Shown in pieces: positions 1-64,000 of a stretch of 64,000 nt of DNA; the first letter of the stretch is position 1, and each line of letters begins with the position of its first letter. The DNA is taken from NCBI GenBank assembly GCA_024741835.1, contig JAENRP010000183.1, positions 1-64,000 on the forward strand. The letters run 5' to 3'. Under the pieces are notes generated by a model, which did not search any database, had not been told where the DNA came from, and saw nothing but the letters and a program-made list of their open reading frames with translations. Position numbers and translations under genes: made by a program. The stretch is from Diplocarpon mali (taxonomy: Eukaryota; Ascomycota; Leotiomycetes; Helotiales; Drepanopezizaceae).

Positions 1-1198
1 TATATATTATATAATTAGTATTATTATATTAGTTAGATTTAAAGATCTTATAAAGATCGGCTTTTAAAACGTAGGCATCTTTATTATAATTATCGTCTGA
101 ATTATTAGAAGTGGATTTAGGTTTAAATAACTTACTATTATTATTAGAAGTATCTGCTAAAGTTTTAGCTAAATAGCCTTTTCCTTTGCCTTTCCTTAGT
201 AGTTGCAGCCTTTAGTAGGATAAGGGCAGTTTACTTCTTAACTTCTACTTCAATTGCTTTTTAATATTAAAGCTAGCAACTATATTAATAAATTGCCTTT
301 TAACTTTATAATTAGTAATATTATAAGTACTATTATAGAAGTAGCATCCCCGATAAGCTTAAGGGCTTATCCTACGCTCCTTCCTCTTTTTAAGCTTATC
401 GTTACCTTATAATACGGCATTTGCTGATTTAAAGCGTCCTTCGAAGTCTTATTTAATAGTTCAAAGGAGGTCGATCTTCTTATAGATCTTAAGGTTAAGT
501 TAGATAAGAAGAGATTATTTTATAATAGCAAACTTAAAAGGAAGGCTATTAAGTAGGAAACTAAAAAGCTGAGTTTCTTTAAAAGTTAAAGCTATCCTAG
601 GATCTGCGGCTCTTACTTTCCTCTTTACTTTATATAGTATAAATTAAGTAGAGTTTATATTTATATCTATATCCTTACTATCTTTATCTTTTTTATATTA
701 AAATGAAGTGATCTACTATAGTAGATGCTAGGTATTAAAGGCAGTTATTTAAAAGTATTTTACCTTTAAAGTATCCTATCTTATCTTTGCGTTATTATAA
801 ACTTAAATAAAATCTTAATCTTTATCGCTTAAACCTCTATTAATCTTAAGTTTGCATTTAACTAAGGCTAGCCTATACTCCTTCTCCTTTTCTATATTTA
901 AAATCTGCCTTTAGGATTCTTAATTATTATCTACTAAGGCTATTAAGCTAAGCTTATTTAATATATTTGGCAAATCCTTAGCAATTGTATTAGCTATTAA
1001 AGTAGAAGTAAACGAATTAGTAGAGGGAGTATAAGAGGCTATTTTCGCGTATTTAATAAGTGTCTTTTAAATTGCTATTTCAATACCTTTGCTTTTAAAG
1101 TAAAGCTTTAAATCGTCGAACTATTATTGCCAGTTCTTTTAAAAGAGTTAGAGGTCTCTAAGTCTAGTATTTCGATCGGAATCAGAAGCTATTGCCAT
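1..1198 (-). pseudogene. copia-0 gag remnant, N-terminal part
   Basis: Read on the minus strand, an ATG at 1196-1198 opens a long frame with stops where Gln or Trp is expected. Residues 25-50 contain N-W-x-x-W/x-F-D-D-L and K-S-K-G-I, the N-terminal signature of fungal Ty1/copia Gag. The leftward part near residues 350-395 (S-N-N-N-S, then D-A-Y-V-L-K) looks like the hydrophilic linker that precedes the copia protease. The remaining pol would lie beyond the left edge. The sequence differs from the copia-1 and copia-2 gags in this window, so it is a third copia family. It is RIP-damaged and not expressible. The family call is an inference from motif shape. Confidence 0.55.
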
Positions 1199-1994
1199 TT
1201 CGAATAGAATTGCGTTTAAAATCAAATAAATTAAATAGTTAAAGGCATTCCTCCTATCGAAAAGTCGAAATGATTAAATAGCAGGTATTATAGAAGTATT
1301 AAATAGGGAGGAAGTCCTCTTATCGAAAAGGGTTTTTTAAGCTATAACGCAGGGAATTATACCTCCTACGAAATATAGTAAAGCAAGGAATCATACCTCT
1401 TATAGTACTAAAGGGTTATAAAGCAAGGAATCATACCTCTTATAATATAGGTTAGCTAAATAGGGAATTATACCTCCTATTTACCGATTGCTCGCCTTTT
1501 ACTATAAGTCTTATTCAACTTCCTATTAATAGTTGCAGCGCAAGTGCTTTCTAAAGGAAGTCAATAATCTATTATTAGTCTAATTAGGGCTTATAACCTA
1601 TTAAGCTTAGGTAAGTCGGCGCAGTAGGTTAAGGAGGCTTCTAAAGGTTAATAGTCGATATATTAGTAAGAGTTAAGGAAGGAAGGTTACCCCTTTCTTC
1701 CCTATAGCTATATATGTATCAATATCCTACTGACTAAGTAGTAGGGTCATATGATAATATATCAGAGTGATAGCTATATCACCTATCTTAACAATAAGAC
1801 TAATAAGAATAAGTAGGAAACGTCTTTAAAAGAAGAGGACTAAGTAATTAGCAACCCTAAGGATAGTAATATCAACTTCACTATAGTATTCCTAGCTTCT
1901 AATAAAGAATATAACTTAAGAAGTATACTTAACCAGCTTGAAAAGTAAAAGGCTAAGTACCTTTGAATAATAAGGGTTAATAAACCTATACAAA
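1199..1994. other. non-coding leader/LTR zone of copia-0, boundaries unknown
   Basis: This stretch lies 5' of the copia-0 gag start (reading leftward) and left of the copia-1a LTR, so the LTR and leader of copia-0 are expected here. I could not define LTR ends because the partner LTR is outside the window. It holds the short repeats at 1345-1482 and a small inverted repeat, CCTACT...AGTAGG, near 1727-1746. I see no convincing gene. Confidence 0.4.
1345..1482. repeat. four short direct repeats, spacing 31-40 bp
   Basis: The sequence RGGAATYATACCTCYTA occurs near 1354, 1386, 1426 and 1464. Two weaker relatives ending in CCTCYTATCGAAAAG lie near 1249 and 1313. The repeats lie upstream of the copia-0 gag start and may be LTR or leader repeats. 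Confidence 0.6.
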
Positions 1995-1997
1995 CGG

Positions 1998-2165
1998 ACC
2001 CTAAGGTAGCCTCAGGCGCTGAGGCCTCTAAGGACTGGCTTATGTAATGTACCCCTGAAGTGGCCACGGAGCACTTCTATAAAGGGAGCTTAGATATACA
2101 GTTAGAGTAGAATTTTTATAAGCTTCTACCACTACTAGGAATCTACCTCTAAATATAGTACGATA
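1998..2165 (+). repeat. copia-1a 5' LTR
   Basis: It aligns along its length with the copia-1b LTRs at 17666-17836 and 31715-31885. Shared blocks include CTCAGGC, GGACTGGCTTATGTAA and CCCCTGAAGTGGCCACGGAG. It ends ACGATA, the RIP form of ACGACA. The first bases are diverged. Confidence 0.85.
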
Positions 2166-2297
2166 GTTATCAGCACTATTCGCGACTCTTAGGAGCAAAC
2201 GATCAAAAATCCACTGTGTTTAAAGGCTTCTTAGAGAGGTTTTACTACTATTTTCATTTATTCTCCCTTGCCTATACGCGTTATACAACTAGACTTG

Positions 2298-2495
2298 TGT
2301 GGTGCGGTCGGCTGGAGGGCCTTCATTGGGTCGCTTAGGAGGCTCGCCAAAGTAGGAGAAGATAATTGATTGTATTATTATCTAGTATATATATGGTAAG
2401 GAGACTTCGGAAAGAAAAGGGAGAGTCTATGACTTAGCAGGAGTTACGTAGAGGGTCTTTAGAATAAGTGGAGACTTTGCCTATTTTATATAATA
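2298..2495 (-). repeat. copia-2a 3' LTR
   Basis: It is 198 bp, beginning TGTGGTGCGG and ending TATATAATA on the plus strand. The end is the RIP form of CTGCACGACA seen at 9898. The near-inverted ends TGTSGTGC are typical LTR termini. Confidence 0.93.
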
Positions 2496-4019
2496 TACCC
2501 CTTAGTTAGGCGATGCTCTTAGAATCGCTTAGCTATATAGATAAAATAAAAGAAAGAATGGCAGTTATAAGGAAAAGAGGCTCTATCTTATATACCACCC
2601 TTTTAAAGGTTATTCCTTTTAGAATAAGAAGGGTTACTATAGGCAATAAGCGCGCTTAGGAATCTTTGCGATTTTATGCTAATGCTCTATTAGGCTTCTT
2701 ATAAAGTATTACTATTGCAAAGGTTCTCTTTTCCTTCTTTTAAAAATAACCCTCCTTTGTTATTTAAAAATATTATCTTTATATTAATAATTTTTAAATA
2801 TAGAAGGAACTCCCGCTTATTATAGCCCTAGCCGCCTTTATAAAGTAAGACCCTTAAAGTCCTTATACCTTACGTTATACTAACTTTGCATTAGGTTGCT
2901 AGCACTCCTTTAGGAGCTATAACCCTAGTGCGATTATCTTAGCGCCTACTAGGTAATAAGCCGCTGCTGCCGTCGCTCTTGCTACTACCGCCGCCCCTAC
3001 TGCCGCCGCCGCCACTTAAGAGCCCTGCTCCTACTGCGCGCTATATGCCTAAGCCTATAACAGAGCGCAATAATATATATATATATTATATTATATATAG
3101 GAGCATTAGCAATTTCGATTATCGGTACTTTAATAGTACCTTTAGTATATATTATATTTATTATATAGTATTAAGCAATAGCTGCTAGTAGGCTAGCGGA
3201 CCTCTCCTTACCTCTTAAGAGGCTGTTGTATCGGCCTACGCCTGCGGCGCCTTTAAGAAGGAGGTAGTACTACTACTTAATATAGTAAAGGGTGCGCTTT
3301 AAAGCTTCTATAATACATTTATTAAGTCTTATTAAGTTCTAGGCTGATTTTAAAAGATAGGAGCAATTAGACCCTAGTGCTAAGAGGGCCTACTACTCTT
3401 ATAAGTAGTAGTATCGCTGCCTCTTTTGCTTTTAGTATACTATTCCTATTCGCCCCTAGGCCCTTTAGCTTAGACCTATTTACCCTTACTATTGCCGCTG
3501 CCGCTCCTGTCCTATCTGCCGCCGCTATTATAGCCGCTACTATAGTATCTCCCTTTGTCTCTCTTATCCTTATCCCTACTATTGCTGCTCTTGCTATCGC
3601 TGCCGCCTCTGCTATCCTTGCCCTTATTGCCCTTGCTATACCCCTCGCCTTCGCCCCTGCTATCGCTAGTATATTCGCCGGCGGGCCTCTGGCCGAGGGA
3701 GTACCTCTAGGCCTCTCTTAGGAAGAGATCTATGCAAAGCTTATAGCTATAGCTTTATAGCTCCTAGCGCTAGCTAAGAAGATCTAAGAAAGGGTTGCGC
3801 CTTATAATAATAGCTTAGGAATATTACCTATCTTATATTTTAGAAAAGGAGAGCTTTTATAATATACTTTATAAAAGAAAACAAATGAATATGACTATAA
3901 GAGAGTAAGAGCTTATAAGTATAAGTCTTTTAGTAATAAGTGACTACTCGCTAGCAAGTGTAAGTTACTAAACAATTATTTAAAAGCTCTAAAGGTTTAA
4001 TAAACAAATAAAGCTCTTA
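2496..4019. other. copia-2a long 3' non-coding zone with low-complexity core
   Basis: About 1.5 kb between the RNase H end and the 3' LTR. The block 3377-3721 is GC-richer and almost unbroken. Read on the minus strand it gives a Ser/Gly/Lys/Arg-rich low-complexity stretch (SKGNKGKDSRGG-like), while the plus strand gives a meaningless Ala/Ile/Leu-rich frame. Positions 2940-3060 hold CCG/CTG-rich microrepeats. The part 2496-3210 recurs inverted in copia-2b at 60639-61302. No recognised domain is present. It may be a degraded Gag-like tail or untranslated sequence. Confidence 0.55.
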
Positions 4020-7000
4020 AACTTCTAGTAGTCTAGGTTCTTAGTAAGCCTATCTGCGTACATCTCTTTAATAAGGAGGTAGATTATTTAAAAGCTTCCT
4101 TTCTAATACTCTTAGCAGATCTATATATTACTAATTTCAATATATTAAAGGCTTATCTTAATCTTCTTATTCTCTATAACAATTAGCCGAATTATCTATT
4201 AGTTATCGTAATATATATTCTATTTAAAAAGGGAGTCTATGCGAATCTCTTTAAAAAGGCATTTTATAGCTATCATCTCCTTTGCAGTAGAAACTATACT
4301 ATAGAGTTCTGCTTTAGTAGAAGAGAGCGTGACAATCGCTTAGTAATTCGCTTTTTAAATAATCGGTCCTTTAAATAGGAAGAAGATATATCCTTAAGAG
4401 GATCTGCAGGTCTTTTAATTATCTTTAAAAGAAGCATTTAAAGACGCAATCAATTAGTATTCCCTAGCCTTAAAGCTATAGGCAATTCCTAAGAAGCGCA
4501 TACTATATAGGTATTGAAGCGTCTAGTCTGCGGTTAAAAGGTGCTTAGAGCTTAAATTAATTAAGAAGAAAGATAATTAGAAGGCTATAAACGCAATATC
4601 CAAGTGTATTATAATCGCTATATAAAGAATAGAGCCTATTTTCTCTTAGTACTCCTTTACCTTTTCTAGAGAAGCTTGCCCTAAGTTCTTAATAAACTCC
4701 TTTTTTAGCAATAGAGTACTAGGCACTCTTCCTATATTAGCTCTAAACTTTTAAATGATCTTCTTAATATAAGTATTATAAACTAAAGAGATCCTCTTTG
4801 CCTTCCTATCTTAAATAATCCTTACTCTAAGGAATTAGGAGATATCTCCTATAATAGTAAGCTTATATGCCCTCTTTAGGTCTTTAATCAAATGAGTCGC
4901 CTAATCTAAGTTAGAGGCCTTATATAACACTTGAATATTATTAATATAAAATACTATAAAGAATATATAATCCTTTATTATAAAAATATAAGGCTTCTTG
5001 CTTAATAGCTTAAGTTAAAGGCCCTTAAGCGTTTTTGCAAAGTTCTTATACTATAGCACTAGAGAGTCTTTTAGCCTATAAAGCGCGCGGTCCAGTTTTA
5101 CTACTATACTAAGGCGCTTAAAGCTATCTAATAGGAAGTATATGACTAAAGCACTCCTTAGGTCTTTAAGAGCGTTAATAAATGCGTTAATAATATCAAA
5201 CTACTTTACTTCTATATTAAAGTACGCAATAAGTGCTATTAGTACCCTAAAAGACCTTACTATAAGCGTAGCTATATAAGTTAAGAAAATTAAAGCTTTA
5301 TTTTAAAGATCCCCTTATATAACTAGCTATAATCGGCACTTTAAAAGCTTGCTAAAGCTATTAACCTTATAAGTAAAAACCCATTTTAATAGTATCGGTA
5401 GGGGTTTTAAGTAATCCCTTTGCATAATTCTCTAGCAACTCTGAAATTCTAAATTCCTAATTTCCTAGTGCCTTCCTTCTTTAAATCGTTTGCTAAAAGG
5501 GTGCTTCTCTAAGTCCTACTATCCTTTTAAAGGCTTCGGTAAAGAGCCTTAGTACTATAGGTAGTTAAGAGACTGCGCTCTATCCTTTGCCTAATTATTA
5601 ACTATAGCTTTAATAATTATATAAACTATTAAATAGTCCTTCCTATCCTCCTTTATTTATTCATTTGCTTAAAAGGTCGATATAAACTCTTGTATATATA
5701 AGGAGTAGGGTAAATCAATATTGCTTTAAGAAAGCATATGCTCTAAAGTAGTAGTATACACTTTTAAAGTCTCTTATTACTTAATGCTTAAGCGTCTTAT
5801 CCTCTTTTACTTAAGAAAAGGGAGTTCCTCTTTGCGCTTTTCTTTATAAGTCTCCTCTTCTATTTTTATTATTACTAAAGGTTCCTTTAAGAGTCTAAGT
5901 AGCTCTATCTCTTAAGCCTATAGTCTTTAAGCTAGTATTATAACTTAAGGTATTATATTATTAAGGCCTACTCCTTTTACTAGGTCGCTTCTTATAAGAC
6001 TATTAAAGCTCCTCCTAAATCTTAGTAGTAGTACCTTTAGCCTTCTACTAGAGTTTATTAAGGCCTGCCTTTATAATTGAAGACTTTGTCTTAAAGCCCT
6101 TAAGCCATCTCTATTCCTATATAAAATAGCAGCTAAAGATCTGCCGATCGCCTTATAGAACTTATCTCTAAAGACTCCTTTAGAGTCGTCTATAGTTCCT
6201 TCTTTAGTAAGGCCTTTATAGGGAATTATTACCCTTAAGCTCTAGTCGCTATTTGCCTTCTTAAAGACTAGCGAAGTGGCTTTTAGTTCGCTTGCTTCTA
6301 CCCTTGAGTTTCTAAGTAGGTCTCTCGGATTTGGATTTAAGTTAAAGCCTTTTATATCATTGGTTAAAGGCTATAGAGCAGCATCGGTCTATAATACAGG
6401 CTCTTCTTATATAGCAGCTTCTTTTATAGCGATTGCGTTCGGCCCTGCGATAAGCTCTAATTCTTTGAAAATGCCTTTGAACTTAGCGTCCTAAGCTCCT
6501 TCTCCTTCTTTAATCAATTAAAGGGTTATCTTAAGTTCCTAGCGTAATATAGGATTTGCGCGCTTAGCTTTTAGACTATAGAAGAGAGACTTATCGAATT
6601 CGATATTATAAGTTATTATTACTTATTAAAGTATAAGAACTTAGATTTTATAAATATTAAAGGTGATATATCTAATTAAGTAACTTAAGTGCCCTTATAG
6701 TTTAATTTTAAAGGTTCGGCGGTCCCTTCCTACCTCCTTCTCTTTAATTAAAGGGTATGCGCAAGTGCTATATATATAAATGCAACTCTAATCAGGCTTT
6801 AAGCTTGCTATCATCTGCTTAATAAGCAGCGGCTTATAGAATCGAAAATACTACTTAAATTAACTATAGAGAGCCTTACTTAATAAGATCATCTTCTTCT
6901 TAATAAGTAGGGAGATATTATAAAGGTATATAGCAGCTTTTATAACCTTTGGCCAAAGGCTTACTAAAAGCCTAGCGTAGATTCTCATTTTAATAGAGCG

Positions 7001-8300
7001 TTTAATCAACTCCCTTTTTACTTACTCTACGCCTCTATTAGGTTGGTATATATAAGTAGGAGTAAGCTTTAAATCGATTCCCTCCTCTTTTACCTATCTC
7101 TAGTACTCTATAAGAGAGTCTTTCCTTAAGGAGATCACTAAAGTGTTATTATCTTGCCTAATCTTGCAAATTGAAAGCCTATATTAGCGTTTCACTTATG
7201 CTTTAAAGGCCTAAAGGACCTTTATAACTATATCTCTACCCTTTAATCTTAGTAAGAATATCTAAAGCATACTACTATACTTATCCTTAATTAAAAGAAC
7301 CTATAAGCAACTATTATATAAGTTGTTTAAAAAGTTAAAGAGATCCTAAGAGATCTTAAAGAAGGGCCTTAAAGATCAGTTCTTAAAGGTAGCATAAGAA
7401 ATAACTTGCTTAGCAGATGCTACTATATATATAAGGCACTTTAGCCTTTATATTCCCCTGATCTTCACTCCCTTAGCGCACTTGACTAGCACTTAAAGAG
7501 CCTTTATACCTAGGTAGCTAGCGCAAAGGTGCTAAGTGTATATATTATTATCCCGCACCTTAGTAGGTATATAGCTAGACTAGAACCTATTATAGAGCGT
7601 TATCTTAGCTATAGAGAATGCTATTAAGATAGAGAAGTTATATTAAAGTATATTTAAAAGATCTAAATAGTTAATAGGCTTATATTTAAAGAAAACGAGA
7701 TTATAGCAACGCTTTAACTAAGCTCACTTTATAAAGTCTCTAATACTCCTAGAGCGCAAAGTGAGGTCTACCTTAGAGTACTAAAAACCCTTATCTATAA
7801 AGAGCCTCTCTAAGATGATATTAGTAGTAAACTCCTTTATAATAGTAATATTGCAAAGCATTATTCCTATAAGAGAGCCGTTATACTATAGAAGAGAGTC
7901 CGCTATATATCTATTACCTTTCCTAATAATTAGGAGTCTTAAGGTACCTACTTTAATATATTACTATAAGTTGCCAAAAGGCTTAAAGGTGCTTGCGATA
8001 AGTAAATCCTTTAAATTAATAATATAAGTAGCTGCGCAATTATTAAGGAGTATACTTAAGAAGAGCAAGTGGCATTTTAACTTAAAGAGGTAGTAGATAT
8101 TAAACGATTCTTCAAAAGCGTTAAAGGCAAAGGGATCTATTACTATAAAGACTAGTAAGTTCTCCCTTTTACTTAAACCATCCTCTCTAAAGGCTAAAGC
8201 CTTTCCTTTGAATTTATCAATTGCTATTACCGCAATATCATTCTCCTTAAGCTATGCTTAAAGACCTTTGAACTAGTCTCTTGCATTTAATGCCTTTTAT
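4020..8300 (-). pseudogene. copia-2a pol (integrase, reverse transcriptase, RNase H)
   Basis: The integrase catalytic core is near 7330-6850, with D-L-F-N-F, L-L-I-K-D-K-Y-S, R-Q-D-N-N, E-E-G-I-D-L and Q-P-N-R-G-V-E in the order known from fungal copia polyproteins. Reverse transcriptase spans about 5300-4880, with F-D-I-I-N-A-F, R-A-L-Y-x-L-K-D-S and Y-I-N-N-I near 4936 in place of the catalytic Y-x-D-D. RNase H is near 4480-4250, with S-S-x-G-Y-I-F-F and S-S-T-K-A-E-L. Polyprotein length matches the family. The catalytic Asp-to-Asn change and many TAA/TAG codons show it is dead. The frame cannot be followed without interruption. Confidence 0.88.
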
Positions 8301-9640
8301 ATTTATAGGACCTCCTCTCGCAAGGGGAGAACCTTTATATTTTCCTTACGCCTATCTATAGCATATAATAGTTTCCGATAGTCCTAAGGCTTCTAATAGT
8401 AATTTTTAAAGCCTTTACAAAGGCACTTAGGCCTAATCTCCCTTTTAAAGCTTATAGAGCGATTTCGGGAGCTACTCACTAGAGCCTGCAAAGGGGTTTC
8501 GGCATCTAAGAGAGACTCTTGAGTAGTAAAAACTACTAGCCCTTTATTATCAATCGCTCTATTAGATTTAATGCCCGCTAGGGCGCGGCTTAGCTGCATT
8601 AGGTTATACTTATATAGGGTTCCTATTTACTTATTAGTAATAATTTCCTCCTTTAAGCGAGTCGCTTAACTCGGATTGATCTTTACTATAATTAAGTTTA
8701 AAAAGTCAGTAACTCCTAGTCTCCCTTTAATCTTAAGAAGATTATATTATTCTACTAGGCAGTATGCCTCCTACTACTCCTAGATCTACTGCTAAGTATT
8801 AGTTCTCTTAGTCTTGCCTTAGCGTAGTACGTCGCGGTACTAGAGCCTTATCTAAGATTAAATAGCCTTATTAGAAGGCGCAATATTACGCTTTAAAATG
8901 GATACTAGGCCTTAAAGTAAGAGTTGCTGATTTACTAAAATAGAATGCGAGTCGTTAATAGTAGTTCTAGTTATAAGAGTGTCTTTATCAAGTATTAAGG
9001 AGGAGAGCTTCTTAGCTTGGATTTATACTTAAGCCATTGCAGAAGCTAAGAGCGTTCTATCGACAATCTTAAAGACCTATTCTAAGAGTAGCTTATAGTA
9101 TTTGCATTAGGTCTTTTAAGTTTCCTTACGTATATAGTACTCCTTTATTAGGATTTTATATTTATCTTTAATATCTTTATAAGAAGCCTATAGAGGAGGA
9201 GCCTTTGACAGATCTCCTAAGGGAAAGCGGGCGTAAATCTATTCAAATAGAGTCGCTATATACTCTTTATATAACCTCGCATATACTACGCAGAGGTTAG
9301 CCGTTTCCAGTTCCTTAAGCTCCTATATAAAGGGAGCTTAAGGCTTAGTCTTTATAATTGACTTAAATAAGAGTCTCAGATCGGCAAAAATGGTAATATT
9401 ATAAAGCTTAACGAAGAATATATATTTACTAAACTACTTTACCTAAGAGGCAGAAGTATTAAAGCAAAGCTTAAAGATACTTAAAGAGTTAGATATATTA
9501 AATAGAGTCTAATAAAAAGGTTAGGTATATAAATGAAGTTTGCAAATAAGGTTCGATCGGAAGATAGAGATTTATTAATTAAAAATAAAGGTCCTTTAAG
9601 TTATTATAAGTATTCGAAAAGTCGGTCAAGAGCTTAAAGG
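8301..9640 (-). pseudogene. copia-2a gag
   Basis: The minus-strand Gag is recognised by homology to the copia-2b copy at 43700-44822 and by its place between leader and integrase. A stop-free stretch at 8393-8599 reads through A-L-A-G-I-K-S-N-R-A-I-D-N-K-G and ends in C-L-C-K-G-F-K-N, resembling a damaged CCHC knuckle. The part beyond it (8390-8200) contains L-R-E-E and K-F-K-G-K-A and leads toward the protease. The start codon is not certain because ATG is a RIP target. Confidence 0.75.
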
Positions 9641-9700
9641 GCCCTTTAGCCGGTTGTATACAAAGAGAAAGCATATTAAAGTGCTTATAAGGCTTATAAC

Positions 9701-9898
9701 TATAGTGCGGTCGGCTGGAGGGCCTTTATTAGGTCGCTTAAAAGGCTTGCTAAAGTAAGAGAAGATGATTAATTATATTATTATCTAATATATATATGGT
9801 AAGGAGACTTCGGAAAGAAAAGGGAGAGTCTATGACTCAGCAGGAGTCATATGGAGGGTCTCTAGAATAAGTGGAGACTCCGCCCATTCTGCACGACA
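9701..9898 (-). repeat. copia-2a 5' LTR
   Basis: It is 198 bp, the same length as the partner at 2298-2495. It keeps more of the ancestral state at its right end (CGCCCATTCTGCACGACA). The TSD ACTTG follows directly. Confidence 0.93.
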
Positions 9899-9903
9899 AC
9901 TTG

Positions 9904-10778
9904 ATATTCTAACGCTTCCAGCTAACTAATAGAACCTATACTCCTTACTATCCCAGTCAATATAAGCGAATACTAGTAAAAAGAAGCTTAAGAGCTTAGC
10001 TTTAGTGGAATTATGCTCTAAGATAGGAAGTCATAGCGCATTTAGTACGCTAAGCTAGAGTTTTAGGCCGAATTTCTACGGCTTTAGAAGCATATAAAGA
10101 AGCTAAGACAGGTTAATAACCCTAAAATGTATGCTATAAAGACGGGAAATCAAGCTCCGCTTTATAAGAACAAAGCTCTATACCTACTGGATTTAGAAAT
10201 AGAACTGCCGCAGCTTGAAAAAATAGTAGAAGGATAGGACTAGAGAATATTGCAAAGCTACTACGAGTTATATTAATAGTAGGAAGCTACCGATTAATAA
10301 ACGCTAGCTCTAGCACTACTCGCAAAAATAATAGCTAAAGATATAGAGCTAGAGTACAAAATAGCAGTAATATAATATAATCTTATAGTAGAAGTGTAGA
10401 AAAGGAATAGGAGCTCTTACACTTAGTTATACCATTGGATTACTAAGATAGTATACCTTATGCTACTTTAAGTAATACAATATAACTGCAAGGAAGCGGG
10501 GAAACTATTAATTCAATAGATCGTAGAGCACTTGCGCAAGGAACTAGCCCTCTTTAAGGTTAGTATAATAAAGTCAATTCGGGAAGACTATAATAACAAG
10601 CTCTTTAAAATAAGGAGTAGCAAAGTGGACCTAAAGACCTGGCTTACTAGCTTTAGGGAGATCTACTAGAAAGCTCGAATATATAGAATCCCAGAGGTTT
10701 AAGGCTCCCTTACAATTACGAAGTTTCTATAGTCGGTTTACCGCTAGGCTCTTACTTAATCCTAGCAGACCTAGGTAG
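9904..10778 (+). pseudogene. copia-1a gag, 5' part
   Basis: It is homologous to copia-1b 17966-18840 over its whole length, with mostly transition differences. One frame carries A-K-L-E-F, L-R-Q-V-N-N and D-L-E-I-E, followed by a Leu/Glu-rich region. The fragment precedes pol in copia-1b, so it is taken as Gag, although no zinc knuckle is visible before the break. The frame is interrupted by gypsy-4 at 10779. Confidence 0.65.
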
Positions 10779-11130
10779 TATAACGGCCGCACCCCCAACT
10801 GGCGCAATTACCTAGGAGTATGGCGTTTTAAGGTTTTGCGATCTCAATTCGATATAGGGTTATTTCGAATCGACCCTGAAGGTGCAAAAGGATATTCTTA
10901 TATAATATTATATAAATAGGCAAAGAGCTTTAAGCTGCTTATATATATAAGGGAAAAGGGCTCCCTTATAGGAAGGGCTCTTTAACTTCTTTATTTCTTT
11001 TGTATTAGACCTATAGAATACGCCTTTTATACTACTTCTTACTACTATACTTAATCTTGCACTTTAGTAGTTTTATATTATTATATTAAATAAAGAAGTT
11101 CTTCTCTACTAAGGACGGCTTTTAATAATA
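10779..11130 (+). repeat. gypsy-4 5' LTR (right end approximate)
   Basis: The left end is set by the break in copia-1a homology and by the TGTAACGGCCGC-like terminus, which resembles the inverted end of gypsy-5. No partner LTR is visible, so the right end is a guess from the start of the gag region. It contains a TATA box and a GGGCTC inverted repeat near 10959-10980. Confidence 0.6.
10909..10920 (+). promoter_or_regulatory. TATA box in gypsy-4 LTR
   Basis: TATATAAATAGG, a near-canonical TATA element, lies about 130 bp into the LTR on the element's sense strand. This suits the U3/R start of a Ty3/gypsy transcript. Confidence 0.55.
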
Positions 11131-11389
11131 TCCTACCCCTTTTAAAAATCGATTTGCGATTATTTCAACTTTCGATAGAGTTAAGATCCTAGAGATCTCT
11201 TAAATAAACTAAGAGCTTAAGTATAGCTTATTAACTAGTATAATCGAAGAACGCTTTTATTAGCCGGATTTTCTTAACTACTCCTTTTATAAAAGTGCTA
11301 TAGGCAGAAGTTAGAAGAGTACTATGCTACTAGAACCCTTTTTTTATAGAACTCCTTTTTAACCAAATTACTACCGAAACCAAAAGCAG

Positions 11390-12780
11390 TAAAATGAATT
11401 CCCTACTAGCTGGAAGTCAGCAAATATAAAATATATTTAGTTTATTTAAGAAAGCAGCTTCTATAAGGAGTACCTCTACCTTAGCCCCTAGGGCCCGACC
11501 TTCCTCTACTACTAAAGGCAAGAGATAATAACGCTATAGCTAAGCTAACTAAGATAATTAAGACTTTTTAAAACCTAAATGTCTTATAAGAAATAGTCTT
11601 AGGTCTAAAGGAATCCTTATAATACTAAGATCAATCTAATTAATAATTGTAAAGCAAGATTAATAGGATTGCCTAAGCTATCTTAAGCTTAAAGACCCTA
11701 GCTTATTAAAGCTAAGAGATAGCTTAATGTATATATTAGACTACTAAGCGAGAATCTACCTACCTTTAATAAAGTAAGACCTAGCCTCTTTTAAAAGTTA
11801 ATATAAATATGAAATAGATAAAAATTCAATTAATCGAAAAGATTACCCCCTTTAATAATAGGACCTCTTTAATATATAAGTAGTAGTTAGCTTTAGTCTA
11901 AGACCGATTGCAAATTAATACTAACTTATATTCGAATAAGCGAGCTCGCTAAGCCCTTATTTAAGGATCTATTATAAGATAAGCTTAAATATACCTTAAA
12001 CCCTAATACCTTTTAAAGACTAACCCTTTTCGAAACTATTAAGAAATAGTAGAACTATTAAGTAATTACTTTTTAATTAGCTAAAAGGTAGACCTATTCC
12101 AATCTACTTTCTATTACTTCTATATAAGAGAAGCTAGTTATTTTAAAGAAACTTTCCTTTAATTTTAAGCCTAATTTTAATTAACTGCGATTTAAAGAGA
12201 GGTCTTAAGATTTGAGTAGTTCTTCTTTATATAAAATAAGATTACCCCTTAGCTTAAAGCTATATACGCCTTAGTAAAGGCCTTTTAAAGGAAGGACTAT
12301 ACTATTATAGTTAATTAATTAAATATCCTTAATGCTAAATGCTAAAGTAACTAACTTCTTAACCCTCCGACTAAAAGTAAGGCGACCTTAGTATTATATT
12401 AAAAGATATCCGATTCGCTCCTTAATAAGATTGCTCGCAGTCCAAGCGCTAGAAGTACCACTTGAGTTTTTAAGCTATTAGCCTTAAAGCCTACTACCCC
12501 TTTTTACTAAGATATGCTAGCTAAGGCTAGTTCTTCTGCTTTACCCTTTAAGTAAGCTACCTATTAGACTTATAGTAAAACTAGTCACTATAAGACCAAG
12601 TGTCCTTTTATAAGTAAGATTAATACCTTAAAAGATATAAAGGAAGCTAATCCGACTTTAGACTTAATTAAGAATAGGGTCGAAATAGAAGAAGATTAAG
12701 AAAATAAAGAGGCTTAGGAAAAGATTCCTACTTAAGCCTACGAAAGTACGACTTATTAAAGCTAAATCTTAACTCTTTAA
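11390..12780 (+). pseudogene. gypsy-4 gag with CCHC zinc knuckle
   Basis: The plus-strand Gag is degraded by RIP. The best landmark is a zinc knuckle at 12562-12603 in the C-x2-C-x4-H-x4-C spacing. The first two Cys now read Tyr (TGT to TAT) and an internal Trp now reads TAG, while His and the last Cys remain. The knuckle is followed by an acidic stretch before the protease. The exact start is not determined. Confidence 0.7.
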
Positions 12781-12799
12781 TAAGAGGGAAGCAATTCCT

Positions 12800-14253
12800 A
12801 ACCTCTTATATTATTAGTATAAATGGACTTAGAGTATTATTATTAGCTTTAGTAGATATTAAAGCCCTTAATTACCTATTTTTAAATCATTCCCTTTTTA
12901 TATATCTTTCGAAAGCGATTAACTTTAAAATTCTTCCTCTTTTAGCCCTTATTCTTATCTATAGATTTTAAAATACTATTTGCATATAAGCTATATATTA
13001 TATATGCTTTTACTTAATAATTAATAAAAGGTATATTTACAACTGCCCTTAAGTTATTCTTAACTTAAGCTAGCGCAATACTATTATTAAAGTTAAATAG
13101 ATACGCTAATTTTAACTTAAACTTAATCTAAAGGAAAACCAATTCATATAGCCTTTATATTACCTCCTATCTCCCTAATTCGCAAAGGAAATTGTTATTT
13201 GTCTTCCCCCTTTTAAAGGACTTTAGATCTAAGCCGATTATTAAGCTAATATCAATTGTAAAGAATAAGAAAAAGCTATAGACAAAGCTTAATAAATTAA
13301 TAGAAGATAGTCTTATATTAATTTAATAGTCCTAGCTAAGCGCAAGATCCCTATCACTATTATTAAGCTAGCGACCCTGCTTATAATTAAGCCAGATCCT
13401 AGAAAACAGTCTAATATAAATCGACTATAATCTGACCTTATTCGCAAATGCCTTAAAGCTGCGGTTCTTATTTGCGAAATCAGTACTAATGCCTTTTATT
13501 ATAATATAAAGTGTAAAGAGATTGAGTTCTTTTAAACTAGTATTTATAAAGTAGATAGGATTTTAAAGGAAAGATATAAGCTTAAGAATCCTAATATCGA
13601 AAAGCTAATTAACGATCGACTTCCGAAATAGTACTAATCTTTAAGATAAGCCTTCTTAAAAAGGGATATAGATACCTTCCCTCCTTATTAGTACTATAAT
13701 TATAAGATATAGCTAAAAGGGCCTTTGCTTAACGCCTATTTGCCCTTTTACTATTAATCTACTAAAGAGCTTAAGGTTATAAAAGAGTACTTACTTAAGA
13801 ATTTAGACAAAGGCTTTATTAAGACAAGTACTAGCCCCTTTGCTTCGCTAGTACTATTTATAAAGAAGGCTAACGGTAGCCTTCGATTTTATATAAACTA
13901 CCAGAAGCTAAATACATTAATTTAAAAGGACGCTTACCTAATTCTAAGGATAGATAAGCTTTTAAAGCGAGTATCTAAAGCTAAGATTTTTATAAAATTA
14001 GATATTCAAGCCACTTTCAATCGAATACAAATAGACCCCAAATTAAAGGAATATACTACCTTTCAAATAAGGTATAAATCCTATAAATGCAAGGTTCTCC
14101 CATTTAGCCTTTATAATAGACCTAGTACTTACTAGCAGTATATAAATAATATTCTTTTAAATTACTTAGATGATTTTTATATAGTATATTTAAACGATAT
14201 TTTAATTTACTTTAAGAATATTAAAAAGCACTAGGATTATATTAAAAAGGTAC
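12800..14253 (+). pseudogene. gypsy-4 protease and reverse transcriptase, first part
   Basis: A protease-like L-V-D-x-x-A-L-N stretch lies near 12850, in the place of the D-T/S-G-A motif. Reverse transcriptase covers 13780-14253, with K-G-F-I, S-P-F-A-S, F-I-K-K-A-N-G-S-L-R, D-I-Q-A-T-F-N, P-F-S-L-Y-N and the catalytic box Y-L-N-D-I-L-I-Y-F at 14191-14217, where one Asp has become Asn. The order and spacing are those of Ty3/gypsy reverse transcriptase. It is interrupted right after the box by gypsy-3A. Confidence 0.88.
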
Positions 14254-14501
14254 TATAAAACTGAGGGGAGACAACATAAGAATAGGCCTAAGGGAAGACC
14301 CAAAAACAAGAGGAGGAAGTACTACAAGCGGGCTCTCCTAGACAAGATATTAAGAACAAGTCCTAAGTATAGGGTATATTTAGTACTTATAGTAACGCGC
14401 CCTTATCTCTATATATAAAAGAGGCCCCTTTTATCCTCCTATCGGCCCTGCCCTATTATATGACTTTTATTACGTGATTCATCTATACCTAAGTCTTTAT
14501 A
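14254..14501 (-). repeat. gypsy-3A 3' LTR
   Basis: It is 248 bp, starting TATAAAACTG and ending AAGTCTTTATA on the plus strand. These are the RIP forms of TGTAAAAC and GGTCTCCACA at 62251. It holds a TATATATA-type box near 14404-14415 on the element strand. Confidence 0.92.
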
Positions 14502-14805
14502 TATATTTTAAATAACAAAAGTAGTAGTCCTTACTACTTTTAGTAAAGAATATAAAACAATATAAGTTAAGGCAATAGCATATCAATTATTAGTAAACCC
14601 TAAGTGCGAGAAAACTAATATATTAAAAGGCTTAAACTAGAGCTATATTATTATTAAAGGTAAAAGAAAAAAAAGAAGAGGGTTTTTTTTTTTTAATATG
14701 CTTTTTACCTATAGGCCAGGCCTAGGAGTTAGAAAACGAAACTATTAAAATAAACAAATAGGCTATAGAATCGCAAAAATAATCAAAATAGAACTAACTT
14801 AGGTA
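14502..14805 (-). other. gypsy-3A 3' non-coding zone after X1
   Basis: About 300 bp between the X1 stop and the 3' LTR. It holds a hairpin at 14517-14541 (AAAAGTAGTA stem, 5 nt loop), a long T tract at 14685-14696, and one copy of the 24 bp palindrome at 14707-14730. The palindrome is outside any reading frame here. The same zone in gypsy-3B carries the N gap. Confidence 0.7.
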
Positions 14806-17665
14806 TTAGTTTTCCTTAGTTCTCTTTAAAGGATAGGGAGACCTATTACTAGATAATACTCTTTTTATAAAGCGCCTACTTCTTTTTAATAGCTTGCTAT
14901 TAGTATTAGAGGAACTAGGTCTTAGTATGACAGGCGTCTTTATGCTTTTTGCTAATGCTAGTATAGTATAACGACTTCTGCTAATAAGGAGAGAAACTTA
15001 TATTATAGTATTATTATTATCTTTATCTTTATTATTATTATTATCCTTTAAAGATTCATTAGCGGCAAAGGGGAAGGCGATAGGTAACTCAATAGATAAT
15101 ACTTCCTTCTCTTTACCCTTGGTCAAATCAAGTCGTAAGCCAGGCCTAGGACTTGTATTAAAGGGTTTAGTATAAGGTTTCTTAATGCTATACTTTTTGA
15201 AAAGGATCGTTTTATCGATTATATTATTAGCCTTAATATTATTATTAGTGCCTTTTATCTTAATCTAGGACTTATCCTTATATAGTTATAGCTCTAACTA
15301 TTAAATTAGCTTTTAAATATAAGTGAAATTATTAAAAAGTTCCTACTTATACTTCTTTAAATATATTATTAATTAAGCTATATCTTTAGAAAATAAATCC
15401 TTTACTATTATTACTACTAATAGATCGTTTTATAGCCGTTTCCCTATAAGTGCCTCTAATAGTAGGCCTCCTTTTATTATACCAAGCGTTATATAAAATT
15501 TGGCTAACGATTCTCTAGTAATACTCCATCTTATAGTACTAGGTCTCTTTATACTAATAGAATTAATAAGAAAATCTTCTAGGTCTATGCCATTCTCTAA
15601 TGAGTTATTGCTAATAACTTTTATATAGTTATTACTAATAGTAAGAAAGCTACCTTTTCCTAGTTCTTTAATAGATTCTATATTAACGAACGTGCCTTAT
15701 TTAGTAAATATAAAGAACGGAGTTATCTTATTAGAGATATACTCCTTTAGAAGTATCTTCTCTTTAGTATTTAATTCTTTCTATTATACTGCATTTCGAG
15801 CCAGATTCAGTAAGATCTATTAAGTATTCTTAAGGCGTTAGGATATGAGATTTAATAATTTATAAGATTTTTCCTAAATAGCGAATTCTCCGGTCGATTA
15901 TTTAGCTGCTAGAATTATATAGTAGTTAATAGTTCTATTATTAGGTGGATTGACCCGCGAGCTAGGCCTAGGAGTCAATCTTATAAATCTTATATTAGTA
16001 TTAATCTTAGTAGTAATAACTCTTAAGTAGTAGTCAATTCTAATAAACTATATAGGCTTAGGATATATTACTAGTTTATATAAAGACTTATATTAAGTTA
16101 GCAAAGCGCTTAGGTATAATCTATAATATATCCTTAGTATCTATTATATTAAGCTATAAGTTATATTATAGAAGAAGGCAAAGGGGGGGTTTGGCTTTTT
16201 ATCTAAGGTCCGGAAGTAGTATTAGTATACTTCTAGTTCTTCTTATACTAATATTAAAAATGAATTCTTTTTACGATTACTATAACTATGCGTGCGCATA
16301 GTATTTAAAAAGGCGCAGCTAAATAACTTAGGTATATTTAAAAAGCCTTTGCTATAAAATGATATAAGGTTATTAATAGTTAATATAGCGTCGTACTAAG
16401 CAGGGGTCTATGCGATATTATAAAATAATTTAAGGGCTTTAGGTACTACTTTGAATTTAGAGAAGCCTAACGATATATCCTTCTTGATTTGGTTTGCCAT
16501 TCTATTGCCTATAGCTATAATTGTATAATTTCCTAGATGTAATAAAAATAAGGTCGGGTTAAGAGTGGTATAAAATTTATAAATATTAAACGATATATCT
16601 TTATTATTAAGGCCTATTATTACTAATCTATAGTACTGCGTATATTAGTATTTATAAAAGGCGTAGAACTTTTCAAAATTGAAGTCCTTAAATATTCCTA
16701 TTATAAACTTTGTAAGTCTTGTCTTTATTTCTAGTATTACTACTATTTTAAAACTGTTGCTATACTATAGTATTATCTTTATATTAAAGGGGACCTGATA
16801 ATATTCTATAGAGATAATATTTGTATTAACTTCGGATTTCTCCTTAAGAATATAGAAGTCACCCTTTAATTTCTTATACTTAATAAAGAATTGTATAATA
16901 TTATCTATAGAAAATTCGTCTTATAGCAGTTTTATAATCTGCTTAATGGCTCTTATTGTCCCTTCTTATGCTAATAAGACTTCTCCCCGACCTTCTTTTC
17001 TTAAACGCTTTATTATTAACTTATAGAATTTAAGAATAAATTTTTATGAGTTATTAGGAAAAGATTATACAATATCGGTAGTATCCCTTTCAGTATTATT
17101 AAAAATTTCTAGCATATTAGTAATAGTATTAATCTCTTTATTAAATAAATCATCTTTTAAGTCTATAGTATTATATGTATTAACCTATAGGCCGGGCCTG
17201 CGAGTCATTTTCTTTGCTACTAGTATTTAGAGTATTTAAGGTATTTCTAAGGATAGTGACTTAAATTCGTCTAAGTCAGAGGATTAGTAGTCAGGCAGGT
17301 TAGCTGCTTGAGTTCTTAGTATTATAGGTACCTTTAGCTTAGGGATATCTGCCTTATATGCTGATTCCACTTATAGGCCAGGCCTATAAGTCAAATTCTC
17401 TTTATCAGTTATTCCTATTAAAGGTAGTAGCATTTTTAAAGTAATAGGGATAATAAACTCCTATCTCTCTATCTTATTATTAAAGTAATTTATAGTATAC
17501 TTAATAAGATAAGTCATCTTTTCTTTTATAATAAGTAGATTATATTACGACTATTAAAGGCTAAGTATATCTAAAATAGTTTAGTTAAGAAGTGTAAAAT
17601 TATTATACTATAAGGGTTCGTCTTTTATAGTCTAAATGGTAGAGTATATAATAGTACTTAAGAAC
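14806..17665 (-). pseudogene. gypsy-3A X1, C-terminal four fifths (unknown protein)
   Basis: This is the 3' part of a roughly 1158-codon frame whose N-terminus is at 31891-32504 beyond copia-1b. I do not recognise the family. It has no signal peptide, no obvious membrane segment, and none of the protease, reverse transcriptase, RNase H or integrase motifs. Around residues 700-725 it reads Q-Q-x-L-R-I-Y-Y-R-L-Y-L, shared with X2. The C-terminal 150 residues are Lys/Asn/Asp-rich with poly-Asn. Palindrome-encoded T-P-R-P-like peptides occur near residues 296, 358, 768 and 1042 (15131, 15952, 17183 and 17369 in DNA). In this copy the frame passes F-V-N-I-E-S-I-K-E-L-G-K-G without the frameshift seen in copy B. 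The stop is at 14806-14808. Confidence 0.7.
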
Positions 17666-17836
17666 TGTTGCGCCATGAGGAGCCTCAGGCACTGAGGCAT
17701 CTGAGGACTGGCTTATGTAATGTACCCCTGAAGTGGCCACGGAGTACTTCTATAAAGGGAGCTCAGGTATATAGTTAGAGTAGAATTTATAAGCTTCTGC
17801 TACTATTGAGAATCTACCTTTAAATATAGTACGATA
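17666..17836 (+). repeat. copia-1b 5' LTR
   Basis: 171 bp, TGTTGCGC to TACGATA. It is more RIP-changed than the partner at 31715-31885. Confidence 0.93.
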
Positions 17837-17965
17837 GTTATTAGCACTATTCGCGACTCTTAAGAGCAAATGATTAAAAATCTATTATATTTAGAGACTT
17901 TTTAAAGAGGTTTTACTACTATTTTTCATTTATTCTCCCTTGCCTATATATGTTATATAACTTGA
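17837..17965 (+). other. copia-1b leader and presumed primer-binding site
   Basis: The LTR is followed by TTATTAGCACTATTCGC (TTATCAGCACTATTCGC in copia-1a). It partly resembles the TATCAGAGC-type initiator-Met primer site used by many copia elements, but the match is short. The rest of the 130 bp leader is conserved with copia-1a. Confidence 0.4.
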
Positions 17966-19100
17966 CTCGATATTCTAATGCTCTTAGCCAATTAATACCA
18001 TACTTCCTATTATCCTAGTCAATATAAGCGAATACTAGCAAAAAGAAGCTTAGGAGCTTAGCTTTAGTAGAGTTATACTTTAGGATAGGAAATTATAGCG
18101 CATTTAGTACGCTAAGCTAGAGTTTCAGGCTGAATTTCTACGCCTTTAGAAGTATATAGAGAAGCTAAGACAGGTTAATAACCTTGAATTGTATACTATA
18201 GAAACGGGAAACTAAGCTTTGCTTTATAAGAATAAAGCTCTATATCTGCTGGATTTAGAAATAGAACCGCCGCAGTTTGAAAAAATTGTGGAAGGATAGG
18301 ACTAGAGAGTATTGCAAAGCTACTATAAGTTGTATTAATAGTAAGAAGCTACTGATTAATAAATGCTAGCTCTACTACTACCTGCGAAGATAATAGCTAA
18401 AGACGTAGAGCTGGAGTATAAAATGGCGGTAATATAATACAATCTTATAGTAGAAATGTGGAAAAGGAATAGGAGCTCTTATACTTAGTTATACTATTGG
18501 ATTACTAAGATAGTATACCTTATATTGCTTTAAGTAGTGTAATATGATTGCAAGGAAGCGGGGAAACTGTTAATTCAATAGATTGTAGAGCACTTGCGTA
18601 AGGAACTAGCCCCCTTTGAGGTTAGTATAATAGAGTCAATTCGGGAAGACTATAATAATAAGCTCTTTGAAATAAGGAGTAATAAAGTAGAACTGAAGAC
18701 CTGGCTTGCTAGCTTTAGGAAGATCTATTAAGAAGTACGAACGTATAGAATCCCAGAGGTTTAAGGCTCCTTTGCGATTATGAAGTTTCTATAATCAGTT
18801 TACTATTAGGCTCCTACTTGGTCTTAGCAGATTTAGGCAAAGCTTATTAGAGATAATAAGCTAGGTTTAAAGTATAGAAAAGATATGGTCTATTATATTA
18901 ATTAGTTCTTAAGCTTAATAGAGCGAAGCTTCGCAAGCTCTTTGTCAAAGGTAACCCTTAGAGTATACGCCTCGCTTAAAGGAGTAGGCGATCATACTAA
19001 TCTAAGAGTATTAAGTAAAGGCAAGGCGAAGAAGACTCTTAAAGGGAGCGTTAAAAAGTGCCTTTGCCCTTAGGTCAAAAATCACTTCTGGAACCTAGAG
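17966..19100 (+). pseudogene. copia-1b gag
   Basis: It is a near-identical partner of the copia-1a fragment at 9904-10778, then continues without the gypsy-4 break. The best frame carries A-K-L-E-F-Q/*-A-E-F-L and L-R-Q-V-N-N-L-E. The end is not sharply defined because the Gag-protease border is degraded. Its position before integrase is the main reason to call it Gag. Confidence 0.65.
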
Positions 19101-22100
19101 GAGTATAATAGGCTGAAATACGCCTTAACTAGCGCTAAGGAAGGTACGCTTTAAAACCTCCTTAGCTATGATAAGGTTAAAAGAACGCGTGAAAACCTTA
19201 CTTCCTTAGAATGGAAAGAGCTTTGAGCTAAGCTTTCCTATTTTAAATATACTCTTATAAATCAATTTAAGGAAAGAATATCTGCTAAAGCTTTAGGGAG
19301 CGGCAAATCCAAGATTATAGCCGCCCTTTTAAATCCAACTCTCTTTAAAGACTTTACCTTAGGAATATACTCTACCCTTAGAGCTCCTTACGCTCTCTTA
19401 AATATAACCCTACTTGATAACTGCGCCGCGATGCACCTTATTAATCAAAAGGAGCTTCTAGTTCCTAGATTATTAAAAATCGCATATCCTTAGGATTATA
19501 TAAAGGCAGGGAGCTTGAGTCTGCTAATAAGGGGGAGGGGTATACATCTAATAAAAGGGGTTCTTGCTAATAGAGGAGACTTAGAGCTTAGGAATATAGC
19601 ACTTATAGATAGGTTTAATATTAATATTATCTTAAAGCCTCTTTTAAAGAAGGCTAGGGTATAGTATATAGGCTTAGACGCAATACTTTAAAAGGGTATA
19701 GTAGATAATAATATAGTTATAAAGCAGCTAGAGCGTAGGTCGAATGTGATAGTATTTAAATATAAGCCTATTAACTTTTATAATACTTCTAACTTGCTAT
19801 ATTATACTTAACTAACCTGCCTAGCTTTTCCTACTTTATAATGGCATTTGCGAAGCTAATATAAACCCCTAAGGAGCAGCGTATTCCTAAGAGCTAGGAA
19901 CGATTTAGCAGATATTTAGTACCTTCGATTAAGCTATTTAAGAGCAAAGGCGCTTAAGAAGCTTATATTAAACGCAAAGGGGGTAAAGATTAAAAGGAAG
20001 CTATAAATCAATTATAAAGCTTACGCTTAAGTAAAAGCTAAGCAAAAGCCTTCTAAGAGAGAGTCAGATTTTAAGGCTTTAAGACTATTCTTTAGGTGCT
20101 CTTAGGACCTATTTAACTATAGCATATTAAGCCTCTCCTTAGAAAGCTGGCTTCTTTTAATTAAGGATGAATTTAATAGGAAGTTATTTGAATATACTCT
20201 ACTTTATAAGTCCTTAATGCTAGTTTAAAAGCTCTTTAATCTTTTAAAGCATAAGTAAAGCGCTATTATAGCCTTTCCTTATATATTCTAAGGAGCGATA
20301 ACGATACCTTGGTATTTCCCTTATAGGGAGTATTGAAATATAAAGAGTAGTACGAAGCTAAAGGTATAAAGGTAGAAGTCACTTTATCCTATACTTATAA
20401 ATTAAATAGAGCTTTCGAGAGAGCGGGAGTAGAGATTATTAAAAAGGCACTTATTATACTAATCTTTGCTAACCTCCTGGAGTACCTATGGCTTAAAGCC
20501 GTATTAGCTGCAATATACCTTTATAATATCGGCCTATTAAAGTGTAAGGGATAGAAGAGTCTAAATAAGGTGCTTTAGCTCTAGTTTAGATAATACTTTA
20601 AGTAGTATAATCCGCAGATTACTATAAAGCTTATTATTGATTTAAGATTAGAATAGGGAGGTATAAAAGCGTATAAAGCGCGCGCGTACCTATTAGTAAA
20701 AGAGAGGGAAGCTTTAAAGAATAAGAGAGCTTTTAAAACTATACTAAAAGGGTATATTAGATACCTAGTTAGTTACTATATTATTAATATATATAAGATT
20801 TAAGTGCCTAAGCTTCGAAAGGTTATAATCTCCTAAAATGTCGAGTTCGATAAGTCTAAATTCTACTTTAAGGAGTATAAAAAGGTAGCTAGCCATCTGC
20901 TCTTAATTATTAAGGAGATTGTGCAAATGATCGAAGAGGAGGAGAAGGAAGCTTAGGACGTTGAGTTAATTATTAAGAATATAGAGGGAGCTTTGGACAA
21001 GCAGCTTGCGGATAACTTAGTAGGAGGTAAGCCTATTAATCTTTTACTAATAGAAGCTCTAAGCTTAGATCTATCGAGGGCTATTGTCCTTTATAAGGCT
21101 ACTTATAGCGTTTCTATTCTAGCTACTTAGGAGCAGCTGCCTAGTAGCAAAGGGTTAGACGCTTTAAGATAACTATTAATAGTTGGGAGGAGCGTCGAAA
21201 GCGATATTATATATACTAGCTCTGCTAGGGAGCGTAATACTAGGCCTTTAGTTACTATATAGACTAAGCAATCGCAAGGGTAGGAGCAGGCCCTTTAATT
21301 ACTAGAAGCTCTACTATAGGCAACTAGTAAAGAAGCATGCTAGCTCTTATTAGAAGCACCGATCGATCGGGAGCTATACTAGGATATAGAAGCTCTTAAG
21401 GGTAATACCGAAAGAGGGAGCTCTTTGAAACTAATAGAAGCTTAGCCTGAAGTATTTGATATAAGGGCCTTTCGAAAACGTAAGAAGCCTAATAAGGAGT
21501 AGGAAATAGTACCTATACCGCTTTATAGGTTAAAAAGGAGAAGAGGGAGCGGGAATGCTATATACGTAATATATGTTAAAGATCTTCTACTAGCCTTTAA
21601 AGAACTTAAAATATATTAATTAAAGCAGGTAAATAGCTTTATATCGACTTTCTAGCTAAGTTAAGAGCTTGCAAGAACTAATAGAGAAGAATATAAAGTG
21701 GTATATTGCGTTATTGCTATAGCGATTCAATCTAGAAGCTCTAGAGGAAACTCTACCCTTCTAATTCTACCTTAAGACAAGCTTCCTAAAGTGCCAACTT
21801 ACTAGAAGGAGCTTGCAAATCACCCTTTTAGAGAGCAATTTAAAGAGGGAGCCAGAACTGAGATTAGGAACTTAAAAGCGCGCAATTGCTAAAAAGTGAT
21901 TAATAGAAGCGAGGCTACTATAAGGCCTATACTACTAAAGTAGGTCTTTAACTATAAGCTAAGCTCCTCTAAGAAGATTAGCCGCTTTAGGTCAAGAATA
22001 GTAGTAAAGGGAGATCTTTAAAAGGAAGCTTCTATTTTCTCTACCTACGCTACAACGCTTATATTAAGATCTTTTAAAGTTATAATAGTAATAGCTACTA

Positions 22101-23375
22101 AATTCGATATAGAGCTCTAATAGTTCGATATTATTAACGCCTTTATAAATGCTAAGAGAGACCCTTAGAGCGCGCTAGTTATTTGCTTTTTACTAAATAG
22201 TTAAAAGTAAAAAGATAAGGTAGTAGAGCTCGATCGCGCCTTATATAGCCTTTGAGACTCCTTAGTACTTTAGTACAAGGATTATACTAGTACTTTAAAG
22301 TCTTTAAAGCTTACCCCTTTTAATAAGGAGCCTTACATATTTGTTAATAAGGATAGGACTATATTTATAGCCTTCTATATTAACGATATATAAGTAATAT
22401 ACTACTCCTTTTATATAAAAGAAGCTTAGAAGATTATAGAAGGACTATGCGAAGCATACGAATTGATAGCAATAGGAGATGTTAAGTAGTTCTTAAGGGT
22501 AAGAGTCTCTTAAGATAAGAAGTAGGGTATAATTACTCTACTCTATAATGCTTATATTAAGAAGATGGCAAAGAGGTTCGGCCTTAATATAGGGCGTTTC
22601 CTTAGTACGCCGCTCCCTTACTTCGAACTTAAAAAGAACTATAAAATAGCTCCCTACTTAAGAATTAAGGAGTTCTAGGAAAAAGTAGGCTCTACCTTAT
22701 ATATAGCTATTATATTATACTTAGATATAGCTTTTGCAATCGCCTAGCTATTTTATTTCTATATAAACCTAAGCTTTAAATACTTTAAAGCTATTAATTA
22801 GATAATTTGCTACCTTTTTAGTATACGCTTCTTAGGAATCACTTATAGTCGATTTAGTAGATTAAATAACCTAATAGTATCATTAGATACTTCCTTTACA
22901 AATAATCTAAAGATAAGGCGCTCCTCTTACGGTTTTATTATATTCCTATTTAAAGGAGCAATCGTTTGAAAGGCCTTAAAGCAACCGATAGTTACTACTT
23001 CTACTATAGAGGCTGAGCTCTTAAAAGTAGCGCATATAGCAAAGGAGATAATAGCTTTAAGAAGGTTCTTTAAGGAAATATAGCTTAAGGTGAAAGCTTT
23101 ATAGTTTATATTTTATAATAATTAATAGATAATACGGCTTATTATAGGAGACTCTTAAAGGATTTCTATAAAGCTCTGATATATTAATATATATAATATA
23201 TAGCTATAATAGGAGTATTAAAAAGGGAGCTTTTAAATGGCCTATCTCCTTACTAAGGATATGCACGCTAATAGCCTTATTAAAAACCTTCCTTAATAAA
23301 AGTTCGAGAGCTTTATTAAGCTTTTGAACCTCTAAGACGCAAGAGGTCTAGTTGAGAAGCTAGCATTTTAAATGC
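19101..23375 (+). pseudogene. copia-1b pol (integrase, reverse transcriptase, RNase H)
   Basis: The integrase domain at about 19930-20560 shows a degraded zinc-binding H/C region (N-A-K-G-V-K-I-K), then D-L-F-N-Y, L-L-I-K-D-E-F and E-R-A-G-V-E-I-I-K-K-A-L, the hallmark of fungal copia integrase. Reverse transcriptase at 21830-22750 shows Q/*-F-D-I-I-N-A-F, R-A-L-Y-S-L, and Y-I-N-D-I near 22372. RNase H at 22870-23120 shows D-T-S-F-T-N-N, S-S-Y-G-F-I-I-F and T-I-E-A-E-L. Most interruptions are TAG/TAA. Reading ends near 23370. It is the best preserved copia pol in the window. Confidence 0.9.
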
Positions 23376-24216
23376 TTTATAATCCTTTTATATCTCCTTT
23401 ATAAATAGTAAGTGGGAAGGAAGCGTAAGATAAGGTTCAATTTTCCTTATATTAATATATAAGGAGGCTTAAAACCAACTCCTTTAGATAATCAGAACCT
23501 TTAATAGCTTTGCGAATAATATAAGGGTGCGTCCCTAATGAGAAGCAACCGACTCCTTTAGTAGCATAGCCCTAGGAGCCGCCTAGGGAGCAATGCTGGG
23601 AATAACCACAGGTACGCTACGAGCTGCTGCAGGGGCAGGAGTTTTAAAAGCCTCTGCAAGGCGGGCGGCGAGGCCAAGAGGTGCTATAATCGGCGGCAGG
23701 AGCTCTTAAGCCACTAGTTTTAAGAAGCTATTAGCTATAGTATAAAAAAGCTTATAATTAATATACCCTCTGACAATACTACCTCTTTTATCTCTCTTTA
23801 GCGCGCTTTCTGAAGCTCCTCTTTTACCTTCCTCTTAGTAGCGGCAAGGCCTTAAACTACTTATTAGTAGTAAACTACTTAAAGGGAACTTGAGAATGTA
23901 CTGCGGCATTACTATTGTTCTCCTCTAATAAGAATACGTAATCTTCCTATGCCTTTAAAGTGCTAATAGGAAGCTCTTAATACGTATAGTCTCCCTTTGT
24001 ATAATAAAAGTAGCGTACTCCTACTATGCTATTGAAGCATACGCCAGCCGACTTCCTAGCTAAGAAGCTCCGAACGCACCCTTTATATAGTATATTCCTT
24101 ATTAGCCCCTGCTTTAGCTTGCGGCAAAAGGAGGGAGCTATAAAAGGGACCGCCGGTATTCTAGGAACTACGGCCTAAAGGGTAGCAGGAAGGGGAGGGG
24201 GCGCGCTCCCTCTTTA
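23376..24216. other. copia-1b 3' non-coding zone, left part
   Basis: No gene recognised. The block 23540-23720 is GC-rich (CTGCAGGGGCAGG, GCGGGCGGCGAGG) and little RIP-changed compared with the coding part. Together with 31236-31714 it forms about 1.3 kb between RNase H and the 3' LTR, comparable to the 1.5 kb zone in copia-2a. Confidence 0.5.
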
Positions 24217-24468
24217 TATTACGACTGGCTCTGGAGCGTACAGTGGGGCGAGAATCGAACGCTGACTATATTACCTCAAGAGGTACGCTATATAATTGAG
24301 AAGAAAAGATGAAGAAGAAGAGAGAGTCTTTAGTAGAGCTCCTCCAGAATAAGTACAAGTGCTTTACTAGCGTACACATAATCCAGCTACCTCGCTACCT
24401 TAGCGTGCACCTGACTTTGATACGTGATATAACCGTTTATATAATATGCATATAATGCGGCCGTAATA
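24217..24468 (-). repeat. gypsy-5 3' LTR
   Basis: 252 bp, beginning TATTACGACTGG and ending GCGGCCGTAATA on the plus strand. It differs from the right LTR almost only by C-to-T and G-to-A changes; for example GTGCACGTGATCC became GTACACATAATCC. Confidence 0.93.
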
Positions 24469-24485
24469 CTACCTCCTCCCTTTGA
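24469..24485 (-). other. gypsy-5 polypurine tract
   Basis: On the element strand the sequence CAAAGGGAGGAGGTAG directly abuts the 3' LTR start. It is a textbook plus-strand primer and confirms the minus-strand orientation. Confidence 0.8.
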
Positions 24486-26125
24486 AAAACTGCGCCTACG
24501 CAGTTGTATCTATAGGTGTATTATCCTCTAGTTCCTTATAATTGTCAACTCTATTGTTATATGACCTAAGCCAGCTTAATAGCGCCCTTAGCGGCCCCTT
24601 AGCTTAAGGGTTTTTTAAATGGAAATCTCGAATAGCATATGGCGCTATTATAGTATTAGAGCATAGGTACTATTTGAGGTCTTTATTAGCTCCTTTCTAC
24701 TTAATCTGATATTCGAGCTTCTTAGCTCGAATATAAGATCCAATTATCTCTTCTATCTCCTACTCCTCTTATTCTGGTAGTACCTTAATTAGGGTAGGAG
24801 GTTCTTAAACTTGTCCTAGTAGAGGGTTAGGAAGGTATTTATATAGTAAGTGCGAGTGGAAAATAAGGTAGATCGAATAGAGTGAATCGGGTAATTATAG
24901 CTTCTAGCTTTCTCCTACCTTTTCTAGTACTTTTACTAGGCCGTACTACTTATTAGAGAGCTTTCGGCTTAGCCAGTCCAATTTCCAGTTTTTAGTACTA
25001 ATTAGTATATCATCTTCTATAGTCTAATCAACTGGCTAGCAGTAGAGATCTGCGAGCTGTTTCATTTTAGCCTATTATACTTAGAGAGATAATTAAGCGA
25101 ATTGGACTACTTTTTAAGCTCTAGTAGCTATGCGAAGTGCTATTTTACAATTTAATCTCTTAGTTGCTATCTATAAAGGCTCTAGGTTAATTAAATTCCA
25201 AGAGGAGCGAGCTTTATAGCCGTTTAGCACTTGGAAAGGGGAAATTTACCCTAGGGATTTATAAGGTAAGGTTAATTAGGCAATATCTATCAAAGGTAAA
25301 AGACGATTCTAATTATCTTAGTAATATAAGTAGAACGGCTTAAGGCATTGTTTTAAATATTAGTTTATAATCTTAGTTTAGCTATTGATATTAAGGTTAT
25401 AAGCTATAGTTAGCTTGACCTTTATACTTAATATTTAATAGAGCTCTTTCTAAAAGGTAAAGACGAATTGGGCGCCTTTATCTAATAGAATCGAATTAGG
25501 CATACCGAAATGGCGTATCTAGTGAATTAAAAACAACTTTGCAAGGCCTTTTGCGTTAACTGTCTTATAGCATAGGATCGATACTACCTTCTTTAATAAT
25601 CGGTCTATTATTATTAGTGCAAAGTTGTAGCTAAGTTTGTTAAGCAGGAGCTTTATAAAATCTATAATTAAGTATTAGTATGCTTATTCAGGAATTGGCA
25701 AAGGGTGGAGGAAACCTAGGGTCTTATTATAATAAGCTTTTATTCTTAAATAATAATAGTTTTAAATATAAGTGCTAACGTTACTGCTAAGGCTTTTCTA
25801 ATAGTATTTTCTTCCTATTAAAAGTCTTGTTTTCCCAATTCTAGCGTATGCGATATAAGGTTACTTATGCATATAACGAATCAGGGCTATTTGCAGTTCG
25901 GGAGGTTAAGATGGTATAATAAGTCTACCTTAGAAGAAGAGTTTGCCTTAGCTAAGTTCATAGTTAAGGCTATAGCTCTACGCTTTATCTCGGAACTTCT
26001 ATAGCTTAAGGGAGGTCTTATTAGCTTAAATAACCTTATCGATAATATAGTAGTTCACCATATTATACTCGACCTTAGACATTAGGTCGGCAGGTGCCTC
26101 TATTAGCGCGATTGGCATAGTCGTT

Positions 26126-26215
26126 ACTTGTAGGCCGGGCCTAGGAGTAGAATCGATTTGCGCTAAAGTTACTTATAGGCCGGGCCTAGGAGTAGAATCG
26201 CCTTTAGTAGCAAGT
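26126..26215 (-). repeat. 45 bp tandem repeat x2, each with the 24 bp palindrome
   Basis: Palindrome copies at 26126-26149 and 26171-26194 are exactly 45 bp apart (15 codons). In the pol frame each reads D-S-T-P-R-P-G-L-Q/*-V-T. The location is between RNase H and integrase. Confidence 0.85.
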
Positions 26216-28071
26216 ACTTTTATAAAAAGCTTATTATTAGGTAAGAGCTGCTAGTGGCATAAAGCTTATTTCCTAGCCTTAAGAGAGGTTAGCTCCTAGT
26301 CTCGATATAAGAGTATATTAGCTAGCGTATTCGTTATGCCTATTTAGTATATAATAAGGAAGTTAAAATTAGCAAAGAACTCCGCCTAGCAAGCCTGCTA
26401 GGCTATTAAGTCCTTAGTTGTTATAAAGTACTTAAGGGCTTTATAGTCTATATATATATATACTATTTTCTAGGCCTTAAGTAGCTTTGCCTTATACTAG
26501 TAGAACGATTTAAAAATCGCTAGGAGCTCTTTATTATAAATAGGGTAATTTAGCTTAGCGTTATTCATTATCTTTAAGAAGTACCTAATTAGATAGTAGT
26601 TATTATCTTCTTAAAGTTAAGAGAGTACGCCAGCGACTATACTATCGGAGGCGTCGGTCTTAAGCCTTATCTGCTTTTAAGGGTAATAGTAGTATAAAAT
26701 CAAGGTCGTTTGGAAGCTTAAGCGCAAAGCTTTCTAAGCTTCCTTATAAGCGTTGTTAAAATTAAAAGGAACGTTTCTTATAAGAGCTATTAAAGGTTGG
26801 CAAATATAACTATAGCCTTTAATAAATCTTCAGTAGAAGTTACAGAACCTTAAGAAGCTTTATATATTATATATATTCTTAGCATATTTCTACTCTTAAA
26901 TAACTAAGACCTTATTAAGGTCTACCTCAATTTTATAAACTCTGATAATAAATCTTAAGAACCTAGTCTTAGTAACCTTAAACTCGCTTTTCTTAATATC
27001 TGCTTAAAGGCTATAGCGTTAGAGAATTCCTAAGATCTTCTTAATATAAATCTTATAGTTAAGGGAGTTTTTTAAATAGATTAGAATATTATTTAAGTAA
27101 GTAAAGTAAAAATCGTTAAGGTGGTTTAAAAGAATCTTATTAATAAACCGCTAAAAGGTGGTAGGCCTATTTGTCAGCCCAAATAGCAAAACCTTATATT
27201 TATAGGTCCTATAATACGTGCGAAAGGTAGTTAGGTCTTTGGCATTAGTTAATATGCAGATATAGTAGAAGGCTTGTTATATATCGATTTTTATAAAAAT
27301 ACAAGCTTTCGATATGCGTGCTATTATCTTATTAATAAGGAGAATTAGGTAGGGGTCTTTCTTCATTAAGGCATTCAGTTTCTAGTAGTTAATATATAGA
27401 TATAAGGAGCTATTGGCTTTCCTAATAAAGAGGATTAGGGCTACTTAAAGGGAACTTAAAGCTTTAATAAATCTTTTATATAAGTTCTTAAGAATATAGC
27501 TCTTGACCTTTAAGAGCTATTTATCAGTAAGGCAATAGAGGGGTTCGATTATTAAGTTATTCTTACCTATTAGCTCGATTTTATAATCTACTCTTAGCCT
27601 GGGTTTCGATAGCTAATTAAAGGCCTAGCGACTAAAGACATTCTTGAACTTAGCGTACTAAGGTAGGAGCTTCTGGTCTATTAGCTCGTTGTTACTCTTA
27701 TACTTAGCTTGCAGCGGCGAACTAAGGCCAAGGGAGCTAATTTCAGCCTGCCTAACCGATTCTCGGCGATTGATTTCTTAGCGATTGATTTCTTAATTTA
27801 AATTGTAAATAAAGCTTACAAATATAAACTTTTCAAGCGCTGGTTCTTAAATTTGTATAGCTTGTCTTACCCTAATTATAAAGTAGTAGTAGAGGGCGCC
27901 GATTACTAAGACTAAGATTAGGCTAATCTAGTAAGCCGTCTTCGGTAAAGCATTTCTCTTTACTTAAAAAGGGAGCAGGGAGTCTAATACTTCTAATAAG
28001 GCCTTCTTTATATAGTTCAGATCTCTTTTTAAGTCTTTAAAGAAACTGCTATCCTTAAGTCTATAAAAGGC

Positions 28072-28207
28072 CATTTATAGGCTAGGACTAAGAGTGAGAT
28101 TCGAGTTTATAGATTTTACTCGTAGGCTAAGACTAAAAGTAGGATTTGAGATCGCAGATTTTACTCGCGGGCTAGGACTGGGAGTAAGATTCGAGGCATT
28201 ATTACTT
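28072..28207 (-). repeat. 45 bp tandem repeat x3, each with the 24 bp palindrome
   Basis: Palindrome copies at 28072-28096, 28118-28141 and 28163-28186 have a period of 45-46 bp. The frame reads N-L-T-x-S-P-S-x-R-V-K-S repeated with variation. The location is after Gag, in the Gag/protease-to-reverse transcriptase linker. Confidence 0.85.
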
Positions 28208-28840
28208 GCTAGCACTAAGAGCTAGGCTTAGGCCATTCTTAGGTCTTCGTCCTTAGCATCTATTATAGCTGCTTAACGATTGATATTTTACTAGGCTATT
28301 AAGGGTTTTATTAACTATAAGAGATCAATTAGTACGCATCAATTAAAGTAAAGGATAATAGGCATATCCTTAGGCTAAGAGATACTATTTTTCCCCTTTC
28401 TATAGGATTGTTTAAGGTTATAGTGCTTTAGGAACTTCTTACTAATTAAAACGTCAATTGCTCTTAAGCTTATAATTAAGAAAGGGAAGTTTATTCATCG
28501 CCTATTGATTATAAGGGTAAGTAAGATAGCGAATCGAATGGTTTCTCCTTTAAAGCTATTATAGCCTATAAGGGTAATCGGTTTAAGCAATTTAATAAAC
28601 TTCACCTTAAGTCTTTAAGAGAGCTAGTATACTAAAGACGTCTTAATAATATTGAAAATATTAGCTTTACTATTAATATAAGTAACTGTTTTAATAAATG
28701 ATCTATTTTAAGCTAGTTCTATAGGAATTAAGAACTGACGGCCGCCTATTAATAAGCGGGAATTAAAATCTAAGTCTTTTTATAAATTATAACTTATACT
28801 ATAATAGAAGTCTTTACTATAGCTTAGCAGTTTCCTAATA

Positions 28841-30200
28841 GTAGGTCGTTTTCCATCTTAACTTTAGCTATTATAAACTCGCCCTGCTTCTTTAGCTTAG
28901 GGCAGTCCGTCGTATAGTAACTAAGGGCTTTGCAGTTATAGTAGAGACTAGACAACGGCTTTAGGCTGGCAGACCTTTCTTAGTAGGCCGCCGGCGAAGG
29001 GAAATAAGTATAGGGAGCTAGGGAAGTAGCTATAGCTATAGGTCTTTATAACTCCCTTTTCAATATGCTAAGGATACGGTCCTTCGAAGGGAAGAACGCG
29101 ACAGCAGGAGCGACTTATCAAGCGTTATAAGCTTCTTCTTATTTAATATTATAGGCCTTACGGTCCGCAATAGCTAAGAACTTATTTAAAGTAGTATAAT
29201 TATTATTTATTTTATACTTCTCTACTTAAAGGTCGTTCTTTAAGGCTAAGGAGACCTTTTTATAAACGTTATCGAACTAACGAGATTGATCGATCTTATT
29301 AGCTATTATAAAAGTAATAAACTTAGATTAGAACTTATTATATAATATTAAACTTATAGTTAGCCTATTGTATTTAAGCTTAGCAAACTAAATATAGTTA
29401 TAGTTAAAGAACCTTTAATCTAAAACCCTAAGGATATTAGTAGCGCATATAAACTTATTAGCAAAGATAGGATCTATATATTATAAGATTAGGTTTTAAG
29501 CTTTACCTATTATATACTTAAAGTAAGTAATAATCTAGTCCTCTTTTAAAGTAAAGTTGCTTAAGTACTTTTAAATAAACACTTTTATAGCTATCTTCTA
29601 GGTATTATAAGTGATTTTGCCTTAGTGGTTGCTAAAATAGGTTTAAGGGTACTTAATTTAATAGGAGTTGACGGCAGGGACTAAAAGTCGGATAATTAGG
29701 AGGTAGTAGTCTAAGGGAGGCAGTAAGTCGGCGGTAAAGGCCTAAGTATTCTAAGGACTAGCACTTAAGAAAGAAGGGGCAGTAGCATTATTTTAAAGAG
29801 CAGCGGCTATAGTAATGCTAATAAGGTTTGCGATTTCGGCCTATTAAGCAGCTAAGAAGAGAGGGGCCGATATAGTAAGGGTAGACATCGGTTCTTCCTT
29901 AATTTCAATTGATAGAAGAGAAGTATTTTAAGAATCTACTTGCAGTTTAAGACTAGGAGTGAAATCAGTACTAAAGGAGGTTTCTTCTTAAGTAGGCTTA
30001 AGAGGGGGAATATCTTTAGGACTAGGGTTAGTAATAAGGCCTATAGAACTAATGGCTATAAGGCCTAGTAGTAGAGGTACGGTTAACCTTTCACTTCTCT
30101 TAAGTAGTATAAGATTAGAGGTTATAAGTACTAACTCTCTTTATATTATCTGGTTTAGTCTAAAGGGACCTAATGCTAAATAGTGACCTATTTAAAAGGG
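28841..30200 (-). pseudogene. gypsy-5 gag with CCHC zinc knuckle
   Basis: The minus-strand Gag has a clear zinc knuckle at about 28905-28955, C-Y-N-C-K-A-L-S-(Y for H)-Y-T-T-D-C, i.e. C-x2-C-x4-H-x4-C with the His mutated. Upstream is an all-helical Gag core region (near 29300-29600: V-Y-K-K-V-S-L-A-L, N-K-F-L-A-I-A-D-R-K) like that of MAGGY/Tf1-type Gag. One palindrome copy is at 29939-29962 near the N-terminal part. The start is not resolved. Confidence 0.78.
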
Positions 30201-30983
30201 AAAAGATTAGTATAAGCAGAGCTATATACATTCTTAAAGCCTTCTAATAGAGTATATATTAAGGTATTATAAGTTTATAGATCTTAAAAAAGAAGGTTTT
30301 ACTTTAAGATTATATCTCTTTACTAATTAGGAGTTGCAATAAGGTTACCTAGGAGTATAGTGCAAATCCAGGGAAGTAGGGTCTAGGGATCTAAAGCTTA
30401 TCACTCTACCAAAGTTGACCTAGTCTTTAATAGTATAGTATAACCTACTAAGGCTGACCAAGTCTCTATGTATATATATAGGTATAGGTCCCCTAGTTTC
30501 GTACCCGAGTATTCGAAGGAAGGAGTAAGGAGCTTCGAAGAGTATGAGGAGAGTTGTCGACGAGTATATTATCGATAAGTATAAGGTCGATGAAAAAGAG
30601 TAGTATAGAATTGTTTATAAGGGAGGGAGAAAGTCAAGAAGAGAAAAGCTATTATACTGCTCTAGGCAGCAGCCTATGCTAGCGAAGCGAGGGCATAGTG
30701 AATAAAATTTTTTTCGAATTGAAATTGAAAGGTAAATCTCCGTTTGCCAAATAGAGGAGGTAAAGGGTCGAAAAAACAAGCTAATCTTATATTTAAAGGT
30801 CGTTTTTCAGCTTTCTTTAAAAACTAGATTAGTAAGATCTAGGCGCTATATACAAGTTACTTAGGGCAGTTTATAATAGAAGTCGAGATTAAGAGATCGA
30901 ATTGCTTAAGGCAGTTCGAAATAACGATTCTAAAGGTAGTAGATATTAAGCTTCTTAGCAGAGGTTGAGTTAATCTTTTCTTA
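30201..30983 (-). other. gypsy-5 leader
   Basis: It lies between the 5' LTR and gag, with no coding signal seen. The sequence next to the LTR on the element strand (TAAGAAAAGATTAACTC) does not start with TGG, so a normal tRNA primer site is not obvious. Chromoviruses of the Tf1 type prime on their own RNA, which I cannot test by eye. Confidence 0.45.
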
Positions 30984-31235
30984 TATTATAACTAGCTCTA
31001 AAGCGTATAGTAGGGCGAGAATCGAACGCTAACTATATTACCTTAAGAGGTACGCTATATAATTGAGAAGAAAAGATGAAGAAGAAGAGAGAGTCTTTAG
31101 TAGAGCTCCTCCAGAATAAGTACAGGTGCTTCACTAGCGTGCACGTGATCCAGCCACCTCGCTACCTTAGCGTGCACCTGACTTCGACACGTGATATAAC
31201 CGTTCACGTGATATGCACGTGATGCGGCCGTAACA
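30984..31235 (-). repeat. gypsy-5 5' LTR with four CACGTG sites
   Basis: 252 bp. It preserves the ancestral sequence better than its partner. CACGTG occurs at 31142-31147, 31188-31193, 31205-31210 and 31216-31221, each followed by A on the plus strand. All lie in the first 100 bp of the LTR as transcribed, the U3 region. Confidence 0.92.
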
Positions 31236-31714
31236 GGTATCACTACGTCGAATGTCTTAGGCGCATTGTTATCCTCTTATTATCTGCCGCAGCGAAAAGC
31301 TCTAAGCTATATTCGAGTATAACAACTTCGCTATAAGTCTTTAGCAGGAGTGAGGGAGCATAATTAGGAAGCTTATAGTAGTAGCCCTAGTAGGGCGCTC
31401 CTTAGAGTTGTTATTGCTGTTCTCCATTTTTAAAGTGATTATTTGAAGAAGTATAAGGAAGGAAAGCTTTATAGGGAAAAACGCGTACTTTTATAGGCGC
31501 GCTGCCTTTGTTGACTTTCCTTTATCACCTGATTTAGCTTCTATTCTATAGAGGAAGCACCTGGAACCGCGCTCCCTTTTTCATTTATTATAGCTTTGTT
31601 AAGCAATTTTCATTATTCTAAAAGCTAGGGAGTATAATAAAGGAGTCTTATATACTAGATCTGGCGCTAGTTATAGCTGAGCCTAGCTAGGAGCTGCTTC
31701 TTACCTAGGGGGTG
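31236..31714. other. copia-1b 3' non-coding zone, right part
   Basis: This GC-richer, lightly RIP-changed sequence runs into the copia-1b 3' LTR. It ends in a G tract, CTAGGGGGTG, directly before TGTTGCGC, the likely polypurine primer of copia-1b. No gene recognised. Confidence 0.5.
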
Positions 31715-31885
31715 TGTTGCGCTATAAGGAGCCTTAGGCACTGAGGCATCTGAGGACTGGCTTATGTAATATACCCCTGAAGTGGCCACGGAGCACTTCT
31801 ATAAAGGGAGCTCAGGTATACAGTTAGAGTAGAATTTACAAGCTTCTGCCACCACTGAGAATCCACCTCTAAATACAGCACGACA
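31715..31885 (+). repeat. copia-1b 3' LTR
   Basis: 171 bp, TGTTGCGC to AGCACGACA. It is the least RIP-altered copy of this LTR and is followed by TSD AGAAC. Confidence 0.94.
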
Positions 31886-31890
31886 AGAAC

Positions 31891-32504
31891 CTAATAAATT
31901 TTCTGCCTCTAATGCTATTTCCCAATAGCTTTTTCATACCTTCTTAGATAGTGAAATGATTTAATACTTATATAGCCTTTGCTATAGGTTAGTATATTTC
32001 AAAGATTTTGCCAAGCCCCTATAGGGCATTATTAGTAGTAATATTAATTATAAAGTAGGTCCGGAAAAGTGTACTATAGGTATTACTTATAAATTGCAAT
32101 AATCTTTTCATATACTTATTCTTCTTATCTCGATTTTTCTAAAATAAATCTATTAAATTAGTATACCTTTAATATTCTTATAGAAATTTTTTATAATCAA
32201 TCCCTTTTATCTTAAGCTTATTCTTAAGAAAATCATCAAAGCTTAAAAATCCTTCTTCTATAGTAGAAATTCTATAGTTCAATACTTCTATAGATGAGTT
32301 TAGGAATACTTACTATTCTATTTTACCTAACGTTCTATAGGTAGTTACTATATCTTCTAATAATCTTAGAGCTTTTCTATCCTATGAAAAGTTACCCTTT
32401 AATATTAGTTTATTATTAGTAGTATTTAAGGGTTTGCTATCCAAAGCTACAACTGATATATTCTTCTTAGGTATGGCTTTCTTACTTAAGCTTGGTAGTG
32501 CTAT
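31891..32504 (-). pseudogene. gypsy-3A X1, N-terminal fifth (unknown protein)
   Basis: The presumed start is the ATA at 32502-32504 (RIP form of ATG), followed by A-L-P-S-L-S-K-K-A-I-P-K-K. This portion aligns with the start of X2: L-I-L-K-G-N-F-S beside the X2 L-I-I-N-F-S; T-Y-R-T-L-G-K-I-E beside T-Y-I-A-L-G-D-I-K; and P-I-A-K-A-I-Q-V-L-N beside P-I-A-K-A-I-Q-I-L-N (X1 residue about 173, X2 residue about 158). The frame is cut by copia-1b near residue 205 and resumes at 17665. Function is unknown. Confidence 0.7.
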
Positions 32505-33110
32505 AATGAATTATTTAATAGGAGGGGTAGTTCTAAATGAAGAGATGATTATTTAAGAAAGATTAACGATATAGGAGGCTTATACTAGAAAAGATTGATA
32601 ATAAAAGATAATAGTAGTAGTACTGGTATTATAGGTCTAGTAGGGTTGTAGAAGAAGTAAAAAAAAGTAAAATCGTAATGCAAGGAGAGGCTTATTTATA
32701 GAGTTTTAGAATCGCGCTAGTATATAAAGGAAAAGTGGGCATAAAGAGGCTGGAGGTAGGAATAAAAGTAGGGCGTAATATATACTAGGACCTATAATTG
32801 GTAAATGATAATTATTAAAGGTGAGGATGACATTTTAAAGGTAAGTATTAGAAAGTTATATATAAAGGAAATAATTAAAGGATAGATTATATAAAGAATA
32901 AAGTAGAGTAAAGAATATATATAGAATAGAATAATAAATAAAGAATAATAAGGTGCTAGTATATAGGAAGTAGATAATCTTAAAAAAAAGATTTAATTCA
33001 AATTCGTAAGTTCTTTAAATAGTATTCTCTAAGGGTAATAGGCTAGATTCTTTAAATTGCTTAACTTAATTATCGGTTCTATTATCACTTTAGAGTCTTC
33101 TTTTCTTATA
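32505..33110 (-). promoter_or_regulatory. X2-X1 intergenic region of gypsy-3A with TATA box
   Basis: 600 bp without coding signal. On the element strand CTATAAATAAGCC sits at 32690-32702, about 195 bp before the X1 start. It is followed by a T/C-rich stretch (TTACTTTTTTTTACTTCTTC), a common arrangement near fungal transcription starts. The box is kept in gypsy-3B at 49110-49122. This suggests X1 may have its own promoter. Confidence 0.5.
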
Positions 33111-36100
33111 TTAGTTCTTACTTCTTAGCGATTTTTCAGCTTTAGGGACCTCTTTTAAAGGATCTTCTATTAGTACCCCTAGATTTAGTAGCCGAAGTTT
33201 ATCCGAACTATCTTATAGGCTAAAGCTAGCTAAGTCCAACCTCACTTGTAGGCTAGGCTTATAAGTCAGTCTTGGCGTTTCTAAGCTTAAGGGTAAAAAC
33301 AGGAGATTGGTTCTTAAATTAAGGTCTAATACTATACTAGCGTCTTAGTTCGTCTCTTTTCCGAATTTTTTTATAATAATATCTTTATTAATTAGTGTAT
33401 TAGGCTCTTAGATAGCATTTATTTCATTATATTATCCTTAAGACTTAAGTCTATAAAGAAGCGACTTAGTGTTTATAATATTCGTTTAGGTATTAATAAA
33501 GGCGTTAAAGAGTTTTTAATTATATTTTATAAAGTGGATTTTCAATTCGTCTTTATTAAGAAGAAATAACTTCTATACTTTAATTATAACTAAGGGGTCT
33601 ATTTAAGAGCATCGACTAATAATGGCTTTAAAAAGGCTATTGCAGTTCTTAAGATGAAAAGCTGCTTTAAAAGGTATAGTAGTTTTGCTTGTATTAATCT
33701 ATTAAGGTACTAGAGGTTACTTTAGAGTAGAGATTGAAAAGATAAGATCAGAGATTTAAATCTTATTTTCTAAAGTATTCTTATTATAGATAGTTATATA
33801 ATTATTATAAAAGGCTATAAAACTACTAGTTCTATAAGAATTATTTAAAAGTATTTTAAGAAGATATCCCTATTTTATTATTACTATAATTAGATTGCTA
33901 TTATTAGTAATAGGTCGCAAGATCTCCTTTTACTTTATTTTTATAGTCATTTGAGCTAGTTGAGATTTTGAATTAAGTGCTTAAGAAGTCTATCGACTTG
34001 TCTTCTTTATAGATAAAATAAGTTTCATATTTGATTAAGAGCCGATCTACCTATTAAGGCTTTTTAAAGCGGGGCCTTATTTAATTAATAGGATCTGATA
34101 ATTTAAGACTTACTTACTAGTAAAATTGACTCGCGGGCCAGGACTGCGAGTAATAATCGGATTTTCTTTATTAGTAGTACTTATATCTTTCTTTATTAAA
34201 ACGACTTAATTATAAAGACTAAGACTAATCAATTAAAGAGGTTTAAGGTAGGCTATAAGCTAATAGGCTCCTTTACTTTTTACTATTATAATTAAAAGGT
34301 AGAGTCTATAATATATCCGAAGGACTTATTAAGTGAGATTAAATATTATATTATAAAGAAAATAAGAAGGTATAAAGGTTGCGTTATCTATAAGGCAGAA
34401 GTGATAAAGGTATATCTCTACTTCTTATCTTATAATAGAGAGGAATATATTTATAAAAGTACTATTATTAGTAGTAAAATTATCGGTTAAGAAGCGGCAT
34501 TCGAAGGGTTTAGGCATTACAATTGACCCTTCTTCTTCTATTTCCTCTTACTATTTATTACTTAATAATATTAAAAAGAAGGAATTGTTCTATTTAATCG
34601 ACTCTAATGCCTTTAAGGCTTTAGGATTAGCCTTGAATTTTATAGCACTTAAAGATGCCTCTATTATTAATAGGTTAGATTTGCATATCTTTAAAGAGAT
34701 AAAGAATTGATTATTAAAGTAGATTAGAAAAAGATCAATATCTTTTATTATATAGAGAAGTTTAAGGTATTTAATAGTTTTATTAATATTAAAGCCTTTA
34801 TAATTAAGACTATAGTAAACTGAAAGAGAGCAAATATAAAGGTCGCAAAGTCTTCTCCCTTTGATTCTTACGCTAAGAAGATACTATTAAAAGCGAGTTT
34901 TTATTATAAAGGACACTTGAATATTATATTATTCTTTAAGCTTAAAGTTAAGAATGACTAATTAAGGCATATTGCTATAATTATAAATATCCTAATTAAT
35001 AGATTCCTCTTTGCATTCTCTTTCTTATAAGATAAAATAGTCTTACTTAGTATTTAAAAGACTAAGTTCTTAACTTTTATAATTATTAAAGAATTAAATA
35101 ATATTTATAAAGGCGAACTTATTTAAGATAAGCTATTGAATCTATTTAATAGCTCTTTTAATTATCTTTAGAGCAATAGGAATAGGGTCTTCCCTTATAT
35201 TATTATTTTTAAAATAGTTGTATATAAATATAAAGAAGTTAAGAACTAGCTCCTTTAAGTTATTAAGGAAGGAGTCTAATTAAGCGCGCAATCCTTTAGT
35301 TTTAAATTGCAAATTAGCTAAGGTGGCTATTAAATAATCTATCCTTTTTAAAGGTTAAGCTAAAATAGGTCGTTTAGCTAAAGGAAAGTCATTTAAAGAT
35401 TTTGAAAATTCTAAAGAGGCTGCGCTAAGTGTTTAAGCAGTTTATTTAATAGCGGTTTCTAAAATTATTTCAGTAAAAGGGAAGTTAAGTTTAGTTTTAA
35501 AATTCTTACTTCTAACTCTTAGTTTAAGACTATAAGTCAAATTATAAGGTTTAATACTTATTATATCTTTAAGCTAAAAGGCGAATTTCAAGGTAGGTTT
35601 AATTATAAATAACTAATTCCCTTCTTTATTATTAAAGAAATCTTATTTAAACCTTAGTATAAGAGTCTAGTTCTCTTTTAAAATAAGCAAACTATAAGCA
35701 GAAACGCAAAGCCTTAGTATATTAATAATAGTACTATTAAGTAAGGTAATATCTATAGCCTAATTTGATCTTTTTATAGCTCTATTAGCTATTATAAGTA
35801 CTATATTAAATAGGCCTATAAATCTGCGATTGCGAATTCGATTGCCTTAGAATTTTGCTACTTCTTTTTAAATAATAAAGAAATTAAGAATCTGAATAGC
35901 TTTAGCTATAGGAGTGTTTTCCTTAAGAATTTTTAATAATACTCGCCTTCTATTATTAAAATCAATATTTATTAAGAAGCGCAAACGAAATAGGAGTCCT
36001 TTTTTATTAATGGCTAAATTATCTAGTTATTGAATAGATTCTTCCCTTTTATCTTAGTCTATTTCAAAAGTATTAGCCAAGGTTATATATTAATCTGCGT

Positions 36101-36383
36101 CAGCTAAGAATTCCTCTTTAAAGATTCTCTTTAGTCTTAATTCTTTAGTTAAGAAGTCGTTAAATTAGAGAATTCCAGGGGCCACTTAGGTTGAAAGGTT
36201 ATTAATAGCATTCGCGTAAGCTAAAAGGAGTTTTTATTACTTTATATCTCCTAAGGCTATATAAGTTGATTTAAAGCTCTTTAATAATATAATAGCTCTA
36301 CTATCTTAAGAGAAGTTTATAATTAGTATTTATTTATCCCCTATTGCAGTAGATAAAACCATTTATAAGTTCTTTAAAGGCAT
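33111..36383 (-). pseudogene. gypsy-3A X2 (unknown protein, paralogue of X1)
   Basis: ATG at 36381-36383 opens M-P-L-K-N-L. The frame can be followed for about 1090 codons with RIP-type stops to a TAA at 33111-33113. I recognise no family. Landmarks: P-I-A-K-A-I-Q-I-L-N near residue 158; G-N-R-I-R-N-R-R-F-I near 197; Q-Q-V-L-R-I-Y-Y-R near 685; N-A-L/T-L-I-N-K and K-F-G-K-E near 990; and a charged C-terminus. Palindrome-encoded peptides sit near residues 282 (35514), 745 (34128, T-R-S-P-G-P-R-V) and 1040 (33244, L-T-Y-K-P-S-L-Q-V), matching three of the four sites in X1. The length equals copy B exactly (3273 bp). No membrane or signal segment is evident. Confidence 0.72.
34128..34151. repeat. 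24 bp palindrome, best preserved gypsy-3A copy
   Basis: It reads GACTCGCGGGCCAGG then ACTGCGAGT, a near-perfect inverted repeat around a central A. Other gypsy-3A copies start at 14707, 15131, 15952, 17183, 17369, 33244, 35514, 36779, 38212, 40179, 40340, 42257 and 43266. The half-site consensus is ACTCGCAGGCC with RIP variants. Confidence 0.88.
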
Positions 36384-36690
36384 ATTACTTATAAAAGATA
36401 GGAAGTATAAATAAGAGAGTTTAATAGGGTATAAGAATTAAAAGGGTATATAAGTTGCAATAGGTTTACTATATATATATTAAGGAAATTGGACTTTTTA
36501 TTTATTATTTAAGGAAAGTAATAGGAATACTATAATTAAAGGCTAATATTAAAAATATAAAATAAGTCAAAGTAGATAAGAATTTAAGGTAATCTTAAAA
36601 GATCTATATCTTAAATAATAAAGTAGGCAACTTTGTTAAAAATGTAAAAATAAGGATTAAAGGAAGGTAAGATAATTGATAGGCTAGGAA
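36384..36690 (-). other. gypsy-3A pol-X2 intergenic region
   Basis: About 300 bp with no coding signal. On the element strand a TAATATATATATAG run at 36466-36482 lies about 85 bp before X2 and could be a TATA element. It is kept in gypsy-3B near 52888-52902. The evidence is weak because the whole region is TA-rich. Confidence 0.35.
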
Positions 36691-39600
36691 ATCGTTTAAT
36701 ATTCCTATTTGCGTTCTTTAGATATTTTAAGAATAATGACTTAAGGTTGCGATTAATTAGGTATTTTAATATTTTTTACTTATAGGATTAGCTTATAGGT
36801 TAAGTTAGAAAAATCTTAGTCTTCGTCTAAGGGTTCAAAATTGCTTATATTACTATCGGTTCTTATAAAAGATTCGGAAGTTGTATCAATTTCTAATTCG
36901 TCTTTTAAAGGGAATAAGGTCTAGTCGTATTAATAAAAGCACTTTAATCAGTTGGCTGCAAAGGTTCTTTTAATATCGATTCTATTAAGTTCCTAAAGAG
37001 AATAGTATCCCTTTTCTTTCTACTTAAATTTAACCTTAAATAAGCTAAGCTATTAATAGTCAAGTTTAGTATCTGCTAATATATTAATACTTCTTATAAT
37101 ATTATAAACTAGGATAAGATTATCTTTTTAAATAGGGTAAGTCTTAAGTACTTTAAAAGCAGCCTACGCTTCCTTAGCTTTTTCTTAATATTGTTTCTTT
37201 TACAAAATAATCTCTTTTATATTTATATCTTAGAGCTTAAGTTATTAGTATCTTATTATAAGTAAATCGGAATAGTTCTAAATTTGACTATAGTTGAATA
37301 ATCTTTAAATAGGCTATTAAGATTTAAAAGGGAGCTATGCCTCTTTATTATAGATAAGGAAGAATAGTATAACTCTAATTAGTTTATAGATTATCGTTTG
37401 ATAAGTAAAGAGTATTTTATAAAAGCGTTTTATCTAATCCTTAAATCCTTTGCAAGTAACTTTAGATAGACTATTAAAAATATTATAGTATCCTTATTTT
37501 ACTACTCTATTAGCTTTTGAGTTATATACTAAGATTTGAACCCGCTTAATGCTATATTTTCGCAAGAAAGCTTTAACTACTCCTTTGTTTTTAAGGCTTC
37601 TATTAATAGTTAGTCTTTTAAAAAGTCTATAGCAATAGACTACGTCTTCTTAAAGGAACTTTGCAATAGATTTAAAGTTAGCAGATCTTAAAGGTTATCC
37701 TTTAGGCTATCTTAATAGGTCTTCCTTTACTAGAATAAAATATATTATCCTATTCTTAGTAGTTAATACTTATATAATATTAAGGCTGACTTTATAAAAA
37801 AGGTCTAATATTTAGGTTAAGAATAGGAGATTCTCCTTATAATTAAGTTTTCATTTCTAATAAAGGATACAGCTTTTTATAAAAGCTTTATAATCCTTAA
37901 AAGAACCTTTTTAAAAGAATTTTCTTAAAAGCCGATAGTAAGTAGACTTAGCTCCTTAATAGCCTATCTCCTTATAAATATCTTAAATAGCCCTAGCTTA
38001 CAATTTATTATTATTTAAATAGAGTTATATAGGAAATAAGTTATTACTCCTTTTAAATAACTGCCTTCCTTATATTAGATAAATTAAAGCTTTAGCTTTA
38101 AACTTTTGAAAATCCTTAAAAGAAACTATCTTTAATCGTTTAAGTATAATTAAAAATTTTATAATTTCTTTAGAATCACTTAAGTAATTAGGTAATAAAA
38201 TCCTTTTATTTGACTCGCGGGCTAGGCTTGCAAGTTAGGTCCCTTTAAGGCAATATATTAATAGATAATTAACTTTATTCTTTACCTACTTATTAATATC
38301 TATTTCGTCTTCTTTAATCAAATTAAAGGGGTAGGGACGAATTCTTCTTAAAAGGCTATTAGCGGCGGTATTTTTTATTCTTAAAATGTATTTGACTTTA
38401 AAGTCCATTAGTCTTATCTAAGCGATCTATTTTATTAGTAAAGCTCTTAATAGGTCGCTTATAGCTCTATTCAATTATTCTACTAGCACTTTAGCATTAG
38501 TTTTAAGGATGAAGTAAATGCTATAAAGGTTGCTTCTTATCTTTTTCATTACCTTTAAAGCGCCTTTACATTCCTATTTAATAGTATTATACTTTATTTC
38601 TATTAGATTTTAAAGACTACTTTTAAAGTAAGCTAAATGTCTTTTCTATTAGCTATTAGCTTATTAAAAGATAGTACTTTATTTAATTAAGCTTGCGTTA
38701 ACTATTAGTATAATTAGCCTAGCGTCGGCTCTATAGTCTATTTTAATTAGATATAGCGCTTTAAGCAACGCTTACTTTAGTTATTTCATAGCCTTTATTT
38801 AAGGTTCCTCCTATTGAAACTTAGCCCCTTTCCGAAATAAGGTATAAATAGGTACTGCCTTTTTAGCGAAATCCTTAATTTAAATGCAATAGTATACTAT
38901 AAAACTAATAAACGCGCGAGCTTCTACTACGTTATTATACCTCTTCTATATATCAATTTTAAGTACTTTAGCCCTTTAAGGACTTCGGCCATTGGAATCA
39001 GTAATAAAACTAATAATTTCTATCGATAGAAGATAGTATTATAACTTTAGACTAACTATCGCTTTTGTCCTTTCGAATTATATAAGTACCTAGTTTAGGT
39101 TTTAAATATATTCTATTATAAATCATTATATACTAAAGAGAACTTCTTTATAGTTATAGAATAATCTGAATCCTTTTACTCTTATATTATTTATATAAGA
39201 AAGTATAATATTAGGTATATAATCTACTAGTATTTTATAGATTATTTAAATAAATTGAGCAATTGAATTTATAGCCCTTTAAGGTAATCTTATTATCTGA
39301 AGTAGCTTAAAAGGGATTTGAATTACTATTATATCTTTTAATTTAATATTAAGAATAAATTAGTTATATTTAAAGAAGAAGTTAATAAAAGAGCTATAGG
39401 TTAATCCTATAAATTTATTTAAGAACTTATCTATATTTAAAAGAATATTAGTATCCTTAATAGTTATTTGGTTTATCTCTATTACTACTATTATTAGTTT
39501 ATAAATTCCCTTTTCTTTCTTAATAACTAAGAACCATTTATTCTTATAAGGGCTATTATAGAATTTGAGAATGCCTTATTTTAGCTTATCCTTTAATATT

Positions 39601-42600
39601 TCGATTACCTTTTCTTAAAGAGCTTTATAAACTCTAAATGTTTTCTCTTATTAGGCTTTATAAGGTATTATCTTAATCTTAATATAAGGCGTAACCTCTT
39701 CTTAAAGCTAATTAAGTTCTATCTAATCAAAAGCTAAGGCGTCCTTTTGATTTATTAAGGTTTTATAAAGTAGTTCGCGTTTTTACTTTATTAGGTTATC
39801 TTTAATTTTTAATATATCGAAATGCTCTTTTATTAGCCGATATCTAATAGGTTTATTAGAAAATCTGCTTATAATAAATTTATCGAATTTGCCACTTAAT
39901 TTTAAAGGTCGAAGCTTCTTATCTTATTTAAACTAATCATCTAATCCTTTAGGCTTTAAGCTATTAGAGATTCCCTAATCTATTAATTATACTTTATCTA
40001 CTTTACTTTTATATATAATTCGAATATTAGCTAATACTATACTTTTCTACTTCTTTCCTTTTTTATTAAATCTTATAAAACGGTTTGAATTTTCTTTTTA
40101 AAAATAAATAAAAGATTTTCTAAATTGTTAATTTAAAGTATATAAATAGAAATATTATTAATAATTTTATTATTTTTCACTTGCGGGTCTGGCTTATAAG
40201 TGGTTTTTAGGTTTTTTAAAATAATTAGTAAATTATCGAAATTTGTAAAACGAACTCTCTTTTCTACCTTATTTTTCTTTTTTCTTAATTATTAAGCTAA
40301 TAAAACGCCGATTGTACTATTCTTTAAAATTCCAGATTTGACTCTTAAGCTAGGATTGCGAGTTAAATCGCTATTATTTAAAATCGGCAAACTTACCTTC
40401 CTTTTGCTATAACTCCTTATTAAGTGCCTTCTTTTACTAGCATTAAGCCTAGCCCTTATATTAGCTAATTATTTCTTAAAACCTTATTTTAAAATTCGGC
40501 TATATCTCTTATAATAACTATCTATCCTTTTAAAAATTGATCTATATTTTAAAAACTAGCTTTTATAAGACTATCTTTAAGATAGTTAAATATTAGCTAA
40601 GATTTTAAAATAAAAGGCATTTTTAAAAGAATATTATTTAAAGAATTCTTTATTATTAAAAAGTTAGTATAATTAACGATCCCTTTAACTTTAACCTTTA
40701 CGTTTTTTACCTATTTATTAAAATTGTATTTCAATCTAAAGATAGTCGAATATATAAGAAGTCGATCGCTAATAATTATTAATTAAGCTATTTCTACTAC
40801 TTTTCTAATTATTATATTAACTTTTGAATTATAATTAATCAAAGCCTTTGCTTTAACTAATTCTTCTATTAAATAAATAATAATAGGGCTTTTTATTACA
40901 ACTATTAAACAATTTCAATTAATATTCTAAGATATTAAGGCTATTGCTATAATATTATAATACCTTTAGGTTCCTTTGTCTTTTGCAATCTAAAGATATT
41001 TGATTAAGGCTAAGTGCTTTTTAAAGTTCTTTTATATTCTAATTTCCATTTCTTTATTATTATTCAAATCTTTAAAGGTAATTAAGATATGCTTTCTTAG
41101 CACTTTATTAAAGCGTTTAATTAAACTAAATAGGTCTTTAAATATAAGGTTAATTTATTAAGTTATAATATTCTTTATAGCTTTCTCTATTACAATTGAA
41201 CTAGCGTATTTATTAATGAATTTTTCCTATTTTAATATCTATCTCTTTCGCTTAAGGTCAGGGGTCTGCGTAATAACTTCAACTTCTTAATCTTTAAGCT
41301 TAAAGCTATCTTTATCTATTATATCTTTAATCAATTTATCTACTATATCGGCTTTATCCTTATCTACTATAGTTTTAGACTATTAGGTATCTTTTAATAT
41401 TTGGACTTTATATTAAGATTCTTAAGTTGCATATGCTGATTTCTGGACTTTAGCTAGTTTTATTAGTATTAGTAGAGTAGAAGATCTAAAAGGACACTAA
41501 GAATTCTAAGGGTTCTTAGATATAGAAGCAATATTAATATTAGTTGAAATATTATTATTAACTTATCTTAAGATAGAGATGCCTTTAACTTTTATAGCTA
41601 TTTAATTAGAAGCTAAGTCCTTAAGAACTCCTTTAAGTAGATTGCTAATTGGACTTATATATATATAAGTTAGAATTTTAGCATTTATATCTATAATATA
41701 CTATCGTTCGATTAAATTCTCATCCTATTTTATATTATATATTATTATTTAAATAGTCTATAATTATAAGTGATTCTAGTGCTTTTTAATAGGGATAGCT
41801 TTTAGCCTAGGATCTTTAATATAAAGTATCCTATACTTATTAATATATATAACCCTTATATTAATAAAATGTTAGAAAAGAGGATATTCATTATAATACT
41901 TATATAAAAGGCAATTGGGTTCCTTATTATTGCAAAAGTTGCAAGTTAGTCTTCTTCTATTACTATTTTCTTAATACCTTATAGTATTAATATTAGCAGA
42001 GTGCTAGTTAGGATTAATTTCTCCTTCTTTAATTAACTATTATATTCTTATATTAGCTGGTTATTCCGAATGATAAAAAGGAGGAGTCTAATAATAAGAA
42101 TTACTAGGTTAGCTTATAGTAGTTGAGTTTTGCCTATTATTAAACTAAGGAATATGCTATTTTTCTTATAAGAGATTATTAATCCTAGTTTCTAAGCTTT
42201 AGATTTAGAGTTTTATAAATTAGGTCTTAAGTTCCTTAATCCTAAGGTTGGATCTTACTCTTAAGTTAGGCCTGCGAGTGAAAGGTATGACTACTAAGTT
42301 CTTCTTTATCTCCTTTATAACTTCTAAAGCCTTTGAGTATTCTTAGACTAGGCTCTTAAGGTCTTTAGTATAAGAGGGAGTAAGGGCTTTTTCTTACTCT
42401 ATAGTATTAATAGTTCTCTTACTAAGATCTGATTTTAAAGTAAAGGCTAAGAATTCCTTAAATAAGGCAAAGGTTATAAGGTCTTGCTTATTAATCCTAA
42501 AATGCTTAATGATCTTATTTTAAAGGCTAGTAGGTAATCTAAGTAAGAAAAGGCGGCCTCTTTCAACTTCGCTAAGTATTTTCTAGCTGATTAAGGTATT

Positions 42601-43245
42601 TAATATATAAGTAAAAGTCCGATAGTAGTTCTTAAGTTCCTTAGGAGTCTAGGTGATTAGAACAAATTCCTTTAAGAAAGTTAGAGTATTGCAAATCTAC
42701 TATTTATCAAATTTATAGAATTTAGACTTAAGAGCTTTAATAAGGAGTTCTTATAAATTATATATTTTCTATTTAAGAAGGGATTTAATAATATCTTTAC
42801 TTATATAGTTATAGTAATAAGGGAGCTAAGAAATCATATCTGCTTATAAAATATTAAAATCGTAATAAGTTTCCTTATATTGCTTAAGGAAATTAGTAAT
42901 ATTAGCTCTTATAAAGTGAGAAGCACTAAGGGAACTAAGGAAAGGAAAGTGGCTAGTAATAGCCTTAAATGTGGCTATTATCGTTTTATACTAATTATCT
43001 AAGTTAATAGAATCTATAGAAGGCAAAAGGGAAGCTTTAATATTGCAAGATTAATTGCTAAAAGGAGTACTTCGAAATTCAAAAGGGCTTAAAGAACGCT
43101 TAGAATCCGAGTTAATCTTAAAGTGATTAAGATAAGTTTAAAAAGATTTAGATAAAGGGTTAGTGAAAAGTTTAAAATTGTTATTATTTTTAGTATTTTC
43201 TAATATTAATATTAAAAAAGTAGGTAGTAGTCTTAAGTTGTTTAA
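36691..43245 (-). pseudogene. gypsy-3A gag-pol
   Basis: The Gag core (F-I-G-A-N-I-T-N-F-L-K-Q-Y) is near 42900. A Cys-rich C-N-F-C-x6-C motif is at about 41919-41946. A protease-like A-L-I-(N for D)-x-x-S-K-V-N is near 40830-40860. Reverse transcriptase runs from about 39750, with K-G-I-L-K-F, N-K-W-F-L-V-I-K-K-E, and a region resembling the fungal G-V-K-G-P gypsy lineage. RNase H at 38990-38330 has N-A-S-L for D-A-S-L, K-R-E/Q-C-K-G-A and N-S-L-L-R-R. Integrase at 37760-37150 contains K-E-D-L, E/L-N-K-G-V-V-K-A-F and Y-N-S-K-A-N. No chromodomain was seen. Palindromes fall at the Gag start, Gag C-terminus, protease/reverse transcriptase linker (two), RNase H/integrase border and pol C-terminus. 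Confidence 0.88.
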
Positions 43246-43465
43246 GGACGTCTTTTTATCCTCTTACTTATAGGCTAGGCCTAGGAGTAAAATTTCGGAT
43301 TCTGCTAAAAGTTTAATCTACGTTTCTTAAGAGATTTTAAGTAGATGCTAAATAGCTAATAGGAGTATTATGATTAATCGCAATAAGATAAAGTTTACTT
43401 AATTAAGGACCAATTTCTAAGATAAGGTTTATATATAAGATTCTTCTTAGCCTTTAGGCTAATTC
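43246..43465 (-). other. gypsy-3A leader, part next to gag
   Basis: This is the left part of the leader, cut by copia-2b at the sequence GGCTAATTC. The leader continues at 61500. The palindrome copy at 43266-43289 lies at the edge of gag and is not clearly in the Gag frame. Confidence 0.65.
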
Positions 43466-43661
43466 TATCGTGCAGAATGGGCGGAGTCTCCACTTATTCT
43501 AGAGACCCTCCACGTGACTCTGCTAAGTCATAGACTCTCCCTTTTCTTCCGAAGTCTCCTTACTATATATATACTAGATAATAATATAATCAATTATCTT
43601 CTCCTACTTCTGCAAGCCTCTTAAGCGACCTAATAAAGGCCCTCTAGCTAACTGCACCATA
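43466..43661 (+). repeat. copia-2b 5' LTR
   Basis: 196 bp, TATCGTGCAG (RIP form of TGTCGTGCAG) to TGCACCATA. It retains CACGTGA at 43511-43517, which is degraded in both copia-2a LTRs. Confidence 0.93.
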
Positions 43662-44822
43662 GTTATAAGCCCTATAAGTACTTTAATATGCTTTCTCTTT
43701 GTATGCAACTAGCTAAAGGGCCCTTTAAGCTCTTAACCGACTCTTCGAATACTTATAATAACTTAAAGGACCTTTATTTTCAATTAACAAATCTCTATTT
43801 TCCGATCGAACCTTATTTGCAAACTCTAATTTTATATACCTAACCTTTTTCACTAGACTTTATTTAATATATCTAACTCTTTGAGCATCTCTAAGCCTTG
43901 CTTTAATACTTTTGCCTTTTAAGTAAAGTAGTTTAATAAATATATATTCTTTACTAAGCTTTATAATATCACTATTTTTGCCGATCTAAGACTCCTATTT
44001 AAGTCAATTATAAAGACTGAGCCTTAAGCTCCCTTTATATAGGAGCTTAAGGAATTAGAAACGGCTAACCTTTGCGTAGTATACGCAAGGTTGTATAAAG
44101 AGTATATAATGACTTTATCTAAATAGATTTACGCCCGCTTTCCCTTAAGAGATCTATTAAAAGCTCCTCCTTTATAGGCTTTTTATAAAGATATTAAGGA
44201 TAAATATAAAATCCTAATAAAGGAGCACCTTATGCATAAGGAGACTTAGAAGACCTAATGCAAATACTATAAGCTACTACTAAAATAGGTCTTTAAGACT
44301 ATTAATAGAACGCTTCTAGCTTCTGCGATAGCTTAAGTATAAATCTAAGCTAAGAAGCTCTCTTCTTTAATACTTAATAGAAATACTCCTATAAGTGGAA
44401 CTATTGCTAACAACTTATATGCTAATTTGGTAAATTAGCAACTCTTACTTTAAGGCCTAGTATCTATTTTAAAGTATGATATTGCGCCTTTTAATAAGGC
44501 TATTTAGTCTTAGATAAGGCTTTAGTACTGCGATATACTACGCTAAGGCAAGATTAAGAGAATTAACACTTAGTAGTAGATCTAGGAGTAGTAGGAGGCG
44601 TATTGCCTAATAGAATAATATAATCTCTTTAAGATTAAAGGGAGATTAAGAGTAATTGACTTTTTAGACTTAGTTATAGTAAAGATTAATCTAAGTTAGG
44701 TGACCTACTTAAAGGAGGAAATAATTACTAATAAGCAAATAGGAACCTTATATAAGTATAATCTAATATAGCTGAGCTACGCCTTGGCAGGTATTAAATC
44801 TAATAGGGCAATTGATAATAAA
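43662..44822 (+). pseudogene. copia-2b leader and truncated gag
   Basis: It is homologous to the inverted copia-2a segment 9700-8540. The Gag part from about 43900 shows L-R-L-L-F/L-K, E-L-K-E-L-E-T-A-N-L, K-D-I-K-D-K-Y-K-I-L, I-K-G-R-L and A-L-A-G-I-K-S-N-R-A-I-D-N. It stops at the deletion join before the knuckle. If this form was mobilised it needed proteins from a full-length relative. RIP-type stops are present. Confidence 0.8.
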
Positions 44823-44862
44823 GGTCCGCTGGCCTACTAGCAGCTATTACTTAGTATTATAT
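44823..44862 (+). other. copia-2b deletion join and fragment of 3' zone
   Basis: 40 bp matching copia-2a 3207-3166 inverted (TCCGCTGGCCTACTAGCAG). It follows gag directly and so marks the internal deletion. It ends at the gypsy-3B insertion, where the TSD ATAT occupies 44859-44862. Confidence 0.85.
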
Positions 44863-45108
44863 TATAAAACAGAGGGGGGACAACACAAGAATAGGCCTAA
44901 GGGAAGACCTAAAAACCAGAGGAGGAAGCACCATAAGCAGGCTCTCTTAGACAAGATATTAGGAATAAGTCCCAAGTATGGGGTATATTCAATACTTATA
45001 ACGACGCGCGCTGTCTCTATATATAGAAGATGGCCCTTTTATCCTCCTACTGTCCTACGCCGATTATATGATATATATTATAAAACCTATCTATCTTAGG
45101 TCTTTATA
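44863..45108 (-). repeat. gypsy-3B 3' LTR
   Basis: 246 bp, TATAAAAC to GGTCTTTATA. On the opposite strand it carries an open frame with K-N-R-P-K-G-R-P-K-N that is largely kept in all four gypsy-3 LTRs. Confidence 0.92.
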
Positions 45109-45447
45109 TATATCTTAAATAATAAAAGTAGTAGCCTCTACTACTATTAATAAAGAATATAAAATAATATAGGTTAAGGTAATAGTATATCAATCACTAG
45201 TAAACCCTAAGTGCGAGAAAACTAATATATTAAAAGGCCTAAATTAGGGCTATATTATTATTAAAGGTAAAAGGAAAAAAAAGAAGAGTTTTTNNNNNNN
45301 NNNNNNNNNNNNNNNNNNNNNNNNNNNNTTTTATATATGCACTTTTTACCTATAGGCTAGGCCCAGGAGTTAGAAAACGAAACTAGCAAAATAAACAAAT
45401 AAGCTATAAAGTCGTAAAAACAATTAAAAATAGTACTAACCTAGATA
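45109..45447 (-). other. gypsy-3B 3' non-coding zone with assembly gap
   Basis: It holds the hairpin equivalent at 45127-45150, an unresolved run of N at 45294-45321, and a palindrome copy at 45348-45371. In gypsy-3A the gap position corresponds to a T homopolymer of about 12, so the gap is probably a homopolymer or assembly artefact. Confidence 0.75.
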
Positions 45448-48400
45448 TCAATTTTCCTTAGTTCTCTTTAAAGGATAGGAAGAACTATTACCAGATAATA
45501 CTCTCTTTATAAAGCGCTTACTTTTTCTTAATAGTTTACTATTAGTATTAGAAGAGTCTGGTCTTGGTATTATAAGAGCTTTAGTATTTCGTAAAGATGC
45601 TAGTATAATTTAATAGCTTTTACTAATAAGGAGGGAGACTTGTATTATAGCATTATTATAATTATCTTCTTTATTATTATTATCATCCTTTGGAAAGTCA
45701 TCTGCTATTAAGGGAGACGCAGTAGGAGATTCTATAGCCACAACCTCCTTAGCCTTGGCTTTCTTTAGATTAAGTCGCAGGCTGGGCCTAGGAGTCGTAT
45801 TAAGGGTTTTTATATAAGGCTTTTTAATGCTATACTTCTTAAGAAGAATTATCTTATCAATCATATTATCAGCCTTAATATTATTATTAATGCCTTTCGT
45901 CTTAGCCTAGGATTTGTCCCTATACAGTTATAGCTTTAAGTATTAAATTAGTTTCTAAGTATAGGTAAAATTATTAAAAAGTTCTTACTTATACTTCTTC
46001 AAATAGGTTATTAGCTAACCTATATCTTTGGATAGCAACTCTTTCATTATTATTACCACTAATAGATCATTCTATAGTTGTCTCCTTATAAGTGCCTTTA
46101 ATAGTGGGCTACCTTTTATTATACTAAGTATTATACGAAACTTGGCTGACGATTCCCTAGTAATACTCTATCTTATAGTGCTCGGTTTCTTTATACAAAT
46201 GGACTTAATATAAAACTCATCTAGGTCGGCACCATTTTCAAGTGAGTTATTACTAATAACTTCTATATAGTTGTTACTAATAGTAAGGAACCTACCTTTT
46301 CCAGGCTCTTTTGCCAGACTTTAAGTTAACGAATGTTCCTTATCTTATAAATATAAAGAATAAGGTAGTCTTATTAGAGATATATTCCTTAAGTAGTATC
46401 CTAGTCTTAGTATTCAATTCTTTCTACTGTATTGCGTTTTATACTAGATTTAGTAAGACCTATTAAGTATTCTTTAAGCGCAAGAGGGTAAAAGCTAATA
46501 ATTTATAGGATTTTTCCTATATAGCAAATTCTTTAGTTGATTGTTTTACTATAGGTATTATATAGTAATCGATAGTCCTGCTATTAGGGGAGCTAACCCG
46601 CAAGCTGGGCCTAGGAGTTAGCCTTACGAATCTTATATTAGCGTTAATCTTAGTAGAAATAACTCTCGAATAGTAGTTAATACCTATAAACTATATAGCC
46701 TTAGGATACGCTACTAGCTTATGTAAAGAATTATAGTAAGTTAATAGAGCATTAAGATATAGCCTATAGTATATCCTTAAAGTCTGTTGTATTAAACTGT
46801 AAGTTATATTATAAAAGAAGGTAGAAGGAGGGGAAGGCTTCTTATTTAAGATTCGGAAATAGTGCTTATATATTTCCATTTCCTCTTATGCTAATGTTAA
46901 AAATGAATTCTTTCCTTAAGAACTATAACTATGCGTGCGAATTATACTTAAGAATGCGTAGCTAAATAATTTAAGTATATTTAAGAAACCCTTAGTATAA
47001 AGCGATATTAAAGTATCCTTAGTTAGTATCGTTTTATACTAGGCAAGAGTCTAAGCGATATTATAGAATAATTTCAAAGCCTTAAGTGCTACTCTAAACT
47101 TAAAGAAACCTAGCGATATATCTTTTTTAATCTAATTGGCTATTCTATTACTAATAGCTACTATCGCATGATTTCTAAGGTATAATAAGAATAATCTTAG
47201 ATTAGGAGCAATGTAAAATTTATAAAGGTTAGATGATACTTCTTTGTTAGTAATGCCTATTAATGCTAGTCCGTAGTATAGTGCATATTATCGTTTATAA
47301 AGGGCATAAAATTTCTTAAAATAGAAGTCTTTAAATATCCTTATTATAAATTTACTTAAGCGAGTTTTCATTTCTGGTATTACTATAACTTTAAATTTAT
47401 TATTATACTATAGTATCATCTTAACGTTAAGAGGGACTTAATAATATTCTATAGAGATTATTGTTATAGTATCTTTAGGCTTCTCCTTAAGCATATAGTA
47501 GTCGCCCTTTGATTTCTTATAGTCGATAAAGAACTATATAATATTATCTAAAGAGAATTCGTCTTATTATAGTTTTATAATCTATTTAACAGCTCTTGCT
47601 ATTACCTTTTATACTAATAAAATATCTCCTTGGTTTTCCTTTTTCAAACGCTTTATTATAGACTTATAGAATTTTAAAATAAACTTTTACAAATCTTTAA
47701 AAAAGGTCTATACGATATTAGATATATCCTTTTTAGTATTATTAAAAATTTTTAATATATTAGTAATAGGGCTATCTACTTTATCTGTCAGCTTATCTTC
47801 TGAGTCTATATTATTACATGTTCTGACCTATAGGCTAGGCCTACGACTCGATTTACTTGCTATTAGTATTTAAGGTATTCGGGGCATTTCTAGGGACGGT
47901 AATTCAAACTCGTCTAAGTTAGAAGATAAGTGGTTAGGCTAGTATTCTACTTAAGCTTTAAGTATTATAAGCACCTTATACTTAAGGACTTCTTTATCAT
48001 ATGCTTCTTCCACTCGTAGGCCGGGCCTATAAGTTAAGTTGGGCTCGTTTATTAATTCGGCTACTAATAGTAGTAGCTTTGCGGCGGCAGGGATAATAAA
48101 TTCCCATTTCTCTGTTTTATTATCAAAGTAGTTTATAGTATACTCGGCGAGATAAATCATCTTTTCTTTTATAATAAGTAGACTGTATTATAATTATTAT
48201 AAGCCGAGCGTGTCTAGAACTATTTGATTAAGGAGTGTAAAATTATTATACTAGGCGGGGCTATCTTTTATAATCTAAATAGTAGAGTATATAATAGTAC
48301 TTAAGAAACCTATAAATTTTCTACCTTGCGTACTATTTCCCTATAGCTTTTTTATACCCTCTTAAATAGTGAAATGATTTAATACCTATATGGCCTTTGC

Positions 48401-48922
48401 TACTAATTAATATGTCTTAAAAATTTTGCCGAGCCCCCGCAGGGCGTTATTAGTAGTAATATTAGTCATAAAGTATATTTGAAAAAGTGTATTATAAGTA
48501 TCGTCTATAAATTATATCAATCTTTTCATATACTCATTTTTCTTATCTTAATTCTTTTAAAATAAATCAATTGAATTAGCATACCTTTAATACTTTTGTA
48601 AAAACTTTTCTTAATTAATACCTTTGCCTTAGAGTTCCTTATTTAAGAAATCATCGAAATCTAAGAATCCTTCCTTAATAGTAGAAATTCTATAGTTAAG
48701 CACCTTAATAGATGAATTTAGGAATACCTGCTATTCTATCTTACCTAACGTTCTATAGGTGCTTATTATATCTTCTAATAATCTTAGTGACTTACTATCC
48801 TATAAGAACCCTCCCTTTAATATTAGTTTATTATTAGTGGTGCTTAAGGACTTGCTACCTAAGGTAATAACCGATATATTCTTCTTAAGTATAGCCTTTT
48901 TACTTATGGTTAGTAGTGCTAT
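45448..48922 (-). pseudogene. gypsy-3B X1 (unknown protein)
   Basis: The unbroken counterpart of X1 in gypsy-3A is 3475 bp, about 1158 codons, from ATA at 48920-48922 to TGA at 45448-45450. Longest clean stretches read M-I-Y-L-A-E-Y-T-I-N-Y-F (48160 leftward), M-E-I-Y-K-H-Y-F-R-I (46879 leftward) and M-I-D-K-I-I-L-L-K-K (45864 leftward). One frameshift is visible near 46320, where copy A reads straight through. Palindromes at 48012, 47826, 46595 and 45773 encode L-T-Y-R-P-G-L-R-V, R-R-P-S-L, L-T-P-R-P-S-L-R-V and T-T-P-R-P-S-L-R-L, near residues 296, 358, 768 and 1042. No known domain is recognised; a structural or nucleic-acid-binding role would be a guess. Confidence 0.75.
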
Positions 48923-49530
48923 AATGAATTATTTAGTAGGGGGAGGGTAGTTCTAAATAAAGAGATGATTATTTAAGAAAGATTAATAATATAGGAGGCT
49001 TGTATTAGAAAAGATTGATAACAGAAAGATAATAGTAGTAGTACTGCTAGTGCTAGTATTTAGTAGGATTATAGAAAAGGTAAAAAAAAGTATGATTGTA
49101 ATACGGGGAGAGGTTTATTTATAGAGATGGGAATCGCGCTAGTATACAAAGGAAAAGTAGGTATAAAGAGGCTGGAAGTAGGAATAAAAGTGGGGTATAA
49201 TATATATAAGGACCTATAATTAGTGAATGATAATTGTTAAAGGTAAGGATAATATTTTAAAGGTAAGCGTTAGAAAGTTGTATATAAAGGGAATAATCAA
49301 AGAATGAATTATATAAAGAGTAAAGTAAATAAAGAATATATATAGAATAAAATAATAGGTTAAGAATAAAGAGGTACTAGTATATAGAAAGTAGATAATC
49401 TTAAAAAAAATTCAATATCTAATTTGCAATCTCTTTAAATAGTTTTTAAAGGGGGGTAGACTATGATTTTCCAAATCGAATCGACTTAATTATTAGTTCT
49501 ATTATCACTTTAGAGTCTTCTTCTCTTATA
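48923..49530 (-). promoter_or_regulatory. X2-X1 intergenic region of gypsy-3B with TATA box
   Basis: Counterpart of 32505-33110. On the element strand CTCTATAAATAAACC sits at 49110-49124, about 190 bp before the X1 start. The TATA core is intact in both copies although surrounding bases differ. No coding signal seen. Confidence 0.5.
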
Positions 49531-52500
49531 TTAGTTCTTATTTTTCAGCGATTTCTCAACTTTAGGGACCTCTCTTAAAGGATCTTTTATTAATACCCTT
49601 AGATTTAATAACTGAGGTTTATTCGGACTATCTTATAGGCTTAAGCCAGCTGAGTCCAACCTTACTCGCGTGTAGGCTTATAAGTTAGTCTTGGCGTTTC
49701 TAAGCTTAAGGGTAAAAACAGGGGATTGGTTCCCAAATTAGGGTCTAATACTATACTAGCGTTTCGGTTTGCCTCTTTTCCGAATTTTCTTGCAATAATA
49801 CCTTTATTAATTAGTGCATTAGGCTCTCGGATAGCATTTACTTTATTGCGCTATCCTTAAGACTTAAGGCTATAAAGAAGCGACTTAGTATTTATAACGT
49901 TCGTCTAGGCCTTAATAAGGGCGTTAAAGAGCTTTTAATTATATTTTATAAAGTGGATTTTCAATTCGTCTTTATTAAGAAGAAATAACTCCTGTACTTC
50001 GATTATAACCGATGGATCTATCTAAGAGCGTCGACTAATAATAGCTTTAAAGAGGCTATTGCAATTCTTAAGATGAAAAGCTGCTTTAAAAGGTATAGTG
50101 GTTCTACTTGTATTAATCTATTAAAGTATGAGAGGTTACTTTAAAGTAAAGACTGAAAAGATAAAATCGGAGATTTGAGTCTTATTTTTTAAAGTATTCT
50201 TATTATAAACGGCTGTATAGTTATTATAAAAGGCTATAAAACTACTAGTCTTATAAGAATTGTCTAAAAGCATTTTAAAAAGGTATCCCTATTTTGTTAT
50301 TATTATAATTAGATTGCTATTATTAGTAATAGGTCGCAAGATCTCCTTTTGCTTTAATTTCGCGGTTATTTAAGCTAGTTGAGATTTTAAATTAAGTACT
50401 TAGGAAGTCTATCGACTTGTCTTCTTTGTGGATAGAGTGAGTTTTATATTCGATTAAGAGCTGACCTACTTATTAAGGCTTTTAGAAGCTGGCCTTTATC
50501 TAATTAGTAGGATCTGATAATCTAAGACTTACTTTCTAATAAAATTGACTTGCGGGCTAGGACTATAAGTAAAAATCGGAATTTCTTTATTAGTAGTACT
50601 TATATCTCTCTTTATTGAAATGACTTAATTGTAAAGACTAAGGCCAATTAATTAAGGAGGTTTAAGGTAGGCTATAAGCTGATAGGCTCTTTTATTTTTT
50701 ACTATTATAGCTAAGAGGTAGAGTCTATAATGTATTTGAAGGACTTATTAAGTGAGATTGAATATCATATTATAGAGAAAATAAGAAGGTATAAAGGTTG
50801 CGTTATCTATAGGGCAGAAGTAATAAAGGTATATCTCTACTTCTTATCTTATTATAAAAAGGAATATACTTATAAAAGCATTATTATTAGTAGTAAAATT
50901 GTCGGTTAGGAAGCGGTATCCAAAGGGTTCAGGTATTATAATTGACCCTTCTTCTTCTATTTCCTCTTACTATTTATTACTTAATAATATTAAAAAGAAA
51001 GAATTATTCTATTTAATTGGCTTTAATGCCTTTAAGGCTTTGGGATTAGCCTTGAATTTTATAGCACTTAAAGATGCTTCTATTATTAATAGGTTGGATT
51101 TGCGTATCTTTAAAGAGATAAAGAACTGATTATTAGGGTAGATTAGAAAAAGATCGATATCTTTTATTATATAGAGAAGTTTAAGGTATTTAATAGTTTT
51201 ATTAATATTAAATCCTTTATAATTAAGACTATAGTAAACTAAAAGAGAGCGAATATAAAGGTCGCAAAGTCTTTTCCTTTCGATTCTTATACTAAGAAGA
51301 TACTATCGAAAGCAAGTCTTTATTATAAAGGACACTTGAATATTATATTATTCTTTAAGCTTAAGGTTGAGAATGACCGATTAAGGTACGTTGCTATAAT
51401 TATAAATGTCTTAATTAATAGATTTCTCTTTGCGTTCTCTTTCTTATAAGATAAAATAGTCTCGCTTGGTATCTAAGAGACTAGGTTCTTAACTTTTATA
51501 ATTATTAAAGAATTGAATAATATCTATAGGGGCGAACTTGTTTAGGATAAGCTATTGAATCTATCTAATAGCTCTCTTAATTGTCTTTAGAGCAGTAGGA
51601 ATAAGGTCTTCCCTTATATTATTATTTTTAAAATAGTTGTATATAAATATAAAGAAGTTAAGAACTAGCTCCTTTAAGTTATTAAGGAAGGAGTTTAAGC
51701 GAGCGTATAATCCTTTAATTTTAAATTATAAATTAGCTAAAGTAGCTATTAAACGATCTATCCTTTTTAAAGGTTAAGTTAAAATAGGTCGTTTAGCTAA
51801 AGGAGAGTCCTTTAAAGATTCTGAAAATTCTAAAGAGGCTGCGCTAAGCGTTTAGGTAGTTTATTTAGCAGCGGTTTTTAAAATCATTTTAATAAGAGGC
51901 AAGTTAGGTCTAGTTTTAAAATTCTCATTTCTAACTCTTAGTCTAGGACCGCGAGTTAAAATTATATAGTTTAGCACTTATTATATCTTTAAGTTAAGAA
52001 GCGAATTTTAAAGTAGGCTTAATTATAAATAACCAATTCCCTTCTTTATTATTAAAGAATTCTTATCTAAACCTTAGCATAAGAGTCTAGTTCTCTTTTA
52101 AAATAAGCAAATTATAAGCAGAAGTGCAGAGCCTTAGCATATTAATAATAGTGCTATTAGGTAGGATAATATCTATAGCCTAATTTGATCTTTTTATAGT
52201 CTTATTAGCTGCTATAAGTACTGTATTAGATAAGCCTATAAATCTGCAACCGCGAATTCGATTGCTTCAGAATTTTACTACTCCTTTTTAAATAATAAAG
52301 AAATTGAGAATCTAAATAGCTTTAGCTATAGGAGTATTTTCCTTAAGAATTTTTAATAACACTTGCCTTCTATTATTAGAATCAATATTTGTTAGGAAGC
52401 GTAAATGAAATAGGAGTCCTCTCTTATTAGTGGCTAAATTATCCAGTTGTCGAATAGATTCTTTCCTTTTATCTTAATCCGTTTTGAAAGTATCGGCCAA

Positions 52501-52803
52501 GGTTATGTATTAATTTGCGTTAATTAAGAATTCCTCTTTAAAGATTCCCTTCAGTTTTAATTCTTTAGTTAAGAAGTTGTTAAATTAGAGAATTCCAGAG
52601 GCCACTTAAGTTGAAAGGTTATTAATAGTATTCGCATAAGCTAAAAGGAGTTTTTATTACTTTATATCTCTTAAGGCTGCGTAGGTCGATTTAAAGCTCT
52701 TTAATGATGCAATAGCTTTGCTATCTTAAGAGAAGTTTGTAACTAGTGCTTATTTATCCCTTATTATAGTAGATAAAACCATTTGTAAGTTCTTTAGAGG
52801 TAT
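49531..52803 (-). pseudogene. gypsy-3B X2 (unknown protein, paralogue of X1)
   Basis: Colinear with 33111-36383 and exactly the same length, 3273 bp. The start ATG has become ATA at 52801-52803. Stretches such as K-N-K-T-Q-I-S-D-F-I-F-S and K-V-N-A-I-R-E-P-N-A-L-I-N-K-G read cleanly between RIP-type stops. Palindromes at 51933, 50547 and 49664 match those of copy A; the last has lost a base or two, giving L-T-Y-K-P-T-R-E. A stop-free plus-strand stretch at 50899-51129 is an antisense shadow. No domain is recognised; paralogy with X1 is the main information. Confidence 0.72.
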
Positions 52804-53110
52804 ATTACTTATAAAAGATAGGGAGTATAAATAAGAGAGTTCAATAGGGTATAAGAATTAAAAGGGCATATAAGTTGCAATAGGTTTATTATATATATAT
52901 TAAGGAAATTGGACTTTTTATTTATTATTTAAGGAAAGTAATAGGAATGCTATAATTAAAGGCTAATATTAAGAATGTAAAATAAGTCAGAGTAGGCAAG
53001 AATTTAAAGTAATTTTAAAAGATCTATATTTTAAATAATAAAGGAGGCGTCCTTACCGAAAATGTAAAAGTAAGAATTAGAGAAAGGTAGGATAATTAAT
53101 AGGCTAAGAA
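52804..53110 (-). other. gypsy-3B pol-X2 intergenic region
   Basis: Counterpart of 36384-36690. It contains the TATATATATT run near 52890-52902. Nothing else seen. Confidence 0.35.
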
Positions 53111-56100
53111 ATCGTTTAATATTCCTATTTGCGTTCTTCGGATATTTTAGGAATAATAACTTAAGGTTGCGATTAGTTAAGTATTTTAATATTCTTTATT
53201 TATAAGACCGGCTTATAAGTCAAGTTGGAAAAATCTTAGTCTTTGTCTAAGGGTTTAAAATTGCTTATATTACTATTAGTTCTTATAAAAGATTCGAAGG
53301 TTGTATTAATTTCTAATTCGTCTTTTAAAGGGAATAAGGTCTGGTTGTATTAGTAAAAGTGCTTTAGTCGGTTGGCTATAAAGGTTCCTTTAATATTAAT
53401 TCTATTAAGTTCTTAAAGAGAATAGTATCCTTTTTCTTTTTACTTAGATTTAACTTTAAATAGGCTAAGCTATTGATAGTTAAGTTTAGTATTTACTAAT
53501 ATATTAATACTTCTTATAATATTATAGACTAGGATAAGATTATCTTTTTAAATAGGGTGCGTTTTAAGTACTTTAGAAGTAGCCTATACTTCTTTAGCTT
53601 TTTCCTTATATTATTTCTTTTGTAGAATGATTTCCTTTATATCTATATCTTAGAGCTTAAGTTATTGGCATTTTATTGCTAGTAAATTAGAATAGTTCTG
53701 AATTTGACTATAGTCGAATAATCTCTAAATAGGCTATTAGGATTTAAGAGGGAGCTATGCCTCTCTACTATAAATAAGGAAAAATAGTATAACTTTAGTC
53801 GGTTTATAAATTATTATTTAATAAGTAAAGAGTATTTTATAAAAGTATTTTATCTAATTCTTAAATCCTCTATAAGTAACTTTAGATAGCCTATTAAGAA
53901 TGTTGCGATATCTTTGCTTTATTACTCTATTAGCTTTCGAATTATACGCTAAGATTTGAACCCGTTTAATGCTATATTTTTACGAAAAAGCTTTAACTAC
54001 TCCTTTTTTTTCAAGGCCTCTATTAATAGTTAGTTTGCTAAAAAGTCTATAGCAATAGACTATATCTTCTTAAAGGAACTTTGCAATAGATTTAAAGTTA
54101 GTAGATTTTAAAGGTTGTCCTTTAAACTATCCTAATAGGTCTTCCTTTATTAAAATAAAATATATAATCCTATTTTCGATTATTAGTACTTATATAATAT
54201 TAAGACTGACTTTATAGAAAAGGCCTAATAGCTAAGTTAGGAATAGGGGATTCTCTTTATAACTAGGTTTTTATTTCTAATAAGGGACGCAACTTTTTAT
54301 AAAGGCTTTATAATCCTTAAAAGAACCCTTTTAAAAGAATTTCTTTAAGAGTCGGTGGTAGGTGGACTTAGCTCTTTAGTGGCTAGTTTCCTTATGAATA
54401 TCCTAAATAGCCTTAGCCTTTAGTTTTTTATTATTTAAGCAGAGTTGTATAAGGAATGAGTTATTGCTCCTTTTGAATAATCGTCTTTCTTGCATTAGAT
54501 AAATCAGAGCTTTAGCTTTAAATTTTTAAAAATCTTTAAAAGCAACTGTCTTTAGTTGTTTAAGCGTGATTAAAAGTTTTGCGATTTCTTTAAAGTCACT
54601 TAAGTAGTTAAGTAATAAAATTCTCTTATTTAACTCGCGGGCTAGGCTTGTAAGTTAAGTCCCTTTAAGGCGATATATTAATAAATAACTAACTTCGTTC
54701 TTTACCTACTTATTAATATCTATTTTATCTTCTTTAATTAAATTAAAAGGGTAGGGACGAGTTCTTTTTAAAAGGCTATTAGTAGTAGTGTTTTTTATCC
54801 TTGGAATATATTTGACTTTAAAGTCTATTAGTCTTATTTAAGCAATCCATTTTATTAGTAAGGCTTTTAATAGGTCGCTTATAGCTCTATTTAATTGTTC
54901 TACTAGCACTTTAGCATTAGTTTTAAGGATAAAGTAAGTGCTATAAAGGTCGCTTTTCATCTTTTTTATTACCTTTAGAGCGCCTTTGTATTCCCGCTTA
55001 ATAGTATTATACTTTATCTCTGCTAGATTCTAAAGACTACTTTTAAAGCGAGCTAGATGTCTTTTCTATTAGCTATTAGCTTATTAAAGGACGGCACCTT
55101 ATTCAATTAAACTTACGTTAACTGTTAGTATAATTAGCCTAGCATTAGCTTTATAGTTTATTTTAATTAGATATAGCGCTTTAAGTAACGCTTGCTTTAG
55201 TTGTTTTATAGCCTTTATTTAGGGTTCCTCTTATTGAAACTTAGCCCCTTTTTGAAATAAGGCGTAAATAGGTACTGCCTTTTTAGCAAAATCCTTAATT
55301 TAAATGCGATAGTATATTATAATGCTAATAAATGCGCGAGCTTCTGCTATATTATTATACCTCTTCTATTTGTTGATTTTGAGTACTTTAGCCCTCTAAG
55401 GACTTCGGCTATTAGAATTAGTAATGAAACTAATAATTTCTATTAATGGAAGATAGTATTATAACTTCGGATTAACTATTGCTCTTGCCCTTTCGAATTG
55501 TATAAGCACTTGGTCTAGGTTTTAAATGTATTCTATTATAAATCGTTATATGCTAGGAAGAACTTTTTTATAGTTATAGAATGATCTTAATCCTTTTACT
55601 CTTATATTATCTATATAAGGGAGCGCAATATTAGGTATATAATCTACTAGTATCTTATAGATTATTTAGATAAATTGAGCGATCGAATTTATAGTCCCTT
55701 AAGGTAATCTTATTATTTGAAGTAGCTTGAGAGGGGTTTGAATTGCTATTATATCTCTTGATTTAATATTAAGAATGAATTAGTTATATTTAAAGAAGAA
55801 GTTAATAAGAGAGCTGCGGGTTAATCTTGCGAATTTATTTAAGAACTTATCTATATTTAGAGGAATGTTAGCATCTTTAATAGTTACTTGGTTTATCTCT
55901 ACTATTGCTATTATTAGTTTATAAGTTCTTTTCTCTTTCTTAGCAATTAGGAACTATTTATTCTTGTAAGAGCTATTATAGAACTTGAGAATACCTTACT
56001 TTAGCTTATCCTTTAATATTTCGATTACCTTTTTTTAAAGAGCTTTAAAGACCTTGAATGTTTTCTTTTACTAGGCTTTGTAGGGTATTGTTTTAATCTT

Positions 56101-59100
56101 AATATAAGGCGTGACCTCTTTTCGAATCTGGCTAAGTTCCGTTTAGTTAAAAGCTAAGGCGTCCTTTTGATTTATTAAGGTTTTATAAAGTAGTTTGTAT
56201 TCTTATTTTATTAAGTCATCTTTAATTTTTAGTATATTGAAATGTTCTTTTATTAGTTAATATCTGATGGGTTTATTAGAAAATCTGCCTATAATAAACT
56301 TATCGAATTTGCTACTTGGCTTTAGAGGTCGAAGCTTCTTATTTTATTTAAACTAATCATCTAGTCCTTTAGGCTTTAAGCTATTAGAAATTCCTTAATC
56401 TACTGGTTGTATTTTATCGGCCTTACTTTTATATATAGTTCGAATATTAGCTAGTACTATACTTCTCTACTTCTTTCCTTTTTTATTAAATCTTATAAAA
56501 TGGTTTGAATTTTCCTTTTTAAAAATAAATAAAAGATTTTTTAAGTTATTAATTTAAAGTGCGTAAATAGAAATGTTATTAGTAATTTTATTATTTTTCA
56601 TTTGCGGGTCCGGCTTGTAAGTGGTTTTTAGGTTTTTTAAAATAATTAGTAAATTGTCGAAATTTATAAAATGAATTATCTTCTTTATTTTATTTTTCTT
56701 TTTTTTAATTATTAAGCTAATAAAACGCCGATTGTACTATTTTTTAAAATTCTAGATTTGACTCTTAGTCTAGGACTGCAAGTTAAATCGCTATTATTCA
56801 AAATTGGCAAACTCACCTTTCTTTTGCTATAACTCTTTGCTAAGTGCTTTTCTTTACTAGTATTAAGCTTAGCCCTTATGCTGGCTAATCGTTTTTTAAA
56901 ACCTTATTTTAGAATTCGATTATATCTCTTGCGATAACTATTTATCCTTTTAAAGATCGATCTGTATTTTAAAGACTAGCTTTTATAAGACTATCTTTAG
57001 GATAGTTAAATATTAGCTAAGATTCTAAAATAAAGGGCATTTTTAAAAGAATATTATTTGAAGAATTCTCTATTATTAGAAAGTTAGTATAATTAACGAT
57101 TCCTTTGATTCTAACCTTTACGTTTTTCACCTATCTATTAAAATTGTATTTTGATTTAGAGATAGTTGAATAAATAAGGAGTCGATTGCTAACGATTGTT
57201 AATTGAGCCATTTCTGCCACTTTTCTAATTATTATATTAACTTTTGAATTATAATCGATTAGAGCCTTTACTTTAATTAATTCTTCTATTGAATAAATAA
57301 TAATAGGACTTTTTATTATAACTGCTGAATAATTTCGATTAATATTCTAAGATATTAAAGCTATTGCCATAATGTTATAGTACCTCTAGGTTCCTTTGTC
57401 TTTTGTAATCTAAAGACATTTGATTAAGGCTAGGTGCTTTTCGAAATTCTTTTATATTATAATTTCTATTTCCTTATTATTATTCAAATCTTTAAAGGCA
57501 ATTAGGATATGCTTTCTTAGCACTTTATTAAAGCGTTTAGTTAAATTAAATAGGTCTTTAAACGTAAGGTTAATTTGCTAAGCTATGATATTTTTTATAG
57601 CTTTCTTTATTGCAGTTGAACTAGCGTATTTATTAATGAATTTTTCCTATTTCAATATCTGTCTTTTTCGCTTGAGGTCAGGGGTCTGCGTAATAACTTC
57701 AACTTCTTAATCTTTAAGCTTAGAGCTATCTTTATCTATTATATCTCTGATTAATTTATCTACTATATCGGCTTTATCCTTATCTACTGCGGTTTTAGAT
57801 TATTAGGTATCTTTTAGCATTTGGACTCTATATTAAGATTCTTAAGTTATATATATTGATTTCTGGACTTTGGCTGGTTTTATTAGTATTAAGGAAGTAG
57901 TAGATCTAAAAGGACGCCGAGTATTCTAAGGGTTTTTAAATATAGAAGTAGCATTAATATCAATAGATATATTGTTATTAACCTATCTTAAGATAAAGAT
58001 GCTTCTAACTTCTATAGCTATTTAATTAGAAGCTAAGTCCTTAAGAACTCCTTTAAGTAGGTTGCTAATTAGACTTATATATATATAAGTTGGAATTTTG
58101 GCATTTATATTTATAATACGCTATTATTCGACTAAATTCTTGTTCTATTTTATACTATATATTATTATTCGAATAGTCTATAACTATAAGCGATTCTAGT
58201 GCTTTTTAATAAGGATAGCTTTTGGCCTAGGATCTTTAATATAAAGCATCTTATACTTATTAATATATATGACCTTAGTGTTAATAAAATAATAGAAAAG
58301 AGGGTAATTGTTATAATACTTATATAGAGTGCAGTTGGGTTCTTTATTATTATAAAAGTTGTAAGTTAATCGTCTTCTATTGCTATTCCTTTGGTATCTT
58401 ATAGTATTGATATTAGTAGAGTATTAATTAGGATTAATTTCTCCTTCTTTAATCAACTGTTGAGTTCTTATATTAGCTAGTTGTTCCAAATGATAAGAAG
58501 CAGGAGTTTGGTAATAGGAACTACTATATTAGCTTATAATAGCCGAGTTTTGCCTATTACCAAATTAGGGAATATGCTGTTTTTCTTATAAGAGATTATT
58601 AATCTTAGTTTCTAAGCTCTAGATTTAGAGTTTTGCAAATTAGGTCTTAAGTTTTTTAATTCTAAGGTTGGATCTTACTCCTAGGTCAGGACTATAAGTG
58701 AAAGGTATGATTATTAGGTTCTTCTTTGCTTCCTTTGTAACTTCTAAAGCCTTTGAGTATTCTTGGACTAGGCTTTTGAGGTCTTTAGTATAAGAGGGAG
58801 TAGGGGCTTTTTCCTATTTTATAATATTAATGGTTCTTTTACTAAGATCTGATTTTAAAGTAAAGGCTGAGAATTCCTTAAATAAGGCAAAGGTTATAAG
58901 GTCTTGCTTATTAATCCTAAAATGCTTAATGATCTTATTTTAAAGGCTAATAGGTAATTTAAGTAAGAAAAGGCGGCCTCTTTCAACTTTGCTAAGTATT
59001 TTCTAACTAATTAAGGTATTTAATATATAAGTAAAAGTCTGATAGTAGTTCTTAAGTTCCTTAGGAGTTCGAGTGATTAGAACAAATTCCTTTAAGAAAG

Positions 59101-59650
59101 CTAGAGTATTGCGAATCTACTATCTATTAAATTCTTAGAATTCAGACTTAAGAGCCTTAATAAGAAGTTCTTATAAACTATACGTTTTCTATTTAAAGAG
59201 GGACTTGATAATATCTTTACTTATATAATTATAGTAGTAAGGAAGTTGAGAAATCATATCCTTTTATATAATATTAAAATTGTAATAAGTTTCCTTATAT
59301 TGCTTAAGGAAATTAGTAATATTAGCGCCTATGAAGTAAGGAGCGCTAAGGGAACTAGGGAGGGGAAAGTGACTAGTAATAGCCTTAAATATAGCTATTA
59401 TCGTTTTATACTAACTATTTAAGTTGATAGAATCTATAAAGGGCAAAGGAGAAGCTTTGATATTGCGAGATTGATTGCTAGGTAAAGTACTTCGAAATTT
59501 AAAAGGACTTAAAGAACGTTTAGAATCTGAGTTAATTTTAAAGTAATTAAGACGAGTTTAAAAAGATTCGGATAAAAGGTTAGTGAAAAGTTTAAAATTA
59601 TTATTATTTTTAGTGTTTTCTAATATCGATATTGAAAAAGCAAGTAGTAG
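53111..59650 (-). pseudogene. gypsy-3B gag-pol
   Basis: Same layout as 36691-43245. Gag core is near 59330-58800, with T-Y-S-P-D-L-G-V-R-S from a palindrome at 58677. Protease-like A-L-I-D-Y-N-S-K-V-N near 57245-57275 keeps the catalytic Asp that copy A lost. Reverse transcriptase spans about 56190-55420, RNase H about 55410-54760 and integrase about 54220-53580. Palindromes lie at 59686, 58677, 56760, 56600, 54632 and 53198. Length and order fit a full Ty3/gypsy polyprotein of about 2180 codons. The frame is broken by many TAA/TAG codons. Confidence 0.87.
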
Positions 59651-60388
59651 TCTTAAGTTATTTAAGGATGTCTTTTTATCCTCTTACTTATAGGCTAGGC
59701 CTAAGAGTAGAATTCCGAATTCTATTAAAAGTTTAATTTGAGTTTGCTAAAAGATTTTAAATAGGTATTAAATAGCTAATAGGAGTATTGCGACTAATTG
59801 TAATAAGATAAGGTTTACTTAATTAAAGACTAATTTCTAAAATAAGGTTTATATTTAAGATTCTTCTTAGCCTTTAGGCTAATTCCTATTAGTCCTTAGA
59901 ATAAAAGGGTCTTTAAAGACGATTCTAAGGTAGTTTTTAGAGTTCTATTAAGCTAAGGCAGTTGAATTATCAAATTCGGATTTTTAAAAATTCTAAGGAG
60001 GTACTTTTAATTAGAGTTTACGCTTAGTATTATTTAAGTATTCGAAACTACTACTATTTGAGATTGCTATTATAAGGTTCGCCAAACTTTTTATATTAAG
60101 AAGCCGAAAATTCCGAAAATCTTAGAGTTAAGGAAGAAAATAGGGGTTTTTAAAGCAGAGCCGAAAAGGGAAAATCTAAGGTTATTAATAGTTATTAAAC
60201 GAAAATCGACAGTTTTAAGTAACTGGGCGATTAAGGATAAGGTTTTTAGAATTAATTAAAATGCTATAAGTGTTTTAAAGATATATTTTTTTTTTTAAAA
60301 GGCCGGTCTCTTAATTGCAAACTAAGAGATCGATAAGGTCGTATAGGAATAGAAATCTCAAGAAATCGGTCCCTGCGTAGGTTACTAA
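59651..60388 (-). other. gypsy-3B leader with stem-loop
   Basis: About 740 bp between PBS and gag. It has a stem-loop at 60305-60331 (GGTCTCTTA paired with TAAGAGATC, 9 nt loop) and a T tract of about 12 at 60286-60297. The partner stem-loop in gypsy-3A is near 61919-61946. No gene seen. Confidence 0.6.
60372..60388 (-). other. gypsy-3B primer-binding site
   Basis: The element strand reads TTAGTAACCTACGCAGG directly after the 5' LTR. The gypsy-3A copy is TTAGTGACCTACGCAGG, so the ancestral form was probably TGGTGACCTACGCAGG, which pairs with a tRNA ending CCTGCGTAGGTCACCA. I cannot name the tRNA. Confidence 0.65.
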
Positions 60389-60634
60389 TATAAAATAGAA
60401 GGGGAATAATATAAGAATAGGCCTAAGGGAAGACCTAAAAACCAAAAGAGGAAGCACTATAAGCAGGCTTTCTTAAATAAGATGTTAGGAATAAGTCCTA
60501 AGTATAGGGTATATTTAGTACTTATAGCAACGCGCGCTATCTTTATATATAGAAGATGGCCCTTTTATCCTCCTACCGTCCTACGCCGATCATATGATAT
60601 ATGTCATAAGACCTATCCATCTTAGGTCTCTATA
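60389..60634 (-). repeat. gypsy-3B 5' LTR
   Basis: 246 bp, TATAAAATAG to GGTCTCTATA, followed by TSD ATAT. Confidence 0.92.
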
Positions 60635-60638
60635 ATAT

Positions 60639-61302
60639 AATAAATGTAATACGCATTAAAGGTACTATTAAAGTACTAATAATTAAGATTATTAGTACTC
60701 TTATATATAATATAGCGCATATATGCGTTATTATATTCTATTATAGGCTCTAGTATATAACGCGCAGCAGGGGCAGGGCTCTTAGGCGGCAGCGGTAGTA
60801 AAGGCGGCAGCAGGGGCGGCGGCAATAGTAGCAGCGGCTTATTACCTAGCAGGCGCTAAGACGAGTGCGCTAGGGTTGCAGCTCCTAAGGGAGCGCTAGC
60901 GACTTAGCGCAAAGTCAGTATAACGCAAGGTATAAGGGCTCTAAGGGTCTTACTTTATAAGGGCGGCTAGGGCTATAATAAGTAAGAGTTCCTTTTATAT
61001 TTAAAAATTATTAGTATAAAGATAATATTTTTAAATAATAAAGGAGGGTTATTTTTAAAAGAAGGGAAGGAGAACCTCTATAATAGAAATACTCTATAGG
61101 AAGCCTAATAGAGTACTAGCATAGAATTGCAAAGATTCCTAAGCGCGCTTATTACCTATAGCGACCCTTCTTATTTTAAAAGGAACGACCTCTAAAGGAG
61201 CAGTATATAAGATAAAGCCTCTTTTCTTTATAACTGCTATTCTTTCTTTTATTTTATCTATATAATTAAGCGATTCTAAAAGCATCGCCTAATTAAGGGG
61301 TA
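60639..61302 (+). other. copia-2b 3' non-coding zone
   Basis: Inverted counterpart of copia-2a 2496-3165. It contains GCAGCAGGGGCAGG and GGCGGCAGCGG microrepeats and the sequence next to the 3' LTR (GCATCGCCTAATTAAGGGG), a possible purine-rich primer site. No gene seen. Confidence 0.7.
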
Positions 61303-61499
61303 TATTATATAGAATAGGCAGAGTCTCCACTTATTTTAAAGACCCTTTATATAATTCTGCTAAGTTATAGACTCTCCCTTTTCTTTCCGAAGTCTCCTTA
61401 CTATATATATACTAGATAATAATACAATTAATCATCTTCCCCTACTTTTGCAAGCCTCCTAAGCGACCTAATGAAGGCCCTCCAGCCGACCGCACTATA
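61303..61499 (+). repeat. copia-2b 3' LTR
   Basis: 197 bp, TATTATATAGAAT to CCGCACTATA, followed by TSD AATTC at 61500-61504. Confidence 0.92.
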
Positions 61500-61504
61500 A
61501 ATTC

Positions 61505-62003
61505 CTATTGGTCCTTAGAATAAAGGGGTCTTTAAAGACGATTCTAAGGCAATTTTTAGAGTTCTATTATCCTAAGGCGGCTGAATTATCAGATTCGGAT
61601 TTCTAAGGATTTTAAAGAGATACTTCCGATTGGAGTTTGCGCTTGGTATTATTTAAGTACTCGAAACTACTGCTATTTAAGATTACTATTATAGGGTTTA
61701 CCAAACTTTTCATATCAGAAAGCCGAAAATTCTAAGAATCTCGGAGTTAAGGAGAAAAATAAGGGTTTTTCAAAGTAGAGTCGAAAAGGGAAATTCTAAA
61801 GTTATTAATAATTGCTAAATGAAAATCGATAGTTCTAAGTAACTAGGCGGTTAAGGATAAGGTTTTTAAAGTTGATTAAAATGCTATAAGTGTTTTAAAG
61901 ATATATTTTTTAAAAGGCCGGTCTCTTATCTGCAAATTAAGAGATTAATAAGGTTATATAAGGACGGAAATCTTAAGAAATCGGTCCCTGCGTAGGTCAC
62001 TAA
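61505..62003 (-). other. gypsy-3A leader, right part, with primer-binding site
   Basis: It continues the leader interrupted at 43465 and aligns with 59888-60388. The primer site is 61987-62003 (element strand TTAGTGACCTACGCAGG). The stem-loop is near 61919-61946. Confidence 0.7.
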
Positions 62004-62251
62004 TATAAAACTAAAGGGAGATAATATAAGAATAGGCCTAAGGGAAGACTTAAAAACAAAAGGAGGAAGCACTACAAGCGGGCTCTCTTAGATAAGATAT
62101 TAGGAATAAGTCCTAAGTATGGGGTATATTCAGTACTTATGGCGACGCGCCCTTGTCTCTATATATAGAAGAGGCCCCTTTTATCCTCCTGTCGGCCCTG
62201 CCCTATCATATGACTTTTGTCATATGATTCATCCATACCCAGGTCTCCACA
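62004..62251 (-). repeat. gypsy-3A 5' LTR
   Basis: 248 bp, TATAAAACTA to GGTCTCCACA. It contains a perfect inverted repeat at 62205-62228 (ATCATATGAC, TTTT, GTCATATGAT). Comparison with 14457-14480 suggests the ancestral arms contained CACGTG. Confidence 0.93.
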
Positions 62252-62255
62252 GTAC

Positions 62256-64000
62256 TAAAACGACTCTTAAAGGCTGGCCTTTAAATAGATATTAAAAAGT
62301 GCAAGTTCTATATTACTTAAACTTAATATCTCAAATATATTCTAATAATAACTAGGATTAAACCAGACCTTAAAAAGGTCGAACTATTATGCAATTAGAA
62401 GTACTTGAAAACTATTATTAAAGTAAAGTCCTACTTAGGATTTTGCAGGTTCTATTAATAATTCATTTGCAACTTTAGGCTAATTGCCAAGCCCCTTTTA
62501 ATTCTGACCTAACCGATAGTACCTTAGGATTAGATAAAAGAGTGCCAAATCACTTTTAAAGAGCTTTGCAAGCAATTGCTTTTAATTTAGCAGATTTACT
62601 ATTTTAACCTTAACTTGCCTATAAAGCTAGAAACTAATGCTTCTAATAGTATTATTACTAAAGTACTTTTTTAATAATACTCCAATTAGCAATAGTACCT
62701 AATTGGCTTTTATTCGCATATACTCTTTAGCTACGAACCTAATTAAGAAATATATAATAAGGAACTCTTTGCTATTATAAAATCCTACTATAAATGGAGA
62801 CTTAAGCTTATATCATTTAAAGAGCGAGTTGATATTTACTCAGATCACCGCTCCTTTAAGTACTTTATAACTATTAAAGTTCTAACTGCGAAATAGTATT
62901 AATAGATGGAATTTTTATTTAACTTCAATTTTCAAATTATATATACTTTTAGCAAAGATAATTAAAAGGCTAATATTCTTAGCTATTAAAAGTAAGATAT
63001 GCCGGTTTATAAATAAGCAAAGCTAAATAGCCGATCTTAAGTTTTGATTTCCCTTACCTAGTTAGACCTTTAAATTAATACCGAACTGGCCGATAAATTT
63101 CTCGCTGAATCCGCTAAAGGCACCCTTACCCTAATATTAACCGATTCTCCTAATTTAACCCTAAATCGACCTAAGGATTTCTTTAATTTAATTAAAAAGC
63201 TTTATTAAGATAATTGCAAATCCTTTTAAAAGATTTGCGCCGACCTTCTTAAGAATTACTCTTTAAAAGACAGATTACTTTACTTTAAGGAGCATCTTTA
63301 TATATACTATAATACTCCCTTATATACTTATCTAATTCAAGAAGCTTATAACCAACCTTTAAGCGCGCACCCTAGTAGCTTAAAGACCTATTAGCTTCTT
63401 GCCTTTAAGTACTATTAGGTCGGGATAGGTTCAGATTGTAAAAGATTTATTATAAATTACAAACTTTATTAATTCTCATATTTAAAGACAATTAAATAAC
63501 AAAGCCTCTTATAGCCCCTTCCTATTCCTAATTATCCTATGCAGTACTTATATATAGATTTTAAGGATTTCCCTTTTAATAAGTATAGTTTTGATTAAAT
63601 CCTAGTTTTTATAAACCGACTTAGTAAGAGCGCTATTATAATCCTTTATTAAAAAGATATCGACACTTAAAGAATTGCCTAATTATTTATTTAATGGATT
63701 TATCAATTCGGCTATACCTTAAAGATAATTATCTTAGATTAAGGCCCTTAATTCGTTTCCTTATTTTAAAGAGAGTTCTATTATATTATTAGTATTAAGA
63801 TCAAACTCTTTATAGTATACTATAAGAAGACTGACAGCTAAACGGAGATTATAAATAAGTATATTAATTTAAGGCTATAGCCTTTTATTAATTACTACTA
63901 AAATAATTAAAGTGAACTAATTCTATTAATAGATTATACGCAATCTACTCTCTCTTACGCTTCTATCGGTATGACCTTATATTAGCTTAAGTATAGAGTT
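62256..64000 (+). pseudogene. gypsy-4 reverse transcriptase end, RNase H and integrase
   Basis: It continues the frame cut at 14253: V-L-K-R-L-L-K-A-G-L and K-K-C-E-F follow the catalytic box. RNase H at 62700-62990 has Y-N-K-E-L-F-A-I, Y-S-D-H-R-S and the W-x-M-E-F-L-F-like thumb-end region. Integrase has a zinc-binding part near 63360-63470 (A-H-P-S-S, C-K-R-F-I) and the catalytic core at 63550-63970, with I-D-F-K-D-F-P-F-N, D/*-x-I-L-V-F-I-N-R-L-S-K-S and K-T-D-S-x-T-E-I-I-N. The core's first and second acidic positions are partly lost to RIP. The end of pol is outside the window. Confidence 0.87.

What the first reader, a model, noticed from the sequence alone, without database searches (positions are those of the whole stretch)
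31891..36383. Giant Ty3/gypsy family (about 15.7 kb) with two long accessory frames, X2 and X1, that are paralogues of unknown family
Seen directly: both gypsy-3 copies have gag-pol followed on the same strand by a 3273 bp frame (X2) and a 3475 bp frame (X1). X1 and X2 are colinear. They share Y-x-x-L-G-x-I near the start, P-I-A-K-A-I-Q at residues 173/158, G-N-x-I-R-x-R-x-F-I near 207/197, Q-Q-x-L-R-I-Y-Y-R-L-Y-L near 714/685, and palindrome-encoded peptides near 296/282, 768/745 and 1042/1040. No retroelement domain or family I know fits either frame. Inference: an ancestral cargo gene was captured by the element and duplicated in tandem.
Basis: partly seen in the sequence, partly recalled or inferred. 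Interest (0 to 1): 0.87.

Follow-up and report, generated by a model that had tools for sequence, protein, structure and literature searches.

The report
Fungal retrotransposon carrying twin unknown genes
A large, mutation-riddled family of jumping genes, probably in a relative of the apple-blotch fungus, carries besides the usual copying machinery two long sister genes of an unrecognised protein family that were kept by selection while the element was active and whose job is unknown.

Summary
Two copies (copy 2: 60645-44860, minus strand; copy 1, split by nested insertions: 62247-61500 + 43465-31888 + 17664-14251) are 15.7-15.8 kb Ty3/gypsy elements: gag-pol, then X2, then X1, then the 3' LTR. 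X1 and X2 are full-length paralogues (35% identity over 1064 aa between open Diplocarpon coronariae relatives; profile E 2e-126). The stops are RIP damage: 63 of 64 in copy 1's X2 lie where the open relative has Q, R or W. Transversions, which RIP does not make, fall mostly at third codon positions, so the frames were selected. Architecture recurs: 35 of 42 scored X2 copies have a listed integrase upstream, 34 of them at 296-307 bp. X2 resembles neither the element's gag nor pol; Pfam, NCBIfam and PDB gave nothing credible. 'Captured host cargo' is unproven; the homologue search was weak. New here: between the two copies, leader-gag-pol-X2 differ by 0.7% transversions but X1-3'UTR by 5.7%, and U3 differs too; X1 falls into at least four recombining lineages while X2 is uniform. 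A 23-bp palindrome recurs about 13 times per element and encodes TRGPGPRV-like peptides in X1 and X2. Both structure predictions failed. Function is inference: probably a nuclear regulator of the element.

The parts
44860..60645 (-). Element copy 2, 15.8 kb, with both LTRs (249-260 bp: 60645-60386 and 45120-44860)
   Evidence: self-comparison; within-copy LTRs differ by 1 transversion and 28 transitions over 249 bp
61500..62247 (-). Copy 1, 5' LTR and leader
   Evidence: 84.7% identical to 59881-60630
31888..43465 (-). Copy 1, gag-pol, X2 and the 5' end of X1
   Evidence: 87.5% identical to 48307-59885
14251..17664 (-). Copy 1, rest of X1, 3' UTR and 3' LTR
   Evidence: 77% identical to 44860-48307
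56900..59600 (-). gag and start of pol, copy 2 (approximate)
   Evidence: low-stop frame; no Pfam hit in this frame; gag label inferred from position
54847..55221 (-). pol RNase H domain, copy 2
   Evidence: PF17919 E 1.1e-6 (just under its cut-off) and PF17917 E 5.9e-6 (above its cut-off), stops read as X
54262..54432 (-). pol integrase zinc-binding domain (H2C2), copy 2, downstream of RNase H
   Evidence: PF17921 E 7.3e-8, above its cut-off
49489..52803 (-). X2, copy 2, RIP-damaged, with frame breaks
   Evidence: tblastn of P0006 in 3 blocks
45451..48910 (-). X1, copy 2, RIP-damaged, frame break near 46300
   Evidence: tblastn of P0002/P0003
33069..36383 (-). X2, copy 1: 1105 codons, no indel against P0006, 64 stops
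   Evidence: tblastn of P0006 1-1105 in one block; stops tallied
31872..32504 (-). X1 N-terminal part, copy 1, cut by the nested insertion 17666-31883
   Evidence: tblastn P0003 1-211
14809..17664 (-). X1 remainder, copy 1
   Evidence: tblastn P0003 206-1157 in one block
48012..48034 (.). Palindrome, X1 residue about 297
   Evidence: scan score 19.6; 0 purine/pyrimidine mismatches
47826..47848 (.). Palindrome, X1 residue about 359
   Evidence: score 15.2; 1 mismatch
46596..46618 (.). Palindrome, X1 residue about 769
   Evidence: score 16.0; 1 mismatch
45773..45795 (.). Palindrome, X1 residue about 1043
   Evidence: score 16.4; 2 mismatches
50548..50570 (.). Palindrome, X2 residue about 745
   Evidence: score 17.6; 1 mismatch
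51934..51956 (.). Palindrome, X2 residue about 283 (weaker)
   Evidence: score 14.8; not within 2 mismatches
33244..33266 (.). Palindrome, X2 residue about 1040, copy 1
   Evidence: score 18.4; 0 mismatches

Best explanation
This is a Ty3/gypsy retrotransposon family with order LTR-gag-pol-X2-X1-LTR. X2 and X1 are separate accessory genes on the gag-pol strand, made by duplication of one ancestral gene about 1100 codons long. They were selected as proteins while the element moved, and are destroyed by RIP in the copies examined (shown). Between the two window copies gag-pol-X2 is nearly uniform while X1 and the U3 are much more diverged; X1 exists as several older lineages that appear to recombine with the backbone and with each other, which fits template switching during reverse transcription (pattern shown, route inferred). 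Proposed function (inference, about 0.3): X1/X2 are nuclear, non-membrane proteins that act on the element's own RNA or DNA, for example to counter silencing or control transcription, with X2 the constant and X1 the variable partner.
For: Fixed architecture: 35 of 42 scored X2 copies have a listed integrase upstream on the same strand (34 at 296-307 bp, one at 596), and 19 of 55 scored X1 copies have a listed X2 451-664 bp upstream; no opposite-strand neighbour within 1.5 kb (the lists are the best-scoring slices of 290-771 candidates, so both counts are lower bounds). X2 spans 3306-3315 bp in 42 of 42 scored copies. Open relatives: P0006 (X2), P0003 and P0002 (X1); P0003 and P0006 carry adjacent locus tags 006393/006394. 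Stops at Q/R/W: 63/64 and 35/36 against P0006, 35/37, 8/9 and 10/10 against P0003. Transversions by codon position: X2 65:45:247 in 25 matches, pol 20:7:56 in 7 (some fetched loci overlap, so these are not all independent); X1 between lineages 0.25-0.40 per-site ratio of positions 1+2 to 3 in 15 pairs. Mosaic: 73/10998 transversions in leader-gag-pol-X2 against 199/3498 in X1-3'UTR, p 2e-66, using 29 of 33 bins. No strongly hydrophobic 19-residue segment (maxima 1.06, 1.06, 1.26; first 60 windows at most 0.42). Basic C-terminal ends such as RKRRRLR and PPKRTK look like nuclear signals (recalled pattern, not tested).
Against: Nothing here measures expression, localisation or binding. Both structure predictions failed (mean pLDDT 29.8 and 41.1). 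Two of the four public X1 proteins (P0004, P0005) lack internal stretches and P0002 departs at its C-terminus, so only P0003 and P0006 are clearly full-length, and they are gene models. X1 and U3 types are not tightly linked: L014 pairs a copy-1-type X1 with a copy-2-type U3, and L015 has its own U3, which weakens the idea that X1 reads its own U3. In one search the X2 pairs have few transversions (3-17) and their position ratio scatters from 0 to 1.38, so recent constraint on X2 is poorly measured there. One search's X1 tally (534:490:1481) includes gapped, diverged matches.
Confidence: 0.5

Rival explanations
1. X1/X2 are envelope-like glycoproteins, as in insect errantiviruses, that let the element leave the cell.
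For: Position 3' of pol on the same strand; a variable X1 on a constant backbone recalls variable surface proteins.
Against: No hydrophobic segment that could span a membrane and no hydrophobic start in P0002, P0003 or P0006 (hydropathy only, no dedicated predictor); basic C-termini.
Confidence: 0.04
2. X1/X2 are extra structural proteins, a second gag-like or capsid-associated pair.
For: Large size; a helical N-terminal third in the very low-confidence model.
Against: No similarity to the element's gag region by BLASTP (P0006) or profile (X1+X2); no Pfam gag or capsid hit.
Confidence: 0.2
3. X is a host gene captured by the element and then duplicated.
For: The X1-X2 duplication is clear; capture of a gene by a giant gypsy element is known (orchid AlkB element, abstract of PMC9289625).
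Against: No homologue outside Diplocarpon was found. That search is too insensitive to exclude one.
Confidence: 0.3
4. X1/X2 are the remains of a second, unrelated retroelement nested in the first.
For: Nesting is rife in this window, and complex fungal elements made by multiple insertions are reported (passage of PMC3248453).
Against: Constant spacing to the integrase in 35 of 42 copies, the same position inside the LTRs in both window copies, and no match to gag or pol.
Confidence: 0.02

Closest known systems
Ty3/gypsy LTR retrotransposons (Metaviridae) of filamentous ascomycetes
   Same: LTRs, gag-pol, RNase H before integrase, RIP-damaged copies
   Different: about 6.8 kb of extra coding sequence in two paralogous genes between pol and the 3' LTR
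Retand elements of plants (PMC11963269, abstract read)
   Same: Long pol-to-3'LTR region with an extra protein of unknown, perhaps DNA-binding, function
   Different: Retand extra ORFs are antisense and 97% of clusters have TRP28; X1/X2 are sense, in tandem, and match no domain
Phalaenopsis AlkB-carrying giant gypsy elements (PMC9289625, abstract read)
   Same: Very large gypsy element with an added ORF
   Different: There the added domain is a recognisable RNA demethylase; X is unrecognised
VANC anti-silencing proteins of Arabidopsis VANDAL transposons (PMC5735166, passages read)
   Same: An element-encoded protein with conserved and variable parts, and a short motif repeated within the element; analogy only
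   Different: VANDALs are not LTR retrotransposons; VANC motifs are tandem and mainly non-coding; here palindromes are dispersed, also coding, and also occur in another Ty3 family without X
crapaud of Podospora anserina (PMC10787394, abstract and section 12 read)
   Same: RIPped fungal LTR element whose 5' LTR half comes in diverged subfamilies that do not follow the internal regions
   Different: No X-like genes are mentioned in what I read; here the variable part includes a whole gene

Membership tests
Ty3/gypsy LTR retrotransposon | Paired LTRs flanking the element | tested here: met
Ty3/gypsy LTR retrotransposon | pol order RT-RNase H-integrase | tested here: met
   RNase H upstream of integrase H2C2 in both copies (copy 1 below the Pfam cut-offs, E 0.0004-0.0014); the RT domain itself did not score
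Ty3/gypsy LTR retrotransposon | Primer-binding site after the 5' LTR | tested here: inconclusive
   Candidate sequence seen; no tRNA identified, and the 11 hits are probably other element copies (inference)
Envelope-bearing element | Signal peptide and transmembrane segment in the 3' ORF | tested here: not met
   hydropathy only
VANC-like anti-silencing protein | Sequence similarity to VANC | not tested
   No VANC sequence was compared; Pfam gave nothing credible
VANC-like anti-silencing protein | Binds a motif enriched in its own element and removes silencing | not testable with these tools
   A repeated palindrome exists; binding cannot be tested here
Retand TRP28 ORF | ORF antisense to gag-pol | tested here: not met
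   X1/X2 lie on the gag-pol strand

The most novel reading that the evidence does not exclude
X1 and X2 are paired sequence-specific regulators that recognise the 23-bp palindrome dispersed about once per 1.2 kb through the element and protect or activate element chromatin: a fungal LTR-retrotransposon counterpart of VANC self-recognition, in which X1 diversifies by recombination while X2 stays constant.
Probability: 0.08. Interest if true: 0.85.

Novelty: new variant of a known kind. Interest (0 to 1): 0.55.

Why it matters
A selected, duplicated pair of unknown 1100-residue proteins, held in fixed position in dozens of scored copies (hundreds of unscored candidates), points to a function the element needed inside a RIP-competent fungus; fixation of extra domains in LTR elements is considered rare (abstract of PMC9289625). 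The constant-X2, variable-X1 mosaic gives a handle: what differs between X1 lineages should show what X1 interacts with. Open relatives in a public Diplocarpon coronariae assembly make the protein testable without touching the damaged copies.

Tried and rejected
Six-frame ORF search: nothing of 150 aa or more, because of RIP. The plus strand of the finding read as noise. A first Pfam run used wrong frames for gag-pol and gave nothing; corrected. EF-G-binding_N hits to three X1 proteins (E 0.024-0.21, below cut-off) and phrog_2934 to X2 (E 0.036 over 17 residues) rejected as chance. AlphaFold models too poor to use, so no fold search was run. Positive selection on X1: not supported, ratio 0.25-0.40. 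Tight X1-U3 coupling: contradicted by L014 and L015. Primer tRNA: unresolved. Rfam at gathering thresholds: no match in the window. Literature: searches listed nothing that I recognised as a description of X1/X2 or this family; I judged by titles and abstract starts except for the six papers opened, and the library lacks most subscription papers. Of PMC11527701, PMC5735166 and PMC3248453 I saw passages only. Rows dropped or repeated before counts: one search leaves out 4 of 33 bins (60500, 49000, 45000, 44500: LTR parts and the step itself); one search holds repeated loci (of 24 X2C rows 16 are unique places, of 29 X1M rows 22, counted by hand from contig coordinates); one search dropped matches under 600 bp or above 99.5% identity and identical rows only.
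Full report
SETTING. The window is part of contig C183 of an unnamed 49.4 Mb genome in 676 contigs. It is a nest of AT-rich, heavily mutated repeats: no ORF of 150 aa or more, TpA/ApT 1.51 across the window. The proteins found for X1 and X2 are from Diplocarpon coronariae, the apple-blotch fungus, so the host is probably Diplocarpon or a near relative (inference; not tested with a host gene). A published D. coronariae assembly reports 34% repetitive elements (passages of PMC11527701).

ELEMENT. Self-comparison shows two copies of one minus-strand element. Copy 2 is 60645-44860. Copy 1 is split by nested insertions into 62247-61500, 43465-31888 and 17664-14251. Within each copy the two LTRs differ by 1 transversion and 28 transitions over 249 or 246 bp: almost all change since insertion is RIP-type. 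Pol carries RNase H and then the integrase zinc domain in both copies, strongly in copy 2 and below the Pfam cut-offs in copy 1; this is the Ty3 order, though the RT domain itself did not score.

X1 AND X2 ARE REAL GENES. With stops read as X, X1 of copy 2 finds four Diplocarpon coronariae proteins (57-63% identity) and X2 of copy 1 finds one (61%, 1105 aa, six member sequences). P0003 (X1) and P0006 (X2) have adjacent locus tags. Two of the four X1 models lack internal stretches and one has a different C-terminus, so P0003 and P0006 are the clear full-length pair. In five stretches of the window copies the stops sit on Q, R or W of the open relative in 63/64, 35/36, 35/37, 8/9 and 10/10 cases (the third stretch gives 37/37 against P0002 and 34/36 against P0004). 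In the same genome 42 of 42 scored X2 places span 3306-3315 bp and all 42 hold stops; 623 candidates were seen and only 42 scored, so I cannot say that no open copy exists. Transversions, which RIP does not produce, fall 65:45:247 on codon positions 1, 2, 3 of X2 (25 matches) and 20:7:56 in pol (7 matches). Copies share ancestry and some fetched loci overlap, so these are not independent events.

PARALOGY. X1 and X2 align over their whole length: 35% identity over 1064 aa, profile E 2e-126. In 40-column windows identity is highest (about 0.5) near X2 residues 146-185, 403-442, 641-719 and 919-958 and lowest (about 0.2) at 305-362, 601-640 and 999-1038. X2 (P0006) matches neither the gag region nor pol of the element, and the X1+X2 profile does not match gag. 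Pfam, NCBIfam, PHROGs and PDB sequences give nothing credible.

ARCHITECTURE IS FIXED. Of the 42 X2 copies scored, 35 have an integrase listed upstream on the same strand, 34 at 296-307 bp and one at 596. Of 55 X1 copies scored, 19 have a listed X2 451-664 bp upstream. No opposite-strand neighbour lies within 1.5 kb. The lists are best-scoring slices, so these are lower bounds.

A VARIABLE 3' HALF (new). Counting transversions only, copies 1 and 2 differ at 73 of 10998 sites from leader to X2 but 199 of 3498 in X1 and the 3' UTR (p 2e-66; 29 of 33 bins used; sites are not strictly independent). The step lies between X2 and X1. The LTRs agree: of the 11-14 transversions between copies most (for example 12 of 14, 8 of 11) fall in the first 100 bp, the U3 side. 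Across 24 rows (16 unique places) the X2 C-terminal segment differs by at most 1.7%, whereas the X1 middle segment, 29 rows (22 unique places), forms four clusters with most between-cluster pairs 2-7% apart. L005/L012, L007, L015 and L036 change company between the N and middle segments of X1, which points to recombination within X1. Purifying selection on X1 is indicated by position ratios of 0.25-0.40 in 15 pairs; X2 pairs have too few transversions to tell (3-17, ratios 0 to 1.38). X1 and U3 types are not tightly coupled. Among the public proteins returned, X2 forms one 90% cluster of six and X1 four clusters, in keeping with this.

PALINDROME. A 23-bp palindrome, common form ACTYRYAGGCCNGGCCTRYRAGT, gives 80 exact genome sites with 0 in the reversed control; a GC-richer form gives 505 within 3 mismatches, again 0 in the control. 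In the window a scan gives 39 hits at score 12 or more against 2.8 per shuffle and 7 in each of two reversed or complemented controls; by purine/pyrimidine pattern, 23 sites with at most 1 mismatch against 0.15 per shuffle and 0 in the reversed pattern. Copy 2 has 13 at score 14 or more. In P0006 and P0003 all seven sites read as TRGPGPRV-like peptides; in pol the one at 54633 lies in another frame (read by eye). Of 21 loci fetched around palindromes (the first listed, not a random sample; L043 and L044 overlap), 17 are covered by this element, 2 by another Ty3 family of this window and 2 (L041, L042) match nothing here. That other Ty3 family, without X, carries them at 26126, 26171 and 28073-28163. 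So they may be small insertions tolerated in linkers, or binding sites; the data do not decide.

MECHANISM. Shown: selected, duplicated, sense-strand accessory genes in fixed position, with X1 diversified and apparently recombining. Inferred: nuclear, acting on the element's own nucleic acids, because there is no membrane segment, the C-termini are basic, gag similarity is absent, and comparable extra ORFs elsewhere are proposed or shown to act on silencing or RNA (PMC5735166 passages; PMC11963269 and PMC9289625 abstracts). I put about 0.3 on that function.

STATUS. New variant of a known kind: a Ty3/gypsy element with a new accessory gene family. My paper searches listed nothing that I recognised as describing it, in an incomplete library.

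Noticed in passing
window 13 sites in 44860-60645; also 26126, 26171, 28073, 28118, 28163: A 23-bp palindrome dispersed through this element and through another Ty3 family, three of them at 45-bp spacing at 28073-28163; read by eye, no forward frame of its GC-rich form holds a stop.
   Followed up: partly
window 49000-44860 against 17664-14251 and 32504-31888; loci L005, L007, L014, L015, L036: The X1 and U3 parts of the element come in several diverged, apparently recombining lineages while gag-pol-X2 is nearly uniform between the window copies and X2 in 16 places.
   Followed up: partly
window 17666-31883: The insertion that splits copy 1's X1 is itself compound: a copia-type reverse transcriptase on the plus strand near 21.9-22.5 kb and a Ty3-type RT/RNase H on the minus strand within 24.6-27.6 kb, with 92% identical ends at 17666-17834 and 31715-31883.
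   Followed up: no
window 43468-44824 and 60635-61495: Copy 2 appears to sit inside another repeat with ends matching at 43474-43661 and 61311-61499, itself inside copy 1: three levels of nesting (inferred).
   Followed up: no
window about 45280-45330: A short run of N between X1 and the 3' LTR of copy 2.
   Followed up: no
L041 and L042: Palindrome-bearing loci with no match to this window; L041 has no Pfam domain in six frames.
   Followed up: partly
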